A stretch of 64,000 nt of DNA, taken from contig CANRDN010000010.1 in NCBI GenBank assembly GCA_947629375.1, positions 1 to 64,000 on the forward strand. The letters run 5' to 3'. The stretch's first letter is position 1. Each line of letters opens with the position of its first letter. The DNA comes from an uncultured Bacilli bacterium. Its GTDB lineage: Bacteria > Bacillota_I > Bacilli_A > RF39 > UBA660. Shown piece after piece: positions 1 through 64,000 of this stretch. Both the position numbers and the translations under genes were made by a program. The notes beneath the pieces were generated by a model, which was given only the letters and a program-made list of their open reading frames with translations, did no database searches and had not been told where the DNA came from.

Positions 1-20
1 GGGGGGGGGTACTTTATAAT
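1..20 (+). promoter_or_regulatory. Promoter with poly-G spacer
   Basis: Nine consecutive G (1-9) sit just before a good -10 hexamer TATAAT (15-20), 36 bases upstream of the surface-protein start. The G run would lie in the spacer between -35 and -10. The -35 box would fall outside the window. A G run this long stands out in such AT-rich DNA. It also lies exactly at the window edge, so a contig-end artefact cannot be excluded. Confidence 0.5.
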
Positions 21-55
21 AAAGTTAAGAATAAAAGAATAGAGGAAGTATGTGT

Positions 56-2095
56 ATGAAAGCAGTAAAAAAAGTATTAACTTTATTATTAATTTTAACT
101 ATAATTAGTCAAATATTTATACCTAGTAATGTAGAAGCACAAAATACAATAAGAACATATGATAGTAATTCACTTTATGATGAGGTTGCTAAAAATGCAG
201 TACTAGATAATATAAGAAGTAAGTATGTAGATAGTGATACAGGAATAGATTTCACTAAAGGAGCATCAAGCACAAATGGACAAGGAGTATACACAATAGC
301 AAGTACTAAAGATGACTTATATCCAATCCATTATTATAGAGGAAATATAGATAACAATAATGTCTTATTTGGAGGATTCTGCTGGCAAATAGTAAGAACA
401 ACAGAAACAGGAGGAGTAAAACTGATTTATAACGGTTCATCAGACAAGAACGGAAAATGTGAAAGTCCAGAAAAAGACTGGAAATTACAAATAGAAAATG
501 ACAAAAACATCTCATATATGTATGGAATAGATGTCGATAGTTTAATTAAATTTATTGATAATCGTAATTGGTACGAATTGGCTGAAAATCTATCTGAAAA
601 CATTTATGTTGGCGTAGAATCAAATATTTCAAATATAGATTTTTATTATAGTGAAGAAGTAGAATATTCTGAGGATACAGGATACACATTAAAAAATGCT
701 CAACATCATAATAGAGGTGATAGCATAGAAAATTTAAAAACTATAACACCATTATATTATTGTGATGGCGTTTTGGAAAACTGTAGTGAAGTAAGATTAA
801 TTCTTTTGGATACTTATGAAGAAGATTATGACGATGTCTACTATTTAGAATTATCAAATGGTTTTACATATGAAGATGTTAAAAAAATAAATCTAGTATT
901 TTCAAATGATGTTGAATATAAAGATGGACATTATGAATTAAAAAATATTATTAATATACCTTTAATGTCTGTAAATGCTGAAGAAAATATTAAAAAGGTT
1001 TTGGGAGGGCATCATTATTTCTGTGATGATTTTAATAATAGCTGTAATGAAGTTAATTATATTTATAGTTATGATGATTATGAACTTAATTATTTAACAT
1101 TTGCAGACGGAGATAAAGCAGATGATATATATAATGAATTCAAGAATTCAACAAATAAAAATGATTCAGAATTGAAGAATGTTATTGATAAGTGGTATAG
1201 TGAAAATTTAATCGATAATACAGAGTATTTAGAAGATACAATTTGGTGCAATGACAGGAGCAAGATTGGTGAACCATATAATAAAAATAATACAATAACA
1301 GAAGAGTTAATTTCGGGTGATTCACACGGAGGTGGTGGATATTATTATGGGGACATTAGTCTATCACTAAATTGTGTGAATAAAAATGATGAATTTACAG
1401 TTAATAGCAAAAATGGAAACGGGAAATTAACTTATCCAACTGCTACTATAACATTGCAAGAAGCTATTTATGCTGGAAGCCCATTTGAGAATATAGACAA
1501 TAATAAATTGCGTGTGAGAAAGCCTTACAGTTATTTAAATCGTTATAATCGTTCTATTTATACTATGACTCCTATGGATATTAGAACTGGAGTATATCTT
1601 ATTGAAGGTGATACTATAACATTTGATTCTTTTTCGTGTAAGTCAATATCAGGGAGTTGTTACATAGATTCTGGTGCTTTTCCAATGATTTCTCTAAAAC
1701 ATTCTATGGTTGTGTCTAGTGGTGATGGAACACCATCTAATCCTTATGAAGTGGTTGAGGGTAACACTGTTGAATATGTAATTGATGGTGAGTCTCCTAA
1801 TGGATTCCTTCCACCTGAAGTAGAGTCTTACTTAAAAGGTTCTAAAGTTAAAATGAATGGTTTAAAAGCTGGTGACATTGTTAATGGTTATCGTTTCCTT
1901 GGTTGGCAAACAAAAGATGTAGAAGTAGTTGATGGTGCCTTCGATATGCCTGATAATAAAGTAGTCTTTGTGGGTCGTTTTGAGAAGATTGAAGATTCAC
2001 CTTTGACTTATGACTCAATAAGTAAATATATAACAACTGGTATAATTGGAGTAGTCGGTCTCTTTGGACTCGTTCTACTTAAGAAAAAGTATTAA
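56..2095 (+). CDS. Cell-surface protein with C-terminal membrane anchor
   Basis: A secreted, membrane-anchored protein of 679 residues; its binding target cannot be inferred. An N-terminal signal peptide has lysines followed by a hydrophobic stretch and a plausible cleavage after VEA (residue 28). Residues about 565-640 resemble the beta-grasp repeat of internalin B-type surface proteins (a GYRFLGW motif followed by a DMPDNKVVF-like strand). Residues about 656-675 form a membrane helix followed by KKKY. The middle is acidic and rich in Tyr, Asp and Asn. The start at 56 is preferred to the ATG at 50 because AGAGGAAG (41-48) is one base from 50 but 7 bases from 56. It is monocistronic, with a terminator behind it. 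The promoter spacer contains a poly-G run, which suggests switchable expression. Confidence 0.8.
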   Translation: MKAVKKVLTLLLILTIISQIFIPSNVEAQNTIRTYDSNSLYDEVAKNAVLDNIRSKYVDSDTGIDFTKGASSTNGQGVYTIASTKDDLYPIHYYRGNIDNNNVLFGGFCWQIVRTTETGGVKLIYNGSSDKNGKCESPEKDWKLQIENDKNISYMYGIDVDSLIKFIDNRNWYELAENLSENIYVGVESNISNIDFYYSEEVEYSEDTGYTLKNAQHHNRGDSIENLKTITPLYYCDGVLENCSEVRLILLDTYEEDYDDVYYLELSNGFTYEDVKKINLVFSNDVEYKDGHYELKNIINIPLMSVNAEENIKKVLGGHHYFCDDFNNSCNEVNYIYSYDDYELNYLTFADGDKADDIYNEFKNSTNKNDSELKNVIDKWYSENLIDNTEYLEDTIWCNDRSKIGEPYNKNNTITEELISGDSHGGGGYYYGDISLSLNCVNKNDEFTVNSKNGNGKLTYPTATITLQEAIYAGSPFENIDNNKLRVRKPYSYLNRYNRSIYTMTPMDIRTGVYLIEGDTITFDSFSCKSISGSCYIDSGAFPMISLKHSMVVSSGDGTPSNPYEVVEGNTVEYVIDGESPNGFLPPEVESYLKGSKVKMNGLKAGDIVNGYRFLGWQTKDVEVVDGAFDMPDNKVVFVGRFEKIEDSPLTYDSISKYITTGIIGVVGLFGLVLLKKKY

Positions 2096-2124
2096 AGAGA
2101 ATTAAAAATTATTTCTCTTTTTTT
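2094..2124 (+). terminator. Intrinsic terminator after surface-protein gene
   Basis: The 8-bp stem AAAGAGAA/TTCTCTTT is followed by a T run and overlaps the stop codon. Confidence 0.8.
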
Positions 2125-2202
2125 CTGTCTTTTTTTAGTATTTTGCTTATTTTGTTTACTTTTTACCCCAAAATAAGGTAAAATATTCCTAGGAGGTAGA
2201 AG

Positions 2203-2931
2203 ATGAAAGCATTAATATTAAATTCTGGGGTTGGAAAAAGAATGGGAGATATTACGAAAAGTCATCCTAAATGTATGACTGAAATAACAGAAGAAGACAC
2301 AATTTTAAGTAGACAATTGAAGCTTTTATCTGAAAACGGAATTACGGATGTTGTAATGACAACTGGTCCTTTTGAAGATGTTTTAATTGCATATTGTAAA
2401 AGTTTAGATTTACCTTTAAATATAAAATTTGTAAAAAATCCAATATATGATAAAACTAATTACATTTACTCAATGTATAATGCTAAAAATGATCTTGATG
2501 ATGATATAGTACTTATGCACGGAGATTTAGTTTTTGATGAAGATGTACTTAGGGATTTATTAGATAGAGAAGAAAGTTCTATGACAGTTAGTAGTACTTT
2601 ACCACTTCCTGAAAAAGATTTTAAAGCTGTTATAAAAAATGGCGAAATTAAAAAAGTAGGAATAGAGTTCTTTGAAGATGCAATGGCAGCACAACCTCTA
2701 TACAAATTCAATAGAAAAGATTTTGCTAAATGGATGGAATCTATTAAAACATTCTGTGAAAGAGGAGTTACTAATTGTTATGCCGAAAATGCTTTAAATG
2801 TTATTACTGATGAACTTGTTTTAACACCATTTGATGTTGAAGATAGATTATGTAATGAAATTGATAATCCGGATGACTTAAGAGTCGTTTCAGATAGAGT
2901 TACAGAGGGTAAAAGAAAGGAAAAGAAGTAA
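2203..2931 (+). CDS. LicC/MobA-like nucleotidyltransferase of the phosphonate operon
   Basis: A nucleotidyltransferase of the sugar-phosphate/phosphocholine cytidylyltransferase class (242 residues). The N-terminal LILNSGVGKRM is the nucleotide-binding loop, and HGDLVF near residue 105 carries the metal-binding Asp. Family members such as LicC and PntC activate phosphocholine or aminoethylphosphonate with CTP. Being first in a PEP mutase operon, this one probably makes a CDP-alkylphosphonate for transfer to a glycan or lipid; substrate and nucleotide are inferred. The Shine-Dalgarno is AGGAGG. The stop overlaps the ATG of the PEP mutase gene by one base (TAATG), so translation is coupled. Confidence 0.8.
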   Translation: MKALILNSGVGKRMGDITKSHPKCMTEITEEDTILSRQLKLLSENGITDVVMTTGPFEDVLIAYCKSLDLPLNIKFVKNPIYDKTNYIYSMYNAKNDLDDDIVLMHGDLVFDEDVLRDLLDREESSMTVSSTLPLPEKDFKAVIKNGEIKKVGIEFFEDAMAAQPLYKFNRKDFAKWMESIKTFCERGVTNCYAENALNVITDELVLTPFDVEDRLCNEIDNPDDLRVVSDRVTEGKRKEKK

Positions 2932-4244
2932 TGGAGAAAAAAGAAAAAATAGTTTATATGTGTATGTCTACTGATGTTATTCACGGTGGTCATATTGCTA
3001 TATTAAACAAAGCAAAAAAATTAGGAAAACTTATTATAGGAGTCTTATCTGATGAAGCAGTAAGTAGCTATAAAAGATTTCCACTAGTACCTTTCGAAGA
3101 AAGAAAGTTACTATATCAAAATATCGAAGGAGTATATAAAGTAGTTGAACAAAAAGATTTAAGTTATATTGAAAACTTAAAGAAATATAAACCTGATTAT
3201 GTTGTTCACGGCGATAACTGGAAGAGCGGTTACCAAAAACCTATAAGAGAAGAAGTTATCGAATACTTAGCAACTTATGGAGGAAAATTAGTTGAATATC
3301 CTTATTCAAAAGAACAAAAATATCAAGATATAGATGATATGATGAGAGGACAACTATCTCTTCCAAATATTAGACTTCAAAGATTAAAAAGAGTTCTTGA
3401 TATGAAAGGACTTATAACTGCTATGGAGGCTCATAGTGGTCTTACAGGTTTAATTGTTGAAAAAACAGCTGTCGAAGAAGAAAAAGGTGGCTTAAAACAA
3501 TTTGATGCAATGTGGGTAAGCTCACTTTGTGATTCAACTGAAAAAGGAAAACCTGATATTGAACTTGTCGATATGACATCAAGATTTAGAACAATTGAAG
3601 ATATAATGGAAGTTACAACTAAACCTATTATCTTTGATGGAGATACAGGTGGACTTAAAGAACACTTCGTATATACTGTTAGATCTCTTGAAAGAATGGG
3701 AGTATCAATGGTAATAATCGAAGACAAGATAGGTCTTAAAAAGAATTCACTATTTGGAACAGAAGTAAAACAAACTCAAGATGAAATAGAAAACTTCTGT
3801 GAAAAGATAAGAGCAGGAAAAGCAGCACAAAAAGGAAAAGACTTTATGATTTGTGCAAGAATTGAAAGTCTAATACTTGAAGCTGGTATGGATGATGCTT
3901 TAAAAAGAGCTTTTGCATATGTTAAAGCTGGAGCTGATGCTATAATGATTCACTCAAGAAAGAAAGATCCTGCTGAAATATTTGAATTTGTTGAAAAATT
4001 TAGAGCAAAAGATAAGACAACTCCAATAGTAGTTGTTCCTACATCATTTAATACAGTAACAGAAGAAGAATTCAAAGCTCGTGGAGTAAATATTGTAATA
4101 TATGCTAACCAGTTAATAAGAGCAGGATTCCCTGCAATGCAAAATGTAGCTAAGTCAATTCTTAAGAATCATCGTGCTAAAGAAGTAGATGATCAATGTA
4201 TTTCAATTAAAGAAATTATTACATTAATACCAGAAGATTATTAG
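2931..4244 (+). CDS. pepM: Phosphoenolpyruvate mutase with N-terminal nucleotidyltransferase-like domain
   Basis: This enzyme converts phosphoenolpyruvate to phosphonopyruvate, the entry step that makes a C-P bond. The C-terminal two thirds is an isocitrate-lyase-type barrel with the mutase signature EDK-x5-NS near residue 264 (EDKIGLKKNS). That signature separates mutases from the lyases of the superfamily. Residues about 7-130 form a cytidylyltransferase-like Rossmann domain with HGGH at 18-21 in place of the usual HxGH, an arrangement also known in other PEP mutases. The length (437) fits such a fusion. It is followed by dehydrogenase and decarboxylase genes of the same pathway. Confidence 0.92.
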   Translation: MEKKEKIVYMCMSTDVIHGGHIAILNKAKKLGKLIIGVLSDEAVSSYKRFPLVPFEERKLLYQNIEGVYKVVEQKDLSYIENLKKYKPDYVVHGDNWKSGYQKPIREEVIEYLATYGGKLVEYPYSKEQKYQDIDDMMRGQLSLPNIRLQRLKRVLDMKGLITAMEAHSGLTGLIVEKTAVEEEKGGLKQFDAMWVSSLCDSTEKGKPDIELVDMTSRFRTIEDIMEVTTKPIIFDGDTGGLKEHFVYTVRSLERMGVSMVIIEDKIGLKKNSLFGTEVKQTQDEIENFCEKIRAGKAAQKGKDFMICARIESLILEAGMDDALKRAFAYVKAGADAIMIHSRKKDPAEIFEFVEKFRAKDKTTPIVVVPTSFNTVTEEEFKARGVNIVIYANQLIRAGFPAMQNVAKSILKNHRAKEVDDQCISIKEIITLIPEDY

Positions 4245-4252
4245 GAGTAAAT

Positions 4253-5368
4253 ATGGAAATTACATTAGGAGAAAAGACTGGCTTAGAAAAATTAAAAAAA
4301 TATCTTTTAGATAATAAAGTAAAAAATGTATTTGTAGTAGCATATCAGTTCAAAGAAAAACCAAGTGTTATCTTATTGTTAGAAGAACTTGGTATAAGTT
4401 TAACAATATTTACTGATTATAGACCTAATCCAACTTATGAAGAAGTTTGTAAGGGCATTGAAGTATTTAAGAAAAGTAAAAGTAACTTCATCTTAGCAAT
4501 AGGTGGAGGAAGTGCTTTAGATGTTGCTAAATGTATAAAAGTTTTTAGTACGATGGATACTAAAGAAAATTATTTGAAACAAGAAATAAAAGATAATGAT
4601 ATTATTTTGTGTGCTTTACCTACAACTGCTGGTACAGGAAGTGAAGCAACAAGATATGCCGTAATCTACTATGAAGGAAATAAACAATCTGTAACAAGTA
4701 ATTATTTACTTCCAAATCTTGTTTTGTTTGATAGTACTGTTTTAGAAACGCTACCTTTAAATGGAAAAAAAGCAACAATGATGGATGCTTTCTCTCATTC
4801 CATTGAATCTATGTGGTCAGTTAATTCCACAGAAGAAAGTAAAACTTATGCTAGTAAGGCTTTAAAACTTATTTTAAAGAATATGAAGACTTATTTAGAA
4901 AATGATTCTAAAACTTATAAAGCAATGCTTGAAGCTTCTAACTATGCAGGAAAAGCAATAAACATAACACAGACTACTGCAGGTCACGCTATGTGTTATA
5001 AACTTACTAGTCTTTATGGAATACCACACGGTCACGCTGCTATACTTGTAAATTCTGAATTATTCCCTTATATGATTGAACACACTGATAAATGTATCGA
5101 TGAAAGAGGGAAGAAATATCTAGAGTCTACATTTAAGTCTATAGCAAAATTAGTAGGATGCGCTTCTTTAGAAGAAGTAAAGGACTATATTAGAAACCTA
5201 GTAGATGATTTAGGCTTATACGATGTTACTTGCAATAAAAAAGATATAGATTTACTTACTGATTCTGTTAATGTAACTAGATTAAAAAATAATCCGGTAA
5301 AACTAGAAAGAGAAGATATAAAAATTATTTATGAAAGATTATTTAAAGAAATAGAAAGAAGGAAATAA
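4253..5368 (+). CDS. Iron-containing alcohol dehydrogenase, probable phosphonoacetaldehyde reductase
   Basis: A group III Fe-dependent alcohol dehydrogenase of 371 residues. GGGSALDVAK (about 84-93) and GTGSEATR (about 127) bind NAD(P). Metal ligands are seen in DAFSHSIE, TAGHAM and PHGHAA. Between PEP mutase and phosphonopyruvate decarboxylase it most likely reduces phosphonoacetaldehyde to 2-hydroxyethylphosphonate, as PhpC and FomC do in antibiotic pathways. No aminotransferase is present in the operon, which argues against aminoethylphosphonate as the product. It starts 8 bases after pepM and ends 1 base before the decarboxylase gene. Confidence 0.88.
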   Translation: MEITLGEKTGLEKLKKYLLDNKVKNVFVVAYQFKEKPSVILLLEELGISLTIFTDYRPNPTYEEVCKGIEVFKKSKSNFILAIGGGSALDVAKCIKVFSTMDTKENYLKQEIKDNDIILCALPTTAGTGSEATRYAVIYYEGNKQSVTSNYLLPNLVLFDSTVLETLPLNGKKATMMDAFSHSIESMWSVNSTEESKTYASKALKLILKNMKTYLENDSKTYKAMLEASNYAGKAINITQTTAGHAMCYKLTSLYGIPHGHAAILVNSELFPYMIEHTDKCIDERGKKYLESTFKSIAKLVGCASLEEVKDYIRNLVDDLGLYDVTCNKKDIDLLTDSVNVTRLKNNPVKLEREDIKIIYERLFKEIERRK

Positions 5369-5369
5369 G

Positions 5370-6494
5370 TTGAAAGTTATAGATTTTTTAAGTGTTTTAA
5401 ATAAAAAGTTTTTCACAGGAGTACCAGATTCACAATTGAGACCTCTTTGTGATTACTTAATGAATACTTATGGAATAGATAGTAAACATCATCTAATAGC
5501 TGCTAATGAAGGAAACTGTGTAGCTTTAGCAGCAGGATATCATTTAGCAACAGGAAAAGTTCCCGTTGTCTATATGCAAAATAGTGGAGAAGGAAATATC
5601 ATTAATCCAGTTGCATCTTTACTAAATGAAAAAGTTTACAAAATTCCAATGATCTTTGTAATAGGATGGCGTGGAGAACCTGGTGTTCACGATGAACCAC
5701 AACATATCTATCAAGGAGAAGTTACTTTAAAATTATTAGAAGTAATGGGAATAGAGTACTTTGTAATTGATAGTGAAACAACTGTCGATGATTTGAAAAA
5801 GCAAATGACATCTTTTAACAAAGTTTTAAAAGAAGGAAAAGATGTTGCCTTCGTTATTAAAAAAGGTGCTTTAGAGTACGATCAAAAAGTTAAATATCAA
5901 AATGATAATGTTATGACTAGAGAAGACATTATTAAGCACATTGCTAATGTTAGTGGAGAAGATCCAATCGTATCTACAACTGGTAAAGCTTCTCGTGAAT
6001 TATTTGAATATAGAGAAGAGAAAAAGAAATCTCACAAGTATGATTTCTTGACAGTAGGTTCTATGGGACACTCTTCATCAATTGCTCTTGGAGTAGCACT
6101 TAACAAGAAGAAAACTAAAGTTTGGTGTATCGATGGTGATGGAGCTGTATTAATGCATATGGGTTCTATGGCTGTTATTGGAAATAATAAACCAAAGAAT
6201 TTAGTTCACATAGTAATTAATAATGGTGCTCACGAAACTGTTGGAGGAATGCCTACAGTAGCAAGTAATCTTGATTTATGTAAGATTGCTAAAGCTTGTG
6301 GATACAAGAAAATTTATAGTGCTAAAAACTTCGAGGAATTAGATGATGCTTTAAATAAAGCTAAAGAGAATAAAACTTTGACATTTATCGAAGTAAAATC
6401 ATCTATTGGAGCAAGAAGCGATCTAGGTCGTCCTACAACTACAGCACTAGAAAACAAAGAAAACTTTATGAATTATTTATCAACATTGAAATAA
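5370..6494 (+). CDS. Phosphonopyruvate decarboxylase
   Basis: A thiamine diphosphate-dependent enzyme (374 residues) that converts phosphonopyruvate to phosphonoacetaldehyde and pulls the unfavourable mutase reaction forward. ANEGNC near residue 45 holds the cofactor-activating Glu. GDGAVLMHMG (about 256-265) followed by NN some 29 residues later is the diphosphate/Mg site typical of this family. The start is TTG at 5370 with AAGGAAA upstream. As usual for the family it is shorter than acetolactate synthases, having no central domain. It is the last gene of the phosphonate set, directly followed by a signal peptidase gene. Confidence 0.92.
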   Translation: MKVIDFLSVLNKKFFTGVPDSQLRPLCDYLMNTYGIDSKHHLIAANEGNCVALAAGYHLATGKVPVVYMQNSGEGNIINPVASLLNEKVYKIPMIFVIGWRGEPGVHDEPQHIYQGEVTLKLLEVMGIEYFVIDSETTVDDLKKQMTSFNKVLKEGKDVAFVIKKGALEYDQKVKYQNDNVMTREDIIKHIANVSGEDPIVSTTGKASRELFEYREEKKKSHKYDFLTVGSMGHSSSIALGVALNKKKTKVWCIDGDGAVLMHMGSMAVIGNNKPKNLVHIVINNGAHETVGGMPTVASNLDLCKIAKACGYKKIYSAKNFEELDDALNKAKENKTLTFIEVKSSIGARSDLGRPTTTALENKENFMNYLSTLK

Positions 6495-6503
6495 GGTGAT
6501 AAA

Positions 6504-6959
6504 ATGAATAAATCTGTTGTCATATTTATAATTTCTATAATTGTTACCGGTCTTTTAGCGTATTTTGTTACTACTTACTTTGTCCAAATTGCCTATGTCT
6601 ATGGTGAATCAATGGAACCGACTTACGAAAATGACGATATTATCTTTATTAATAAAAATTATAAAAATATAGATAGAAATGATGTTGTTGTTGCTACTAA
6701 AAATGGTATTGTAATGGTAAAAAGAGTAGTAGGTGTAGAAAACGATAAAATAATAATTAAAGATGGAAAGTTATATATTAATGATAAAGAATATAAGAAA
6801 ATTGATAAAATTGAAGTTGCAGGTATTGCCGAAGAAGAAATACAATTGGGAAAAGATGAATACTTTGTAATTGGGGATAATATCAATAAAAGTATCGATA
6901 GCAGATATAAAGAAGTCGGGATTTTAAAGAAATCCGATATAATTGCAACAGTTTATTAA
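6504..6959 (+). CDS. lepB: Signal peptidase I
   Basis: A membrane-bound type I signal peptidase (151 residues) that cleaves signal peptides of secreted proteins. One N-terminal membrane helix (about 5-30) is followed by GESMEPT with catalytic Ser36, then MVKRVVG with catalytic Lys73, and GDN..SIDSRY near the C-terminus. This is the compact Gram-positive SipS-like form. It lies 9 bases after the decarboxylase gene, so it may be co-transcribed with the phosphonate genes. The Shine-Dalgarno is AAGGTGAT. A perfect terminator follows. Confidence 0.92.
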   Translation: MNKSVVIFIISIIVTGLLAYFVTTYFVQIAYVYGESMEPTYENDDIIFINKNYKNIDRNDVVVATKNGIVMVKRVVGVENDKIIIKDGKLYINDKEYKKIDKIEVAGIAEEEIQLGKDEYFVIGDNINKSIDSRYKEVGILKKSDIIATVY

Positions 6960-6960
6960 G

Positions 6961-6987
6961 GAAGACTAGAAATAGTCTTCTTTTCTT
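6961..6987 (+). terminator. Intrinsic terminator after signal peptidase gene
   Basis: A perfect 8-bp stem GAAGACTA/TAGTCTTC with a GAAA loop, then a T-rich run. Confidence 0.88.
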
Positions 6988-6988
6988 T

Positions 6989-7031
6989 CATTGAAAAATA
7001 GTGTCACTAGTGTCAGCGAATTTCAATGGAC
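6989..7031 (+). promoter_or_regulatory. Inverted repeat upstream of carboxypeptidase gene
   Basis: CATTGAAA and TTTCAATG flank a segment with two direct copies of GTGTCA. There is no T run, so it is not an obvious terminator. Its role is unknown; it could be a leader structure or a protein site for the gene starting at 7093. Confidence 0.3.
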
Positions 7032-7092
7032 TTTTTTCAAGTTTTTCTACTAAAAAGGAGTTGTTGTTCATATTATTTTATAGGTGATTTTA

Positions 7093-8175
7093 GTGAAGAT
7101 TCTTTCTAAAGTAGTACTAGTATTGGTATTATTTTTCTTTTCTTTAGATGTCTATGCATTAACTGATACATCTAGAGCCAGTGTCGTCATCGATATGGAT
7201 AGTGGAAGAATTCTTTATGAAAATAATAAAGATGAAAAATTACTTATTGCGTCTACTACTAAAATAATGACTGCTGTTATAGCAATCGAAAATAAGAATT
7301 TAAATGAAGTAGTAACAATTGGAGAAGAAGTTCTTCCAATGTATGGGTCAAATATCTATATTGAAGTGGGGGAACAAATGACTCTTCGAGATTTACTTTA
7401 TGGACTTATTTTAAGAAGTGGTAATGATGCTGCTGTAAGCATTGCGAAATACGTAGGTAAAAGCGAAGAGAACTTTGTTAAAATGATGAACGAAAAAGCT
7501 AAAAAGTTAGGAATGACCAACACAGTATTTAAAAATCCTCACGGACTAGATGATGACACGGAAAACTATTCTACAGCCTACGATATGGCAATACTTATGA
7601 AATATGCCTATACTTTAATGGATTTTGTTGAAATATCCGGCACGAGGAAGTGGAGTGTAACAACCAATAAAAAATCTTATGTTTGGTACAATAGAAACTC
7701 TTTACTTACAGAGTATAAATACGCAACTGGTGGAAAAACAGGGTACACTCCTAAAGCAGGTAAAACACTTGTGTCTACTGCAAGTAAGGATGATTTAAAT
7801 TTAGTAGCAGTCACTTTAAATGATGGAAATCACTATAAAACACAAGAGTCACTTTATGAATATGTTTTTTCTAACTATAACAGCATTAAAGTAATAGATA
7901 AAAATAATTCTAATTTTGAAAATGATTTATATGACAATTTATATGTTAAATATAGTTTTTCTTATCCTTTAAGAGATGATGAATTAGAAGATATAAAAAC
8001 TTACATAGATTTATACAAGTTAGATGATTATGAAAATAATGATAAGGTGGGAGAAATATATGTTGTATTTAAAGACGAAGAAGTTTATCGAGAAAATGTC
8101 TATGTTAAAACAAAGGAAAAGGAAAAGAAGGGATTTTTAGAAGTATTGAAGGATTTTTTTAATTCTATTTTTTAG
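7093..8175 (+). CDS. D-alanyl-D-alanine carboxypeptidase (DacA/DacF type)
   Basis: A low-molecular-weight penicillin-binding protein that trims the terminal D-Ala of peptidoglycan stem peptides (360 residues). A signal peptide ends near VYA. The active-site motifs are STTK (Ser54, Lys57), SGN (about 110) and KTG (about 215). A beta-rich C-terminal domain and a final amphipathic, phenylalanine-rich segment would hold it to the membrane. The GTG at 7084 is itself part of the AGGTGAT Shine-Dalgarno, so the GTG at 7093 is the better start. Confidence 0.9.
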   Translation: MKILSKVVLVLVLFFFSLDVYALTDTSRASVVIDMDSGRILYENNKDEKLLIASTTKIMTAVIAIENKNLNEVVTIGEEVLPMYGSNIYIEVGEQMTLRDLLYGLILRSGNDAAVSIAKYVGKSEENFVKMMNEKAKKLGMTNTVFKNPHGLDDDTENYSTAYDMAILMKYAYTLMDFVEISGTRKWSVTTNKKSYVWYNRNSLLTEYKYATGGKTGYTPKAGKTLVSTASKDDLNLVAVTLNDGNHYKTQESLYEYVFSNYNSIKVIDKNNSNFENDLYDNLYVKYSFSYPLRDDELEDIKTYIDLYKLDDYENNDKVGEIYVVFKDEEVYRENVYVKTKEKEKKGFLEVLKDFFNSIF

Positions 8176-8206
8176 AAATATGTTATAATCTTCCTAGGTG
8201 ATTGAT

Positions 8207-8935
8207 ATGGAACGATTACAAAAAGTAATTGCAAATAGTGGGGTTACATCAAGAAGAAAAGCTGAAGAATTAATTTTAAACGGAAAAGTAAAAGTAAATG
8301 GTAAAGTTGTATTAACTCTTGGTACACAAGTAGAATCAAGCGATTTAATAGAAGTAAATGGTGTTACTATAGCAAAGGAAGATAAAGTATACTATCTTTT
8401 AAATAAACCAAGAGAAGTAATAGCAGCGGTTAGTGATGACAAAGGAAGAAAAACAGTTGTCGATTTGATTAAAGAAGACAAAAGAATTTACCCCGTTGGA
8501 AGATTAGATTACGATACGACTGGGGCAATAATACTTACAAATGATGGTGAATTTGCTAACTTACTAATGCATCCTAAAAACGAGATAGATAAATGCTATG
8601 TTGCTAAAATAGAAGGGATGTTGAATCCTAAAGAACTTATGACACTAAAAAAAGGTGTTTTAGTTGATGGGGTTAAAACAAGAAACGCAAGAGTAAAGGT
8701 AAGAAAAACCGATAAAGAAACGAATACTTCTATTGTCGAAATAACAATTCACGAAGGAAAAAATCATCAAGTAAAGAAAATGTTCGAAGCCGTTAATCAT
8801 CAAGTATTAAAATTAAAAAGAGAAAGAATTGCTTTTTTAGATTTAACAGGTCTTAAATCTGGAGAATATCGAAAACTAAATCATAAAGAAGTGACAACGT
8901 TATATGCACTTGCTAAAAACAAAGAAAAAAAATAG
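8207..8935 (+). CDS. rluB: Ribosomal large subunit pseudouridine synthase B-like
   Basis: A pseudouridine synthase (242 residues) of the RsuA/RluB group. The N-terminal S4 RNA-binding domain (about 1-60, with TSRRKAEELI) is followed by a catalytic domain with GRLDYDTTGAI, which contains the catalytic Asp, and the conserved HEGKNHQVKKM segment. B. subtilis RluB modifies helix 89 of 23S rRNA; RsuA would be the alternative. The ATG at 8207 has AGGTGAT 7 bases upstream and is preferred to the TTG at 8198. Confidence 0.87.
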   Translation: MERLQKVIANSGVTSRRKAEELILNGKVKVNGKVVLTLGTQVESSDLIEVNGVTIAKEDKVYYLLNKPREVIAAVSDDKGRKTVVDLIKEDKRIYPVGRLDYDTTGAIILTNDGEFANLLMHPKNEIDKCYVAKIEGMLNPKELMTLKKGVLVDGVKTRNARVKVRKTDKETNTSIVEITIHEGKNHQVKKMFEAVNHQVLKLKRERIAFLDLTGLKSGEYRKLNHKEVTTLYALAKNKEKK

Positions 8936-8957
8936 TACCAAAAATACTATTTTTTTA
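8926..8957. terminator. Bidirectional terminator, rluB / ferredoxin
   Basis: AAAAATAGTA and TACTATTTTT pair with A and T runs on both sides. It sits between two convergent genes and serves both strands. Confidence 0.8.
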
Positions 8958-9140
8958 TTCTTCAACGCTTATAGCTGATGTAGGGCATCCTTCTTTAGCT
9001 TCTACTACTGCTTCTTTGTTAGCATCTTCTACAGGTGCAGTTACAACTTTACCTTCAGCATCAAAACTGAATACTTCTGGACATACAGCAGTGCAAGCTC
9101 CACAACCGATACAAACGTCGTGATTAACTGTTGCTTTCAT
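8955..9140 (-). CDS. fer: Ferredoxin, single 4Fe-4S type
   Basis: A small acidic electron carrier (61 residues). CIGCGACTAVCPE near the N-terminus and GCPTSA near the C-terminus supply the cluster ligands. With the second half-cluster missing it resembles the one-cluster ferredoxin of Bacilli (B. subtilis Fer). The Shine-Dalgarno AAAGGA and a minus-strand promoter (9163-9191) lie upstream. It stands alone between two convergent or divergent neighbours. Confidence 0.9.
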   Translation of the reverse strand: MKATVNHDVCIGCGACTAVCPEVFSFDAEGKVVTAPVEDANKEAVVEAKEGCPTSAISVEE

Positions 9141-9162
9141 ATCATTGTTCCTTTCATATTAG

Positions 9163-9191
9163 ATTATACAATATAATGTCTAACTTTACAA
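9163..9191 (-). promoter_or_regulatory. Ferredoxin promoter
   Basis: Read on the minus strand: TTGTAA, a 17-base spacer, then TATAAT, upstream of the ferredoxin gene. Confidence 0.6.
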
Positions 9192-9289
9192 TTTATTTTT
9201 ACAATGCTTTACACACATTATTGACTGAATTGTTTCATTTTTTTCTTATTTATGCTAGAATGTGGGTGTAGGAGTAGGAGCTGATTATT

Positions 9290-10171
9290 ATGGAAAGACG
9301 AAGCGATAGATATAAAGACTTAAATAATGACACCGAAGAAACAACTTCTAGATCTAGAGTTTCCAAAAACAGAGTGCTTTATGATGAACTAAACAGCAAA
9401 ATAGGTTACGAAGAAATTCCTACATATGAAGCACACGAGGAAATAAATTTATCTTCACTTGATATGAATAACCTTAAAAGAGGAGATTATCAAAAAGTAA
9501 AAGAATTTAAAGAAATAATGGAAGAAGATAAACAAGAAGAACCTCCAAAAGAAGAGAAAAAAGAAGAAGTAAAAGAAGAAAAGAAACCACACGAATACGA
9601 TATAAATAAAGTTTTAGAAGAAGCTAAAAAGAATAGACAAAAAGATGAAGCTGAAATAGAAAAAGAAGAAAGAAGAAATTATAAAGAAGAAGATTATAAC
9701 GTCTTAAAAAATCTTAATAAAAAGTATTTGTACCAAAAAGGTTTCAGTGAAGAAGACAATGAAGAACTTAAAGAGTTAATAGATACAATTACTTCTAAAA
9801 CGATGGTCGATGATATTAAAGATGAAGAAGAAAAAGAATTATTAAGTGAACTTCTTGCTACGACAATAGATATTAAACTTGAAAGTGAACTATCTAAAAC
9901 GCAAATTGAAGAACTTGCAGAAGCTAATTTAAATAAAGAAGAAGAAAGTGACACTAACTCCTTCTATACTAAATCTTTGGAATTATCTAAAAATGATTTA
10001 CTAGAAGAAAACGATGAAGATGATACAACTAAGCCGGATAATGAAGAAACCATTGTCTCAGAGGAAAGTGAATATAATGTTCCTAAAATAATCTTTATTT
10101 CGATAATTCTTTTAGTAGTACTTGCAGTAGTTATCTACTTTGTCCTACAAATGCTTGGCATAAAAATATAA
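9290..10171 (+). CDS. Acidic protein with C-terminal membrane anchor, function unknown
   Basis: I do not recognise this 293-residue protein. It has no signal peptide. The first 265 residues are very rich in Glu and Lys and probably helical or disordered. Residues about 267-290 form one hydrophobic helix (KIIFISIILLVVLAVVIYFV), so it should be tail-anchored with its bulk in the cytoplasm. It lies upstream of yunB, separated by a terminator. The pattern suggests a scaffold, but no function can be assigned. Confidence 0.75.
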   Translation: MERRSDRYKDLNNDTEETTSRSRVSKNRVLYDELNSKIGYEEIPTYEAHEEINLSSLDMNNLKRGDYQKVKEFKEIMEEDKQEEPPKEEKKEEVKEEKKPHEYDINKVLEEAKKNRQKDEAEIEKEERRNYKEEDYNVLKNLNKKYLYQKGFSEEDNEELKELIDTITSKTMVDDIKDEEEKELLSELLATTIDIKLESELSKTQIEELAEANLNKEEESDTNSFYTKSLELSKNDLLEENDEDDTTKPDNEETIVSEESEYNVPKIIFISIILLVVLAVVIYFVLQMLGIKI

Positions 10172-10183
10172 TAAAGTTAAATT

Positions 10184-10209
10184 AAGTTATCTAAAAGATA
10201 ACTTTTTTT
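10184..10209 (+). terminator. Intrinsic terminator before yunB
   Basis: The perfect 9-bp stem AAGTTATCT/AGATAACTT is followed by T residues. Confidence 0.8.
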
Positions 10210-10231
10210 CATATATTTTACTGGTGAAATA

Positions 10232-10930
10232 ATGACTAAAGGTAAAAAGTTTTTAATTATTAATGTAATTATCGTAATACTTACAATACTTAATATCTGT
10301 TATATCAATAATAGAACTAAAGGAAAACTAAAGGATTACACCTATATGATTGCAAGTAAAATAACTAAATATGTAGTAAATAATGCCTATGTTCGTGAGA
10401 AAGTCAATTACTATGCTAACGATATATACGATATAGTTAAAGACGATTCTAATGAAATTAAAAATATCGTTTATGATTCAGCAGTTATTAATGACTTAAT
10501 CAATTCCATAACAGATAGAGTATATAATATGTTTAATATGTTAGAATATGGTGATTTAAGTAAGTTAAATATAAGAGAAAATATTTTAACGACAGGGGTA
10601 AACGATAAAGATGGAATAGTAATTGAAGTTCCTAGTGGAGTAGTAACAGATAATTACTTATTATCTAATTTAGGACCTAAAATTCCTATTAAGCTATCAC
10701 TTACTGGAGAGTATGAATCATACATTACTACTGATGTTATTGAATACGGAATTAATAACGCTATGGTAACAGTTTATATCAATGTAAGAGTAAGCGAACA
10801 AATAACAATGCCTTTTGTAAACGATAAAATAGTAATAGAAAACAAAATACCAATATTTATGAGTTTAGTTAATGGAACAATACCAAATTACTTTATTGGA
10901 GGATTTTCTAAAAATTCTAATCTATATTAA
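10232..10930 (+). CDS. yunB: Sporulation protein YunB
   Basis: A membrane-anchored protein (232 residues) with one N-terminal helix (about 7-25). The conserved part reads IEVPSGVV...LLSNLGPKIPIKLSLTG, then YGINNAMVTVYI and a C-terminal VNGTIPNYFI, which matches the YunB family. In B. subtilis yunB is made in the mother cell under sigma E and is needed for normal sporulation. The next gene is yutD, from the same chromosomal neighbourhood in Bacillus. The start has GGTGAAATA upstream. Confidence 0.82.
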   Translation: MTKGKKFLIINVIIVILTILNICYINNRTKGKLKDYTYMIASKITKYVVNNAYVREKVNYYANDIYDIVKDDSNEIKNIVYDSAVINDLINSITDRVYNMFNMLEYGDLSKLNIRENILTTGVNDKDGIVIEVPSGVVTDNYLLSNLGPKIPIKLSLTGEYESYITTDVIEYGINNAMVTVYINVRVSEQITMPFVNDKIVIENKIPIFMSLVNGTIPNYFIGGFSKNSNLY

Positions 10931-10964
10931 AGAAAAATATGCTATAATAAAAAATGGTGAGAAT

Positions 10965-11249
10965 ATGAAGAAAGTAAAACTACTAGAACAAGATTATAAC
11001 CTTATTAAAGATGAAAATAATGCCTTTGATTTAGAAACTTTATCGACACTTGCAACGGATTACTTTAAACCATACGATTATATCTTTGGTGATTATTCTT
11101 ATGGTAAATTAAGACTTAAAGGTTTTTATGATGACAAGAGTAAAAATGCTAATAAAATCAACAAAATAAGCACTTTGGATGAATATATTAAAGATTATTG
11201 TGCTTATGGATGTAAGTATTTTCTACTAGAAAAAGAAAAAAATAATTAA
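10965..11249 (+). CDS. yutD: YutD family protein
   Basis: A cytoplasmic protein of 94 residues. The block YDYIFGDYSYGKLRLKGFYD followed by ISTLDEYIKDYCAYGCKYFLLEK matches the YutD family of Bacilli, whose role is unknown. The ATG at 10965 is preceded by GGTGAGAAT. A longer reading from 10872 would run into yunB and adds no conserved sequence. It lies 34 bases after yunB. Confidence 0.82.
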   Translation: MKKVKLLEQDYNLIKDENNAFDLETLSTLATDYFKPYDYIFGDYSYGKLRLKGFYDDKSKNANKINKISTLDEYIKDYCAYGCKYFLLEKEKNN

Positions 11250-11313
11250 ATTTTGTTGAAAAGAATTACAAATGTGATAAAATTGTTATATAAAGAATAA
11301 GGAGGCTATTTAT

Positions 11314-11586
11314 ATGGATGAAGAGAAAAAGATAATGTCAATTGTTCTTGAGGATGGTTCAATTGATGAGGTTGAAGTCTTATTATCCTTTAAATTTACG
11401 GATACTAACACAGAATATATGGTTTATACAAAGAACGAAACCGATGATAATGGTAATGTAACTATTTATGTTGCATCAGTCGATAGAACTGATGGAGGAG
11501 ATCCAAGACTTGGAAGTGTTGACAGTGAAGAGGAATGGACAAGAATCAAAAATGTTTTAAAAGAATTATCAAAACCAGTTGAATAA
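11314..11586 (+). CDS. DUF1292 family protein (YrzB-like)
   Basis: A small acidic cytoplasmic protein (90 residues) with the pattern of DUF1292: an N-terminal VLEDGSIDEVEVLLSF strand pair, EYMVYTKN, then VASVDRTDGGDPRLGSVDSEEEW. The function of the family is unknown. It has a strong AAGGAGG Shine-Dalgarno. A likely promoter lies just upstream (TTGAAA, 16 bases, TAAAAT at about 11254-11281). Confidence 0.75.
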   Translation: MDEEKKIMSIVLEDGSIDEVEVLLSFKFTDTNTEYMVYTKNETDDNGNVTIYVASVDRTDGGDPRLGSVDSEEEWTRIKNVLKELSKPVE

Positions 11587-11609
11587 AAAAATAATACGGA
11601 GGTGTTCTT

Positions 11610-14009
11610 ATGAGCAATGTATTGGAATTAACTACAATAACCGCTAGGGGAAATAGAATAGAACATGTTGGTTGGGGAGAACCTAGTAAACTAAGATTTA
11701 CTCCAGCAACAGAGCAATCACTTAGAAAGAATATAAAAGCCAATATGCCTAAAATCTTAGAAGCTTTTAATTCTGAATACAATAGAATATTAAGCGCTTA
11801 TGTTATAGAAGCAACTGCTCAAGCAGAACAACAAGCAAGAGATAATGCTCTAAATGATACTAAGGCAGAGGCTCAAAGAGCAGCTAGAATAGACGAAGAG
11901 AATAGACTAGCAAAAATCACTTCAGCTGGTATAGTAAAAAGAAGAAGTAATGTTTTAAGATTAGATGTTCAAAAACTTACAGGAAGATTTGGAACATTAG
12001 GACAAAATTTTGGGGTAAATGTAAAGCAGGGATATACTCCAAAAGCTTTAAGCATACCTTCATTTTATAGAAAAGTATATCAAACAATTTCTAAAAAATC
12101 AGATTTATATAAATTAGCCGATGAGTTAGATGCAACTGATCCAAGCTTATTAGGAGAGCAACAAACAGAGACAAAGAAAGCAAATTGGAGAGGTTTGTTC
12201 GAAAATACAAGCGCACCTGTAGTAAATGAAGTTAATGTTGCTATGGAAGGTGAGGAAGAGGAAAATGTTGTAATACCTACTCAAGAAGTACAAGAAGGAT
12301 TGACAGCAGGAGATATCAAACAAAGAAGTTTAATTGGTCAAATTGGTGATGAATTAACTGAAATAGATACGATGATTAACAGTCTAGGTGGAGAAAATTC
12401 ACCATTTAATAAAGGACTTGTTGAAAGAAAAATTAACTTACTAAATATGCTTGCTGATATAACAGGAGTTCAATCAATTGCTCAAGAAAGAGTAACTTCT
12501 CAAAAGAAAGAAGAGAATACTACTTTCCAAAATCTTATCGAAGATATTCTTGGAGTTACAGAACCTGTTAGCAAAGATGAACACGATCAAAAGCAAGATG
12601 AACTTGATGCTTACTATTCAAATCCAGAAGTATCAGAAATTATCGATAATTTAAGAGAAAAACAAATTCTATTTGGACTTAACAATCCTGAAAACTATAA
12701 GAAAGTTGCAGAAGCAGAAAGAGAAGCAGATAGAAGAGTTGTTGAAAGTTTACTAGAAGAAAGTGAAAAGAAGGAAGAAAAAGCAACTGAACCAGCAAAA
12801 CCAAGCATTAAAACAATAACAGTTGAACCTTTAATAACTAGTGAACCTGAAGTTATAGATACGAATAAACAAATTGAAGTAGCAAAAGAAGAAGAAAAAA
12901 AGAGAGCTTTAGAAGAAGAAGCAAAAGCTCTTGAAGCTCGTAAAGCTGAAGAAGCAAGACTCGCTGAAGCGCAAGCTTTAAAAGAAGCAAAGGAAAAAGA
13001 AGAAAGAGAAAGCATCATAATGGGTGCTGAAGAACAAGCAAAAATTTTGTTTGAACAAAATCAACTTGATGAACTTCTTTTAGGAGCTCAAGAACAAGCT
13101 AAATTATTAAATAAACAAAATGAACTTGCAGAAATTTATGCAGGTGCCGAAGAACAAGCAAAAATGCTTCAAACATTGAATTATTTTATAGATAGAAAAG
13201 AACTTGAAGAATTAAGAGCGCAAAAAGCCCAAGCAGAAAAAGAAAAATTAGCAAGAGAACAAGCAGAAGCACGTAAACAAGAAGAAAAAGCTGAACACGA
13301 AAGACTTGTTGCTGGAGCACAGGAACAAGCTCGTATGTTACAAGCTCAAAAAGAACACGATGACTTAGTAGAAGGAGCAAAAGAAGAGGCTCGTAGACTT
13401 AAAGCTAGAGCTGAAAAGGAAGAACTAGTTTCTGGTGCTCAAGAACAAGCTCGTATGCTACAAGCTCAAAAAGAACACGATGATTTAGTAGCAGGTGCTG
13501 AGGAACAAGCAAAGATGTTGAGTGTTGCTAAAGAAGAAGAGAAAGAAGTAACTCCTACACAAGCTGATGTTGCAAATCAAATAGTATATGAAAACGCTAC
13601 TGAAGATTTCATTAGAGAAGGAGCAGCAGAGCAAGCAATATTAATTCACAAAGCAAACGAAAGAGCAAAAGTATTAGAATCTGCTAAACAACAAGCTAAA
13701 ATGTTAGCTGAACAAGAAGAACCAGTTGTAGGAAAAGTTGCAGAAAAACCAGAAGATTTATTAACAACTAAACTTGGTCCAAATGTAATGAAACTTGATC
13801 TTAATGATAAATATTTAAGTGAAGTAGCTGAAGCAAGAAAAATAAAATTAAGAGATGTTCACTTCAAACAATTAATGTCATCATTAAATGCAGGACATAG
13901 TAATAAATATAAATATTTAAAAGAGTTAAGAGATGAATTAGCTGCAAGTGATGAATCTCCTGAATATGGTTTTCTTACATATGGTGAACAAGTAATGAAA
14001 AAAGCTTAG
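11610..14009 (+). CDS. Large coiled-coil protein with GAEEQAKML repeats, function unknown
   Basis: A 799-residue cytoplasmic protein with no signal peptide or membrane helix. The N-terminal 130 residues are Ala/Glu/Arg-rich, and residues about 130-340 look globular. From about residue 465 to 710 there are eight or more copies of a roughly 20-residue unit built on G-A-x-E-Q-A-(K/R)-M-L, which should form long amphipathic helices. The last 60 residues (TKLGPNVMKLDLNDKYLSEV...) are non-repetitive. It follows a DUF1292 gene by 23 bases with AGGAGGTG as Shine-Dalgarno and ends at a terminator. I do not recognise a family; a filament or scaffold is conceivable. Confidence 0.8.
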   Translation: MSNVLELTTITARGNRIEHVGWGEPSKLRFTPATEQSLRKNIKANMPKILEAFNSEYNRILSAYVIEATAQAEQQARDNALNDTKAEAQRAARIDEENRLAKITSAGIVKRRSNVLRLDVQKLTGRFGTLGQNFGVNVKQGYTPKALSIPSFYRKVYQTISKKSDLYKLADELDATDPSLLGEQQTETKKANWRGLFENTSAPVVNEVNVAMEGEEEENVVIPTQEVQEGLTAGDIKQRSLIGQIGDELTEIDTMINSLGGENSPFNKGLVERKINLLNMLADITGVQSIAQERVTSQKKEENTTFQNLIEDILGVTEPVSKDEHDQKQDELDAYYSNPEVSEIIDNLREKQILFGLNNPENYKKVAEAEREADRRVVESLLEESEKKEEKATEPAKPSIKTITVEPLITSEPEVIDTNKQIEVAKEEEKKRALEEEAKALEARKAEEARLAEAQALKEAKEKEERESIIMGAEEQAKILFEQNQLDELLLGAQEQAKLLNKQNELAEIYAGAEEQAKMLQTLNYFIDRKELEELRAQKAQAEKEKLAREQAEARKQEEKAEHERLVAGAQEQARMLQAQKEHDDLVEGAKEEARRLKARAEKEELVSGAQEQARMLQAQKEHDDLVAGAEEQAKMLSVAKEEEKEVTPTQADVANQIVYENATEDFIREGAAEQAILIHKANERAKVLESAKQQAKMLAEQEEPVVGKVAEKPEDLLTTKLGPNVMKLDLNDKYLSEVAEARKIKLRDVHFKQLMSSLNAGHSNKYKYLKELRDELAASDESPEYGFLTYGEQVMKKA

Positions 14010-14031
14010 GAAGTAAATGCTTCCTTTTTTC
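14008..14031 (+). terminator. Intrinsic terminator
   Basis: The 6-bp stem AGGAAG/CTTCCT is followed by a T run just after the coiled-coil gene stop. Confidence 0.78.
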
Positions 14032-14080
14032 TTTGCTTATAATTCTTTTATTTTTATCATAAAATTAATTGGTGATAGTT

Positions 14081-14938
14081 TTGGAACAAGTTTTATTTCT
14101 TTTTTATAATTTAGTAGAATTAAAAAACAAAAAACGAATCGATAATGGAATTTACTTTATAAAAAAAAATACAAAATACTTGTTTTTAGAATTTAAAGAT
14201 GTAAATGTACCATTTCTTCTTTTTACACAGAATTTTTTAAAATTTCATAAAATAATTTTAAACAAATATAAAGAACCAATATCTATTTTTTATGGAAGAC
14301 AGTATCTTCTTATGAAAATAAATGAAAATTTAATTAATAGATATATAAATTTAGAAGATGTAATTGAGCTATCTAATATAAAAGTATTTTTAAATTCTTC
14401 CAAAATAAATTATTTACAAGTTTGGGAAAATAAAATAAATTTTTTTGAGAACTATTTTAAAACATCTAAATGTGCTTTTTATATGGATCACGATTATTTT
14501 TTAGGTCTTGCTGAAATTTCTTTTACTATTGCTAAAGAAATTAATTTCAATAATATTACTTATGGTTTTTCAATGAATAGATTTTATAAGATAGAGACAA
14601 TATATGATTTGTATAATCCAGTTAATAATTCTTATGGCCCAATTGTTAACAGCATTTCTGAATATATTAAATATGCTTACTTTACATTAAATAAAAAAGA
14701 AGACTTTAATAAAATCTTTACTTTAAAATTTACAAAAGATGATATTTTATTTTTAATTGCTAGACTTATTTTTCCTACATATTACTTTGATATATATAAA
14801 ATAGAAGATAATTATGACGACTATAATACAATTGTTAATAAGATAGAAGGATATATTACTTATATAAAAGAAATATTTGAAGAAATTAAAAAAAGGTATA
14901 ATTTACCTTTCTTAAATATTATAATTAATCTACTTTAA
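14081..14938 (+). CDS. YutH/CotS-like spore coat protein (tentative)
   Basis: A 285-residue soluble protein. Its length, a WENKINFFENYF-like segment, a YMDHDYFLGLAE segment and a C-terminal helix pair recall the YutH/CotS kinase-like coat proteins. The next gene is a YutI-like NifU domain, which is also yutH's neighbour in B. subtilis. Sequence conservation is weak, so context carries most of this call. The start is TTG at 14081, with GGTGAT four bases upstream; the TTG at 14069 lies before that signal. Its 3' end overlaps the convergent gene by 14 bases. Confidence 0.5.
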   Translation: MEQVLFLFYNLVELKNKKRIDNGIYFIKKNTKYLFLEFKDVNVPFLLFTQNFLKFHKIILNKYKEPISIFYGRQYLLMKINENLINRYINLEDVIELSNIKVFLNSSKINYLQVWENKINFFENYFKTSKCAFYMDHDYFLGLAEISFTIAKEINFNNITYGFSMNRFYKIETIYDLYNPVNNSYGPIVNSISEYIKYAYFTLNKKEDFNKIFTLKFTKDDILFLIARLIFPTYYFDIYKIEDNYDDYNTIVNKIEGYITYIKEIFEEIKKRYNLPFLNIIINLL

Positions 14939-15152
14939 TTACTTGTTTAACTTCAGGAATCTCATTAACGAGTATTTCTTCAATTCCTTCTTTTAATGTT
15001 ACATCAATTAATGAACATCCTGAACAAGCACCAGTTAATTTAACATAGACATTGCCATCTTCAAATTTTACAAATTCGATGTTTCCACCATCACTTTGTA
15101 GAAAAGGTTTGATTTTTTCAATTTCCTCTATAATCCTTTTGTTTATATCCAT
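14925..15152 (-). CDS. NifU C-terminal domain protein (YutI-like Fe-S scaffold)
   Basis: A 75-residue protein consisting only of the NifU C-terminal domain. The motif CSGCSLIDVTL supplies the two Cys that hold an Fe-S cluster, and SDGGNIEFV is the conserved N-terminal block. It is expected to act in iron-sulfur cluster assembly or delivery. On the minus strand, GGTGATG precedes the ATG at 15152; longer readings start inside that signal. It is convergent with the YutH-like gene. Confidence 0.87.
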   Translation of the reverse strand: MDINKRIIEEIEKIKPFLQSDGGNIEFVKFEDGNVYVKLTGACSGCSLIDVTLKEGIEEILVNEIPEVKQVIKVD

Positions 15153-15251
15153 TTTCATCACCAAACTAATTATATATTTTTAATCAAATTAAGTAAAGTG
15201 TAATTGCTAAAATAAAAAAATCTTGATATAATCATCGATGAAGGTGTATTA

Positions 15252-15611
15252 ATGGCAAAGTATGAAAAAGATAATATTGTTACAGGTTATGTAACAGGCA
15301 TTGAACCTTATGGCATATTTGTCTCTTTAGATGATTATTATGATGGTCTTATTCATATTTCTGAAATTTCAAGTGATTATGTAAAAAATGTTTCTGATTT
15401 TGCTGTAATTGGTGAAACATTAAAAGTGAAAATATTAGATGTAGATGAAAAAAAGCATCAAATAAAATTAACGATTAAAGATATCGATTATAGAAATAAA
15501 AAAAATGCAAAGATAAAAGAAACAATTCACGGTTTTGAGACATTAAAGGAAAAATTACCATATTGGATTGATGAGAAAATAGGAGAAAATAGCAAAAAAA
15601 AGGATATATAA
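15252..15611 (+). CDS. S1 domain RNA-binding protein (YugI/GSP13-like)
   Basis: A 119-residue protein with one S1 domain in residues 1-75 (VTGYVTGIEPYGIFVSL, DGLIHISEIS, then KVKILDVDEKKHQIKLTIKD). It is followed by a basic tail. This matches the general stress protein 13 / YugI group that binds RNA or ribosomes. The start is preceded by AAGGTG and a TATAAT box near 15229. The tRNA cluster promoter follows immediately. Confidence 0.8.
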   Translation: MAKYEKDNIVTGYVTGIEPYGIFVSLDDYYDGLIHISEISSDYVKNVSDFAVIGETLKVKILDVDEKKHQIKLTIKDIDYRNKKNAKIKETIHGFETLKEKLPYWIDEKIGENSKKKDI

Positions 15612-15623
15612 GTTATTTTTTTG

Positions 15624-15652
15624 TTGACAAAACCCATCTCAAATGTTATATT
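15624..15652 (+). promoter_or_regulatory. Strong promoter of the first tRNA unit
   Basis: TTGACA (15624-15629), a 17-base spacer, then TATATT (15647-15652). The first tRNA starts 34 bases downstream of the -10 box. Confidence 0.85.
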
Positions 15653-15685
15653 TTATATTGTCATATGTGATGGGTCCATATTTTT

Positions 15686-15762
15686 GGAGGATTAGCTCAG
15701 TTGGTTAGAGCACCTGCCTTACAAGCAGGGGGTCATAGGTTCGAGTCCTATATCCTCCACCA
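15686..15762 (+). tRNA. tRNA-Val(TAC)
   Basis: A full cloverleaf with acceptor GGAGGAT/ATCCTCC, anticodon TAC in TTACAAG, T-loop TTCGAGT and encoded CCA. First gene of a five-tRNA unit. Confidence 0.96.
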
Positions 15763-15771
15763 TATTTTTGT

Positions 15772-15847
<76 letters not shown>

Positions 15848-15853
15848 TTTTTT

Positions 15854-15937
15854 GGAGAGGTAGCGAAGTGGCTAAACGCGGCAGACTGTAAATCTGTTCC
15901 TTCGGGTTCGATGGTTCGAATCCATCTCTCTCCACCA
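15854..15937 (+). tRNA. tRNA-Tyr(GTA)
   Basis: A class II tRNA with a long variable arm; anticodon GTA in CTGTAAA; encoded CCA. Confidence 0.95.
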
Positions 15938-15941
15938 GGAT

Positions 15942-16016
15942 TGCCTCGTAGCCAAGCGGTAAGGCACGAGACTTTGACTCTCGCATGCGCTAGTCCGAAT
16001 CTAGCCGAGGCAGCCA
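15942..16016 (+). tRNA. tRNA-Gln(TTG)
   Basis: Acceptor TGCCTCG/CGAGGCA, anticodon TTG in CTTTGAC, encoded CCA. Confidence 0.95.
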
Positions 16017-16021
16017 TATTT

Positions 16022-16097
16022 GTTCCGTTAGCTCAGTCGGTAGAGCATTTGACTTTTAATCAAAGGGTCTGGAGTTCGAATCTCCAACGGGACACCA
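16022..16097 (+). tRNA. tRNA-Lys(TTT)
   Basis: Acceptor GTTCCGT/ACGGGAC with one wobble pair, anticodon TTT in CTTTTAA, encoded CCA. Last of the first unit. Confidence 0.96.
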
Positions 16098-16108
16098 TTT
16101 ATGAATTG

Positions 16109-16131
16109 AAAAGCCTTTTAGGCTTTTTATT
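16109..16131 (+). terminator. Terminator of first tRNA unit
   Basis: AAAAGCC/GGCTTTT stem followed by T-rich sequence. Confidence 0.82.
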
Positions 16132-16227
16132 TTTAATAGAACTATAACAATTTAAAATTTATTTGAGGAATAATTATAAAATCCCTTAATAAAATAACTA
16201 ATATAGGCAACAAAAAGCAAAAAATAC

Positions 16228-16256
16228 TTGCTTATTTAAAAAAATTGTTATATAAT
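16228..16256 (+). promoter_or_regulatory. Promoter of second tRNA unit
   Basis: TTGCTT (16228-16233), a 17-base spacer, then TATAAT (16251-16256), 29 bases before tRNA-Leu. Confidence 0.75.
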
Positions 16257-16285
16257 CAAATAGTCTTAACGAAAAAAAGACAGTT

Positions 16286-16374
16286 GCCTGAGTGGCGGAA
16301 TAGGTAGACGCACAGGACTTAAAATCCTGCGAGTGTCATAGCTCGTGCCGGTTCAAGTCCGGCCTTAGGCACCA
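16286..16374 (+). tRNA. tRNA-Leu(TAA)
   Basis: A class II tRNA; acceptor GCCTGAG/CTTAGGC, anticodon TAA in CTTAAAA, encoded CCA. Confidence 0.96.
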
Positions 16375-16383
16375 CTTAATTTT

Positions 16384-16476
16384 GGAGGAATACCCAAGTC
16401 TGGTTGAAGGGACCGGTCTTGAAAACCGGGAGGTCGAGCAATCGGCGCAGGGGTTCGAATCCCTTTTCCTCCGCCA
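16384..16476 (+). tRNA. tRNA-Ser(TGA)
   Basis: A class II tRNA with a long variable arm; anticodon TGA in CTTGAAA; encoded CCA. Confidence 0.95.
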
Positions 16477-16494
16477 ATTTATTTTTTTACATAT

Positions 16495-16570
<76 letters not shown>

Positions 16571-16572
16571 AT

Positions 16573-16648
16573 GGTTTCGTAGTGCAGTGGTTAACACGTC
16601 TGCCTGTCACGCAGAAGATCACGGGTTCAATCCCCGCCGAAACCGCCA
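16573..16648 (+). tRNA. tRNA-Asp(GTC)
   Basis: Acceptor GGTTTCG/CGAAACC, anticodon GTC in CTGTCAC, encoded CCA. Confidence 0.95.
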
Positions 16649-16653
16649 TTTAT

Positions 16654-16729
<76 letters not shown>

Positions 16730-16751
16730 TTTTAATTGAATTTGTATCCAC

Positions 16752-16828
16752 GCGCTCGTAGCTCAGCTGGATAGAGTGTTTGGCTACGAACCAAAAGGTC
16801 AGGGGTTCGAATCCCTTCGGGCGCACCA
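16752..16828 (+). tRNA. tRNA-Arg(ACG)
   Basis: Acceptor GCGCTCG/CGGGCGC, anticodon ACG in CTACGAA (A34 expected to be edited to inosine), encoded CCA. Confidence 0.95.
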
Positions 16829-16841
16829 TTTTTTTATAGCT

Positions 16842-16918
16842 CGGGAAGTGGCTCAATTTGGTAGAGCACTTGGTTTGGGACCAAGGGGTTGCAGGTTCAA
16901 ATCCTGTCTTCCCGACCA
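16842..16918 (+). tRNA. tRNA-Pro(TGG)
   Basis: Acceptor CGGGAAG/CTTCCCG, anticodon TGG in TTTGGGA, encoded CCA. Last of the second unit. Confidence 0.95.
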
Positions 16919-16927
16919 TTTGTATTT

Positions 16928-16954
16928 AACCTTGATTTAATCAAGGTTTTTATT
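16928..16954 (+). terminator. Terminator of second tRNA unit
   Basis: AACCTTGA/TCAAGGTT stem followed by T-rich sequence. Confidence 0.85.
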
Positions 16955-17054
16955 TTATATTTTGCAGTTGTTGACTATAACAAATTAAAAAAATATAATT
17001 AATAATGTGTAATAAAAGTTGTATATAAATATGTTAAAAAAGGGAATGATATTA

Positions 17055-17744
17055 ATGCTAAATATTTTCTTGCTGTTTACTATTTATTCATTTTTTGGAT
17101 GGTTAATGGAAGTTATATTTAAATTTGTGCAATTAAGAAGATTTGTCAATAGAGGCTTTTTAATTGGTCCTTTTTGCCCAATATATGGAGTAGGTGGAGT
17201 GGGCATTCACTTAGTACTATCAAGGTTTAGCAATAGTATTGTACTAGTGTTTTTTCTTGGAATGTTTTTATGTGCTATTCTTGAGTATTTTGCAAGCTGG
17301 CTTCTAGAAAAAATATTTAATGCAAGATGGTGGGATTATTCTCAAAAAAAGTTTAACTTGAATGGTAGAATTTGCTTACGAAACTTACTGTTTTTTGGAA
17401 TATTGGGGTGTCTCGGTGTATATTACATCAATCCATTTTTGTTTTCAATATTTGATAAAATACCTATAAAGACTATTAATAAATTATCTATAATAGTGTT
17501 AATTATTTTCATATTAGATGTAGTGATATCAGTAACATCGATGTTCAACTTAAAAGAAACTTTCCACGACTTAAGAAGAGATGCAACTGAAGATATATCC
17601 AAAAGAGTTAAAAATCTACTTTTAAAGAACAGCTCATACTTTAGAAGAATAATAAAAGCTTACCCAAATTTCCATTTTTCAGGAATAAATTTTCAAAATG
17701 TTAAAGAAAAGATAACAAAATATTCTAAAAAATTAAAAAAGTAA
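17055..17744 (+). CDS. CmpB-like putative ABC transporter type IV membrane protein
   Basis: An integral membrane protein of 229 residues with about five helices in the first 165 residues and a basic cytoplasmic tail. The signatures FFGWLMEV, NRGFLIGPFCPIYG and WWDYS...FNLNGRICL are those of the family named putative ABC transporter type IV, whose transport role is unproven. A second member lies at 38577-39077. The ATG at 17055 is chosen because AAAGGGA stands 9 bases before it. The neighbours (tRNA cluster, rsmI) give no functional hint. Confidence 0.8.
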   Translation: MLNIFLLFTIYSFFGWLMEVIFKFVQLRRFVNRGFLIGPFCPIYGVGGVGIHLVLSRFSNSIVLVFFLGMFLCAILEYFASWLLEKIFNARWWDYSQKKFNLNGRICLRNLLFFGILGCLGVYYINPFLFSIFDKIPIKTINKLSIIVLIIFILDVVISVTSMFNLKETFHDLRRDATEDISKRVKNLLLKNSSYFRRIIKAYPNFHFSGINFQNVKEKITKYSKKLKK

Positions 17745-17801
17745 TTCAATAAATAAAATAATATATGTTAAGATATAGATGATAAGTAAAAGGTGATTTG
17801 A

Positions 17802-17906
17802 ATGAAAAAAAGAAAGTTAGATTCGTTTGAGTGGTTTTCAGTAGCAATTATGATAGTAGGAACAATTTTCATAATTTATAATTTAATAATAATGTTTGGC
17901 GATTAA
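17802..17906 (+). CDS. Small single-pass membrane protein, 34 residues
   Basis: A small ORF with a good Shine-Dalgarno AAAGGTGAT before its ATG. The peptide starts MKKRKLDSFEW and continues as one hydrophobic helix ending in IIMFGD. Its stop lies one base before the rsmI start, so the two are probably translationally coupled. The function is unknown; position and signals argue for a real gene. Confidence 0.6.
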   Translation: MKKRKLDSFEWFSVAIMIVGTIFIIYNLIIMFGD

Positions 17907-17907
17907 T

Positions 17908-18765
17908 ATGGGAACTTTATATGTTGTTGGAACTCCTATAGGTAATCTTAATGATATAACATTAAGAGCTCTGGAAGTTTTAAAAACTGTCGATTTAATT
18001 GCTTGTGAAGATACAAGACAAACACTTAAATTATTGAATCATTATGAAATAAAAAATAAACTAGTTGCTTATCATAAATTTAATGAAAAAGAAAAAAGTA
18101 CAAAATTAATTAAAGATTTATTAGATGGTAAAAACATTGCTATTGTAACAGATGCGGGAACTCCTTGTATATCAGATCCTGGGTACATCCTTATAAAAGA
18201 AGCTCACCAAAATAATATTGAAGTGTTGGCAATACCTGGTGCTAGTGCAGTTGTGTCAGCATTATCAGTATCAGGAATCGATACCAGTAATTTTGTTTTT
18301 ATCGGTTTTTTACCACAGGATAATAAGAAGTTCAATGAGGAACTAGAAAAAATAAAAGAAAGTAGAATACATACTTTTGTTATTTATGAATCACCAAAAA
18401 GAATAGTTAAACTAATCGAAAAATTAAAAGAAATATTTAAAAATGCTAATGTTTATATTGCATCAGACTTAACTAAAATTCACGAAAGAGGTATTTTTGG
18501 GGAGATTGAAGATGTTTATCAAAGACTTTTGATAGATGAAAATATCGAAAAAGGTGAGTATGCAATTATCCTTGAAAAAAAAGATGAAATAAAAGAGGAA
18601 ATGAAAGAAAAAACTTCGATTGAATCACAACTTGTCGATATTATGGTTAAAGATAATGTAAGTTTAAAAGAGGCAATTAATAAACTTAATAATGAAAATA
18701 AAGATTTGAGAAAGAAAGAAATATTTGACGCAAGTTTAAATCTTAAGAATATGTTTAGAAGTTAA
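17908..18765 (+). CDS. rsmI: 16S rRNA (cytidine(1402)-2'-O)-methyltransferase
   Basis: A tetrapyrrole-methylase-fold SAM enzyme (285 residues) that 2'-O-methylates C1402 of 16S rRNA in the decoding centre. MGTLYVVGTPIGNLNDIT is the N-terminal signature. It is followed by ACEDTRQTLKLL, TDAGTPCISDPG and PGASAVVSALSVSG. The ATG at 17908 is used; the TTG at 17896 lies inside the upstream small gene. The C-terminal 50 residues are Lys/Glu-rich. The terminator overlaps its 3' end. Confidence 0.93.
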   Translation: MGTLYVVGTPIGNLNDITLRALEVLKTVDLIACEDTRQTLKLLNHYEIKNKLVAYHKFNEKEKSTKLIKDLLDGKNIAIVTDAGTPCISDPGYILIKEAHQNNIEVLAIPGASAVVSALSVSGIDTSNFVFIGFLPQDNKKFNEELEKIKESRIHTFVIYESPKRIVKLIEKLKEIFKNANVYIASDLTKIHERGIFGEIEDVYQRLLIDENIEKGEYAIILEKKDEIKEEMKEKTSIESQLVDIMVKDNVSLKEAINKLNNENKDLRKKEIFDASLNLKNMFRS

Positions 18766-18778
18766 CATATTCTTTTTC
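18746..18778 (+). terminator. Intrinsic terminator overlapping the rsmI 3' end
   Basis: The perfect 10-bp stem AGAATATGTT/AACATATTCT is followed by T residues. Confidence 0.85.
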
Positions 18779-18815
18779 TTTTCTTTTTATGATACAATTT
18801 TTTCGAGGCGATATT

Positions 18816-19685
18816 ATGTTAGTATGTAATGATTGGAAAGATTATGAACTTATTGACTGTTCTTGTGGAGAAAAACTTGAAAGATGGGGAAATATCTATT
18901 TACTAAGACCGGATCCTCAAATAATATGGGATAATGGTGACTTATTAAAGAAATATAACAATATTAATTCTCATTATCATCGTAGCAATAAAGGTGGAGG
19001 AAATTGGGAAAATTTAAAGAGTACACCTGCCACTTGGAAAGTTAATTATAAAAATTTAACTTTTAATATAAAACAGATGGGATTTAAACATACAGGATTG
19101 TTTCCAGAACAGGCTTCTAACTGGGATTTTATGATTGAAAAAATTAAAAATGCCAAAAGACCAATTAAAGTTCTTAACCTTTTTGCATATACAGGCGGAG
19201 CCACTGTTGCGTGTCTATCAGCAGGAGCTAGTGTAGTTCACGTTGATTCTTCTCGTGGGATGGTCGACTGGGCTAAAGAAAACGTCAAATCATCTGGACT
19301 TGAAAATGCAAGTGTAAGGTATATTGTTGATGATGTAGTAAAGTTTGTTAAAAGAGAAATTAGAAGAGGCAACAAGTATGATGCCATAATTATGGATCCA
19401 CCAAGTTATGGAAGAGGCGCCAATAACGAAGTTTGGGATATTGAAAAAGATTTGTATGGTTTAGTTGAACTATGTAATGAACTTTTAAGTGACAAACCAT
19501 TATTCTTCATAATAAATACTTATACGACAGGACTTTCTCAAGAAGTTTTTAAAAACATTTTAGAACTTACTGTCAACAAAGAAAAAAAAGGAAAGGTATA
19601 TTCAGAAGAAATTGGAATACCTATTAAAAATAGCAAATTAGTTCTTCCTTGTGGAATATGTACGAGGTTTATAGGAAATGAATGA
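18816..19685 (+). CDS. Class I SAM-dependent methyltransferase (RlmI-like)
   Basis: A 289-residue methyltransferase. LNLFAYTGGATVACLSAGA is the SAM-binding loop, HVDSSRG the acidic loop, and MDPPSYGRG the DPPS(Y/F) catalytic motif seen in RlmI/RlmK-type rRNA cytosine methyltransferases. The N-terminal domain differs from RlmI because no PUA domain is evident. RNA is the likely substrate, by inference. The ATG at 18816 has GAGGCGAT 5 bases upstream; the earlier ATG at 18789 has none. It overlaps the next gene, a pseudouridine synthase, by 8 bases, which fits an RNA-modification pair. Confidence 0.8.
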   Translation: MLVCNDWKDYELIDCSCGEKLERWGNIYLLRPDPQIIWDNGDLLKKYNNINSHYHRSNKGGGNWENLKSTPATWKVNYKNLTFNIKQMGFKHTGLFPEQASNWDFMIEKIKNAKRPIKVLNLFAYTGGATVACLSAGASVVHVDSSRGMVDWAKENVKSSGLENASVRYIVDDVVKFVKREIRRGNKYDAIIMDPPSYGRGANNEVWDIEKDLYGLVELCNELLSDKPLFFIINTYTTGLSQEVFKNILELTVNKEKKGKVYSEEIGIPIKNSKLVLPCGICTRFIGNE

Positions 19686-20349
19686 TATAAAGATACTTTA
19701 TGAAGATAACCATATAATTGTAGCAGTTAAACCTTTTAATGTACTAAGTCAAGGTGATTCTACTAAAGATAAAGATATGCTTTCAATGCTAAAAGATTAC
19801 ATTAAGGTTAAGTATAATAAACCAGGTAATGTTTACTTAGGGCTTGTTCATAGGCTTGATCGACCAGTTGGGGGAGTAATGGTCTTTGCAAGAAGCTCTA
19901 AGGCTGCATCTAGACTTACAGAAATGATTAAAAATCACGAGTTTCATAAAACATATCTTGCTGTCGTTGAAGGAATATTAGATGAAAAAGAAGGAACATT
20001 TACAGATTACTTATTAAAAAAAGATGATGGTAATACGATTGTCACTACTAAAGAAAAGGGAAAAATTGCAAAATTAAACTACAAAGTAATAGAAGAAAAT
20101 AAAAGTAATAATTTATCTCTTGTTGAAATAGAATTGTTAACAGGAAGACATCATCAGATAAGAGTTCAATTTTCATCAAGAAAGCATTCATTATATGGAG
20201 ATCAAAGATACGGAAAAGAAAATAACAAGCAAATAGCACTTTGGGCATATAAATTAGAATTTGTTCATCCTGTAAAAAAAGAATTGATGAAATTTGAGTA
20301 TCTTCCACCCAAAATTGACGGGTTTAAAATCTTTAGTAGGAAAATATAA
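19678..20349 (+). CDS. RluA-family pseudouridine synthase
   Basis: A 223-residue pseudouridine synthase lacking an S4 domain. HRLDRPVGGVMVFARSSKAA holds the catalytic Asp in the HRLD motif, and LLTGRHHQIRVQFS is the conserved family block. It should isomerise uridine in rRNA or tRNA; the exact target cannot be told. It overlaps the methyltransferase gene by 8 bases and is probably co-expressed with it. Confidence 0.88.
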   Translation: MNDIKILYEDNHIIVAVKPFNVLSQGDSTKDKDMLSMLKDYIKVKYNKPGNVYLGLVHRLDRPVGGVMVFARSSKAASRLTEMIKNHEFHKTYLAVVEGILDEKEGTFTDYLLKKDDGNTIVTTKEKGKIAKLNYKVIEENKSNNLSLVEIELLTGRHHQIRVQFSSRKHSLYGDQRYGKENNKQIALWAYKLEFVHPVKKELMKFEYLPPKIDGFKIFSRKI

Positions 20350-20423
20350 AAAAGCACTTGCAATAAGATTTATTTTTTGTTATTATTTTATTAGAATAGA
20401 TTAGGGAAGAAGGATAGAAAAAT

Positions 20424-21134
20424 ATGAATTTATTTGTTTTTGATTTTCAAGAGTTTGTTACATCACCAGCAGGAATATTAATTATATTAGGAGTTTTATT
20501 CCTACTAATTGGTATTGTAATGTTCTTAAAAGAAGGAAAAAAGAATAGTAAAAATACAAGCGAGGTAAAGGAAGAACCTACAACAACTACAACTACTACT
20601 GAAACAACTACAGCTACAGCTACACCAGAAGATAATTCTCACGAGCCAGCTCCAGCAGTTGAAACACCAGTTGTTGAAACTCCAGCACCAGCTCCAGCAG
20701 TTGAAAATGTTGCTGAAGCAACACCAGTTGTTGTTCCAACAGAAGGTGATGGTGTTAAAGAAGTAGCAACTGCACCAGTAGAAGAAAAGATTAACTTTAG
20801 TGAACCAGCTCCTGCAGTAGCACCAGTTGTAACACCTGCAGTAGAAACTCCAACAGTTTATGGTGGAGCAAGTCCTGAGGTTCCAAAGGCTGAAGTTTTA
20901 GAAGAAAAACCAAGAGAAATTTATGGAGGAGCTAATCCACTTGAAAATACTTCTCCAATTCCTAAAGTAGTTAATGCAACAGATGTTAAACCTGAAGTTG
21001 CAACTCCAGCTCCAGCAGTTGAAACGCCAGTTGTTGAAACTCCAGCACCAGCTCCAGCAGTAGAAACTCCTGCACCTGCAGTAACAGCACCTGCTGAAGA
21101 GAAAAAAGAAGAAATTGAAAAATTAGAATTCTAA
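20424..21134 (+). CDS. Membrane-anchored Pro/Ala-rich repeat protein, function unknown
   Basis: A 236-residue protein. One membrane helix lies at about 14-34 (ILIILGVLFLLIGIVMFL) with a basic segment after it, which suggests a cytoplasmic C-terminus. The rest is low-complexity: a Thr run, then many PAPAVETP/VVETPAP units and two VYGGASP/IYGGANP motifs. The DNA repeats are in frame and near-identical (20641-20710 against 21001-21070). The family is unknown; the extended repeats suggest a spacer arm. Confidence 0.7.
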   Translation: MNLFVFDFQEFVTSPAGILIILGVLFLLIGIVMFLKEGKKNSKNTSEVKEEPTTTTTTTETTTATATPEDNSHEPAPAVETPVVETPAPAPAVENVAEATPVVVPTEGDGVKEVATAPVEEKINFSEPAPAVAPVVTPAVETPTVYGGASPEVPKAEVLEEKPREIYGGANPLENTSPIPKVVNATDVKPEVATPAPAVETPVVETPAPAPAVETPAPAVTAPAEEKKEEIEKLEF

Positions 21135-21156
21135 GATGACGAGAGTCATCTTTTTC
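21134..21156 (+). terminator. Intrinsic terminator
   Basis: AGATGAC/GTCATCT with a GAGA loop and a T run. Confidence 0.85.
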
Positions 21157-21217
21157 TTTTATTAAAAGTTCTAAAATTGTCTTCCTTTCATATAATTAAT
21201 TGAAAGGAAAAATAATT

Positions 21218-21478
21218 ATGGAAACATTAAAAGTATCAAGTAAATCAAATCCAAATAATGTAGCTGGAGCATTAGCTAATATCTTGAAAGAAAATAACAA
21301 AGTAGAAGTTCAAGTGATTGGAGCAGGATCTCTTAATCAACTTGTAAAATCAATAATAATATGTCGAGGCTTTCTAGCACCTCTTGGGATTAATCTTGTA
21401 TGTGTACCATCGTTTACTGATGTTAAAATTGAAGACTCAACTAAAACAGGAATTAAGATGTTAATAGAGGTAGCTTAA
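21218..21478 (+). CDS. spoVS: Stage V sporulation protein S
   Basis: A small Alba-like protein of 86 residues, the exact length of the SpoVS family. METLKVSSKSNPNNVAGALA, VQVIGAGSLNQLVKSI and RGFLAPLGINLVCVPSF are highly conserved blocks. In B. subtilis SpoVS influences entry into sporulation and later coat or septum steps. It also occurs in some non-spore-formers, so alone it does not prove sporulation. The ATG at 21218 has GAAAGGA upstream; the longer reading from 21200 adds no conserved residues. Confidence 0.93.
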   Translation: METLKVSSKSNPNNVAGALANILKENNKVEVQVIGAGSLNQLVKSIIICRGFLAPLGINLVCVPSFTDVKIEDSTKTGIKMLIEVA

Positions 21479-21500
21479 TGTGCAAAATATACGAAAATGT

Positions 21501-21529
21501 TTGACTTTCTGCCTAAATTGTGCTATAAT
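21501..21529 (+). promoter_or_regulatory. Promoter
   Basis: TTGACT, a 17-base spacer, then TATAAT at 21524-21529, upstream of the gene at 21587. Confidence 0.8.
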
Positions 21530-21586
21530 ACCCTTACATCTAGAAAATTGGGGTTATAGATGTTTGGTTGTAGGGGGTTGAATACT

Positions 21587-22006
21587 ATGAAACAATGCTA
21601 TATCTTTGAATATCAAAATGAGAATGACTTTAGAAAAAAAGAAAGAACATTAAGAAAATATAATATGTTCGCTTATAAAAAATTGACATTCGAATTTTAT
21701 CCAGAAATAAGAAATGGTAATTTCCTTGGTGAACTTGTATCTGTATCTAAAAAAGATCATACAAAATCTTATGAGTTAAAATTACCAACTGCAGAATTGT
21801 TTGCAAAGGTTCACGGACAAATTAGACTTCATTATACAGTTTATGAAGATAAGAATATTATCTTATTAACTAATATTACTCCAGAAGGTATCCTTGATGA
21901 AGGACATCGTGCTGAGTTGTCAACATATAAAGGTGTTATGATTTCTAAAAGTAATCCTGAAAAAGATATGTTCAAAGTTAATTTAATGAGTATGTTACAA
22001 AAATAA
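21587..22006 (+). CDS. Hypothetical cytoplasmic protein
   Basis: A 139-residue soluble protein with no recognised domain. It is basic and rich in Tyr and Phe (KKLTFEFYPEI; IRLHYTVYEDKNIILLTNI), and probably alpha/beta. The ATG at 21587 follows a G-rich Shine-Dalgarno (AGGGGG); an in-frame ATG at 21560 is possible. It is monocistronic between a clear promoter and a terminator. Confidence 0.7.
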   Translation: MKQCYIFEYQNENDFRKKERTLRKYNMFAYKKLTFEFYPEIRNGNFLGELVSVSKKDHTKSYELKLPTAELFAKVHGQIRLHYTVYEDKNIILLTNITPEGILDEGHRAELSTYKGVMISKSNPEKDMFKVNLMSMLQK

Positions 22007-22030
22007 AGACTGTCTAGCAGTCTCTTTTTT
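22007..22030 (+). terminator. Intrinsic terminator
   Basis: AGACTG/CAGTCT stem followed by a long T run. Confidence 0.82.
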
Positions 22031-22093
22031 TTATTTAATTTATTGAAAAAGCTTTACTTTAATATTATAATCGTATTAAGGTATGGTGATGAT

Positions 22094-22705
22094 ATGAAAA
22101 TATTGAAGAATAAAAAGGGTTTTACCTTAATAGAGTTACTTGCTGTTGTAATTATTTTGGGTGTTATTATGACTATTGCAATTCCAAATATAGTATCAAC
22201 ACTTGATAAAAATAAAAGAGATTCATTTATTAAAGATGCAAAAAGAGCTGTAACATCTGCAGAGTATACAATAAGAAGTGATACAAAGTATGAGTGGCCT
22301 GATAGTCACACGGCTTTGGTGTTTAAACTATCAAGTTTAAAAAATCTAGACATTGAAGTGTCTTCATTTGACACTTATTATTCATTAGATGATTCCTTTG
22401 TTGTTGTTACAAATGAACCAATAACTGGTGGAGCAGATTCAGAAATAATGTATTATGTACATCTTGTATCTTGTACTGATAGAAAATGTGAAAACTTAGA
22501 TGACGATTCTGTGTCAAGTAACAGAGGAATAAATCTTACAAAGGCTTCAAATCTTGATACGAGTGGTAGATATGATTTAGTTGTTAAAGGAGACGAAGTA
22601 ATAATTGATTACTTAAGAGATACAACTGGTTATTATCAAGGAATAAAAACAGCATTGGCTCAAGAGATGAAAAACAATTCGATAACAAATGTTATAGTAT
22701 ATTAA
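22094..22705 (+). CDS. Type IV prepilin-like protein
   Basis: A 203-residue pseudopilin. A short basic leader (NKKG) is followed by FTLIELLAVVIILGVIMTIAIP. This is the prepilin peptidase cleavage site with Glu at +5 and the N-terminal hydrophobic helix. The rest is a beta-rich globular part with two Cys (SCTDRKCEN). The start at 22094 has GGTGATGAT before it. No pilus ATPase, platform protein or prepilin peptidase is in the window, so machinery must be encoded elsewhere. Confidence 0.85.
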   Translation: MKILKNKKGFTLIELLAVVIILGVIMTIAIPNIVSTLDKNKRDSFIKDAKRAVTSAEYTIRSDTKYEWPDSHTALVFKLSSLKNLDIEVSSFDTYYSLDDSFVVVTNEPITGGADSEIMYYVHLVSCTDRKCENLDDDSVSSNRGINLTKASNLDTSGRYDLVVKGDEVIIDYLRDTTGYYQGIKTALAQEMKNNSITNVIVY

Positions 22706-22733
22706 AGGACTTTACATTAAAGTCTTTTTTTTT
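22704..22733 (+). terminator. Intrinsic terminator
   Basis: GACTTTA/TAAAGTC stem with a CAT loop and a run of nine T. Confidence 0.85.
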
Positions 22734-22753
22734 GTAAAGTTTATTTCTAATTA

Positions 22754-22782
22754 TTGACTGTTAAAATTTCGTGTATTATAAT
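22754..22782 (+). promoter_or_regulatory. Promoter of second prepilin gene
   Basis: TTGACT (22754-22759), a 17-base spacer, then TATAAT (22777-22782). Confidence 0.8.
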
Positions 22783-22819
22783 CAAATTACAATAATAAGA
22801 AGAGAGGAAGAAAGAAAAA

Positions 22820-23533
22820 ATGAAAAAAACAAACAAAAAAGGTTTTACTTTGATTGAATTGTTAGCAGTTATCATTATCTTAGGTATATTGATGATTATA
22901 GCAGTTCCAGCAGTACAAACTTATATCACAAACTCAAGAAAGAGTACATATGTAAACACAGCTTCAAAATTCGTATCAGCTGTAACAACTGAAGCACCAA
23001 CAGGTAAAGCAATGAACTTTAACTCACCTGATACATTATACTTAGTACCAGTTGGAGACAAAATGTTAGGTGGAACAGGAGAAAATGCAGGAAATAGTTG
23101 CATTGGTCTAGACTCAGGTGGACAATCTCCATTTGGTGATGAATGGACATATGCATATGTTGGTGTTACAACAGATGGTAAAACATTCCACTATTATTTC
23201 ATAAGTCAAGATAGCGATGGATACGGACTAGACTTTATGACAGAAAAAACTATGAAGAATGAAGGAGAAGATTTATTATATACTACTCCAAACGATTCTG
23301 GAAAAACAGCAGGTTCTAATCAAGAAAATACTGCAGCAGGATCTACTAGTGATATTAGAACATTCTTTACAAATCAGTACAAATCTGGAACTAATAAAGT
23401 TATAACTCCAGGATCTGCTGGTGAAGGTATTACAACTGATTATTTTGCAAAATTACAAAAGATTATTGCTAAATCTGATAGTACTCCAAAGACAACTGTT
23501 GTAATCTATGGTGCTTGCAAAACAACTGAATAG
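22820..23533 (+). CDS. Type IV prepilin-like protein
   Basis: A second pseudopilin, 237 residues. NKKGFTLIELLAVIIILGIL is the leader, cleavage site and helix start. The globular part is Gly/Ser/Thr-rich with two Cys (SCIGL, YGACK) that could form a disulfide. It has its own strong promoter, AGAGGAAG upstream and a terminator behind, so it is expressed separately from its neighbour. The sequence looks like a major pilin or an exported adhesin subunit; which one is open. Confidence 0.86.
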   Translation: MKKTNKKGFTLIELLAVIIILGILMIIAVPAVQTYITNSRKSTYVNTASKFVSAVTTEAPTGKAMNFNSPDTLYLVPVGDKMLGGTGENAGNSCIGLDSGGQSPFGDEWTYAYVGVTTDGKTFHYYFISQDSDGYGLDFMTEKTMKNEGEDLLYTTPNDSGKTAGSNQENTAAGSTSDIRTFFTNQYKSGTNKVITPGSAGEGITTDYFAKLQKIIAKSDSTPKTTVVIYGACKTTE

Positions 23534-23542
23534 TAAATAATT

Positions 23543-23568
23543 AACAATCCGAAAGGATTGTTTTTTTG
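23543..23568 (+). terminator. Intrinsic terminator
   Basis: Perfect AACAATCC/GGATTGTT stem with a GAAA loop and T run. Confidence 0.88.
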
Positions 23569-23602
23569 TCTCATTTATTATAAAATTTAGATGGTGATGT
23601 AT

Positions 23603-24466
23603 ATGTTAATTATTGGAAGCCACGTTAATTTTTCAAATTCTGATCAGTTGCTTGGAGCTTTAAATCAAGCGTTATCTTATGATGCCAATACTTTTATGTT
23701 TTATACAGGTGCTCCTCAAAATACTTTAAGAAGTAAAATTGATGATGGTACTACTTCAAAAGCTTTAGAAAAAATGAAAGAAAACAATATTGATATATCA
23801 AACGTAATTGTTCACGCTCCATATATCATTAATCTTGCTAATAATAAAGAAGAAAGTAAATATGATTTTTCTATAAATTTCTTGAAGCAAGAGATAAAAA
23901 GGTGTGAACAAATCGGTATTAAATATCTTGTTTTACATCCTGGAAGCCACGTTGGATTAGGAGTAGATGAAGGTATTTCCAATATTATCTTTGCCTTGAA
24001 TAAAGTTAATGAATCTAATAGTTCAGTTGTCATACTTTTAGAAACTATGGCTGGCAAGGGTAGTGAAGTTGGAACAAATTTTGATGAGATTAAAAGAATC
24101 ATCGATGGAGTTAAAGATAAAACTAAAATAGGAGTTTGTCTTGATACTTGTCACTTGAATGATGCTGGATACGATATATCTGAGTTTGATAAAGTACTTG
24201 ATGAATTCGACAAAAAAATTGGACTTTCATATGTCCACTGTGTTCACATAAACGATAGCAAAAATATAAGAGGGGCTCATAAAGATAGACACGAAAATCT
24301 AGGTTATGGCACGATTGGATTTGATAATTTAATAAATGTTATCTATAACGATAGACTTGATAATATTCCAAAAATATTAGAAACTCCTTGGATTGGTGAA
24401 TATCCACCATATAAGGAAGAAATAGAAATGATTAGAACTAAAACTTTTAATGGAAATTTAAAATAG
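23603..24466 (+). CDS. nfo: Endonuclease IV (AP endonuclease)
   Basis: A DNA repair enzyme (287 residues) that cuts 5' of abasic sites. It is a TIM barrel with family blocks IGSHVNF, FYTGAPQNT, VHAPYIINLA, LVLHPGSHVG, LLETMAGKGSEVG, CLDTCHLNDAGYD, VHINDSKN and RHENLGYGTIGF; the His, Glu and Asp zinc ligands are in place. GGTGATGT leads to the ATG at 23603, so the upstream in-frame ATGs are excluded. It lies tail-to-tail with a YqfT-like gene, its neighbour in B. subtilis. Confidence 0.95.
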   Translation: MLIIGSHVNFSNSDQLLGALNQALSYDANTFMFYTGAPQNTLRSKIDDGTTSKALEKMKENNIDISNVIVHAPYIINLANNKEESKYDFSINFLKQEIKRCEQIGIKYLVLHPGSHVGLGVDEGISNIIFALNKVNESNSSVVILLETMAGKGSEVGTNFDEIKRIIDGVKDKTKIGVCLDTCHLNDAGYDISEFDKVLDEFDKKIGLSYVHCVHINDSKNIRGAHKDRHENLGYGTIGFDNLINVIYNDRLDNIPKILETPWIGEYPPYKEEIEMIRTKTFNGNLK

Positions 24467-24489
24467 ATGCTTTATTTAAGCATCTTTTT
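24465..24489. terminator. Bidirectional terminator, nfo / YqfT-like gene
   Basis: AGATGCTT/AAGCATCT with T run on the plus side and A run on the other; it sits between convergent genes. Confidence 0.82.
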
Positions 24490-24723
24490 ATATTTATCAT
24501 ATACTTCTAATACTTTTAGGTAAGTATCAGGTCTTAATTTTTCTTTTAATTCTTTAAAAATAACATCTGTTTCACCATCTAATAAATCTTCCCAGTAGTT
24601 TTTCAAATATAAATAAATAATTTTTGTTTCTTCATCCGTTAAAGTTACTTTTTCTTGTTCTGCAAACTTTTTAATATCATCTTCTGTAATGTTATTTATA
24701 TACTCTTTAAATATAAATTTCAC
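24472..24723 (-). CDS. DUF2624 (YqfT-like) protein
   Basis: A helical cytoplasmic protein of 83 residues. ITEDDIKKFAEQEKVTLTDEE followed by an IIYLYLKNYWEDLL helix matches the layout of YqfT in Bacillus, which also neighbours nfo. No function is known. The start is GTG at 24723 with AAGGTGATATT upstream on the minus strand. Confidence 0.65.
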   Translation of the reverse strand: MKFIFKEYINNITEDDIKKFAEQEKVTLTDEETKIIYLYLKNYWEDLLDGETDVIFKELKEKLRPDTYLKVLEVYDKYKKMLK

Positions 24724-24790
24724 AATATCACCTTAATAAAATATATTAAATATATTTGGTATTATTACACAAAATAATATTGTGATAAGT

Positions 24791-26797
24791 ATGAAGAACA
24801 AGAAGAAAAATATTATTATAGATAAAAGAATCTCAAGATTTAAATACATTTTAAGTCTTTCTTTTTTAATATTGTTGTTTGCTATTTGTTATATTGATAT
24901 TGTCGATAAAAATTACTATTCCTTAAAACTAGAAGAGTATAATAACCCTGTATATTATTTAAATTATGCTCCAAGAGGAAGAATTTACGATAGAAATCAT
25001 AATTTACTAGTAGATAACAAACTAGTTCCTTTTATCTATTATTTGAAGCCTTCTAAAATAACTGTAGAAGAAGAAATAGAACTTTCTTATAAATTAAATG
25101 ACTTAATAGATATAGATTGTTCAAAAGTTACTGATAAAATTATTAAAGACTTTTATATTGCTAAGAACGATACTTTCTTTTTAATAACTAAAGATGAAAT
25201 ATCTAAATATGAAGGAAGAAAATTAAGTAGTGATGATCTTTATAATCTAAAGTTAGAAAGAATTGATGTAGAAAGTCTTAACTTAAGTCTAGAAGATAAG
25301 AAAGCGGCATATATTTTTTATCTTCTAAATAATGGCTTTTCTTATGGTATGAAGTTAATTAAAAAGAACTTATCGGATAAAGAGTTGTCTATTATTAATG
25401 ATAATTTAGATGACTTAGATGGTATTTTCGTAGACTATACCTATGAAAGAGAATATTTATACAAAGATACATTTAAAAGCATTTTAGGAAATATTTCTTC
25501 GATTCCTTACGAAGATAAAGACTATTTTTTATCTCTTGGGTACAAGCTTTCTGATAGCGTGGGAAGTAGCTATCTAGAAAAGCAATATGAAGAATATTTA
25601 AAAGGCGAAAAGGGAACTTATACGATAGTTAACGATAAAGTAGTTAAGTTAACGGAAAGTAAAAGAGGTAAAGATTTAGTACTCACTATTGATATTAAAC
25701 TTCAAAAAGAAATAGAAAAAATCATCGATGAAGAATTAATTAGGAGTAGGAGTGACCCCAATACCAATTTATTTAATAGCGTTTATGTTGTCATTAAAGA
25801 TCCATCTACTGGCGATATTTTGGCAATGTCGGGAAGAGGTATTAGAAAAGTAAATAATAAATATGAAACTTACGATATAACACAAGGAGTTATTACTAAT
25901 TCGATTACTCCAGGAAGTGTCGTAAAAGGAGCCTCTATTATGGTTGGATATAAAGAAGGTGCGATAAAAATTGGGGAGACAATGACCGATAGTTGCATTA
26001 AAATATTTTCTTATCCTAAAAAGTGTTCTTGGAAGACTTTAGGAGTTGTCAATGATATAAAGGCTTTGAGTCTTTCTTCTAACGTTTTTCAGTTTAAGAC
26101 AGCTCTAAAAGTAGCAGGTGTAAATTACTATTACAATAAAAAGGTGACGGATGTATCGGAGGCTTTTAACAAGTATCGAGAATTCTTTAAAGAAATTGGC
26201 CTTGGAAGTAAAACAAATATCGATCTTCCAATCGATGGCATCGGAAATGTCGGAACAAATTCTAGTCCTGATTTATATTTAAACTATGTTATTGGACAGT
26301 ATGATACCTATACAACAATGCAGTTATCTGAATATATCTCGACAATTGCAAATAAAGGAACAAGAGTAAGTCCCCATCTACTTTTAGAAGTAAGAAATAA
26401 TGATAATTCTGATACTTTGGGGTCTGTTTTTTATAAATATGAACCAGAAAAAACCACTTTAAACATCGATAAAAAGTATATAAACAGAGTAAGAGAAGGA
26501 TTTAGAGAAGTGATGACTTCTGGTCTTGGAAGAAACTTTATGGGTAATGTTCCAACACCTGCTGGGAAAACAGGAACAAGTGAATCTTTTTACGACAGCA
26601 ATGGTGATGGAGTTATCGATTCGCCGACAGTAAGTAATGCCTTTGTCGGTTATTACCCAGCAAATAACCCAAAGATGAGTATTGCCATAACTTTTCCTAA
26701 TATAATGGCAATAAATGGTGACAGTGAAGCAAGAAGTTACGTTCACAAAGAAATTACAAGGAGAATATCGAATAAATTTTATGAACTGTATGGATAA
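24791..26797 (+). CDS. Class B penicillin-binding protein (PbpA/FtsI type)
   Basis: A peptidoglycan transpeptidase, 668 residues, with one N-terminal membrane helix (about 18-38). The dimerisation domain begins at YAPRGRIYDRNHNLL. The transpeptidase domain carries SVVK (about 375-378), SSN (about 426) and KTGTSE (about 592). Without PASTA domains it fits PBP2/PbpA rather than PbpB. SpoVD-like or elongation-specific roles cannot be told apart. GTGAT precedes the ATG at 24791. Confidence 0.9.
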   Translation: MKNKKKNIIIDKRISRFKYILSLSFLILLFAICYIDIVDKNYYSLKLEEYNNPVYYLNYAPRGRIYDRNHNLLVDNKLVPFIYYLKPSKITVEEEIELSYKLNDLIDIDCSKVTDKIIKDFYIAKNDTFFLITKDEISKYEGRKLSSDDLYNLKLERIDVESLNLSLEDKKAAYIFYLLNNGFSYGMKLIKKNLSDKELSIINDNLDDLDGIFVDYTYEREYLYKDTFKSILGNISSIPYEDKDYFLSLGYKLSDSVGSSYLEKQYEEYLKGEKGTYTIVNDKVVKLTESKRGKDLVLTIDIKLQKEIEKIIDEELIRSRSDPNTNLFNSVYVVIKDPSTGDILAMSGRGIRKVNNKYETYDITQGVITNSITPGSVVKGASIMVGYKEGAIKIGETMTDSCIKIFSYPKKCSWKTLGVVNDIKALSLSSNVFQFKTALKVAGVNYYYNKKVTDVSEAFNKYREFFKEIGLGSKTNIDLPIDGIGNVGTNSSPDLYLNYVIGQYDTYTTMQLSEYISTIANKGTRVSPHLLLEVRNNDNSDTLGSVFYKYEPEKTTLNIDKKYINRVREGFREVMTSGLGRNFMGNVPTPAGKTGTSESFYDSNGDGVIDSPTVSNAFVGYYPANNPKMSIAITFPNIMAINGDSEARSYVHKEITRRISNKFYELYG

Positions 26798-26852
26798 TTT
26801 ACAATAATTTTTCTATATGTTATAATTTTCTAGTAATTACTAGGTGATAAGT

Positions 26853-27965
26853 ATGATTAAAGAAAGAAAATCCAATATTGAATTTCTTAGAATTATTGCA
26901 ATGTTACTAATAATATCATTTCACTATGTATATAAGAGTAATTTTACTTTTGAATCTCTAAACTTTAATTCTTTTATTGTAAAATCTTTTTATTATTTTG
27001 GTGAACTAGGTACTAATATATTTGTTTTAATAACGGGATACTTTATGGTAAAAGGTAAGTTTTCTATGAAGAAGCTTATTAAACTAATGTTAGAAGTTAA
27101 CTTTTATTTTGTGGTATCTTCAGTAATTGCAGAAATATTATATGGAAATATTTCCGGTATATTGTCTTTTAAATCTATACTTTGGTTTTTTCCAATTATT
27201 TTTGGAAAATATTGGTTTGTAACAGGTTATGTTCTTATATATATCTTTAGTCCGTTTTTCAATAAACTTATAAATAGTTTTAGTAAAGAAGACTTTAAAA
27301 AACTTTTGCTTGTTTTCTTATTGCTTTGGTCTTTTATTCCTACTTTTTTTGGAGTATTTAATAATGGAACAGAACATTACTTATTTTATAGTAGATTTAT
27401 CTGGCTTATTATCTTGTATTTTATAGGTGCATATATAAGACTTTATTCAATTAATTTTTTCAAAAAGAAACATAGAGCTTTATTAGTAGCGGTAGTCTCT
27501 TTTATCGTTATGGAACTTGCAATAGTTGTAATTTTCTTATTTAAAGATATATTTGCTAAAATTGGAACGACGGAAGTTGCTTATTTTTGGCCACCAAACT
27601 CATTACCAATGTTATTTCTTAGTGTTGCAGTATTTTATATGTTTCTTAATATCAATATCAAAAAGAATAGGGTCATCAATTTATTTGCATCTACAACGCT
27701 TGGTATTTATATGATACACGACGGACCATTACAATATTTTTTATGGCATAAGTGGTTTAGAATTAATCACTATTTAAAAACTTCAATTCCCATTTGTTAT
27801 ATTTTAGCAGGGACAATAATTATTTTTGTAACTTGTGCTTTAATAGATATAGTAAGGCAATTTGTGGAAAAGTATACGATAGATAAACTTTTAAATAGTA
27901 AACTATATACTAAAGCGCAGGAAAAATGCAATAAACTATATCTAAAATTATGTAATTTACTTTAA
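26853..27965 (+). CDS. Acyltransferase 3 family membrane protein
   Basis: An integral membrane acyltransferase of 370 residues with about ten helices. The N-terminal KSNIEFLRIIAMLLIISFHYV carries the conserved Arg and His of the family. MIHDGPLQYFLW near residue 288 is the C-terminal block typical of wall or capsular polysaccharide acetylases. It probably O-acetylates an exported glycan; the substrate is unknown. GGTGAT precedes the ATG at 26853. A terminator follows. Confidence 0.85.
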   Translation: MIKERKSNIEFLRIIAMLLIISFHYVYKSNFTFESLNFNSFIVKSFYYFGELGTNIFVLITGYFMVKGKFSMKKLIKLMLEVNFYFVVSSVIAEILYGNISGILSFKSILWFFPIIFGKYWFVTGYVLIYIFSPFFNKLINSFSKEDFKKLLLVFLLLWSFIPTFFGVFNNGTEHYLFYSRFIWLIILYFIGAYIRLYSINFFKKKHRALLVAVVSFIVMELAIVVIFLFKDIFAKIGTTEVAYFWPPNSLPMLFLSVAVFYMFLNINIKKNRVINLFASTTLGIYMIHDGPLQYFLWHKWFRINHYLKTSIPICYILAGTIIIFVTCALIDIVRQFVEKYTIDKLLNSKLYTKAQEKCNKLYLKLCNLL

Positions 27966-27981
27966 AAATAACTTTTAAGAG

Positions 27982-28012
27982 TAGTATTTAAGAGATTAAA
28001 TGCTATTTTTTT
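27982..28012 (+). terminator. Intrinsic terminator
   Basis: TAGTATTTAA/TTAAATGCTA stem with one mismatch, then a T run. The next 150 bases hold two -10-like TATAAT boxes for the rpmG-efp genes. Confidence 0.65.
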
Positions 28013-28160
28013 CTTAATAATGATAAATATTCTTTGATTTCTTAATAATTTTATGCTATAATCAACTAGCGTGAGTGGTATTTTTTGAGTATTTAAGAGT
28101 TTAAATCTTTTAAATAGTTTGATATAATAATACCAGTAAAAACCAAGGAGGGATTTTAAG

Positions 28161-28325
28161 ATGGCAAAAGTAGGTAATAGACAAGGAAAGATTCTTGTAT
28201 GTCAAGAATGCAAAGAAGAAAACTATGTTACAGCAAAAAATGTTAAGAATACAACAGATCGTCTTGAATTAAATAAATATTGTAACAGATGTCAAAAGCA
28301 TACAGTTCACAAAGAAAAGAAATAA
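28161..28325 (+). CDS. rpmG: 50S ribosomal protein L33
   Basis: A small ribosomal protein of 54 residues. The zinc ribbon has CxxC at 14/17 and CxxC at 41/44, so it is the zinc-binding form. [11 protein letters not shown] is the family core. A strong AAGGAGG Shine-Dalgarno and a TATAAT box (near 28123) lie upstream. It is followed by efp after 33 bases. Confidence 0.93.
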
Positions 28326-28358
28326 TATATAATATAACAAAGATTGGATGTGAATCAC

Positions 28359-28916
28359 TTGATAGGTGTAAATGATATTAAAAATGGATTAACAATAAAG
28401 ATTGATAATAACTTATATACAGTAGTAGAATTCCAACACGTAAAACCAGGAAAAGGTTCTGCTTTTGTTCGTACTAAATTAAAAAATTTAAGAACAGGTA
28501 CTACAGTTGAAACTACATATAATACTAATGTTAAGTTAGAGACAGCTCATATTGAAAAGCAAACTATGCAATTCTTGTATGCTCAAGGTGACTCTTATTG
28601 CTTTATGAATATGCAAACTTATGACCAAGTGGAATTAAAGAAATCTCAACTTGGAGAAGATTATAAATTCTTAAAAGAAAACTTGGAAGTAATCATATCT
28701 TTCTATGAAGGTGAAGTTCTTGGATTAATTTTACCTGATAAGATTGAATATACAATTACTAAATCAGAACCTGGAGTTAAAGGAAATACAACTTCAACTG
28801 CAATGAAGGATGCTGAACTTGAAAATGGTATGACTATTAAAGTTCCAATGTTCATTGAAGAAGGAGAAAAAATACTTGTTTCAACTTCAGATGGAAAATA
28901 TGTTTCAAGAGCGTAA
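28359..28916 (+). CDS. efp: Elongation factor P
   Basis: A translation factor (185 residues) that relieves stalling at polyproline stretches, with three beta-barrel domains. With the TTG at 28359 as start the loop reads HVKPGKGSAF and puts Lys at position 32, the canonical modification site. This supports the start over the TTG at 28344; GGATGTGA is the Shine-Dalgarno. The Pro/Ala-rich protein at 20424 is one likely client. Confidence 0.94.
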   Translation: MIGVNDIKNGLTIKIDNNLYTVVEFQHVKPGKGSAFVRTKLKNLRTGTTVETTYNTNVKLETAHIEKQTMQFLYAQGDSYCFMNMQTYDQVELKKSQLGEDYKFLKENLEVIISFYEGEVLGLILPDKIEYTITKSEPGVKGNTTSTAMKDAELENGMTIKVPMFIEEGEKILVSTSDGKYVSRA

Positions 28917-28929
28917 TGCTCTTTTTTTG
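28907..28929 (+). terminator. Terminator overlapping the efp 3' end
   Basis: AGAGC/GCTCT stem and seven T. A promoter for the next gene follows at once (TTGAAA, 17 bases, TATACT). Confidence 0.75.
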
Positions 28930-28982
28930 TTGAAAAAAAAGAAAAAATTCTGTATACTTATTATAGAATAGAGGAATAAATT

Positions 28983-30128
28983 ATGGGGAATAGAAAGTTA
29001 GAGCATAGAACATTTGAAATGCTTGAGTACTACATAACTAAATTGAAAGCAAGTTATAATGACCTTTCTCGTTTGGGTGAAAAAAATGAAGTACTAGAGG
29101 CTGCTTTTGATGCTTATATAAACCAAATATATAGAAGAAATATTGCAAAGATATGTAATGTCAATGAAACTTTTATTAATGATGAAATATTAAAGTATAT
29201 TCAGTATGGTACAAAGTATGATGAGATAATGCCTGATGGAAGATATACGATGGCATATCGCCCTTTTACTAATGAAGAAGTTGTAGCAATCGTATTAAGA
29301 TATCTTGAAAATAACACTTTTTATCGTTATGAACCACAAGTTCCAAGTAATGTAAGGTCTCCTCTTGAAAATAGTCTTAAAAGTACGATGAATGTAGGTA
29401 CTGTTCAAAATACAAGTACTGATGTAACTCCTAAAGTTGAAACTGAGGATGCTCCTAGTGAAGAGCAAGAAACGGTACAAGATGAAGAAACAATAACTGA
29501 TATAACTTTAGGTGAAGATACTTATAAAAGTGATACTGATTATTCAGCTCTTGATGAAGTGGAAATTAATCCAGATGAACTTGTAGCAGTTGAAGAAAGT
29601 AAAATAGAAAATGTAGAAGAACCTACTAACCAGGAAGAGAACAAAATAGATGAGAAAGTTGAAGCACCTATAGAAGTTAAAGATGAAGCAAATGTTCAAG
29701 AAAAAGTAGAAGTAGCTAGTCCTCAACCAGAAGTAAAAGATGATAAAACCATACAAAATAATGAGACTTCTTTAGATTTAAATGCAAATACAAAAGACAA
29801 GATAAGTACTGTTCAAAAATATTGTGCAAAATTATATGAAGATTATTATAAATTAGGTATTAAGGATGATGCTAAATTCCAAAAGATAGCAGTAGAAGAG
29901 CAGAATCTTTATCGAAAAGCTATTGCTTTACTTATGGGAATAAAGGAAGAAGAAGTTAAAGACTTCGTTGTTAATTATGTTAAAGGTGGAATAACTTATA
30001 CGGAGACTAATGACAAAGATGAAAGTATAACAAAGATAAGGACTCTTACTGATGATGAAGCTTTACTTATTGCTAAAAATATTAACAATATGACGCAAGA
30101 ACAGGTAGTAGCATTGCTAAATAGTTAA
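28983..30128 (+). CDS. Protein with two copies of an unknown helical domain
   Basis: A 381-residue cytoplasmic protein. Residues about 5-112 and 270-372 look like diverged copies of one domain: Y-x2-KL-x3-Y-x2-L, then YR+-IA, a DE-x-(L/V)-x-Y+-x-G-x-x-Y-x-E block and a closing T-(N/D)-(E/D)-EA element. Between them lies about 150 residues of acidic, Val/Glu/Pro-rich linker. I do not recognise the domain. The gene is followed by another acidic unknown gene 32 bases downstream. Confidence 0.75.
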   Translation: MGNRKLEHRTFEMLEYYITKLKASYNDLSRLGEKNEVLEAAFDAYINQIYRRNIAKICNVNETFINDEILKYIQYGTKYDEIMPDGRYTMAYRPFTNEEVVAIVLRYLENNTFYRYEPQVPSNVRSPLENSLKSTMNVGTVQNTSTDVTPKVETEDAPSEEQETVQDEETITDITLGEDTYKSDTDYSALDEVEINPDELVAVEESKIENVEEPTNQEENKIDEKVEAPIEVKDEANVQEKVEVASPQPEVKDDKTIQNNETSLDLNANTKDKISTVQKYCAKLYEDYYKLGIKDDAKFQKIAVEEQNLYRKAIALLMGIKEEEVKDFVVNYVKGGITYTETNDKDESITKIRTLTDDEALLIAKNINNMTQEQVVALLNS

Positions 30129-30160
30129 TTTAGACTTATAATATCTTGCTGGAGGAACTT

Positions 30161-30421
30161 ATGGATCAAGAATACGATATTGAAAAATTAGTTAATGACA
30201 TTGATTTTGAGAAGAACTCTTTAGCATATATTAATGGAGAAATAGTTTTAACTAATAGAGAAGTTGAAATATTAAAAAGTCTAGACATTAATTATCAGGC
30301 ATATACTAGTATGTCTTCACTTATTAATGCTCTTGAAGAATATAGTGATGAAGATGAAGAAATAGAAGAAATACTAAAGGATATGGCAGATAGAAATTAT
30401 TATTTGAATGTCAATAAGTAA
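30161..30421 (+). CDS. Small acidic protein, function unknown
   Basis: An 86-residue acidic, helical protein (DEDEEIEEILKDM near the C-terminus), no recognised family. The Shine-Dalgarno GGAGGAACTT precedes the ATG at 30161. It probably forms an operon with the duplicated-domain gene upstream. Confidence 0.7.
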   Translation: MDQEYDIEKLVNDIDFEKNSLAYINGEIVLTNREVEILKSLDINYQAYTSMSSLINALEEYSDEDEEIEEILKDMADRNYYLNVNK

Positions 30422-30490
30422 TAATTTCTTTTTTTGTAACTTTATTGTAACTTTCGTATGTTACTCTTAATTTAAGAAAGGAAAGATTAT

Positions 30491-31159
30491 ATGGAAATCG
30501 TTAAAGTAGAAAGTTTAACAAAAGTATATGGAAAAGATAACACTAAAGTAGTAGCACTTGATAATGTCTCATTTAGTGTTGAACAAGGAGAGTTTGTTGC
30601 TATTGTAGGTGCTAGTGGTAGTGGAAAATCAACTCTTTTACATTTGCTTGGTGGTGTTGATAGACCAACGAGTGGAAAAGTATTTATAGGAGGAAAAAAC
30701 ATTTATGAATTAAGTGATGATAAACTTGCTATCTTTAGAAGAAGAGAAGTAGGTCTAATCTATCAGTTTTATAACTTGATTCCTGTATTAAATGTTGAAG
30801 AAAATATTACTTTACCACTTGATTTGGACAATAAAAGTGTAGAACCTGAAAGACTTAATAACTTAATTAAGTTACTGGGATTAAGCAATAGAAAAAATCA
30901 TTTACCTAATGAACTTTCTGGTGGACAACAACAAAGAGTATCAATAGGAAGAGCTCTTATTACTCATCCATCAGTCGTTTTAGCAGATGAACCAACCGGA
31001 AACCTTGACTCTAAAAGTAGTGATGAAATAATGACACTTTTAAAAAGAAGTAATGAAGAATACAAACAGACAATAATTATGATAACTCACAATATGGAAC
31101 TTGCTAAGGTTGCCGATAGAATAATTGTTCTTGAAGATGGTCATATAAAGGAGAATTAG
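30491..31159 (+). CDS. ABC transporter ATP-binding protein (MacB/LolD type)
   Basis: A nucleotide-binding subunit of 222 residues. Walker A is GASGSGKST, the Q-loop is YQFYNLIP, the signature is LSGGQQQR, Walker B is VVLADEP, and the H-loop is ITHN. It is the partner of the FtsX-type permease that starts 1 base after its stop. Such pairs usually handle peptides, antibiotics or envelope signals rather than nutrients. A response regulator and kinase lie downstream. Confidence 0.93.
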   Translation: MEIVKVESLTKVYGKDNTKVVALDNVSFSVEQGEFVAIVGASGSGKSTLLHLLGGVDRPTSGKVFIGGKNIYELSDDKLAIFRRREVGLIYQFYNLIPVLNVEENITLPLDLDNKSVEPERLNNLIKLLGLSNRKNHLPNELSGGQQQRVSIGRALITHPSVVLADEPTGNLDSKSSDEIMTLLKRSNEEYKQTIIMITHNMELAKVADRIIVLEDGHIKEN

Positions 31160-31160
31160 T

Positions 31161-33650
31161 ATGAAGATACTTAAAAAACTCGTAATAAAAGACTTAAAAT
31201 TAAACAAAAAAAGAACAATTGGAACGCTTGTTGGAATAATACTATCTTGTGCCTTAATAATGGTTGTCGGTGGAATGTTTTTCACTGGCCAAAATAGTTT
31301 AATGCAAAGTGAAATAAATAATGGTGGCTACTGGCACATAAGACTTAGAAATGTCGATGAAAAAACAGTAGATGAAATAAAAACAACCCGCTTATTTAGT
31401 GATGTAACATCTATCTATAATGTCGGATATACATATTATGAAAAAGAGTATAATTTCACTGGAGATATATATTCAATGGATAAGAAAACATTCGATAAAC
31501 TAGGTTACTCACTATTACAAGGAGAGTTTCCTAAAGACGAAAATGAAATATTAATTAATAGATATTTTCAAAGTATATATTCACTAAAAGTTGGAGATTA
31601 TTTTGATTTAGAGGTTGGGGACTTAGAAAATGATGATATTTATTCAAATCAGGATCTTCAAAATTCCACAACTAGAAAAGTTAAAATAGTAGGTATTGTT
31701 AATAGATATAACGATATTATAACGACAAATTTAAAAAGTGATAAATATATATCTTATTTAGCTTTAGAAAATCCAAGTGACTATAAAGAAGATATAAGTA
31801 GCTTTTTAGGAGTATCAGATTATAAAAGTGAACATTCTAAAAAATATAAAAGTTATGAAGTTAATGAGAATTTATTAAGATGGGAAGTATTTGATTTTTC
31901 AGATGATGTACTAAGAGTTCTAACTACTATGGTAGGAATCATTATCTTTGTAATTCTTGTAACAAGTATTTTCTCAATTAGAAACTCATTTGCTATTTCG
32001 ATAACGGAAAAGTTAAAGATGTTTGGAATGGTATCTAGTGTAGGTGCCACTAAAAAACAAATAAGGAAAATGGTTCTATATGAAGGACTAGTTCTAGGTC
32101 TTGTCGGTGTTACATCTGGAGTACTACTTGGACTTTTAGTAACCGTATCGTTAACTTGGATTATAAATACAATTGCGGAAAGTGCTAGTCTTTTTGGTGA
32201 AGGAATGAGTTTAGTTTATAAGTTTTCCTTTATTCCAATAATTATCTCAGTTGTACTAAGTTTCTTAATTATTTACTTATCTCTATTATCAAGTGCTTTT
32301 AGAGCAAGTAGAGTAAGTCCTTTAAATAATATTAGAAATTCCGATAATTTAAAGAGTAAAAAGTTAAAAACACCAAAACTTATTAAAAAGATATTTGGAA
32401 TAGGTGGAGTACTTTCATATAAAAACTTAAAAAGAAGTAAAAAGAAATATCGTGTAACAATTATTTCTCTTACTGTAAGTATCTTTATCTTCATAGTCGT
32501 ATCAACATTCATCGAGTACACCCTAGATATTGTGCACACTGAATTAGTAGAGACAAATTACAATGTAGCAGTATACATAGAAGGAACACCTGAACAAGAA
32601 AAAGATGGAATTAAAAACTTAAATGAATTAATTGATAAAGTATCAAAATTAGAAACACCTTATATAGAGTATAGAATTTCATATGATGACAATAGTTTTT
32701 CACCAGAATTAAAGTGTGATTCACATATATTAGATAAAGATAATTGTTATGGTGATGATAAATTTAATATAAACTTTATGTTATATAATGACGCTGCTTT
32801 TAAAGAATATGCAGAAAGAATTGGACTTAACTATAAAGATGTAAAAGATACAGTAATACTTGTTAATGAAGTAGAAGATTATTCATCAGATAAGAAAAAT
32901 GCAACAATAAAATTAACAAATTATAAAAAGGGAGATCCTATAACTTTATATAACTATTTATATGGAAATGAAGAAAATAGTATAGAAAAGTATGAATTTA
33001 CTGTAGGTGGTGTTACTAAAGAACTTCCAATTGGTGGTTACGATACTAATGTTTTAACTGTGGTTGGAAGAGAAGGATATTTTGAAGAATTAGGAGTAGA
33101 TGCAATTCCTTTAACACTTTATTTTGATTCAGATGAACCTTATGATTTAGTTACTAATATTAAAGAATTGTCAGATGAAAACAAAACAACTATCTATATT
33201 GAAAATATAGAAGAACAAGCTTCTCAAATGAGATCAATGCTTTTAATCGTATCAATAATTGTCTATGGCTTTATAATTGTCGTAACATTAATTGGAGTAT
33301 CCAGTGTATTTAATACGATAAACTCTAATATGTTATTAAGAAGTAAAGACTTTGCTACTTTAAAGAGTGTGGGAATGACTAAAAAAGAATTCAATAATAT
33401 GATTAATCTAGAAGCAATATTCTATTCATTTAAGAGTTTAGTCTATGGACTTGTCCTAGGTTTAATCGGAAGTAGAGTAATCTTTGAACTATTTACAGAT
33501 GATTACGAATTCCCATATAAATTACCAACTACATCGATATTTGTTTGTATTATATTTATAGTTATAATAGTACTAATGATAATGAAATACTCAATTGGTA
33601 AGATTAGAAAACAAAATATCATTGAAACAATAAGAAATAATAACATATAA
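31161..33650 (+). CDS. FtsX-like ABC transporter permease
   Basis: An 829-residue permease with two FtsX/MacB units. There is an N-terminal helix (about 20-40), an extracellular domain, three helices (about 255-395), a second long extracellular domain (about 440-690), and three C-terminal helices. SSVGATKKQIRKMV and KSVGMTKKEFNNMI are the paired coupling helices. The arrangement fits Vex/Bce-like transporters that sense or remove antimicrobial peptides. Its role here is inferred from the adjacent two-component genes. Confidence 0.9.
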   Translation: MKILKKLVIKDLKLNKKRTIGTLVGIILSCALIMVVGGMFFTGQNSLMQSEINNGGYWHIRLRNVDEKTVDEIKTTRLFSDVTSIYNVGYTYYEKEYNFTGDIYSMDKKTFDKLGYSLLQGEFPKDENEILINRYFQSIYSLKVGDYFDLEVGDLENDDIYSNQDLQNSTTRKVKIVGIVNRYNDIITTNLKSDKYISYLALENPSDYKEDISSFLGVSDYKSEHSKKYKSYEVNENLLRWEVFDFSDDVLRVLTTMVGIIIFVILVTSIFSIRNSFAISITEKLKMFGMVSSVGATKKQIRKMVLYEGLVLGLVGVTSGVLLGLLVTVSLTWIINTIAESASLFGEGMSLVYKFSFIPIIISVVLSFLIIYLSLLSSAFRASRVSPLNNIRNSDNLKSKKLKTPKLIKKIFGIGGVLSYKNLKRSKKKYRVTIISLTVSIFIFIVVSTFIEYTLDIVHTELVETNYNVAVYIEGTPEQEKDGIKNLNELIDKVSKLETPYIEYRISYDDNSFSPELKCDSHILDKDNCYGDDKFNINFMLYNDAAFKEYAERIGLNYKDVKDTVILVNEVEDYSSDKKNATIKLTNYKKGDPITLYNYLYGNEENSIEKYEFTVGGVTKELPIGGYDTNVLTVVGREGYFEELGVDAIPLTLYFDSDEPYDLVTNIKELSDENKTTIYIENIEEQASQMRSMLLIVSIIVYGFIIVVTLIGVSSVFNTINSNMLLRSKDFATLKSVGMTKKEFNNMINLEAIFYSFKSLVYGLVLGLIGSRVIFELFTDDYEFPYKLPTTSIFVCIIFIVIIVLMIMKYSIGKIRKQNIIETIRNNNI

Positions 33651-33674
33651 AGGCATCTATAAGATGCTTTTATA
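33649..33674 (+). terminator. Hairpin between permease and phosphoesterase genes
   Basis: GCATCT/AGATGC stem extended by A-T pairs, then a short T run. It may be a partial terminator within the operon. Confidence 0.55.
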
Positions 33675-33688
33675 TATGGAGGTGTAAA

Positions 33689-34822
33689 ATGAAAAAATTT
33701 ATATCTTTTATAAAGAGACACTATAAAATATTTATAATACTTTTACTATTCGTTTTTCTTTTGATAGGTATCTACTTTTACTTTACTGGAACTTTTCACG
33801 AACTATCTACTTACATAATGAAAAACTTTAAAGAAGTTACTCATAGAGAGTTAGATATAAGAGAAAAATATAGTGATGAAAATGGAATAATATATGAAAT
33901 TCATAATGAAGAAAACACAGATTTTAAAATATTACAGTTAACTGATTTACATCTTGGTGGATCACGAGCTAGTTACGATAAAGATATTAAAGCTTTAAAT
34001 GCCGTATATAAATTAATTAATTAATTAATTAATTATACAAAGCCTGATTTTATTGTAATAACAGGGGATATGTTATTTGTATCTTTATTAAGTAGAAATG
34101 TTAACAATAAATCGGCAGCAGTAGACCTTAAAACATTTATGGATAATGTTGGGATTCCTTGGACTTTCGTTTTAGGAAATCACGATTCGGAGTTTTATAA
34201 TCTTTATGATAATGATGAGTTAAAAGATATCTTTAAACAAGGAGAAGATGATTTGTTACTTGAACCAACTAAAATAGAAGGAAATAGTGATACTAAAGAT
34301 CAAGTTATTCTTTTATATAATGGTGAAAAAGTAAATACATCACTAATATTTATGGATTCTGAATATTTAATAGAAAATCCTAAAACAGCAATTGATTGGT
34401 ACTCTAAAGTAATAGATAAAGTAAACGAAGATAATAGTAAAAATGTTCCTTCAATGTTATTTATGCACTATCCTTTATATGAGTTTGAAGAAGCTTACAA
34501 GAAGTATGAAAAAAATGAAGAAGATGTGGAATTTATCTACGGAAAGAAAAGAGAAAACATTTGTTACGAAGAAAAAACTGATTTATTTAAGACAGTCTTA
34601 GAAAAAGGTAGTACGAAAGCAATATTTGTAGGTCACGACCATCTAAACGATTTTTCTCTTAATTATAAAGGTGTAAGATTAACTTATGGAAAATCAATTG
34701 ACTACATAACTTATTTTGGAATAGGAAACAAATCTGAACAAAGAGGTGCTACTCTTATAACAATTAAAGATGATTCTAGCTTTGAAATTGAACCAATCAA
34801 ACTTGTGGATATCGAAAAGTAA
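33689..34822 (+). pseudogene. Membrane-anchored metallophosphoesterase interrupted by TTAA repeats
   Basis: A calcineurin-like phosphoesterase. The N-terminal helix (about 12-30) and the metal motif DLH (TDLHLGG) lie before the break. GDM (VITGDM), GNHD, HYP and GHDH lie after it, all in the same frame. The only interruption is TAA at 34022-34024, created by five tandem TTAA units (34013-34032). With two units the frame would read straight through KLINYTKPDF, which restores a normal domain. All catalytic motifs are intact, so this is either a very recent knock-out or an OFF state of a switchable gene. Restart at the ATG at 34070 would lose the DLH and GD motifs. Confidence 0.85.
34013..34036 (+). 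repeat. TTAA tetranucleotide tract inside a coding region
   Basis: Five tandem TTAA units followed by TTAT. The tract creates the in-frame stop in the phosphoesterase gene. Any count of three or more units gives the stop, and two units give an open frame. Confidence 0.9.
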
Positions 34823-34874
34823 TCTATCTATTCAAAAGAAGAAAATTGATTTATACTATTTTTAGGAGGCAGTT

Positions 34875-35519
34875 ATGATTTTACTTGTCGAAGATAATGA
34901 AAATATTTCTAAAGGTTTAAAGTTTTCATTAGAAGAAAATAATTACTCTGTATTAGTTAAAGATAGAATAAAAACAGCTATTGAATGTTTAACTAGTGAT
35001 ATAGACCTTATTATTCTTGATGTGTCCCTTCCAGATGGTAATGGCTTTGACTTCTATGAAGATTACATCAAAGATAAAAATATAAGTACAATCTTTTTAA
35101 CTGCTAAAGATAGTGAAGAAGATATTGTAAAAGGACTAAATCTAGGAGCAGACGACTATCTAACAAAACCATTTTCTACTAAAGAATTACTAGCAAGAAT
35201 CAATAGAATCATTAAAAAGAACAAAAGAAATAACATAATAAAAGTAAAAAATATCTCTTTTGATATCGATAAAATGGAAGTTTATAAAGATAATGAGAAG
35301 ATAAATTTAACTAGTCTTGAACTTAACATCTTAAATCTTTTATTTGTGAACCTTAATAAAATTGTAACAAGAGAAATGATATTAGAAAAAATCTGGGAAT
35401 GGACAGGAAATGATGTCGATGATCACACGATAACGGTTTACTTAAAAAGAATAAAAGATAAAATAGATGAAGACTTTATTACTACTATTAAGAAAGTAGG
35501 GTATAGAATAGATGGATAA
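34875..35519 (+). CDS. OmpR-family response regulator
   Basis: A 214-residue response regulator. The receiver domain (1-115) has the acidic pair (VEDNE), the phospho-acceptor Asp in LIILDVSLPDG, and the switch residues FLTAKDS and Lys in LTKPFS. The winged-helix DNA-binding domain (about 125-214) has ITVYLKRIKDKI...VGYRI. It overlaps the kinase gene by 8 bases and follows the transporter block, which it probably regulates. AGGAGG is the Shine-Dalgarno. Confidence 0.93.
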   Translation: MILLVEDNENISKGLKFSLEENNYSVLVKDRIKTAIECLTSDIDLIILDVSLPDGNGFDFYEDYIKDKNISTIFLTAKDSEEDIVKGLNLGADDYLTKPFSTKELLARINRIIKKNKRNNIIKVKNISFDIDKMEVYKDNEKINLTSLELNILNLLFVNLNKIVTREMILEKIWEWTGNDVDDHTITVYLKRIKDKIDEDFITTIKKVGYRIDG

Positions 35520-36714
35520 CAAAGAATACTTAAAAAAGACACTTATAAAAACTATCATCTTATTTGTTTTATTCCTAATAACTTTGCTAATAGTAAATAA
35601 AATGTTCTATCAAAAATATACTGATAATTACAACAATAAAATAGCAGAAATTATCTATAAAATTAAAGAAAAATATCCAAATGTATCTAATAAAGAAATT
35701 GGAGAAATATTAAACTCAAAAGAAAATAAGATAAATTTAAAAGATTATGGAATAACTAATGAAAGTGTTATCATCGAAAATGACAATTTAAATAAAGAAT
35801 CACTTGTTGTAAATGTTTCCTTGTCTCTAGTCTTCTTTATCCTTTTAGTTTCACTATACTTAAAGTACTCTAAATATAAGGATTCTAAAGTAAAAGAAAT
35901 AAATGATATGATTGAAGAAGTATCGATGGGAAATTATAAAGTTGATTTTGAAAATAAAAGTGAAGATGAGTTGTCGATTTTTAGAGATAATTTGTTTAAA
36001 ATAACTTTAAAGCTTAAAGAAGAAAGTGAAAACTCTTTAAAAGATAAGAAAGAATTAAAAGAAAACTTAGAAAACATTTCTCATCAGTTAAAGACACCAC
36101 TTACTGCTATGTCGATATCAATAGATAATATTTTAGATAACAATAATCTAAAAGAAGATAAAAAAAGAGAGTTTTTATTAGATATTAAAAAAGAAATTAA
36201 TAATATTAACTTTTTAATTAAAGAACTTCTGAATCTTTCTAGGTTTGATGCTAATGTCGTGGTATTTGAAAGAAAAGAAAATGATGTTTTAAAAATTGTT
36301 AAGGAAGCTGAAAAAAGAGTAGATTTAATAAGAGATTTAAAAAATATCGAGATAGTTACTAAAGGTAAAAGTGAGAAATTATTCTGTGATTTTAACTGGG
36401 AAGTAGAAGCTCTATCAAATATTATTAAAAATGCTTTAGAACACTCTTTAAACGATAGTAAAATAAATATCGATATCGAAAGAAATAGTGCATTCTTAAG
36501 TATTAAAGTCACTAATTATGGAACTACGATAGATAAGAAAGACATAGAAAACATTTTTAAAAGATTTTATAATGGTAAGAATAGTATCAAAGATAGTGTC
36601 GGTATTGGACTTTCTCTTACTAAGTCGATAATCGAAAAAGATAATGGTAAAATAACAGTCGAAAGTAAAGATAATAAGACTACTTTTGAAATTAAATACT
36701 TTAACTTCAATTAA
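35512..36714 (+). CDS. Sensor histidine kinase
   Basis: A 400-residue membrane kinase. Two helices (about 9-30 and 97-116) enclose a short extracellular loop of about 65 residues, then a linker, the HisKA box ISHQLKTPLTAM (His near 191), N-box IIKNALEH and G-box VGIGLSL. The small sensor loop suggests that it takes its signal from the partner transporter or the membrane, as intramembrane-sensing kinases do; this is inference. A terminator follows. Confidence 0.92.
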   Translation: MDNKEYLKKTLIKTIILFVLFLITLLIVNKMFYQKYTDNYNNKIAEIIYKIKEKYPNVSNKEIGEILNSKENKINLKDYGITNESVIIENDNLNKESLVVNVSLSLVFFILLVSLYLKYSKYKDSKVKEINDMIEEVSMGNYKVDFENKSEDELSIFRDNLFKITLKLKEESENSLKDKKELKENLENISHQLKTPLTAMSISIDNILDNNNLKEDKKREFLLDIKKEINNINFLIKELLNLSRFDANVVVFERKENDVLKIVKEAEKRVDLIRDLKNIEIVTKGKSEKLFCDFNWEVEALSNIIKNALEHSLNDSKINIDIERNSAFLSIKVTNYGTTIDKKDIENIFKRFYNGKNSIKDSVGIGLSLTKSIIEKDNGKITVESKDNKTTFEIKYFNFN

Positions 36715-36763
36715 AGTGTAAATAGGGGGTAAATACTTATAGATTATTTACTCTTTTTTTTGT
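36714..36763 (+). terminator. Terminator after the kinase gene
   Basis: AGTGTAAAT pairs with ATTTACTCT (one mismatch) across a 17-base loop, followed by a T run. A TATAAT box for the next gene follows at about 36763. Confidence 0.6.
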
Positions 36764-36794
36764 ATAATAGTGGTGCAAAGATAGAGGTGAAAGT

Positions 36795-37667
36795 ATGATT
36801 TTAGGATTAGTCTTTGCCATTTTAGTAGCTATCTTTTGGTCTATAGGAGAAGTTACATATACGAAACTTTCAAATAAAGTAGAAAGAGAAAATGTTTACT
36901 TTTATCAATATTTATTTAGATCAATTATCTACTTAGCTGTAGTAATTATCTTTGATATAGGTCTTTTTAAAACTTTTGATTTTTCCCATTTACTCGTTTT
37001 TTTGCCAATTATTTTATGTGATTTAGTAGCGTCTTATGTCGTAAATATTGCTGTTAGAAATGGTAAATTATCAGTTGTAAGTCCCATTATGGCAGCATAC
37101 CCAATAATCGATATATTATTAGGTATAGTTCTTTTAAAAGAGAAAATATCATTTTTAGAAATTGGTCTAGCAACAATTATTACTCTTGCAATTGTGGTAC
37201 TGGCAAGAAGTGAGAAGAAGACAAAAAGAGCACCACATCCTTTAAGGGGAATATTTTTCTCTTTAGTGTATATGTTCTTAATTGCATTTTCCACATACTT
37301 TGAGAAGAATGCATATATTGGGGATTTCTCTGTTTTTGAACTTTATTACTATAAAGGATTAGTGTATCTTTTAACTAGTGGAATGTTTATGCTTATTATT
37401 GGTATTACACCTGTTAGATTAAAGAAAGTAAACTGGGATATTGTAAAGGGATCTGCAATTACACCTATAGGTAATATTCTTTATTCATTTGCTCTTAATT
37501 TTGGAAATATGATTGTCGTAACACCGGTCAGTTCGATGTACACAGTACTTACTAATTTTTTAAGTAGAAAAGTTTTAAAAGAGAAGATATCATTTAAAGA
37601 AAGTATTTGTATTACTTTGATACTTTTATGCACACTGTTGTTAATAATATGTGGAATTATCTTATAA
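36795..37667 (+). CDS. EamA/DMT family transporter
   Basis: A membrane protein of 290 residues with ten predicted helices in two repeats of five, the EamA drug/metabolite transporter pattern. GKLSVVSPIMAAYPIIDILLGIVLLKEK and the second-half VVTPVSSMYTVLTNFLSRKVLKEK are the paired signature segments. The substrate is unknown. It starts with GAGGTGAAAGT upstream and is followed by trxB after 12 bases. Confidence 0.87.
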   Translation: MILGLVFAILVAIFWSIGEVTYTKLSNKVERENVYFYQYLFRSIIYLAVVIIFDIGLFKTFDFSHLLVFLPIILCDLVASYVVNIAVRNGKLSVVSPIMAAYPIIDILLGIVLLKEKISFLEIGLATIITLAIVVLARSEKKTKRAPHPLRGIFFSLVYMFLIAFSTYFEKNAYIGDFSVFELYYYKGLVYLLTSGMFMLIIGITPVRLKKVNWDIVKGSAITPIGNILYSFALNFGNMIVVTPVSSMYTVLTNFLSRKVLKEKISFKESICITLILLCTLLLIICGIIL

Positions 37668-37679
37668 AGGTGGGATTTT

Positions 37680-38588
37680 ATGTACGATATTATAATTATA
37701 GGTGGAGGAATTGCAGGTCTTACTTCAGCGATTTATGCATCTCGTGCTTCTAAAAAAGTTTTAGTACTTGAGGCTTTATCTTATGGTGGTGAAATAATTA
37801 ACTCTATAGATATTGAAAACTATCCAGGATTGTTCCACATCTCAGGAGTAGAACTTGCTAATAGACTTTATAATCAAGCAAAAGAGTTAAATGCTGAAAT
37901 AAAGTTTGAAAAAGTAGAAAAAATTACTGACGATAAAATTAAAGAAGTTGTAACAAATAAAAATGTCTATAAGACAAAGAGTGTTATAATTGCAACAGGT
38001 TTAAAAAGAAGAAAACTTGCTCTTCAAAATGAAGAAGTGTTACTTGGAAAAGGTGTGTCTTACTGTGCAACTTGTGACGGGAACTTTTATAAAGATAAAG
38101 ATGTCGCAGTGGTAGGGGGAGGTAACACTGCCTTAGAAGATGCCCTATACCTAAGTAATATTGCTAAAACTGTTTATCTAATTCATCGAAGAGATACTTT
38201 TAGAGGAGACTTAAAGACTTTAAATCTTCTTAAAGAAAAAGAAAATGTTAAAATAATTTTAAATAGTAAGATAACTAAAATTGTTGGAGAAAATATTTTA
38301 GAAAGTATTGAAATAACAAACAATGAAAATGTTATCGACACCCTTAATATAAGTGGTCTATTTATAGCCATTGGGTTTGCACCAGAAAATGAACTTTTTA
38401 AAGATTTAATTAATCTTGATAACAACAACTACATAATTGCCGGTGAAGACTGCAAGACAAATAAAGATGGTATTTTTGTAGCAGGGGATATTAGAACTAA
38501 AGAAGTAAGACAACTTGTTACTGCTGCAAGTGATGGAGCGGTGGCAGCAACGAATGCTATTAAGTATGTGAACAGTCTAGATTTTTAA
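37680..38588 (+). CDS. trxB: Thioredoxin reductase
   Basis: A flavoprotein of 302 residues that reduces thioredoxin with NADPH. The FAD-binding GGGIAGLTSAIYASR is at the N-terminus. The redox-active CATCDG lies at about 129-134. The NADPH-binding GGGNTALEDALYL is followed by HRRDTFRG, and the C-terminal FAD motif is FVAGDIRTKEVRQLVTAASDGA. The length and both dinucleotide sites match TrxB rather than ferredoxin-NADP reductase, which lacks CxxC. The stop overlaps the convergent gene by 12 bases. Confidence 0.94.
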   Translation: MYDIIIIGGGIAGLTSAIYASRASKKVLVLEALSYGGEIINSIDIENYPGLFHISGVELANRLYNQAKELNAEIKFEKVEKITDDKIKEVVTNKNVYKTKSVIIATGLKRRKLALQNEEVLLGKGVSYCATCDGNFYKDKDVAVVGGGNTALEDALYLSNIAKTVYLIHRRDTFRGDLKTLNLLKEKENVKIILNSKITKIVGENILESIEITNNENVIDTLNISGLFIAIGFAPENELFKDLINLDNNNYIIAGEDCKTNKDGIFVAGDIRTKEVRQLVTAASDGAVAATNAIKYVNSLDF

Positions 38589-39077
38589 ACAAGAAATAGC
38601 AAAATCTATTATGAAACAAATTAATACTAAGTAAGTGATGATACTTGGTATTTTTTTAATTATTTTATCCGTAATCGGCTTTAAAAGATAGATAACGACT
38701 AAAGACATAATTCCCCAAATAAAACTTATTTCAAGTGCAATATAGGGTCCTATATTAAATTTGAGTTTTGAATAATCCCAAAATATTTTTCCAGTTATAA
38801 ACTCGATTAAATAGCCACCCACAAACTCTAAGGCTGTAAGAATAAAAGCTGATATTAAAAAAACTAAAATTATTTTTATAAACCTTTTAACTTTAATTCT
38901 GTTAAAAACGAATCTCATAATGGCAATAATAAGACATACACCAAATCCATAAATAGGTATATAAGTTCCATAAAGAAAACCATTATTCATATTTGGAAAA
39001 AAGAATAATTTCATAAGAGTTTCAAACACGAAACCTAATATAGAATAAATTAAAAAAGTATTAATATAATATTTCAA
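38577..39077 (-). CDS. CmpB-like membrane protein (putative ABC transporter type IV)
   Basis: A membrane protein of 166 residues with five helices. GFVFETLMK, NNGFLYGTYIPIYGFG and FWDYSKLKFNIGPYIALEISFIWG parallel the family signature also seen in the protein at 17055. This one lacks the cytoplasmic tail. TTG at 39077 is the start, with AGGTGA five bases upstream. It runs convergent to trxB with a short overlap. Confidence 0.77.
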   Translation of the reverse strand: MKYYINTFLIYSILGFVFETLMKLFFFPNMNNGFLYGTYIPIYGFGVCLIIAIMRFVFNRIKVKRFIKIILVFLISAFILTALEFVGGYLIEFITGKIFWDYSKLKFNIGPYIALEISFIWGIMSLVVIYLLKPITDKIIKKIPSIITYLVLICFIIDFAISCLKI

Positions 39078-39168
39078 TTAACTCACCTAGTTATATTGTT
39101 TACCAAAGTATTTATTTTATAATCTTTAAAAATATAGAGATATTTGTTATAATAAGCTCGGTGATTAT

Positions 39169-39885
39169 ATGAAAACGGTTTTAATTACAGGTGGCGCAAG
39201 TGGACTTGGAAAAGAGTTGTGCCTATCTTTTAAAGAAAAAGGCTACATTGTATTATTTACTTACAACACGACAGAGCCATCTTCAGAATTAGATGGTTGC
39301 TATGGATATAAATGTGATTTATCTAAAGAAGATAATATTAAAGAATTAGTTAAAAAAATATATGAAGACTACAAAAGTATTGATGTTTTAGTAAATAATG
39401 CTGCTGTAGAAATAAATAAGGATTTTGCCTCTAAAACAAAATTTGACTTTATGAAAACTTTAGAAGTAAACTTAGTTGCACCTTTTCTTTTATGTAAAGA
39501 AATAGGTGCTAGAATGTATCTAAATGAATATGGAAAAATAATTAATATTTCAAGTAATAATTCGATAGATAAATACGATTCAACGACAGTGGACTATGAT
39601 GCTTCTAAAGCAGGTCTTAACATTTTAACAAAGTGTGTTGCTAAAGAGTATGCACCATTTGTAAACGTAAATGCAGTAGCACCCGGATGGATTTTAACAG
39701 ATAAAATAAAGAAGATCGACGATAGTCTCGATAATAAATTTGTCGAAGAAGAAAGTAAAAAAATATTACTTAATCGTTTTGCTACTTGTCAAGATATCTG
39801 TAATTTAGTTCTTTTCTTAGCAAGTGATGAAGCAAATTATATAAATAGTGAAGTAATAAGAATAGATGGTGGAAGTTATGATTAG
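39169..39885 (+). CDS. Short-chain dehydrogenase/reductase
   Basis: A 238-residue Rossmann oxidoreductase. GGASGLGKE binds NAD(P), NNAAVE is the structural motif, and the catalytic Ser (NISSNNS) is followed by YDASKAG. The C-terminus FLASDEANYINSEVIRIDGG is FabG-like. YmfI, the EF-P 5-aminopentanone reductase of Bacillus, is one possible role; a generic reductase is equally possible. The 3' end overlaps the YnbB-like gene by 8 bases. Confidence 0.85.
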   Translation: MKTVLITGGASGLGKELCLSFKEKGYIVLFTYNTTEPSSELDGCYGYKCDLSKEDNIKELVKKIYEDYKSIDVLVNNAAVEINKDFASKTKFDFMKTLEVNLVAPFLLCKEIGARMYLNEYGKIINISSNNSIDKYDSTTVDYDASKAGLNILTKCVAKEYAPFVNVNAVAPGWILTDKIKKIDDSLDNKFVEEESKKILLNRFATCQDICNLVLFLASDEANYINSEVIRIDGGSYD

Positions 39886-41119
39886 TGAAGAGATTAAAAC
39901 ACTTTTTAAAGGAAAGGAAAAAGAAGTAGAAGAAGAATTTAAAGAGTTAGATGAGCTATGCGATAAAAATAGTTTAAAAGTATTGAATGCTTTTAGAAAC
40001 AACAACATATCAGAAGCTCACTTTAATTCGACTACTGGGTATGGCTATAACGACTTAGGAAGAGATGCCATCGAGAAAGTGTTCAGTGAAGTTTTAGGAA
40101 GTGAAGATTCTCTTGTAAGAAGTCAATTTATATCAGGAAGTCACGCTCTTACTGTCACTTTATTTGCACTTTTAAGACCTAATGATACTTTGTTAAGTAT
40201 TACAGGAAAACCATATGACACCTTAGATGAAGTTATTGGAATTGTAGAAAATAAAAGTTCTTTAAAGTCTTTTGGTATTAACTATGAACAAGTTGATTTA
40301 ATTAATGACGATTTTAACTACGAAGAAATAGAAAAGAAATTAAAAGAAAAGAAAATAAAAGTAATTGAAATTCAAAGATCTAAAGGATATTCTACAAGAA
40401 AAAGTATTGTTTTATCAAAGATAGATAAAGTAATTAATTTTATAAGAAATATCGATAAAGATGTAATAATAATGATCGATAATTGTTACTGTGAATTTGT
40501 CGAAGAAAAATCACCTCTTGAAATAGATAATCCTGCTGATGTTATAGTAGGGTCTTTAATCAAGAATCTTGGTGGAGGTATTGCCCCAAACGGAGCTTAT
40601 GTTGCGGGTAAAAAGGATTTAATAAATCTTGTTGCAGATAGACTTACAGTGCCAGGTGAAGGAAGAGAAGTAGGGCCAACTTTAGGAATCAATAAAATGA
40701 TTCTACAAGGTCTGTTTATGGCACCAAGTGTCGTATGTTCAAGTTTAAAAGTTGCAGTCTTAACAAGTAAAGTTTTAGAAAGTTTAGGCTACGATGTTGA
40801 ACCAAAATATAACGATGAAAGATGTGATATTGTTCAAAATATAATTTTTCACGATAAGAATAAGTTAATTAAATATTGTCAAGGAATTCAGATGGGTAGT
40901 CCAATTGACTCTAATGCTCTTCCACTTCCTTGGGATATGCCAGGTTACACTGACCAGGTAATAATGGCAGCAGGCGCTTTCACTCAAGGATCATCAATCG
41001 AAATATCGTGTGATGGACCAATAAGAGAACCATATATCGCTTATCAGCAAGGTTCTTTAACTTATAATTACGGAAAAATAGCAGTTATGATGGCTGTAAG
41101 CAACTTAGATAGAGAGTAA
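39878..41119 (+). CDS. YnbB-like PLP-dependent enzyme (aluminium resistance/methionine gamma-lyase-like)
   Basis: A fold-type I PLP enzyme of 413 residues. NSTTGYGYNDLGRDAIEKVF, QFISGSHALTVTLFALLRP and GKPYDTLDEVIG are signature blocks of the YnbB family. The PLP Lys is in GSLIKNLGGGIAP near residue 231. Members are annotated as methionine gamma-lyase-like or aluminium resistance proteins; the true reaction is unsettled. The ATG at 39878 follows GGTGGAAG. The overlap with the SDR gene suggests joint expression. Confidence 0.87.
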   Translation: MISEEIKTLFKGKEKEVEEEFKELDELCDKNSLKVLNAFRNNNISEAHFNSTTGYGYNDLGRDAIEKVFSEVLGSEDSLVRSQFISGSHALTVTLFALLRPNDTLLSITGKPYDTLDEVIGIVENKSSLKSFGINYEQVDLINDDFNYEEIEKKLKEKKIKVIEIQRSKGYSTRKSIVLSKIDKVINFIRNIDKDVIIMIDNCYCEFVEEKSPLEIDNPADVIVGSLIKNLGGGIAPNGAYVAGKKDLINLVADRLTVPGEGREVGPTLGINKMILQGLFMAPSVVCSSLKVAVLTSKVLESLGYDVEPKYNDERCDIVQNIIFHDKNKLIKYCQGIQMGSPIDSNALPLPWDMPGYTDQVIMAAGAFTQGSSIEISCDGPIREPYIAYQQGSLTYNYGKIAVMMAVSNLDRE

Positions 41120-41183
41120 TCTTTATCTTTTTTTGTTCTATTATTTCATTTCTTTAATATTATTTTAATGAAAGAGGGATAAT

Positions 41184-41687
41184 ATGATAAATAAACAACA
41201 TTTATGGTTTTTGACACTTTTTTCTTTGATACTTGTCTTAAGTGTATACTATATTACAATGCCAAGTGATTTACTTTTAAGTTCACAAGTATTAAATAAA
41301 GAAGGTAAAGAAACAGATGAAAAAGTTAATTTAGAAGTAGAAGAAAGTGATGTTTTGGTATCTCTAAGACTTGATTTAGAAGAAAATAGAGAAAAAGAAA
41401 AACAAGATTTACAAAAAGTATTAACAAGTAGTGAAGCATCTGTAGATCAAAAAAATGAAGCTTATGAAAAGATTAACTATTTAAATAGTATTTATGGAGT
41501 AGAAGAAAAACTTGAAAATAAAGTTAAAGAGTGTTGTAATATTAATTCTTTTATTGAAGTTAATAATGATGAAATAAATGTCGTTGGAGTAGCAAATGAC
41601 CACGATGTAACACTTGCCAATAATATAATGAGAGCAATTCAAGAAGAATATGAAAACAAAGTAAATGTAACAGTTAACTTTAAGTAA
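41184..41687 (+). CDS. spoIIIAH: Stage III sporulation protein AH
   Basis: A 167-residue membrane protein. NKQHLWFLTLFSLILVLSVYY is the typical SpoIIIAH N-terminal helix. It is followed by an acidic, helical extracytoplasmic part and a YscJ/FliF-like C-terminal domain (VANDHDVTLANNIMRAIQEEYENKVNVTV). In B. subtilis it forms the mother-cell side of the channel to the forespore with SpoIIQ. Here it stands apart from the other spoIIIA genes, directly before gerE. GAGGGATAAT precedes the ATG. Confidence 0.88.
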   Translation: MINKQHLWFLTLFSLILVLSVYYITMPSDLLLSSQVLNKEGKETDEKVNLEVEESDVLVSLRLDLEENREKEKQDLQKVLTSSEASVDQKNEAYEKINYLNSIYGVEEKLENKVKECCNINSFIEVNNDEINVVGVANDHDVTLANNIMRAIQEEYENKVNVTVNFK

Positions 41688-41707
41688 TTTGCCCTCAACT
41701 ATAAATA

Positions 41708-41739
41708 TAATTCTCATAAAATATTATGGGAATTTTTTT
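41708..41739 (+). terminator. Terminator between spoIIIAH and gerE
   Basis: AATTCTCATAA/TTATGGGAATT stem with wobble pairs, then seven T. Confidence 0.82.
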
Positions 41740-41757
41740 ATTGAGAGGAGGATTATT

Positions 41758-41961
41758 ATTAAAAGTATATTGACTAATAGAGAAAAAGAAATCTTTAATC
41801 TTCTAGTTAAAAATATGACAACAAGAGAAATATCACAAAAATTAAATATAAGTGAGAAAACTGTTCGAAATCACATTTCTAATACGATGCAAAAACTAGG
41901 TGTTAAGTCAAGAAGTAGTGCCGTTGTAGAACTTATTAAATTAAAAGAATTATATATTTAA
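41758..41961 (+). CDS. gerE: GerE-like LuxR-type spore regulator with ATT start
   Basis: A 67-residue helix-turn-helix protein. LTNREKEIFNLLV, MTTREISQKLNISEKTVRNHIS, and QKLGVKSRSSAVVELIKLKEL match GerE over nearly its whole length. GerE is the last mother-cell regulator of coat genes in B. subtilis. No ATG, GTG or TTG lies at the right distance from AGGAGG (41746-41751). ATT at 41758, six bases downstream, gives the GerE-like N-terminus and is the likely start. gerM follows, as in Bacillus. Confidence 0.82.
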   Translation: MKSILTNREKEIFNLLVKNMTTREISQKLNISEKTVRNHISNTMQKLGVKSRSSAVVELIKLKELYI

Positions 41962-41990
41962 ATCCTGCATACTATTTATTAGGTGATATT

Positions 41991-42905
41991 ATGCTTAAAA
42001 AGAAAGCTATAAGAAAAATATTAATTACAACATTTGTCTTTTTTGTAGTGTTAAGTATTTATATGATTCCGTCAAGAAAGAAGAATACTGATAAATCTAT
42101 CTATCATTATTTGGATACTAAAGATGTAAGTGTCTATCTTTTGAATGATTATAATCAGCTAACAAAAGTTGACTTTAAAGTAAAGGATTCTAAAATCGAA
42201 GAAGTAATTAAGTCAATTATAAATAAGTTAACTATTTCTAAAGATGCAACTATTCCAGAATCTTTTATGCAGATTATTCCAAAAGATGTTTATTTAAATG
42301 ATATTTTCTTTGATGAAAACATTGTAGGATTAGATTTTTCAGAGAATTTTTTAAATATTAAAGAAGAAGATATTGAAAAAGTAGTGGAAGCAATTTCTTT
42401 TTCGTTACTAGAACTTGATCAAATTAATGGTGTCTCTTTGTATGTTAATGGGGAAAATATTTCTAAATATTATTCTATTATTCCAAGTATAATTACTAAA
42501 GAATATGGAATAAATAAAAGGGTAGAGTTAAAAAATTTGAAAGATATTTCTAAAGTAGTTATCTACTATGTGGATAATGTTGATGATAGCAATTATTATG
42601 TTCCTATAACTAAATATGTAAATGATAATAGGGATAAGATTAAGATTATTATCGATGAGTTATCGAGCAATTATGTTTATGAATCTAATTTAATAAGTTT
42701 ACTTGATAAGAATATTAAACTTTTAAATTATGAGATTACTAATGATTCGATAATTTTAGATTTTAACAATAGTATTTTTATGGAACAGGATAGTATTTTA
42801 GAAGAAGTAATTTATTCAGTTTTTGCTAATTATGATGTTAATGAAATAGTATTTAAGGCAAATGGGGAAGAAATTTTGCAAAAAAGTGCAAAAATTATTG
42901 AATAA
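41991..42905 (+). CDS. gerM: Sporulation and germination protein GerM
   Basis: A 304-residue protein with an N-terminal membrane helix (about 11-28) and two GerMN domains (about 45-165 and 180-300), each ending in the V-L-DFS-(E/N)-F/S pattern (GLDFSENFL; ILDFNNSIF). In B. subtilis GerM is a mother-cell lipoprotein that helps assemble the SpoIIIAH-SpoIIQ complex. Finding it near spoIIIAH and gerE fits that job. There is no lipobox here; the anchor is the helix. GGTGATATT precedes the start. Confidence 0.88.
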   Translation: MLKKKAIRKILITTFVFFVVLSIYMIPSRKKNTDKSIYHYLDTKDVSVYLLNDYNQLTKVDFKVKDSKIEEVIKSIINKLTISKDATIPESFMQIIPKDVYLNDIFFDENIVGLDFSENFLNIKEEDIEKVVEAISFSLLELDQINGVSLYVNGENISKYYSIIPSIITKEYGINKRVELKNLKDISKVVIYYVDNVDDSNYYVPITKYVNDNRDKIKIIIDELSSNYVYESNLISLLDKNIKLLNYEITNDSIILDFNNSIFMEQDSILEEVIYSVFANYDVNEIVFKANGEEILQKSAKIIE

Positions 42906-42946
42906 TTCGGTTTTTTGCTGTATAATCCTATTTGTACTTGAGTTAT

Positions 42947-43023
<77 letters not shown>

Positions 43024-43057
43024 TATTGATTAAATCTTGGATTATTCCAAGTATAAT

Positions 43058-43085
43058 AAAACGACTTGAAAAAAAGTCGTTTTTA
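43058..43085 (+). terminator. Terminator after tRNA-Arg
   Basis: AAAACGACTT/AAGTCGTTTT stem and T run. Its TTGAAA also sits at the -35 position of the next promoter. Confidence 0.8.
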
Positions 43086-43094
43086 TGTTATTAT
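43066..43094 (+). promoter_or_regulatory. Promoter of antisense RNA 1
   Basis: TTGAAA (43066-43071), a 17-base spacer, then TATTAT (43089-43094). Confidence 0.6.
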
Positions 43095-43100
43095 GAATTT

Positions 43101-43228
43101 GTCAAGGAAACTTGCATAAAATAAAAAAGGGAAATACTTAACTTTGCGATGTTGAGTACTTACCTCAAAATTAAGTCGTACTTAATCGAGAATAGTACTT
43201 AATCGAGTAGATTGAGTACTATTTTTTT
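43101..43228 (+). ncRNA. Putative antitoxin RNA 1
   Basis: An inferred transcript of about 128 nt. It opens with a CAAG-GAAA-CTTG hairpin (GNRA-type loop). Then come an A-rich linker and a hairpin around the palindrome AGTACT. It ends in a terminator hairpin (43192-43220; AATAGTACT pairs with AGTACTATT) with seven T. It is convergent with the toxin mRNA and overlaps its 3' part, including about ten toxin-terminal bases. A diverged second copy lies at 43506. Confidence 0.6.
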
Positions 43229-43308
43229 ATGCATAGAATCATTAAAGAGACTATCAATAAAATGATAATTATTATTAGAAATGAGATTAGTAAATCTTTT
43301 TTCTTCAT
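43219..43308 (-). CDS. Putative type I toxin: 29-residue hydrophobic peptide
   Basis: A minus-strand small ORF with AAGGAGG 7 to 8 bases before its ATG. The peptide opens with MKKKD, continues as an unbroken Leu/Ile membrane helix of about 20 residues, and ends in CIKK. Size, composition and the convergent overlapping RNA match type I toxins such as TxpA and BsrG in general design, not in sequence. A minus-strand promoter lies at 43373-43402. The leader can fold GCC/GGC and CTTC/GAAG around the Shine-Dalgarno. A hairpin with T run near 43126-43160 would end the mRNA. It could instead be a phage-like holin relic; the antisense arrangement favours the toxin call. Confidence 0.65.
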   Translation of the reverse strand: MKKKDLLISFLIIIIILLIVSLMILCIKK

Positions 43309-43372
43309 ATTATCAAGCCTCCTTCCATAAGAAGTTGGCAAGTACTCAACAGTTAAAATATTTCCCGTTAAA

Positions 43373-43402
43373 ATTATACATTAAAATGTAGAAGAAAAAC
43401 AA
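43373..43402 (-). promoter_or_regulatory. Toxin promoter
   Basis: On the minus strand: TTGTTT, an 18-base spacer, then TATAAT. A start near 43366 gives a leader of about 58 bases. Confidence 0.5.
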
Positions 43403-43470
43403 TCGAACAATATGATTTTTTATATAAATTCTACGATTTTATAACATATTTTAAATAAAAGAAAAATTAT

Positions 43471-43499
43471 CTTGCAAAAATCTTATTTTATGTTATTAT
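43471..43499 (+). promoter_or_regulatory. Promoter of antisense RNA 2
   Basis: TTGCAA, about 16 bases, then TATTAT (43494-43499); the -10 context is identical to that of RNA 1. Confidence 0.55.
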
Positions 43500-43505
43500 G
43501 AATTT

Positions 43506-43618
43506 GTCAAGGAAACTTGCACAAGATAAAAAGGAAAGTACTTAACTTTTGCTTGTTGAGTACTTACCTTAGTTTAATTGGTTAAGTACTTAATCTACTC
43601 GATTAAGTACTATTTTTA
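43506..43618 (+). ncRNA. Putative antitoxin-like RNA 2 (paralog without toxin)
   Basis: Inferred RNA of about 113 nt that is closely similar to RNA 1 in its first 60 bases (same CAAG-GAAA-CTTG hairpin and AGTACT hairpin). It ends in a perfect 11-bp terminator stem AGTACTTAATC/GATTAAGTACT plus T run. No hydrophobic peptide gene lies on the opposite strand here. It may act in trans on the toxin mRNA or be left over from a lost unit. Confidence 0.55.
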
Positions 43619-43741
43619 TTGATTCGTGTTATAATTAAATATATAAAGTTGTTATTTTGTTTTTTAAAATCCTTTTATAGCATAATAAAATTTTGAAAAA
43701 AGCAAATAGAAACAATGTTGATATTTAAGAGGTGGTTTTAA

Positions 43742-44317
43742 ATGAAAGAAAAAAAACTAAATGGATATACTATTGGAATAATTATAATTCTTTTTATGTT
43801 CCTATGCTATTGGGGAAGTTGTAATTCCTTACTAAGAAGGGCAAGTTTTGATGGTGATGCTTCTTATTTTTCAACGCTTCTTGCCACAATAAATGTAGTG
43901 ATAAACATTGTTATAGTTGGATTTATTCCTGTTATTATTAGATTAATTAGTAAGGATATTTATCGAAATAATGTTATTGTTATATATATCATCAATGGTA
44001 TTATAAGTATTTTTTTATCAATGCCTGTATATAAATGGGTATTAAATGATTTGTTTGGCTTTGAGGAAATGATTGAGACAGGAAATATTGGTGCGGTCGG
44101 ATCTTTAATCTTTTCTATAGCAATATATAATTTAATGAGAGGAAAAGAATCATATAAAAAAATAAAGGAAGGTAAGCAAGAACAAAGTAAAGAAAAAAAT
44201 GAATCAAATATAAACCAAATGTATGATGATTTACAAAAATTAAAAAAACTATTGGATGATCAAATACTAACGGAAGAAGAATTCGAAAAGGAAAAGAAAA
44301 GAATATTAAATAAATAG
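43742..44317 (+). CDS. Membrane protein with C-terminal SHOCT-like domain
   Basis: A 191-residue protein with four membrane helices in the first 140 residues, then a Lys/Glu linker. Its C-terminal segment (YDDLQKLKKLLDDQILTEEEFEKEKKRIL) matches the short SHOCT motif, an oligomerisation module. The function is unknown. AGAGGTGG is the Shine-Dalgarno. The neighbouring antisense RNA 2 lies upstream on the same strand and terminates before it. Confidence 0.75.
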   Translation: MKEKKLNGYTIGIIIILFMFLCYWGSCNSLLRRASFDGDASYFSTLLATINVVINIVIVGFIPVIIRLISKDIYRNNVIVIYIINGIISIFLSMPVYKWVLNDLFGFEEMIETGNIGAVGSLIFSIAIYNLMRGKESYKKIKEGKQEQSKEKNESNINQMYDDLQKLKKLLDDQILTEEEFEKEKKRILNK

Positions 44318-44318
44318 T

Positions 44319-44343
44319 GGAACATAGAAATATGTTCTTTTCT
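44319..44343 (+). terminator. Intrinsic terminator
   Basis: GAACATA/TATGTTC with a GAAA loop and T-rich tail. Confidence 0.85.
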
Positions 44344-44642
44344 TTTATATATAAAGGATAAATTTCTATACTTTAATCTTTAAACTTTAAATCATTAATT
44401 TAAAAATTCTTTTGTTTATTTGACCATTATTGATGACTTCTATGAAACTTAAGCAAAAAAAACAAATATTATTTAATTAATACTATTATTAACTAAAAAT
44501 GACTTCTTATTTGACTTCTTTTATTGGAATTTGTGTAGGAAATAATGACTTTTAAATAAGAAAATAAAAGATATATGGCAGGAAAGTTAAGAGAATTTGC
44601 GTTTATAAATCGAAAAAGTAATTATGTATGCTATAATTTTAT
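44344..44642. other. Non-coding AT-rich stretch
   Basis: About 300 bases without a supportable gene. It contains several scattered copies of TGACTTCT/TGACTTTT (near 44431, 44501, 44513, 44545) and ends in a -10 box TATAAT (44632-44637) for the leader that follows. Nothing else is visible. Confidence 0.5.
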
Positions 44643-44729
44643 TAGCTGGTAGAGAAAAATATGTGGAATAAAGTATAGAACTTTATCCCAATAAAGAACT
44701 TTTAAACTCTACCAAAGTTTATTTAGCTA
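44643..44729 (+). promoter_or_regulatory. Structured RNA leader of the glycosyltransferase gene
   Basis: Nested stems TAGCT/AGCTA and GGTAGAG/CTCTACC enclose a hairpin of about 11 bp (TGGAATAAAGT with ACTTTATCCCA, one mismatch). A further ATAAAG copy could compete for CTTTAT, giving two alternative folds. It lies 7 bases after a TATAAT box and 22 bases before the start codon. No T-box, riboswitch or ribosomal-leader signature is recognised. Confidence 0.5.
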
Positions 44730-44751
44730 AAAAGATTGTAAGGTGAGTTCT

Positions 44752-47700
44752 ATGAATTATGGAAAATTATCGATTGTAGTGACTATTTATAATGATGAAA
44801 AAACATTAAATAGATGTCTAGATAGTTTAATAAATCAAAGTTATCAAGATTTAGAAGTTATTTTAGTTAATGATTGCTCTAAAGATAACAGTGATAAAAT
44901 AATTAATGAATATTGTAGTAAAGATAAAAGATTTAGTAAGATTAATAACACTGAAAGAATGGGTGATGCTAAATCTAAACTTAGTGGAAGTAAAATAGCA
45001 TCTGGAAAATATATAGCATTCTTAAATGCCGATGATTATGTAAGCGTTGATTTTTACAGAAATTTAATTTTTAATTTGGAAAATAATGACTCAGATATAG
45101 CTATTGGAAATGTCGTTTTAGAATATGACTCTAATAATCAAAAATGTTTTTCTATAAACGATATGAATTTTGATTTACTAACAGGAAAAGAAATAATTGA
45201 TTGCTACTTCAAACAGGAAGGTCTTAACTTTTTGTGGCATACATTATGGAATAAAGTTTATAGAATAGAATTGTGGCGTGACGCATTATCTTATTATGAA
45301 AAAGTAGAAGAATTACCAACTATTTTTGAAGATATTTACTTATCGACTGTTTTGCTTTATTACGCAAAGAAATTAACTAAGATTAATAACGATGCTTACT
45401 TTTATTGCAAAAATGATTATGGGAAATTACTTAAAAACAAAAATAATAAAATAGAGGAAAATAATACTTTTATTACTAAAACATTCGAATTGGTTTTAGA
45501 GTTTTTAAAATCTAAAAAAATAGATGTACAGTATAAAAAAGAAATAGATGAGTGGAGTAGTTGCTATAAAAAAGATTATAAAGACTTAAATAACATTTTT
45601 GATATTGAATTGAGTTACAGAAAAAATAGAATTAAAGAAAAAGAAATTATTTTTGAACTAATTAACTATTACAAAGAAAATAACAAGAAGCAACATATTA
45701 ATCTTATTTATCAGTCAAATTGGGATAATAGATTTGAAGAAATTAAGAAAGCTATTTGTGATTCTTCAATTAAATGTGTAAGTTTTGATATATTTGATAC
45801 CCTTATAACTAGACCATTTCTAGAAGCTAAAGACTTATTTTCTTTACTTGACGATGAATTTCAAACTTTAATTAACAATAAAGGAATAGAGTTTTCTAAA
45901 CTAAGAATTGCAGCTTCTATAGATGCTAGAAAAGAAAAAATAGAAGTAGAAGAAATCTCTTTAGATGATATCTATGATGTATTAAATAAAAATTATGGTA
46001 TAGAAAAAAGTATTCTTTCTAAAATGAAAAAGATGGAAATAGAATACGAAAAAAGATTTTGTGCTCAAAGAAAATCAGGATTTGAACTATATGAACTGGC
46101 TAAATTTCTAAAAAAGAAAGTAATATTCACATCTGATATGTATTTACCTTTAGATGTAATTAAAGATATTTTAAAGGAAAATAATTACAAAGACTTTGAC
46201 GAAATATTTTTGTCTAATGATATTGGAAAAACAAAGTACAATAAAACTCTTTATGCATATGTAATAGAAAAGATAAACTTAGAGCCTGGAAACATAATTC
46301 ATATTGGTGATAACTTTGATACTGATTATTTAAAAGCTAAAGAAATGGGACTTAAGGCCTTTTATTTCAAAAGGACTATCGATGTATTACTTGATAAAAG
46401 CGATACAAATAACTTAGCTCAAATATTTATAAAAGATTTACCTGATTGGGTCGACAATTTATCTTCTAAATTTAATTATCTTGGACTTAGATGTATGATA
46501 GCAGTGGTTGCAAATAAATATTTTGATAATCCATATCGACCATTTAATAAAAAAACTGATTTTAATTTAGATCCTAATTTAATTGGGTACTACGCTTTAG
46601 GAATGCATCTATTTGGAGTTACAAAATGGTTACTTGATAACTGTGAAAACAAACACTACGATAGTATAATTTTTATGGCAAGAGATGGATATTTACCTAT
46701 GAAATCCTTTAACATAATGAAAAGATTGTATAAAGATGTACCAGAAGAAAAGTATTTTTACTCATCAAGAAAAGCATCAATTCCTTTTATAATTAGTGAA
46801 AAACTAGATTTCTATAAATTGTCTAACTTTGTTTATCGTAAAACACCTAATGAAATAATTGAAATCTTAGACGACATTATTGATATAGATTACAAAAAAT
46901 TAAATAAACTTTGTGAAGAAAAGAAAATAAAATTAGATGAAAAACTAGATATTGAAAATAACTTCTATAGTTTTCTATCGATAATTGCCAATAACTTTTT
47001 TGATTCAAACAAACAAAAAGAAAAAATAAAAGTATTAAAAAAATACTTTGAAGAAATATTTAATGGAAAAACTTGCGCCTTTGATGTCGGTTATAGTGCA
47101 AGAATAGAGTTTTATCTTTCTAATTTAATTAATAAACCGATAGATACTTATTTTATCAATATCAATGCTGAAGAAGCAATGAAGTATTCTAAGATGGCTA
47201 ATTTTCAATTGGAGACATTTTACGATTATAAGCCTAAAATTACAGGATTAATGCGTGAATTCTTATTTTCTATGTGTGCACCTTCTTGTACAGGTTATAA
47301 AATAAATTTAAAAACTGAAGAAGTAGAACCAGTATTTGAAAACTATACAATAGATTATTTATCTAAAAATATTATAGAGACAATTCAAAAAGAAGCTTTA
47401 CAATTTGTAGAAGATATGATTTCAATCTTTGATAAAGATATCTTTAAATTAAATTATCAAAGGACTTATATTTCGATGCCTTATGAATCATTTATTCAAT
47501 CTGTAAATGGATTAGATAGAAAAATATTTGATTCTATTAACTTCGAAGATAAAGTAGCACCAGATAGTCAAGTAACTATAGGGGATGAGTGGGAGAAAGA
47601 GTTAAAAAAGAAAAATCAACACGAATTAGAAAAACTTCTAAATTTACAAGATTATCTTAATAAAGAATTTGTAGATCTATATGGAAAAAATACTTTAGAA

Positions 47701-47772
47701 AGAATGATTTATTATGCTATGTTTGATAGGGAAGCATTTAAAGATAGAATGAAAAAAAGAATATCTAAATAA
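44752..47772 (+). CDS. Glycosyltransferase family 2 fused to a HAD-like domain
   Basis: A 1006-residue cytoplasmic protein. Residues 1-230 are a GT-A fold glycosyltransferase (LSIVVTIYNDEKTLNRCLDSL; LVNDCSKDNS; LNADDYV). Residues about 335-545 form a HAD hydrolase: FDIFDTLITRP with the nucleophile Asp, FTSDMYLP, then HIGDNFDTDY. The last 460 residues (IIFMARDGYLPMKSF, YSSRKASIPF, CAFDVGYSA) form a domain I have seen only with such HAD parts in polysaccharide loci. It may build or modify a cell-surface glycan. AAGGTGA precedes the ATG at 44752. No other polysaccharide genes flank it. Confidence 0.8.
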   Translation: MNYGKLSIVVTIYNDEKTLNRCLDSLINQSYQDLEVILVNDCSKDNSDKIINEYCSKDKRFSKINNTERMGDAKSKLSGSKIASGKYIAFLNADDYVSVDFYRNLIFNLENNDSDIAIGNVVLEYDSNNQKCFSINDMNFDLLTGKEIIDCYFKQEGLNFLWHTLWNKVYRIELWRDALSYYEKVEELPTIFEDIYLSTVLLYYAKKLTKINNDAYFYCKNDYGKLLKNKNNKIEENNTFITKTFELVLEFLKSKKIDVQYKKEIDEWSSCYKKDYKDLNNIFDIELSYRKNRIKEKEIIFELINYYKENNKKQHINLIYQSNWDNRFEEIKKAICDSSIKCVSFDIFDTLITRPFLEAKDLFSLLDDEFQTLINNKGIEFSKLRIAASIDARKEKIEVEEISLDDIYDVLNKNYGIEKSILSKMKKMEIEYEKRFCAQRKSGFELYELAKFLKKKVIFTSDMYLPLDVIKDILKENNYKDFDEIFLSNDIGKTKYNKTLYAYVIEKINLEPGNIIHIGDNFDTDYLKAKEMGLKAFYFKRTIDVLLDKSDTNNLAQIFIKDLPDWVDNLSSKFNYLGLRCMIAVVANKYFDNPYRPFNKKTDFNLDPNLIGYYALGMHLFGVTKWLLDNCENKHYDSIIFMARDGYLPMKSFNIMKRLYKDVPEEKYFYSSRKASIPFIISEKLDFYKLSNFVYRKTPNEIIEILDDIIDIDYKKLNKLCEEKKIKLDEKLDIENNFYSFLSIIANNFFDSNKQKEKIKVLKKYFEEIFNGKTCAFDVGYSARIEFYLSNLINKPIDTYFININAEEAMKYSKMANFQLETFYDYKPKITGLMREFLFSMCAPSCTGYKINLKTEEVEPVFENYTIDYLSKNIIETIQKEALQFVEDMISIFDKDIFKLNYQRTYISMPYESFIQSVNGLDRKIFDSINFEDKVAPDSQVTIGDEWEKELKKKNQHELEKLLNLQDYLNKEFVDLYGKNTLERMIYYAMFDREAFKDRMKKRISK

Positions 47773-47779
47773 TAAGAAT

Positions 47780-47811
47780 AATCCTTCAAGTTAAATTGTA
47801 GGATTTTTTTC
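47780..47811 (+). terminator. Intrinsic terminator
   Basis: AATCCT/AGGATT stem and seven T. Confidence 0.7.
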
Positions 47812-47894
47812 TGTAAAAATGTGTTAAAAGGATATTATTAATGAGTTAGCTTTGTTATAATTTAATTGAACGATATCATATAGGGGGATTCATT

Positions 47895-48284
47895 ATGCTT
47901 CATATTACTAGAATAATGTTAAGTACTTATAACATTACTGATACTGATTTTATGGGATATTCAATTAGTAGAGATACAGCAAATTTTCATCATTTGATAA
48001 TTCCTAAACGAAATCACGGAACGAAAACAATTTCTAATGGAGCAATACTTAATAAAGATACATCTCATCCATATTTACACATTATCGAACTTAAAGATTA
48101 TGATATCTTCTTTCAAATAACAAAAGAAATGATGAAAGAAAATCAACTTGGAACAATAAATGAAGAAAATTTAAAAAAAATAAATGAATTGCTTTCTGTT
48201 TTTGAAAGAGAACACTGTGGAGAAACAAATATAAATGGTGAACCACTTATAAGAGAAGAATATGTTAAAAGACTAATTAAATAA
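47895..48284 (+). CDS. Small protein with HNH-like His pattern, function unknown
   Basis: A 129-residue cytoplasmic protein. FHHLIIPKRNHG, NGAIL and SHPYLHIIE give a spacing of His and Asn like that of HNH nucleases, without the usual CxxC zinc pairs. The C-terminus is helical with EHCGE. The nuclease idea is weak; I do not recognise the family. AGGGGGATT is the Shine-Dalgarno. It is monocistronic with a terminator. Confidence 0.6.
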   Translation: MLHITRIMLSTYNITDTDFMGYSISRDTANFHHLIIPKRNHGTKTISNGAILNKDTSHPYLHIIELKDYDIFFQITKEMMKENQLGTINEENLKKINELLSVFEREHCGETNINGEPLIREEYVKRLIK

Positions 48285-48307
48285 GCTTGTACTTGCTTAT
48301 TTTTTTC
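48281..48307 (+). terminator. Intrinsic terminator
   Basis: AATAAGC/GCTTATT stem followed by a T run. Confidence 0.82.
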
Positions 48308-48341
48308 TTTGTGATAGAATAAAGCGATAGAGGTTTTAGAT

Positions 48342-49295
48342 ATGAATGATTCGATTGACGATGAATACATAGTACAATTTGATAATGCAATTAATACTTC
48401 CAATCAAATAGATAGTTACTACGATGAATTAAAATATATTGAATATAGTGAAGGAAGAAATTGTGAAGAATATAAAAAAGTATTAAACAAAATAAAGTGT
48501 GCATTAGATTATGAAAAACAAAAACTAAATGATATTTTTATTGATCCATCTGTTCTTGTTCTTTTCTTAAAATATGTCAAAGAAAGAGATTGTAAAAGAT
48601 TATCATCTAAATTTGTAAATGAATATAACCTTGCAGAACTTATTTTTTATGCTGAAACAAATGACACTTATGATAGGATTATCGACTACTTTGATGTTGA
48701 TATTTCAAGGGATAAATACATAAAAAACGAAATTATTAAAAATGGAAACAAAGTTAAATTTAAGTCTGTGTATTATCTAATGCTTTCTAAAATGTATATA
48801 AAATTAATCGATGAATATTTAAAAGATTGTAAAGATTTAAAGATGAGAAATTATCTAATAAATATGAAGTATAAAAGTTTAGAAACTTGTAATGAACTAG
48901 AAAATTGGTACTTTGGTTTTGAACCAAGTAATGATGCTCTTCTTGTTGAAAGTGATTTTTTACTTGCGGATTCCTTTAATATGAATATCGATAATTTTGA
49001 AATAATTAAAAATAATCATCTCTTTAGTATGGTTAAAAGAATGATAGATCTTGCTTTAAAAAAGAGTGGGAAATCAGAAGAAAACAAAATGTACTACGAA
49101 ATAAACATTTTGACGATTTTATTGAATATGGAAATTTTTACTCTTTCTGATACTTATTTGTTTTTTCAAAAAATTATGGAGTACTCAAAAGGAAAGTATG
49201 ATGAAAATTCTGTTAACTTTGTAGATTCATTATTTTCTAAATGTCCTGAACTTATAAAGAAATTTACATATGTACCTAATAAAAAAGAAATGTAA
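48342..49295 (+). CDS. Hypothetical helical protein
   Basis: A 317-residue soluble, acidic, all-helical-looking protein with no signal peptide and no recognised motif. The N-terminal 65 residues are Asp/Tyr-rich and the middle has regularly spaced Leu/Tyr/Lys helices. It ends at a terminator before rlmN. GAGGTTTTAGAT precedes the start. No function can be assigned. Confidence 0.65.
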   Translation: MNDSIDDEYIVQFDNAINTSNQIDSYYDELKYIEYSEGRNCEEYKKVLNKIKCALDYEKQKLNDIFIDPSVLVLFLKYVKERDCKRLSSKFVNEYNLAELIFYAETNDTYDRIIDYFDVDISRDKYIKNEIIKNGNKVKFKSVYYLMLSKMYIKLIDEYLKDCKDLKMRNYLINMKYKSLETCNELENWYFGFEPSNDALLVESDFLLADSFNMNIDNFEIIKNNHLFSMVKRMIDLALKKSGKSEENKMYYEINILTILLNMEIFTLSDTYLFFQKIMEYSKGKYDENSVNFVDSLFSKCPELIKKFTYVPNKKEM

Positions 49296-49322
49296 AAAGA
49301 TGTAAATATCTTTCTTTTTTTT
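49294..49322 (+). terminator. Intrinsic terminator
   Basis: AAAGAT/ATCTTT stem and a long T run. Confidence 0.65.
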
Positions 49323-49371
49323 TAGATAGTAATAATTAGATGTTATAATAATGTTATTGGTGGAATAGTAT

Positions 49372-50394
49372 ATGGAAAACATTTATAATTTGACAATTGA
49401 ACAACTTGAAGAATATTTTTTAGGTATAGGAGAAAAAAAGTTCAAAGCTATTCAGACATATTCTTGGTTATATGAAAAAAGAATATCTTCATTTGATGAA
49501 ATGACTGATATGAAAAAAAGTGTCATTGAAAAACTTAATGAAGATTTTACTTTAGAGTCTTTAAAAGTAATCAAGGTTGAAAGAGATAAAGAAGTAAATA
49601 AATATTTATTTGAACTTTATGATGGATCCTTGGTAGAGAGTGTTCTTATGAGACACGACTATGGTACAAGTATCTGTGTTTCAAGCCAAGTTGGATGTAA
49701 TATGGGATGCCGTTTTTGTGAAAGCGGACGCTTAAAGAAAGTAAGAGACTTAAAAGCGTACGAGATGGTTTTGCAGATTCTTGAAGTGGAAAAAGATATT
49801 GAAAAAAGAATATCTCACGTTGTAATAATGGGAATTGGGGAACCATTTGATAACTACGAAAATGTAACTAACTTCATAAAAATAATAAATCATCCGAAGG
49901 GACTTGCTATAGGAAGTAGACACATAACCGTTTCAACATCAGGTATTGTTCCTAAAATATTAGAATTTGCAGATTTTCCATATCAAGTAAATTTGGCAGT
50001 GAGTCTTCACGCACCAAATGATAAAATAAGAAATGAAATAATGCCAATAAATAAAGCATATAAAATAAAAGACATAATAGATGCTTTAAAAATATATTAT
50101 AAAAAGACAAATAGAAGAATTACTTTTGAATATATAATGCTCGATGGAATAAATGATAGTGATAAAGATGCACAAGAACTATGTAACCTTTTAAAAGACT
50201 TAAACTGCTATGTAAATTTAATTCCTTATAACGAAACAAATAATATTCAATATAAAAGAAGTAAAAACGATAGAATTTTGAAATTTTATGATATAATAAA
50301 GAAGAATAATGTAGGAGTAACAATTAGAAGAGAATTTGGAAGTAAAATAAGTGCTGCCTGTGGACAACTTAGAAGTAAGAAGGAGGAACTATGA
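49372..50394 (+). CDS. rlmN: 23S rRNA/tRNA adenine-C2 methyltransferase RlmN
   Basis: A radical SAM enzyme (340 residues) that makes 2-methyladenosine at A2503 of 23S rRNA. CNMGCRFC (C109, C113, C116) binds the 4Fe-4S cluster. MGIGEPFDNYENV and VSLHAPND are family blocks, and the methyl-carrying Cys is in AACGQL at the C-terminus. The stop TGA overlaps the prpC start (ATGA). This opens the conserved rlmN-prpC-prkC-rsgA-rpe operon. Confidence 0.95.
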   Translation: MENIYNLTIEQLEEYFLGIGEKKFKAIQTYSWLYEKRISSFDEMTDMKKSVIEKLNEDFTLESLKVIKVERDKEVNKYLFELYDGSLVESVLMRHDYGTSICVSSQVGCNMGCRFCESGRLKKVRDLKAYEMVLQILEVEKDIEKRISHVVIMGIGEPFDNYENVTNFIKIINHPKGLAIGSRHITVSTSGIVPKILEFADFPYQVNLAVSLHAPNDKIRNEIMPINKAYKIKDIIDALKIYYKKTNRRITFEYIMLDGINDSDKDAQELCNLLKDLNCYVNLIPYNETNNIQYKRSKNDRILKFYDIIKKNNVGVTIRREFGSKISAACGQLRSKKEEL

Positions 50395-51131
50395 AATCGT
50401 TTTATTTAACAGATGCTGGAAAAGTTAGATCTCATAATGAAGATAGTGTTATAATCACTAAAAATCAAAGTGGGAATTACTTGATGGCTGTTGCTGATGG
50501 AATGGGAGGACATTCTGCTGGTGAGATAGCTTCAAGTATTGTTGTAAGTCATATTAGCAAATGTTTCAATGAATCATTCTGCAATATGGAAAAATCAAAA
50601 GCAGTAAACTGGATGCGTGAAATGGCTACAGAAGTTAATGATATGATATTTGATTATGCTAAAGATCATCCTGAAAGTAAAGGAATGGGAACAACTCTTG
50701 TAATGGCAGTAATTACTGATGATTACGTCTTAATTGGAAATATCGGAGATTCTTCTGGATTTGTTATAAAAGATGAAAAACTACATAAAGTAACTTATGA
50801 TCACACTCTTGTAAATTTACTTATAAAAGCAGGAGAATTAACGGAAGAAGAAGCTAAAAATCATCCTAAGAAAAATGTTTTAATGAAAGCACTTGGAGCT
50901 AATAACCCAATAGATATAGATATATTCGATTGCGATATGGATATTTCTTCAGTACTTTTATGTAGTGATGGACTTACTTCTATGCTTGACACAGAACAAA
51001 TTGAAAAAGTTTTATTAAGTGAAGCTGAAATAGAAGATAAGGTAATAAAACTAATTAGAAAGAGTAACAATCGTGGGGGAACAGACAATATATCAATTGC
51101 ATACTTAGATTTATCAGAAAGTGGTGATTAG
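50391..51131 (+). CDS. prpC: PP2C-family protein phosphatase
   Basis: A Mn-dependent Ser/Thr phosphatase (246 residues) that opposes the kinase encoded next. Metal-binding motifs are RSHNEDSV, VADGMGGHSAGE, GDSSGF, LCSDGLTSML and GGTDNISI. Its position just before prkC is the standard arrangement in Firmicutes. It overlaps rlmN by 4 bases and ends 2 bases before prkC. Confidence 0.94.
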   Translation: MKSFYLTDAGKVRSHNEDSVIITKNQSGNYLMAVADGMGGHSAGEIASSIVVSHISKCFNESFCNMEKSKAVNWMREMATEVNDMIFDYAKDHPESKGMGTTLVMAVITDDYVLIGNIGDSSGFVIKDEKLHKVTYDHTLVNLLIKAGELTEEEAKNHPKKNVLMKALGANNPIDIDIFDCDMDISSVLLCSDGLTSMLDTEQIEKVLLSEAEIEDKVIKLIRKSNNRGGTDNISIAYLDLSESGD

Positions 51132-51133
51132 CG

Positions 51134-52930
51134 TTGTTTACAAAGGGGCAAATGATTAATGATCGATACGAGGTTATAAAAAGTATTGGCGAAGGTGGTA
51201 TGGCTAATGTTTATTTAGCTACAGATACATTTTTAGATAGAAAAGTTGCAGTTAAAGTTTTAAGAGGTGACCTTGCAACTGATGAAAAGTTTATAAGAAG
51301 ATTCCAAAGAGAGGCTTATGCAGCTTCTACTTTGTCTCACCCTAATATCGTTGAAATGTACGATGTCGGTGAAGATAACGGAACTTACTATATCGTAATG
51401 GAATACATCGAAGGAAGAACTTTAAAACAACTATTAAAGAAGCGTGGAAGTTTAACAACTCCTGAAGTTGTCGATATTATGCTTCAATTGACTGATGGAA
51501 TTGCTCACGCTCACGATATGTATATAATTCATAGAGATTTGAAACCACAAAATATTATGATTTCAGACGATGGTAAGATTAAAATAACGGACTTTGGGAT
51601 AGCGATGGCCTTGAATTCAACACAACTTACTCAAACTAATTCTGTTATGGGGTCTGTTCACTACTTACCACCAGAACAAGCAAGTGGAAAAGGATCAACA
51701 ACTAAATCAGATATTTATTCAATGGGAATAATGTTATTCGAGTTAGTTACTGGTAAACTTCCATTTAAAGGAGACAATGCCGTAGAAATAGCCTTAAAAC
51801 ATATGAAAGAGGAAATACCAAATGTTAAGAAACTAAATCCTAATGTTCCTCAAAGTTTAATAAATATAATTTTAAAATCTACTGCAAAGAATCCTAAAAA
51901 TAGATATGATGATGTTAAAGAAATGCACCAAGATTTAAAGGTTTGTTTAAATGAAGATAAACTTAACGAACCACCTTATGTATATAAATATCCAGAGTTT
52001 GAAGCAGACGATAAGGAACCTTCTTTAAAAGAAATTAAAGAAACAGATAATACTGTTAGAGAAGAAACTCCTGTTGCTAAAAAAGTGGATAAAAAAGAAG
52101 AAGAGGATGAAGAAAAAGGTAAGAGTAAAATCTCTACTATCATAATAGTCTTCTTGTTACTTGTTCTTCTAGGTGGAATAGGTGCTATTGGATATGTGTT
52201 ATTACCAACATTTAAGAATAATGAAGATATCAAAGTACCAGATGTTTCAGGACTAACAGTTACTGAAGCAGAAAAAGTTCTAAAAGGGAAAGGCTTCAAA
52301 GTTGAAGATGATACTGAGAAGAGATTTAGTGACGAAGTAGAAGAAGGATTAGTTATTGGAACAGATCCTGCAATAAATAGAAGTAGACCTAAGGGAACAA
52401 AAATAACGATAATTGAGTCCCTTGGAAAAAATGATACTTATGTTATCGAAGATTACACAGGTAAAAATTATATTGAAGTTCAAACTACACTTGAAAAAAT
52501 GTATAAGATGAAAGTTAAGATAGAGAAAAAGGATGTAGATTTGACAGAAGATATGGATTTGCAAGCAATAATTGAGCAAGATATCAAACCAGGTACTGAA
52601 ATAACAGTGGATGAAAATAATCCAACAACGATAACATTATATATTCCAAATGCTTATGAACAGTATCCAGATTTCGTTAGTGAAGGTTGGACATTAGAAG
52701 AAATTGAAGAATTTGCTGCAAAATATGAAATAAAAGTAGATGTAAAATACTTTGAAACAAATGATTTTCCACCTGGTACTGTTTATAAACAATCAAGAAC
52801 TGGAAAAATTGTAAATGGTGCTACACTTACAATAACAGTTACTAAGGAAAAGGAAGAAGAACCAGAACCACCTGTAGATGAAGAAGAAAACACTGGTGGT
52901 ACAGAAGGTGGAGAAGGCTCAACGCAATAA
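51134..52930 (+). CDS. prkC: Ser/Thr protein kinase with PASTA domains
   Basis: A membrane kinase of 598 residues. The kinase domain (about 10-270) has GEGGMANVYLA, Lys in VAVKVL, HRDLKPQN and DFGIA. An acidic-basic linker leads to one membrane helix (about 333-353) and three extracellular PASTA repeats (about 362-430, 432-505, 510-578), ending in a Glu/Pro/Gly tail. PASTA domains bind muropeptides; PrkC links wall state to growth and, in Bacillus, to germination. The start is TTG at 51134, with GGTGAT five bases before. Confidence 0.94.
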   Translation: MFTKGQMINDRYEVIKSIGEGGMANVYLATDTFLDRKVAVKVLRGDLATDEKFIRRFQREAYAASTLSHPNIVEMYDVGEDNGTYYIVMEYIEGRTLKQLLKKRGSLTTPEVVDIMLQLTDGIAHAHDMYIIHRDLKPQNIMISDDGKIKITDFGIAMALNSTQLTQTNSVMGSVHYLPPEQASGKGSTTKSDIYSMGIMLFELVTGKLPFKGDNAVEIALKHMKEEIPNVKKLNPNVPQSLINIILKSTAKNPKNRYDDVKEMHQDLKVCLNEDKLNEPPYVYKYPEFEADDKEPSLKEIKETDNTVREETPVAKKVDKKEEEDEEKGKSKISTIIIVFLLLVLLGGIGAIGYVLLPTFKNNEDIKVPDVSGLTVTEAEKVLKGKGFKVEDDTEKRFSDEVEEGLVIGTDPAINRSRPKGTKITIIESLGKNDTYVIEDYTGKNYIEVQTTLEKMYKMKVKIEKKDVDLTEDMDLQAIIEQDIKPGTEITVDENNPTTITLYIPNAYEQYPDFVSEGWTLEEIEEFAAKYEIKVDVKYFETNDFPPGTVYKQSRTGKIVNGATLTITVTKEKEEEPEPPVDEEENTGGTEGGEGSTQ

Positions 52931-52941
52931 TTAGGAGGGTT

Positions 52942-53781
52942 ATGAAAGGACAAATCGTAAAAATACTTAGCAATCTATACTTTGTAAATTGTGATGGAGA
53001 AATAATAGAATGTCATAGTAGAGGGAATTTTAGAAATAAAAAAATAACTCCTGTGGTAGGGGACTATTGCAATATAAATAAAGATGATAAGTATATATTA
53101 GAAATACTTCCAAGAAAGAATTTCTTGATTCGTCCTTTAGTAGCCAATATAGATCAAGGCTTAATTGTTACAAGTTTAAAAACTCCAGATTTTAGTACTA
53201 ATCTTTTAGATAAATTAATACTTGTTATGGAAATCAATAAGATTAAACCTATAATTTGTATTACCAAGGAAGATTTAGTTACTGAAGAAGAAAAAGAAGA
53301 GTTTAAAAAGATTATAGATTATTATAAATCTATCGGTTATAGTGTTTTCTATAATTATGAAGTAGATAAAATTAAAGAAATCTTTAAAGATAAAACAACA
53401 GTCTTTACTGGACAAACGGGTGCAGGTAAATCAAGTTTATTTAATCGTTTAGATAAAAATCTAAATTTTGATGTAGGAGAAGTTTCTCTTGCCCTTGGAA
53501 GAGGAAAACATACGACTAGATATGTTGAGTTAATCTCACTATTCGGTGGAAAACTTGTCGATACACCAGGGTTTTCTAGTATAGACTTATCATACTATAA
53601 AGATGAAGACATAAAAGCTGCATTTATCGAATTTAAAAATTATGAGTGTAAGTATAAAGATTGCAAACATAAGTCTGAAGGAATAGATGAATGTAGTATT
53701 AAACAGGCTGTCGAAAAAGGAGAAATACTTTCTTCAAGATATGAAGATTATATTAAGTTTTTAGATAAAGACAGCAGATAG
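52942..53781 (+). CDS. rsgA: Ribosome small-subunit biogenesis GTPase RsgA
   Basis: A circularly permuted GTPase (279 residues) that acts late in 30S maturation. An N-terminal OB fold precedes the permuted G domain: TKEDL (G4), GQTGAGKSS (G1, about 156-164), and DTPGF (G3). The C-terminal zinc site is C-x4-C-x-H-x6-C. In Bacillus it is a PrkC substrate, matching the operon. AGGAGGG precedes the ATG. Confidence 0.94.
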   Translation: MKGQIVKILSNLYFVNCDGEIIECHSRGNFRNKKITPVVGDYCNINKDDKYILEILPRKNFLIRPLVANIDQGLIVTSLKTPDFSTNLLDKLILVMEINKIKPIICITKEDLVTEEEKEEFKKIIDYYKSIGYSVFYNYEVDKIKEIFKDKTTVFTGQTGAGKSSLFNRLDKNLNFDVGEVSLALGRGKHTTRYVELISLFGGKLVDTPGFSSIDLSYYKDEDIKAAFIEFKNYECKYKDCKHKSEGIDECSIKQAVEKGEILSSRYEDYIKFLDKDSR

Positions 53782-53789
53782 GAGGGACT

Positions 53790-54452
53790 ATGAAAAAGGT
53801 GTCAGTATCCTTTTTAGCGTCAAAGGATGAACAAAGAGATATACTAAAAATAAATAGATCAACTGCAGATTATGTTCACGTTGATGTAATGGATGGAAAA
53901 TTTGTAAAGAAGAAACATAAACCTTACAAGATGCTTTACAAAATGGGTAATTTTCTTAATAAGAGATTAGATGTTCATTTAATGGAAAAGAATCCATTGA
54001 AACATATCAATTATTTTGCTTCTTTAAATACAGAGTACATTACTATTCACGTGGAACTTGATAAAGTAGATAAATATATCGATTTAATTAAGCAATATGG
54101 TATTAAATGTGGACTAGCTATTAATCCTGATACTGATGTATCTATTCTTCTTCCATATTTATCTAAAATTGATATGGTTCTTGTAATGGGAGTAAATCCT
54201 GGATTACCTGGACAAGAATTTATTGATGATACAATTAAAAAAATCTTAAAAATAAAGAAGATTATAGTATCTAAAAAAGTAAAAGTAAAAATTAGTGTCG
54301 ATGGAGGAGTAGATGCTGAAGTAGCTAAAAGACTTGACTTTGTCGATATAATTGTAAGTGGTAGCTATGTAACAAATAGTGATGACTTTAGTGAAGCTGT
54401 TGAAAATTTAAGAGAAAATGCTAGTAGAAATACAAAGAAAGCTAAAGAGTAG
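53790..54452 (+). CDS. rpe: Ribulose-phosphate 3-epimerase
   Basis: A pentose phosphate enzyme (220 residues) that interconverts ribulose-5-P and xylulose-5-P. It is a TIM barrel with VHVDVMDGKFV, DVHLMEKNP, VLVMGVNPGLPGQEF and ISVDGGV. The loop after VDVMDG is altered from the usual FVPN, and the catalytic Asp residues are present. It starts 8 bases after rsgA and is the last operon gene. The C-terminus has a short basic tail. Confidence 0.92.
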   Translation: MKKVSVSFLASKDEQRDILKINRSTADYVHVDVMDGKFVKKKHKPYKMLYKMGNFLNKRLDVHLMEKNPLKHINYFASLNTEYITIHVELDKVDKYIDLIKQYGIKCGLAINPDTDVSILLPYLSKIDMVLVMGVNPGLPGQEFIDDTIKKILKIKKIIVSKKVKVKISVDGGVDAEVAKRLDFVDIIVSGSYVTNSDDFSEAVENLRENASRNTKKAKE

Positions 54453-54461
54453 GGGATATAA

Positions 54462-54508
54462 TAAAAAATGTTGAAATTTTAAAATAATTAGAATTTTTCA
54501 ACATTTTT
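54462..54508 (+). terminator. Terminator of the rlmN-rpe operon
   Basis: AAAAATGTTGAAA/TTTCAACATTTTT stem, 13 bp, with T run. Confidence 0.82.
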
Positions 54509-54575
54509 GTTTATAAATATAAATTTTATGATACAATATTAATAGTCATTTGAACATTTGACTTTAATATTTTTT

Positions 54576-54656
54576 GCGGACATGATTTAATGGCAGAATA
54601 TAACCTTGCCAAGGCCTTTGGTAGAGGTCAAATTTAAAGCCATTGGACTTTGATAT
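54576..54656 (+). pseudogene. Decayed tRNA-Gly(GCC)
   Basis: The 5' half reads like tRNA-Gly: GCGGACA acceptor strand, TGATTTAATGGCAGAAT D-arm and CCTTGCCAAGG with anticodon GCC. The anticodon stem keeps only two pairs, the T-arm is unrecognisable, and no TGTCCGC partner or CCA follows. It is flanked by a near-perfect 16-base direct repeat (CATTTGACTTTAATAT at 54555 and CATTGGACTTTGATAT at 54641). I read it as a relic of a tRNA gene cut by past integration or deletion. Confidence 0.6.
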
Positions 54657-54672
54657 ATAAAGGGTTTATGAG

Positions 54673-54780
54673 GTAAGGAAAGTAAAAAATAGTTAAAAAA
54701 TCAATTTCGTGTACCAATTCGTGTACCAAAATAACAAACTTCAGTGAAATTGATTTTAATTATTTTTAACTATTCCTTAC
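54673..54780. repeat. 35-bp imperfect inverted repeat around GTGTACCAA repeats
   Basis: The left arm (54673-54708) and right arm (54746-54780) are near-perfect reverse complements, beginning GTAAGGAA and ending CAATTTC. The 37-base loop contains tandem TTCGTGTACCAA copies that start inside the left arm. It lies between a decayed and an intact tRNA-Gly, a likely scar or site of mobile DNA. Confidence 0.7.
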
Positions 54781-54831
54781 ATCAAAATCTATCAAAAAAT
54801 TAACATCTGTGTTATAATAAAAATTGCTTAT

Positions 54832-54906
54832 GCAGGTATAGTACAGTGGTTAGTACACCGCGTTGCCAACGCGGGAACGGCAGTTCGAATCTGCTTACTT
54901 GCTCCA
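54832..54906 (+). tRNA. tRNA-Gly(GCC), probable integration site
   Basis: A full cloverleaf: acceptor GCAGGTA/TACTTGC with one wobble, anticodon GCC in TTGCCAA, T-loop TTCGAAT, encoded CCA. The integrase gene of the mobile region begins (by its 3' end) 58 bases downstream, the usual layout of tRNA-targeting elements. No second copy of its 3' end is found up to base 64000. Confidence 0.95.
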
Positions 54907-54917
54907 TTAGTTAATTA

Positions 54918-54941
54918 ACCTCTATTTTTAGAGGTTTTCTT
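54918..54941 (+). terminator. Terminator after tRNA-Gly
   Basis: AACCTCT/AGAGGTT stem followed by T residues. Confidence 0.78.
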
Positions 54942-54950
54942 ATGTAATAA

Positions 54951-54977
54951 AACCCAAAGACCATTATCTTTGGGTTA
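54951..54977 (-). terminator. Terminator of the integrase operon
   Basis: Read on the minus strand, AACCCAAAGAT pairs with CTTTGGGTT and is followed by TTATT; it overlaps the integrase stop codon. Confidence 0.7.
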
Positions 54978-56547
54978 TTTGTTCCTTTAAAGGTTCAATC
55001 TTTATCTTCTTATAAATTGGTTTAAATCCTATCAGCAATGCTTCTATATCTTCATCATCTAATTCATCATCAATTTTAGCAATCTTATTAAAAATAGGAA
55101 ACAAATCAAATAAATAGTTTTTACACAATTGCAAATCAGTATCATAATCAATCTCATCAACTGATTTATTCAATATTTTTTGCAATACATTATTAATTTT
55201 GCGCTTGTTATTCAGTCTACCCATGCATATACTATATAACTCAGCATAACTAACACCTAAAGCATTTCTAAATTCCTCATCAAACTTTTCTAACAACCGT
55301 CTGTCATCATCTAGATTACTCTGTTCATATACTGCCATCATCGTACTATCTTTAGACCATCCAAAGCGCTTCTTAACAGCTTTAAAATTTGTCTCACCTT
55401 GTAACATAAAACTAGCCGAACTATGTCTAACAATTCTTAGAGGTAAATCCTGACTATTGTATCCTAACTGATCAAGGAATTTGTTCCACTCTTCGGTATA
55501 TCTATCTGGACTAATTAACTCATTATCATCCCATGAAGTAAAAATAAAATCATCATTTGACACTTTCATACCTAATTCTTCTCTAAAAGATCTATAATGA
55601 TCTATTAAGCTTAATACACAATCACTTATTGTAATTTCTCGAATACTAGCATCTGTTTTAAGAAGATCTTCAACAATCAATTCGCCTGTTAATCTTGATT
55701 TAGTAACTGAACGCATAATATTAATTGTGCTTCTATATCTATTAATATCAGAAAACTTAATTGCTACCGCTTCCTCAATACGCATGCCTGTTTCTAAAAC
55801 CAAGTTAATTAAGGTTTTAAACCTAATATTCTTTTTACTGATCTCATCTAATACAAAATGCATATCAATAGTAGCTAGGTAATCTCTATTTTTAGGTCTA
55901 TATTTAGGTTTACCCTTAGTAGCATCAAAAGGATTCGAAGAAATGACTTTTAATGTATTTTTAAAGTATTCGAATGCCATATGAACGAATGCATAATGTC
56001 TATTAGTTGTATTCTCTGATAATAATTCATCACTATCTAATCTTCTAGTAGAAAGTAGCTTATCAACAAAAGCTTGTGCAATTTCAGTAGATACATCTAC
56101 TATTTTCATATTCAACAAATCCGATTCACTGATTAATCTATCTTTATATGTAATTAGGTTCTTCTCGTAAGTAGATCTACGCAACTCAGGCTTACCTGAA
56201 GGGCCTTTCTTATTAACTAATTCTTTTCTATATTCAAGAAAATTCTCAAATCCATCTTTAACAGTAAAATCAATATAAGCATTAATACCTTCTCGCTGTG
56301 TCCTTACACATTGTTTTCTAATAGAGTCAAGAATTTCCCATTTCCTATTAATAGCATTAAGAAGACCATATACAACCTCAGTATATCTTTCCTTACTGCC
56401 TGGCTTTCTTATAGAAATTCTAAACTTATCAGGACCAATTTCAGAAATATACTTTAAGTCCTCGTCAGTTATTTTTAACTCTTTTGCCTTATTAAAGGAA
56501 ATGGAGAACCTTTCTAAGGTTTCTTTAGAAAGCTTAGATTTGTTCAT
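54964..56547 (-). CDS. Large tyrosine recombinase (element integrase)
   Basis: A 527-residue site-specific recombinase. The C-terminal catalytic domain has GMRIEEAVAIKFSD (first Arg), VRHSSASFML (box II Arg-His), GWSKDSTMMAVYEQ with the nucleophile Tyr. The box II His of HxxR appears as Arg (RIVR), a substitution allowed in the family, and the next conserved position is Trp (GW). About 100 N-terminal residues and an 80-residue C-terminal tail exceed the usual 380-400. It ends 58 bases from tRNA-Gly. GGAG lies upstream; it overlaps the HTH gene by 14 bases. Confidence 0.88.
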   Translation of the reverse strand: MNKSKLSKETLERFSISFNKAKELKITDEDLKYISEIGPDKFRISIRKPGSKERYTEVVYGLLNAINRKWEILDSIRKQCVRTQREGINAYIDFTVKDGFENFLEYRKELVNKKGPSGKPELRRSTYEKNLITYKDRLISESDLLNMKIVDVSTEIAQAFVDKLLSTRRLDSDELLSENTTNRHYAFVHMAFEYFKNTLKVISSNPFDATKGKPKYRPKNRDYLATIDMHFVLDEISKKNIRFKTLINLVLETGMRIEEAVAIKFSDINRYRSTINIMRSVTKSRLTGELIVEDLLKTDASIREITISDCVLSLIDHYRSFREELGMKVSNDDFIFTSWDDNELISPDRYTEEWNKFLDQLGYNSQDLPLRIVRHSSASFMLQGETNFKAVKKRFGWSKDSTMMAVYEQSNLDDDRRLLEKFDEEFRNALGVSYAELYSICMGRLNNKRKINNVLQKILNKSVDEIDYDTDLQLCKNYLFDLFPIFNKIAKIDDELDDEDIEALLIGFKPIYKKIKIEPLKEQITQR

Positions 56548-56848
56548 GAGTTCTCCATGACATTAAACTATGTGGATTCTTATGAGTTCTTTCTTTAAGA
56601 AACTTCTCAATGTCACTAATATAGAAGTGTCTTTCATTTCCAATTCGTACAACAGGAAGTAAACCCTCATTAATTGCTTTTGTTAAAATATACTTAGATA
56701 ACGCTGGATATATCTTTGTAACCTCAGTAATACTACATAGTTGATCTGTATTCTCTTTAAGCTTATTGATTTCCATATTATCCTCATATACTTTTATAAG
56801 CTTATAAAACTCCATAGCCACATCGCTTAAACGAAATTCTTTGTTCAT
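56534..56848 (-). CDS. HTH protein, excisionase-like
   Basis: A 104-residue protein. Residues about 35-92 form a MerR/excisionase-type winged HTH: CSITEVTKIYPALSKYILTKAI then LPVVRIGNERHFYISDIEKFLKE. Directly upstream of and overlapping the integrase gene, it is probably the directionality factor or an operon regulator. AAAGGATGG precedes the ATG. Confidence 0.75.
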   Translation of the reverse strand: MNKEFRLSDVAMEFYKLIKVYEDNMEINKLKENTDQLCSITEVTKIYPALSKYILTKAINEGLLPVVRIGNERHFYISDIEKFLKERTHKNPHSLMSWRTHEQI

Positions 56849-57252
56849 TAATTACCATCCTTTCTAAATACAATTCTTTTGTCTAATCTAGAAACTATTT
56901 CATCTACAATATAGTTCCTTACCTCATTGTGAAGATCTATTGCCTTAGGTTGTGTAAATACTCTTGATTTAACATTATCTGTCCACATATTATTTGCAGT
57001 ACAATCGATATGGTGACCAATCAAAACAACCATTTGATTATTGAAATCTCTTTTTCTTGGCAAATAGGTCCATATAACAAGATCTATCTCAGGATTATAT
57101 GTATCAAAGATTTTCAATAAAGTTCCTTGTTCGATACCATCATTGAAAACTTCAATAACACCATCGATATCAATATTATTTTTTTGTAATAAATCTTTTA
57201 CACCAGGAAAGATTTTCCCGGACTTTATAATCTTATCGCTCCAACGTATCAT
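56848..57252 (-). CDS. Hypothetical element protein
   Basis: A 134-residue soluble protein, not recognised. The conserved-looking core is EIDLVIWTYLPRKRDFNNQMVVLIGHHIDC. The stop overlaps the next ATG (one base), so it is translationally coupled to the HTH gene and the integrase. GGAGGGAA is the Shine-Dalgarno. Confidence 0.65.
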   Translation of the reverse strand: MIRWSDKIIKSGKIFPGVKDLLQKNNIDIDGVIEVFNDGIEQGTLLKIFDTYNPEIDLVIWTYLPRKRDFNNQMVVLIGHHIDCTANNMWTDNVKSRVFTQPKAIDLHNEVRNYIVDEIVSRLDKRIVFRKDGN

Positions 57253-57316
57253 TAGCTAATTCCCTCCGTTTTCTTTGTATTTAAACGTACAATAGGAATT
57301 AAAGCAACTTGGGTAA

Positions 57317-58399
57317 TCATAGTTGATCGCCTTCTTCCAATTCCTTGAAATAAGCGTATTCAGGAATAAAATCCAAAGGGACAGAAACATGATCTAGTCC
57401 AAATCGGGATTTCACAATATTTAAACAAATTTTCTTTTGTTTTGGACCACCTAAAACTGTTGTTTCTTCACCAGCTGTTATTCGGATGAGAACATCAGCC
57501 ATATATTCTATGTTGCCACTTTCTTTACTAAAAGAAAGGTCATATTCAGAATTTTCATTAAAACTTGACTTGCTATAAGAAGAACGATTCATGGATGTAA
57601 TCACGATTATAGGTACATTATATATACTGCTATATCTCTTAAGTTCATTAATGACCTTATCAATTTCTAATCTCTTATCATAGACACTATAAGAGTTATC
57701 TTCTTCTGTAGATGAACTGAGTTTATTTTCCATCCTTTGTAAAAAATCAATTACTACTACAGGGTTAGCGTTTAAGAAAAGTTGAACATTCTTAATAGCA
57801 ACCTCCACAGAAGCAACATCGTTTACAGCTGAATCATTTCCTTTATTATCTAGAGTAGGTGAAATAACATTAATATACGGATCATAAGTTGTGTGATATT
57901 TTCTGTAAATTTCCCTTATACTGTCTTTTATATGTTCTCCATCTAATAACAACTTTGGATTAGACAACTCATTAATTGTCATATTTTCCAAATCTTGATT
58001 TCTGTATGTAGAGTTTGCTAAAAGCCTTAGACTAGTTTGCAGCTCAGACATATCTAAATTGAAGTATAGACTACACCTTTTGTGTTCTGCAATATTCATT
58101 AAAATATGCAATAGAAAACTACTTTTTCCCATACCGGGGATGGCTCCTATAACATATAATCCAGCCCTAAGACCACCACCCAATTTCTCATCAAGTGATT
58201 TGATACCTGTAGGAATGACTTCGCTTTTTTTAATATTCGTTTTAGTATCTTGTAAGCCTTTTAAGTAATTACCTATAACATCATTCTTAAAACTGCTTAT
58301 AGATTTTTCCTTAAATCTTCTAATCGTATTATTAAAACCTTCCTCATAAACCTCATTATTATATAATGTCTCTCCCTTGGCGTTATTAAAAATAAACAT
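57317..58399 (-). CDS. DnaB/RecA-type ATPase, second helicase-like protein
   Basis: A 360-residue ATPase. After about 60 N-terminal residues comes a DnaB C-terminal-type core: GIKSLDEKLGGGL, Walker A GAIPGMGKSS (about 86), LYFNLDMSELQ, Walker B PVVVIDFLQRM (about 216), then IVITSMNRSSY and a sensor-like LVRITAGEE region. It lacks the DnaB primase-binding N-domain. It may be a helicase or a loader working with the larger DnaB-like protein. GGAGG lies 9 bases before the ATG at 58399. GTG at 58402 is possible. Confidence 0.8.
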   Translation of the reverse strand: MFIFNNAKGETLYNNEVYEEGFNNTIRRFKEKSISSFKNDVIGNYLKGLQDTKTNIKKSEVIPTGIKSLDEKLGGGLRAGLYVIGAIPGMGKSSFLLHILMNIAEHKRCSLYFNLDMSELQTSLRLLANSTYRNQDLENMTINELSNPKLLLDGEHIKDSIREIYRKYHTTYDPYINVISPTLDNKGNDSAVNDVASVEVAIKNVQLFLNANPVVVIDFLQRMENKLSSSTEEDNSYSVYDKRLEIDKVINELKRYSSIYNVPIIVITSMNRSSYSKSSFNENSEYDLSFSKESGNIEYMADVLIRITAGEETTVLGGPKQKKICLNIVKSRFGLDHVSVPLDFIPEYAYFKELEEGDQL

Positions 58400-58457
58400 C
58401 ACTATTCACCTCCATCCTGTTAATAATCACTATATTATTGCATAGCTTCTTAATCAT
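58386..58457 (-). CDS. Leader peptide, 23 residues
   Basis: A small minus-strand ORF with a perfect AGGAGG seven bases before its ATG (58457). It encodes MIKKLCNNIVI followed by a short polar part, and stops inside the start region of the ATPase gene in another frame. Such an overlap usually couples translation of the downstream gene. Confidence 0.5.
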   Translation of the reverse strand: MIKKLCNNIVIINRMEVNSDVYF

Positions 58458-58771
58458 AAATATCCCTCCTTATATTTGATTAAAAATGCATTTGGCGGAG
58501 ACTAAAAATAATAGGAAGTCTCTATGCCATAACAGCAAAAGCGCGGAATATTTCTTCTGTAAGAAGTCAGTATGTCCTAATCCCTCAACTTATATAATCT
58601 AGTAAGGGAGAGTAAGGTATTAATAATTCTCAAAATGATTTGTTGAGCGATTAGTACATACTAACATAAGGTACAAAGCATCAAGATTTGCTCAACAATA
58701 TTAGCATTTAGAAAATAGAAAAATATACTTTAAAAATCTAAAAATTCAAAACTTAAAGTTAAAAATAAACT
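58458..58771 (-). ncRNA. Structured non-coding segment between helicase-region genes
   Basis: About 310 bases without a gene, rich in inverted repeats: TGTTGAGC/GCTCAACA (58641-58697) with an inner GTAC/GTAC; GGC-GGAGACT/AGTCTCT-GCC (58494-58528); and CTTCT/AGAAG (58555-58565). It precedes the leader peptide and the second ATPase gene. It could be a regulatory leader, a counter-transcribed RNA target or an origin region; the sequence does not decide. Confidence 0.45.
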
Positions 58772-60010
58772 TTAAAATTTCAACTTAATCAATAAATCAC
58801 CTGTCCTGATAAGATATGCTAATCTAGCTTTGTCAAAAGCTAAGTTACTCTTAGTATAAATTTCATTATATAGTTTAACTACTTGAACACTAATATCCTC
58901 TTTATTGGTTAATTCCTTAGAAGCAACTATATATTTGTGTAGATCAATTTCTTTATTTCTTATTACAAAGTAAGCAGAAAATTGACGAACACATTGTAAA
59001 TTTGTTAAACATAAAAGAATTGCTTTTAAAAGTTTACAAATTGATTCTTTCGAATTTGCTTGATTAACAATTTGATAAAAGTAAGTGTAACCTCCAATTT
59101 TTGAATTGTTATAAACATAAATTTCATTAGTCAAATCACTTAATTTCTTGTTATATACTAGATTGTGTTTATTTCCCTTTAACTTCAAATTAAGATAATA
59201 ATCAAGCTTACTAGCAACTGTATATCCTAAATAATTTAGTCTAAGACTTTCTATAGGAAAATAGTTATAAATTTGCTTTAAGGTATATCTTAATTTCATA
59301 AAATTAACAATTCGACATATAATACCTTTAATTTCTACTGATTCCCCATCAATACCATTTCGATTCTTCTTAGGTAAATAAAGAATACTAATATTTGCAA
59401 TTCTTTCTCTATCACCATCTACTAACTGACTTTTCTTTAATTTGTCAGCATAGTATGAATTCTTAAAACTCCAGTACACTTTCTTCGTATTTAACTTTTC
59501 ACAAGTAATGACAATCTGTTCCTTTAATTTTACATTATTTATATGTGGAAAAATTAACCTTAAAGAAGAAATTGGTATATAAACATAATTATCATTAAAA
59601 CCAGCTTTACTACTTAAAGAGATATAATAATGATTAATTAGTTTTAATAACTTCATTTCTGCTAGAGTAAAAGTAGCATTATGCACATCTATTCCAAAAG
59701 AAAAGCTCTTAGCCTTACCATATAAGATTTCTTTCTGATAAATGTTATTTGAATAATCATTACATGTAATGCTCATATCAAACATCTCATATGTGAACTT
59801 GTCACCAAAATCACTTATAGTTTTTGATATATCAACATTATGCCTATAAGCCAAATCATGTGATAAAAATTTCAAATAGCTTTGTATTGAATCATATAAT
59901 GGATCAATTGCTGCATAATTAGTTGCCTCAGCAATAGTAGCATCTAAACCATCATTAGGTTGTAATTTAAAGATGCCATCCTTTTGCATTTGTTTTAATG
60001 CATTAAACAT
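58772..60010 (-). CDS. Unrecognised element protein, possible replication initiator
   Basis: A 412-residue basic protein with no motif I can name. Residues about 105-200 (FTLAEMKLLKLI; IPISSLRLIFPHINN) could be a winged-helix pair like those in plasmid initiators, and a C-terminal all-helical part follows. It lies between two DnaB-type ATPase genes, so a role in replication start is an inference from position only. GGGAG lies 9 bases before the ATG at 60010, two bases after the upstream stop. Confidence 0.6.
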   Translation of the reverse strand: MFNALKQMQKDGIFKLQPNDGLDATIAEATNYAAIDPLYDSIQSYLKFLSHDLAYRHNVDISKTISDFGDKFTYEMFDMSITCNDYSNNIYQKEILYGKAKSFSFGIDVHNATFTLAEMKLLKLINHYYISLSSKAGFNDNYVYIPISSLRLIFPHINNVKLKEQIVITCEKLNTKKVYWSFKNSYYADKLKKSQLVDGDRERIANISILYLPKKNRNGIDGESVEIKGIICRIVNFMKLRYTLKQIYNYFPIESLRLNYLGYTVASKLDYYLNLKLKGNKHNLVYNKKLSDLTNEIYVYNNSKIGGYTYFYQIVNQANSKESICKLLKAILLCLTNLQCVRQFSAYFVIRNKEIDLHKYIVASKELTNKEDISVQVVKLYNEIYTKSNLAFDKARLAYLIRTGDLLIKLKF

Positions 60011-60012
60011 AA

Positions 60013-61539
60013 TCAATCACTCCCATAATCAAATGTAATTTCTCCAAACTCATCACCAATGCCACCTTGTCTACCTATAGCTGTATTTAAACCTAAGTCA
60101 TCAAAATCACTATAGTTATCAAACACACCCATAATATCTTGGAAAGTATCATCATCCATGGTCGTATGAATCGTAGAACCTGTACTGCCAATTAATTGAT
60201 GAGCAAAATCTGCAGGAACAACCATCGCATCATTAGAACGATTGCCGTCTCTATTCTTTAAGATACCAATCTTGGCTTGTTTAGAAACAATTAATGAAGG
60301 ATCGGAGAAAATACCTAAAATAACTGCAGCACAAGTCTCTAACTCATTAGCTTCCTTAAGAGCTGTCATATCATACATACCATCTCTTCTAATCGCTTTC
60401 TGATAACCTTGTCGATTAATTTGTGAAACCAGAATAGTATGAATCTGTCTCTTTGTCTTAAGAAAATCTAAACAGTTACTTCTAAAGTAATTACACCATC
60501 TATTGATAACAGTATTCTCTGAAAGATTTGATGACTGATCAGAGTAAGCTAACATTTGAATGTGGTCAATAATAAGTAAATCTAACCCTTTGCCAGTTTC
60601 CTCAATACATAAATTCTCAATCTCTTGTAGCTTACTATCAAATACAAAGTAATCATAAGACTCGATGTCTTGTTCATCCAAAATATAGAACTTACCCGGT
60701 AATGAGTCTAAATCAGGTAAAATATCACTCTCAACATAATCTCTTTCTTCTTTTGTTAAAGATTTAGACTTTAGATTCTTGTGTTCAATCTTCTTAGTCA
60801 TCTTAGGTTCCAAAGAATGTCTAGAAATTAAGTTATACATTAAATGTTCTGCTGAAATTTCCAAAGAAATGTAACAAACATTGTAACCCTGTGTTATAGC
60901 AGAATGCATAATACTTACTGAACAAATAGATTTACCCATACCAGTAAAACCAGCTAAAACTGAAACTTGACCAGCTTTAAGACCACCAATCTCTTTATCT
61001 ATTTGCTCTATACCAGTCTTGATACCAGAGTTATCTAATTTCCGATCATATAAATCTACTATTCTATCCATAATGTTTTCATACTTTACATTGGTAGAAC
61101 TCGAATTCAAAATATTTGTGAAATGTTCCATAATTTCTGGTGTCTTTCCCTCAACAGGAATTCGCTTTGCCTCATTAATTAACAACTTACTAGTGTTTAA
61201 ATCCTTTCTTTGGGTAACAAACAACTTAACAAGCGATAGCACATCTTGCATTTCAACGTTAGAATCAACCTTAGTCTTTGAAAATTGATTTTGAAAAATT
61301 TCAAAAGAAGGAATAGCATTTAACTTCTTATATAAATTTTCAAAAGTAAAAAGCATTGTTTCTTCATTATTGGATAATAACTTATTGTCCAAAAGACTAC
61401 TCTTAATGAAACTAATACAATCCTTAACTAGATTCTCATTTGCATTGCATAGGTTCTTTATTATGTCTTCAAAACGATATGCTCTAACAACGCTAGTTCC
61501 TATTTTCAATTGTGATTCTTTATAATTATTACAAATCAT
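60013..61539 (-). CDS. DnaB-like replicative helicase
   Basis: A 508-residue RecA-fold helicase. The C-terminal core has GIEQIDKEIGGLKAGQVSVLAGFTG, Walker A GFTGMGKS (about 200), CYISLEISAEHLMYNL, Walker B LLIIDHIQML (about 321) and LVSQINRQGY, then TALKEANELE; these follow DnaB order. The N-terminal 150 residues are helical and could be a diverged DnaB N-domain. It probably unwinds the element DNA. ATG at 61539 is chosen because AGAAAGGAAA lies 9 bases upstream; TTG at 61572 precedes that signal. Confidence 0.87.
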   Translation of the reverse strand: MICNNYKESQLKIGTSVVRAYRFEDIIKNLCNANENLVKDCISFIKSSLLDNKLLSNNEETMLFTFENLYKKLNAIPSFEIFQNQFSKTKVDSNVEMQDVLSLVKLFVTQRKDLNTSKLLINEAKRIPVEGKTPEIMEHFTNILNSSSTNVKYENIMDRIVDLYDRKLDNSGIKTGIEQIDKEIGGLKAGQVSVLAGFTGMGKSICSVSIMHSAITQGYNVCYISLEISAEHLMYNLISRHSLEPKMTKKIEHKNLKSKSLTKEERDYVESDILPDLDSLPGKFYILDEQDIESYDYFVFDSKLQEIENLCIEETGKGLDLLIIDHIQMLAYSDQSSNLSENTVINRWCNYFRSNCLDFLKTKRQIHTILVSQINRQGYQKAIRRDGMYDMTALKEANELETCAAVILGIFSDPSLIVSKQAKIGILKNRDGNRSNDAMVVPADFAHQLIGSTGSTIHTTMDDDTFQDIMGVFDNYSDFDDLGLNTAIGRQGGIGDEFGEITFDYGSD

Positions 61540-61617
61540 AAATAAGCTTTCCTTTCTATTAAACTTAATCAAGTCCTCATTACATTTTTAGTGCAGTTTT
61601 GGCTCTTGACAAATACG

Positions 61618-61623
61618 ATTATA
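61618..61623 (-). promoter_or_regulatory. -10 box of the minus-strand element operon
   Basis: TATAAT on the minus strand, about 80 bases before the helicase start; no clear -35 box. Confidence 0.4.
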
Positions 61624-61635
61624 CTCATCGCGCAA

Positions 61636-61672
61636 TTGACCAAAATTGAAATAAGCGTTATAATAAGCGTTA
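61636..61672 (+). promoter_or_regulatory. Plus-strand promoter with overlapping 10-bp direct repeats
   Basis: TTGACC (61636-61641), a 17-base spacer, TATAAT (61659-61664). Two identical ATAAGCGTTA repeats (61651-61660 and 61663-61672), 12 bases apart, overlap the -10 box and look like an operator. Confidence 0.65.
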
Positions 61673-61743
61673 CAAGAATCAAATAACATCATTATCAAAA
61701 ATTATCAAAGGATATTAAAAGCTTAAAAAGAAAGGATAGTGTT

Positions 61744-63012
61744 ATGAAAACATTAGTTAAAATTCATAGATTTAAAAAATATGAAAAGTACAATTTAAGC
61801 GTTGACGAAGCAGTTGGAGACATATTGTTGACAGGATATAACCAGTTAGAATGTTCATCAGAGGATTCACTAGACATTTCACAATTAGTTAAAAAGACAT
61901 ATAACCTTGGTAAAAAGTTAGTTAAAATAATTAATGATCGAAGTAAAGAACTTGGGATAAATGAAGATGATACAAGAAAATTGGATAAGTATGATAAAAA
62001 TACAATCAATGATAAAATTAAAGAACGTATAGAAAAATTCATCTCAATGCCTAATAAAAACTATCCACATTATAAAGCCATGAGTAAATTTTATGGTACT
62101 GCAATAGATTTATTGCAAAAATACAATATTGAATGTGAAATTGAACAAACATTAAAGAGTAAAATAAAAAACTGGGATATTATTGACAATTTGGTATATT
62201 CTGCTGAAGAATTATCGGAACTTGAACGTAATTATAAAAACATATTTAATAAAGTATTAGAAAACATTGATACACATAATTTCACTTCATTAATTAACTA
62301 TTTAAGTGACATCCCATATACTATTTCAAAATTTAATGAAGAAATATTAAATATCAGACAAGATTCAAGCCAAGAAAGTGCAAAAAAAATATTTGAAGCA
62401 ATAGTAGAATGGTGCCAAGAGTTTGGATTGCCATTTTGTTCAGAAAATAAAAAACTTTATGGAATTATAAAAGATAAAATTATTACTGATGGGGAAATTT
62501 ATGAATGTTGGGATAGTAGTAATGTAAGAGATGAATCATTAAGCATAGGCGAGTATGCAAAAAATACTGTTCCAATCAACAATTTCATTGGAATTTGTCT
62601 CTTAATATATGAATTTTATAATGCTACAAGTTATGATAATTGGGATATTCAGCTAATTGAATATTATCATAGACAAGTTATGGAAAGATATAACAATATC
62701 TTCAATATTCCGCTTAAAATATATGAAAAAAAGATTCCTATAATAAAAGATAATAAAAAAATATTATATAACGTAAAAGAATATGAGAGTGTAGCGATTG
62801 CAGCATGGGATGTTTTCTACCATGATTACTTTGGTAATCCAAACTTTCCTCTTTCAGAACCTATAGAATTTTGTGATGAATGTCAAAAAGAAATAAAAGA
62901 ATCAGGACATATTACAAAATCCGGATTACATCTTTGTAATGAATGCTTTGCCAAAAGGAAAAAAATTCAGGGTAAAGAAAGACAAAATAGGTTTAGAAAA
63001 AATAAAAAATAA
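61744..63012 (+). CDS. Unknown protein with C-terminal zinc ribbon
   Basis: A 422-residue, mostly helical protein. The only recognisable part is a treble-clef or ribbon near residues 376-402 (CDECQKE ... CNECFAKRKK), followed by a basic tail likely to touch nucleic acid. It is the only plus-strand gene of the element and is divergent from the helicase operon, sharing a short region with an apparent operator. AAAGGAT precedes the ATG. No family is recognised; a regulator or defence factor are both conceivable. Confidence 0.65.
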   Translation: MKTLVKIHRFKKYEKYNLSVDEAVGDILLTGYNQLECSSEDSLDISQLVKKTYNLGKKLVKIINDRSKELGINEDDTRKLDKYDKNTINDKIKERIEKFISMPNKNYPHYKAMSKFYGTAIDLLQKYNIECEIEQTLKSKIKNWDIIDNLVYSAEELSELERNYKNIFNKVLENIDTHNFTSLINYLSDIPYTISKFNEEILNIRQDSSQESAKKIFEAIVEWCQEFGLPFCSENKKLYGIIKDKIITDGEIYECWDSSNVRDESLSIGEYAKNTVPINNFIGICLLIYEFYNATSYDNWDIQLIEYYHRQVMERYNNIFNIPLKIYEKKIPIIKDNKKILYNVKEYESVAIAAWDVFYHDYFGNPNFPLSEPIEFCDECQKEIKESGHITKSGLHLCNECFAKRKKIQGKERQNRFRKNKK

Positions 63013-63018
63013 TGGTAA

Positions 63019-63050
63019 TTGTGTCCTATAATTTGAGATATAGGACACAA
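63019..63050. other. Lox-like 12-8-12 inverted repeat
   Basis: TTGTGTCCTATA and TATAGGACACAA are perfect 12-bp inverted arms around the 8-base spacer ATTTGAGA. It lies 46 bases from the stop of a tyrosine recombinase gene. It lacks a T run, and a separate terminator follows, so it is not needed for termination. The geometry matches core sites of tyrosine recombinases. Confidence 0.5.
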
Positions 63051-63062
63051 AATTAAGCATTA

Positions 63063-63089
63063 AAAAAGGGGCTATAATTGCCTCTTTTT
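63063..63089. terminator. Bidirectional terminator
   Basis: AAAAAGGGGC/GCCTCTTTTT with one wobble, A and T runs at the ends; it serves the convergent zinc-ribbon and recombinase genes. Confidence 0.8.
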
Positions 63090-63095
63090 CAAACC

Positions 63096-63992
63096 CTATT
63101 TATCAGAGTTGTTAACATTAAAATAAGCTTCAAGTAGTTTTTCAGGTGCATTAGAAATGCGCTGATCTTCATGTACATATATTGTGGTTGTGTTAATATC
63201 ACTATGCCTTGCAAATATTTGTGCCTGCAGAAGATCATCATTACTTGCTTTTGTAACGGAAGTTATGGCAGTATGCCTTAAACTATGAGGTGTGACTCTC
63301 TTATTCTTAACATTATTTGCTACCAATAATTTAGTAATAATACGCCTTATACTCCTCGTTGTTAGCCTTGTATTCGGTTTATTGTAAGCAAGACCGACAA
63401 ATAGAGGATCAGTAAATTTGTAATCACTACGAGCCACTAAATAATCATTTAAAGCCGCCATAACAGTTGGACAAAGAACAATAAAGCTATTCTTCTCGTT
63501 CTGAAATTTACCTTGAATATACAAGATATTCTCATTATCACGTGTGCTGATATCTTCTACATTTGCACGTTCTAGCTCACACTCCCTCAAACCATTACGA
63601 AGACATAACTCAAAAATTGCATAATCTCGCTTTTCTTGAAGTGTTTCTCTTTTAATATTATTCTGTATAGTCAATGCCTGTTCCCTAGTTAATGGAAGCT
63701 TTTTATGATTCTTACTTTGCTTAACACTTTTTATTGTTGCCATAACATTAGGTATTCCAATAGTTTCTAAATATCGGAATAACGAACGCACCCCAGCTAA
63801 ATATTGATTCACAGTAGAAGCAGATGAATACTTACTAACTAGATACCGCTTATAATCCAGAATAACCTGTCTATTAACTGACTTTATATCATTATTGATA
63901 AGCCAATTCAAAAAATACCGAATACTAGCCAAATAATTATAACTTGTCCCTTTATTAACATCTAATGAATTGGCATAATCCTCAATGATCAT
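63096..63992 (-). CDS. XerC/D-type tyrosine recombinase
   Basis: A 298-residue recombinase. The N-terminal SAM-like core-binding domain (1-85, SYNYLASIRYFLNWL) is followed by the catalytic domain: RNGLRECELERANVED (first Arg), TPHSLRHTAIT (His and Arg), ARHSDINTTTIYVHE (His and the nucleophile Tyr near 271). All catalytic residues are canonical, unlike the larger integrase. Size and layout suit dimer resolution or inversion, and a lox-like repeat lies beside it. The frame stays open for the 8 bases upstream within the window, so the true start could lie a little beyond. Confidence 0.88.
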   Translation of the reverse strand: MIIEDYANSLDVNKGTSYNYLASIRYFLNWLINNDIKSVNRQVILDYKRYLVSKYSSASTVNQYLAGVRSLFRYLETIGIPNVMATIKSVKQSKNHKKLPLTREQALTIQNNIKRETLQEKRDYAIFELCLRNGLRECELERANVEDISTRDNENILYIQGKFQNEKNSFIVLCPTVMAALNDYLVARSDYKFTDPLFVGLAYNKPNTRLTTRSIRRIITKLLVANNVKNKRVTPHSLRHTAITSVTKASNDDLLQAQIFARHSDINTTTIYVHEDQRISNAPEKLLEAYFNVNNSDK

Positions 63993-64000
63993 TTTAGTCG

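Follow-up and report, generated by a model that had tools for sequence, protein, structure and literature searches.

The mobile element at a tRNA-Gly gene of an uncultured RF39/UBA660 Bacilli bacterium of the gut carries a cassette composed of an orphan gene (P0001), a structured gap and a gene for a mini-DnaB (P0003), and this cassette is conserved in an unrelated element of a second genome. In both copies, the gap has a conserved structure and contains a short leader ORF that overlaps the start of P0003. We put at about even the chance that this is an integrative, theta-replicating, plasmid-like element equipped with its own P0001-gap-P0003 cassette. The window is the whole 64,000-nucleotide stretch that was analyzed (G000:C10:1-64000; contig CANRDN010000010.1 of the fragmented, 1.87 Mb assembly GCA_947629375.1). 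Its contig ends at 64,629, which is 629 bases past the window, leaving 9.7 kb of the element visible (54907-64629; Table 1).

Table 1. Features of the element at tRNA-Gly, in window positions
Feature	Coordinates	Strand	Basis
tRNA-Gly (GCC), presumed integration site, left junction	54832..54906	+	ARAGORN; Rfam tRNA 65 bits
P0005, 527-aa tyrosine integrase with long C-terminal extension	54964..56547	-	Pfam Phage_integrase 5.2e-15; phrog_1 2.9e-38
P0008, 104-aa HTH protein, possible excisionase	56534..56848	-	Weak matches and position beside the integrase
P0007, 134-aa orphan	56848..57252	-	No family match (Pfam, PHROGs, NCBIfam, PADLOC)
P0003, 361-aa mini-DnaB, C-terminal ring domain only	57317..58402; likely ATG start 58399	-	DnaB_C
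Short leader ORF MIKKLCNNIVIINRMEVNSDVYF, overlapping the P0003 start	58386..58457	-	Both copies
Structured region conserved in both copies, with a long stem, a GGC/GCC hairpin and a helix that extends to the Shine-Dalgarno region	58449..58663	-	Two-sequence comparison
P0001, 414-aa orphan (TTG start; 412 from ATG), putative replication initiator	58772..60016	-	L046 homolog, 49%
P0002, 519-aa DnaB-like ATPase, its end adjoining the P0001 start	60013..61572	-	DnaB_C 5.9e-23
Intergenic region between divergent genes	61573..61743	.	12-bp direct repeat AATAAGCGTTAT
P0004, 422-aa orphan whose C terminus has zinc-ribbon-like CxxC motifs	61744..63012	+	Weak, chance-level DksA/LIM-type zinc-finger scores
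P0006, XerC-like tyrosine recombinase, 323 aa from GTG	63096..64067 (window cuts at 64000)	-	Phage_integrase 1.2e-19

Gene content and boundaries of the element

Kinase, rsgA and rpe genes precede the tRNA-Gly gene, and where the element begins the GC skew changes sign, going from about 0.22 to about −0.2. The element genes are mostly on the minus strand (P0005, P0008, P0007, P0003, P0001, P0002 and P0006), with P0004 on the plus strand. The original prediction had listed, next to this tRNA-Gly, an unusually long integrase, an HTH gene, two DnaB-like ATPases with an unknown protein between them, a zinc-ribbon protein and a XerC-like recombinase, and this inventory is correct. The 134-aa ORF P0007 was missing from that list. 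Relatives of the integrase P0005 include those of streptococcal satellite phages (23-25%), and the neighboring P0008 matches HTH_17 at 0.009, below the Pfam cut-off, and an excisionase-like PHROG at 0.025.

The right end of the element was expected to be marked by a repeat of the tRNA-Gly 3′ end, and none was found in the assembly, in which the contig stops first. The 26-nt 3′ end is single-copy in the whole assembly with up to three mismatches allowed, and cores of 13-18 nt occur once within 1.30 Mb of contig sequence. Likewise, the end of the contig has zero overlap with the other contig ends outside C65-C72, which are seemingly masked, all of their ends being identical; among the other ends, some share 77 nt.

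No relaxase, coupling protein, transfer, portal, terminase, capsid, packaging or lysis gene was recognized in 54907-64629. The prediction that relaxase, portal, terminase and capsid genes are absent is therefore borne out, solely for the 9.7 kb up to the contig end. Elements integrated at tRNA genes by tyrosine integrases are often conjugative, and with the right end missing, the visible part could be the left portion of an integrative conjugative or mobilizable element, with the relaxase and transfer genes located past the end of the contig. We consider this very unlikely, given that neither a relaxase nor a coupling protein or transfer gene is recognized in the part seen, and that the small plasmids sharing relatives of P0003 and P0006 are typed as non-mobilizable.

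A mini-DnaB and an orphan form a conserved cassette

P0003 matches DnaB_C (PF03796) at 6.7e-26 with 91.6 bits, over the curated cut-off of 27. It keeps the Walker A, Walker B and K-x-R motifs, while the Glu of SLEMS is Asp in the window copy and in its closest relative. This substitution could mean lower activity, which counts against our preferred explanation. When a three-sequence mini-DnaB alignment was searched against 84,980 species genomes, the sole close relative was found in L046 (53%, E 5e-115), a Bacilli MAG from water deer that belongs to the same family as the host; the next best match was at 29%. Relatives at 27-30% are found on the small Firmicutes plasmids pSMQ-316, p29887 and pHD26-2_2. 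In two other genomes of the host's family, a mini-DnaB is paired with an ORF of 263-266 aa that is initiator-like by position only.

The L046 homolog of P0001 (49%, E 3e-129) lies just upstream of the P0003 homolog, in the same order as in the window. A two-sequence P0001 profile searched against 386 genomes of the host's family recovered two full-length copies only, that of the window and that of L046 (G509:C17:159809-161065). P0001 is without a match in Pfam, NCBIfam, PADLOC and PDB sequences, gives chance-level matches only in PHROGs, and has none among 196 related genomes. Across phages, plasmids, viral contigs, genome contigs and relatives, the L046 copy is its sole relative. Weak matches in two genomes, G019 and G489, were rejected, that in G019 sitting among VirB4-like conjugation genes. 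A defense-system reading of P0001-P0004 and P0007 was also set aside, as these genes are unmatched in PADLOC.

P0001 would be a replication initiator and P0003 its helicase partner. We infer this assignment because the plasmid relatives of P0003 accompany RepB-type initiators, and because of the mini-DnaB/initiator-like pairs in the host's family. The P0001 family profile matched no plasmid Rep, and the Rep3_N winged-helix domain was likewise undetected with Pfam. The predicted fold has a mean pLDDT of 33 alone and 43 with the homolog, and a Foldseek search gave no significant match. The low-confidence model (mean pLDDT 43) contains two consecutive helix-strand-helix-helix-strand-strand units, the order expected for two winged helices. 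An exact-repeat search found no iteron array in the window element or in the L046 element.

The second ATPase, P0002, does not accompany the cassette in L046. That genome's only P0002 match is a 452-aa DnaB on a different contig, and the nearest relative of P0002 (32%) is found elsewhere, in L038, on a contig without a close P0003 and with a UvsX-like gene directly after it. In the searchable data, the two ATPases are therefore not a conserved pair. Judging from one relative and a single comparison, the conserved unit appears to be P0001, the structured gap and P0003, and not a helicase pair. The original prediction had seen in P0002 and P0003 a split helicase or a helicase-loader pair, which would make them a single machine defining the element. 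Although the two genes lie in one same-strand cluster and the changed catalytic residue of P0003 could mark an altered partner, both proteins match DnaB_C and neither matches a loader family. Together with the absence of P0002 from the related cassette, this makes such a pair highly improbable as the defining feature. Profile searches returned DnaB_C for both ATPases and no family for the 412- and 422-residue proteins. Of the predicted self-replicating integrative plasmid or phage satellite, what finds support is an integrative element that carries replication-type genes of its own: relatives of P0003 and P0006 co-occur on small plasmids, and a homologous cassette exists in a second, unrelated element. 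The helicase pair as its core is not supported.

The related cassette appears to lie in a sigK-intervening element

In L046, the cassette is flanked by a split sigma factor whose halves, both encoded on the minus strand, are separated by about 15 kb; a 587-aa serine recombinase adjoins the C-terminal half. When joined at a shared AA, the halves score 296 bits on NF004471 (SigK; cut-off 252) and 287 bits on the equivalog model TIGR02846, just under its cut-off of 299; the junction was hand-chosen from the sequences to yield the SigK reading, and scripted joins at shared 7-mers yielded none. The L046 cassette thus seems to sit in a 15-kb element that interrupts sigK and uses a serine recombinase, as compared with tRNA-Gly and a tyrosine integrase in the window. 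No structural genes were recognized in the L046 element. Because the cassette is found in two kinds of element with different recombinase classes, it appears to pass between mobile elements of unrelated types.

The gap between P0001 and P0003 is structured

The window gap is about 370 bp long and that of L046 400 bp, and the two stretches align. Both contain a long stem, a hairpin that GGC/GCC closes, and a short helix extending to the Shine-Dalgarno region of the leader ORF. The leader ORF has 23 and 25 codons in the two copies, begins with ATGATTAA in each and overlaps the P0003 start in both. The two gap stretches fold more stably than their shuffles, with z-scores of −2.0 and −5.8. In a pair count on two sequences in a hand-trimmed alignment, pairing holds in 97% of cells, and two-sided changes affect 9 of the 32 modelled pairs; neither the 500 shuffles nor the slid versions gave a result close to this. 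These controls are tilted in favor of the structure, because it was derived from those same two sequences and three alignments were discarded. The three were dropped as their helices were out of register (the GGC hairpin was misplaced), and the pair count comes from the alignment that was chosen. Variable-loop letters were removed by hand from that final alignment, which serves as search model and for the pair count only. The stronger point is that both the long stem and the hairpin have two-sided changes that are visible in the raw sequences themselves.

The structured region is unmatched in Rfam. A covariance model run over 86 sources and 395 genomes recovered the two known copies and no further convincing one (L071, E 0.07). 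It also gave an opposite-strand match in L046 (E 0.014), as is expected from an inverted repeat. Seven DNA-pattern matches in viral contigs were judged by eye to be chance; all have higher GC, and the one locus checked is in coding DNA. Promoter-like sites, considered in view of a possible antisense RNA against the leader, are no more frequent than in shuffles.

It is possible, if doubtful, that the structured gap is the replication origin itself, acting as folded single-stranded DNA or through initiator binding sites. Its position between the initiator-like and helicase genes fits this explanation, and long inverted repeats with conserved pairing suit RNA and DNA alike. However, both copies have a helix that reaches the Shine-Dalgarno region and a leader ORF that overlaps P0003, and no iterons were found. 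We favor RNA over folded DNA because of this Shine-Dalgarno pairing and because, in the window copy, the first (5′) hairpin contains G-U pairs. As RNA, the structured leader probably controls translation of P0003.

P0002, P0004 and P0006

P0002 scores 82 bits on DnaB_C (PF03796), over the curated cut-off of 27, and keeps all DnaB motifs, namely Walker A, the Glu of SLEMS, Walker B and the K-x-R finger. It matches phage_DnaB at 1e-22, far under the family cut-off. On the L038 contig, its relative is accompanied not only by the UvsX-like gene but also by a ClpP-type head-maturation-protease match. These phage-like surroundings, the satellite phage integrases among the relatives of P0005, the matches of both ATPases to phage DnaB families and the missing right end would all suit the left portion of an ordinary prophage or phage satellite, the structural or packaging genes of which would be located past the end of the contig. 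We nevertheless hold this to be unlikely, since the 9.7 kb seen has no structural, packaging or lysis genes, P0001, P0003 and P0004 have nothing close among viral contigs, and the cassette's one relative is in an element without recognized structural genes.

The region between P0002 and P0004 is an alternative location for the origin or for promoters; its direct repeat is present in two copies only, and may be chance. Searches found no relative of P0004. P0006 resembles recombinases of small plasmids at 33-35%, including the XerC-like recombinase of the pSMQ-316-type plasmids (34% over 288 aa, E 1e-48).

Proposed mechanism and implications

In our preferred explanation of an integrative, plasmid-like element, P0005, probably with P0008, would integrate the element at tRNA-Gly and excise it. 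The excised circle would then undergo theta replication from its own cassette, with P0001 as the initiator that recruits the C-terminal-only DnaB ring of P0003 to the origin, and with host primase and polymerase completing replication. The structured mRNA leader and its short ORF would most likely limit translation of P0003 and thereby set the copy number. P0006 may resolve multimers, like the recombinases of small plasmids, and P0002 would be an accessory, an added DnaB of the phage type.

A bolder and tentative proposal is that the cassette is a portable new replicon, which combines an initiator family without detectable relatives, a C-terminal-only DnaB with a changed catalytic residue, and an undescribed structured RNA and leader ORF that set the copy number through the helicase and not the initiator. 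It would serve the tRNA-integrated element as well as the one that interrupts sigK, and these would replicate once excised. If true, this would extend the known replication systems of mobile DNA, here in gut Bacilli that have been little studied. P0001 would represent an initiator-like family that is unrecognized by the libraries used, and the gap a structured regulatory element that is absent from Rfam. The cassette in the sigK element also raises the question of whether the circle replicates after excision at sporulation, or whether plasmid parts have been borrowed for another purpose.

Comparison with known systems

The sigK-intervening (skin) elements of spore formers have been described throughout Bacilli and Clostridia (PMC5595907). 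What appears to be such an element contains the cassette's one close relative, whereas the element of the window sits not in sigK but at tRNA-Gly and has a tyrosine integrase. A limited literature search did not find a portable replication-type cassette in a sigK-intervening element.

P0002 and P0003 both match phage-type DnaB (phrog_19, TIGR03600), but at about 81 and 84 bits against a curated 498.65 for TIGR03600. Furthermore, P0003 is without the N-terminal domain, and the ends of P0002 are divergent.

Plasmids of the pSMQ-316 type (pSMQ-316, p29887 and pHD26-2_2) carry a P0003-related DnaB_C helicase, a P0006-related XerC-like recombinase and an initiator gene in one small replicon. Unlike P0003, however, their helicase forms the C-terminal half of a longer protein, which in two cases also has a Toprim primase domain. 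Two have a Rep3_N initiator, and these plasmids are without a tRNA integrase, P0001 and P0002. Neither a Rep3_N initiator nor a Toprim-DnaB fusion was found in the window element.

Plasmid copy control coupled to a leader peptide is known from tap-repA of R1 and from repZ of the IncI-alpha plasmid ColIb-P9, for which PMC10724649 lists references. The gene downstream of the leader is here a helicase and not an initiator, and the likeness observed is in the leader and ORF rather than in an antisense RNA or pseudoknot. Within these limits, both cassette copies share with R1 and ColIb-P9 a structured leader and a replication gene whose start is overlapped by a short ORF.

Repeats beside tRNA-Gly and upstream of P0006

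Two direct TTCGTGTACCAA copies lie in the interval between rpe and tRNA-Gly, flanked by an inverted repeat that is imperfect and about 43 bases long; the arrangement is perhaps left over from another insertion, or it is an att-like site. Past the window, the intergenic DNA upstream of P0006, the XerC-like recombinase of the element, contains an apparent hairpin (gcgatttgt ... acaaatcg) and may be structured; this stretch had no match in Rfam.

Related loci and a second cassette

In an uncultured Bacilli genome, sigK is interrupted by an element carrying a relative of the P0001-P0003 cassette.

Coordinates of features
Feature	Location
Inverted repeat and TTCGTGTACCAA copies	window 54666-54788
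Intergenic stretch upstream of P0006	C10 64098-64380 (L003 12098-12380)
sigK-interrupting element, 15 kb	L131 about 1905-16860 (G509:C17 about 148.4-163.4 kb)
Large serine recombinase	within sigK-interrupting element
Small resolvase	within sigK-interrupting element
Cas4-like nuclease match	within sigK-interrupting element
Papain-like protease	within sigK-interrupting element
GIY-YIG (T5orf172) protein	within sigK-interrupting element
129-aa protein, Walker-like motifs	within sigK-interrupting element

The small resolvase of this locus is 48% identical to that of L038 (G047:C10, 13.5 kb), where a UvsX-like ATPase directly follows the P0002-like DnaB (32%). The L038 contig also encodes two serine recombinases and a protease of the ClpP type that matches head maturation proteases of phages.

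At L009 (G116) and L010 (G050), an initiator-like ORF (263-266 aa) is followed by a mini-DnaB and then by a small ORF, which ends with GMDLSKQYGKPKRK at both loci. This arrangement is a second, simpler mini-DnaB cassette within the same host family.
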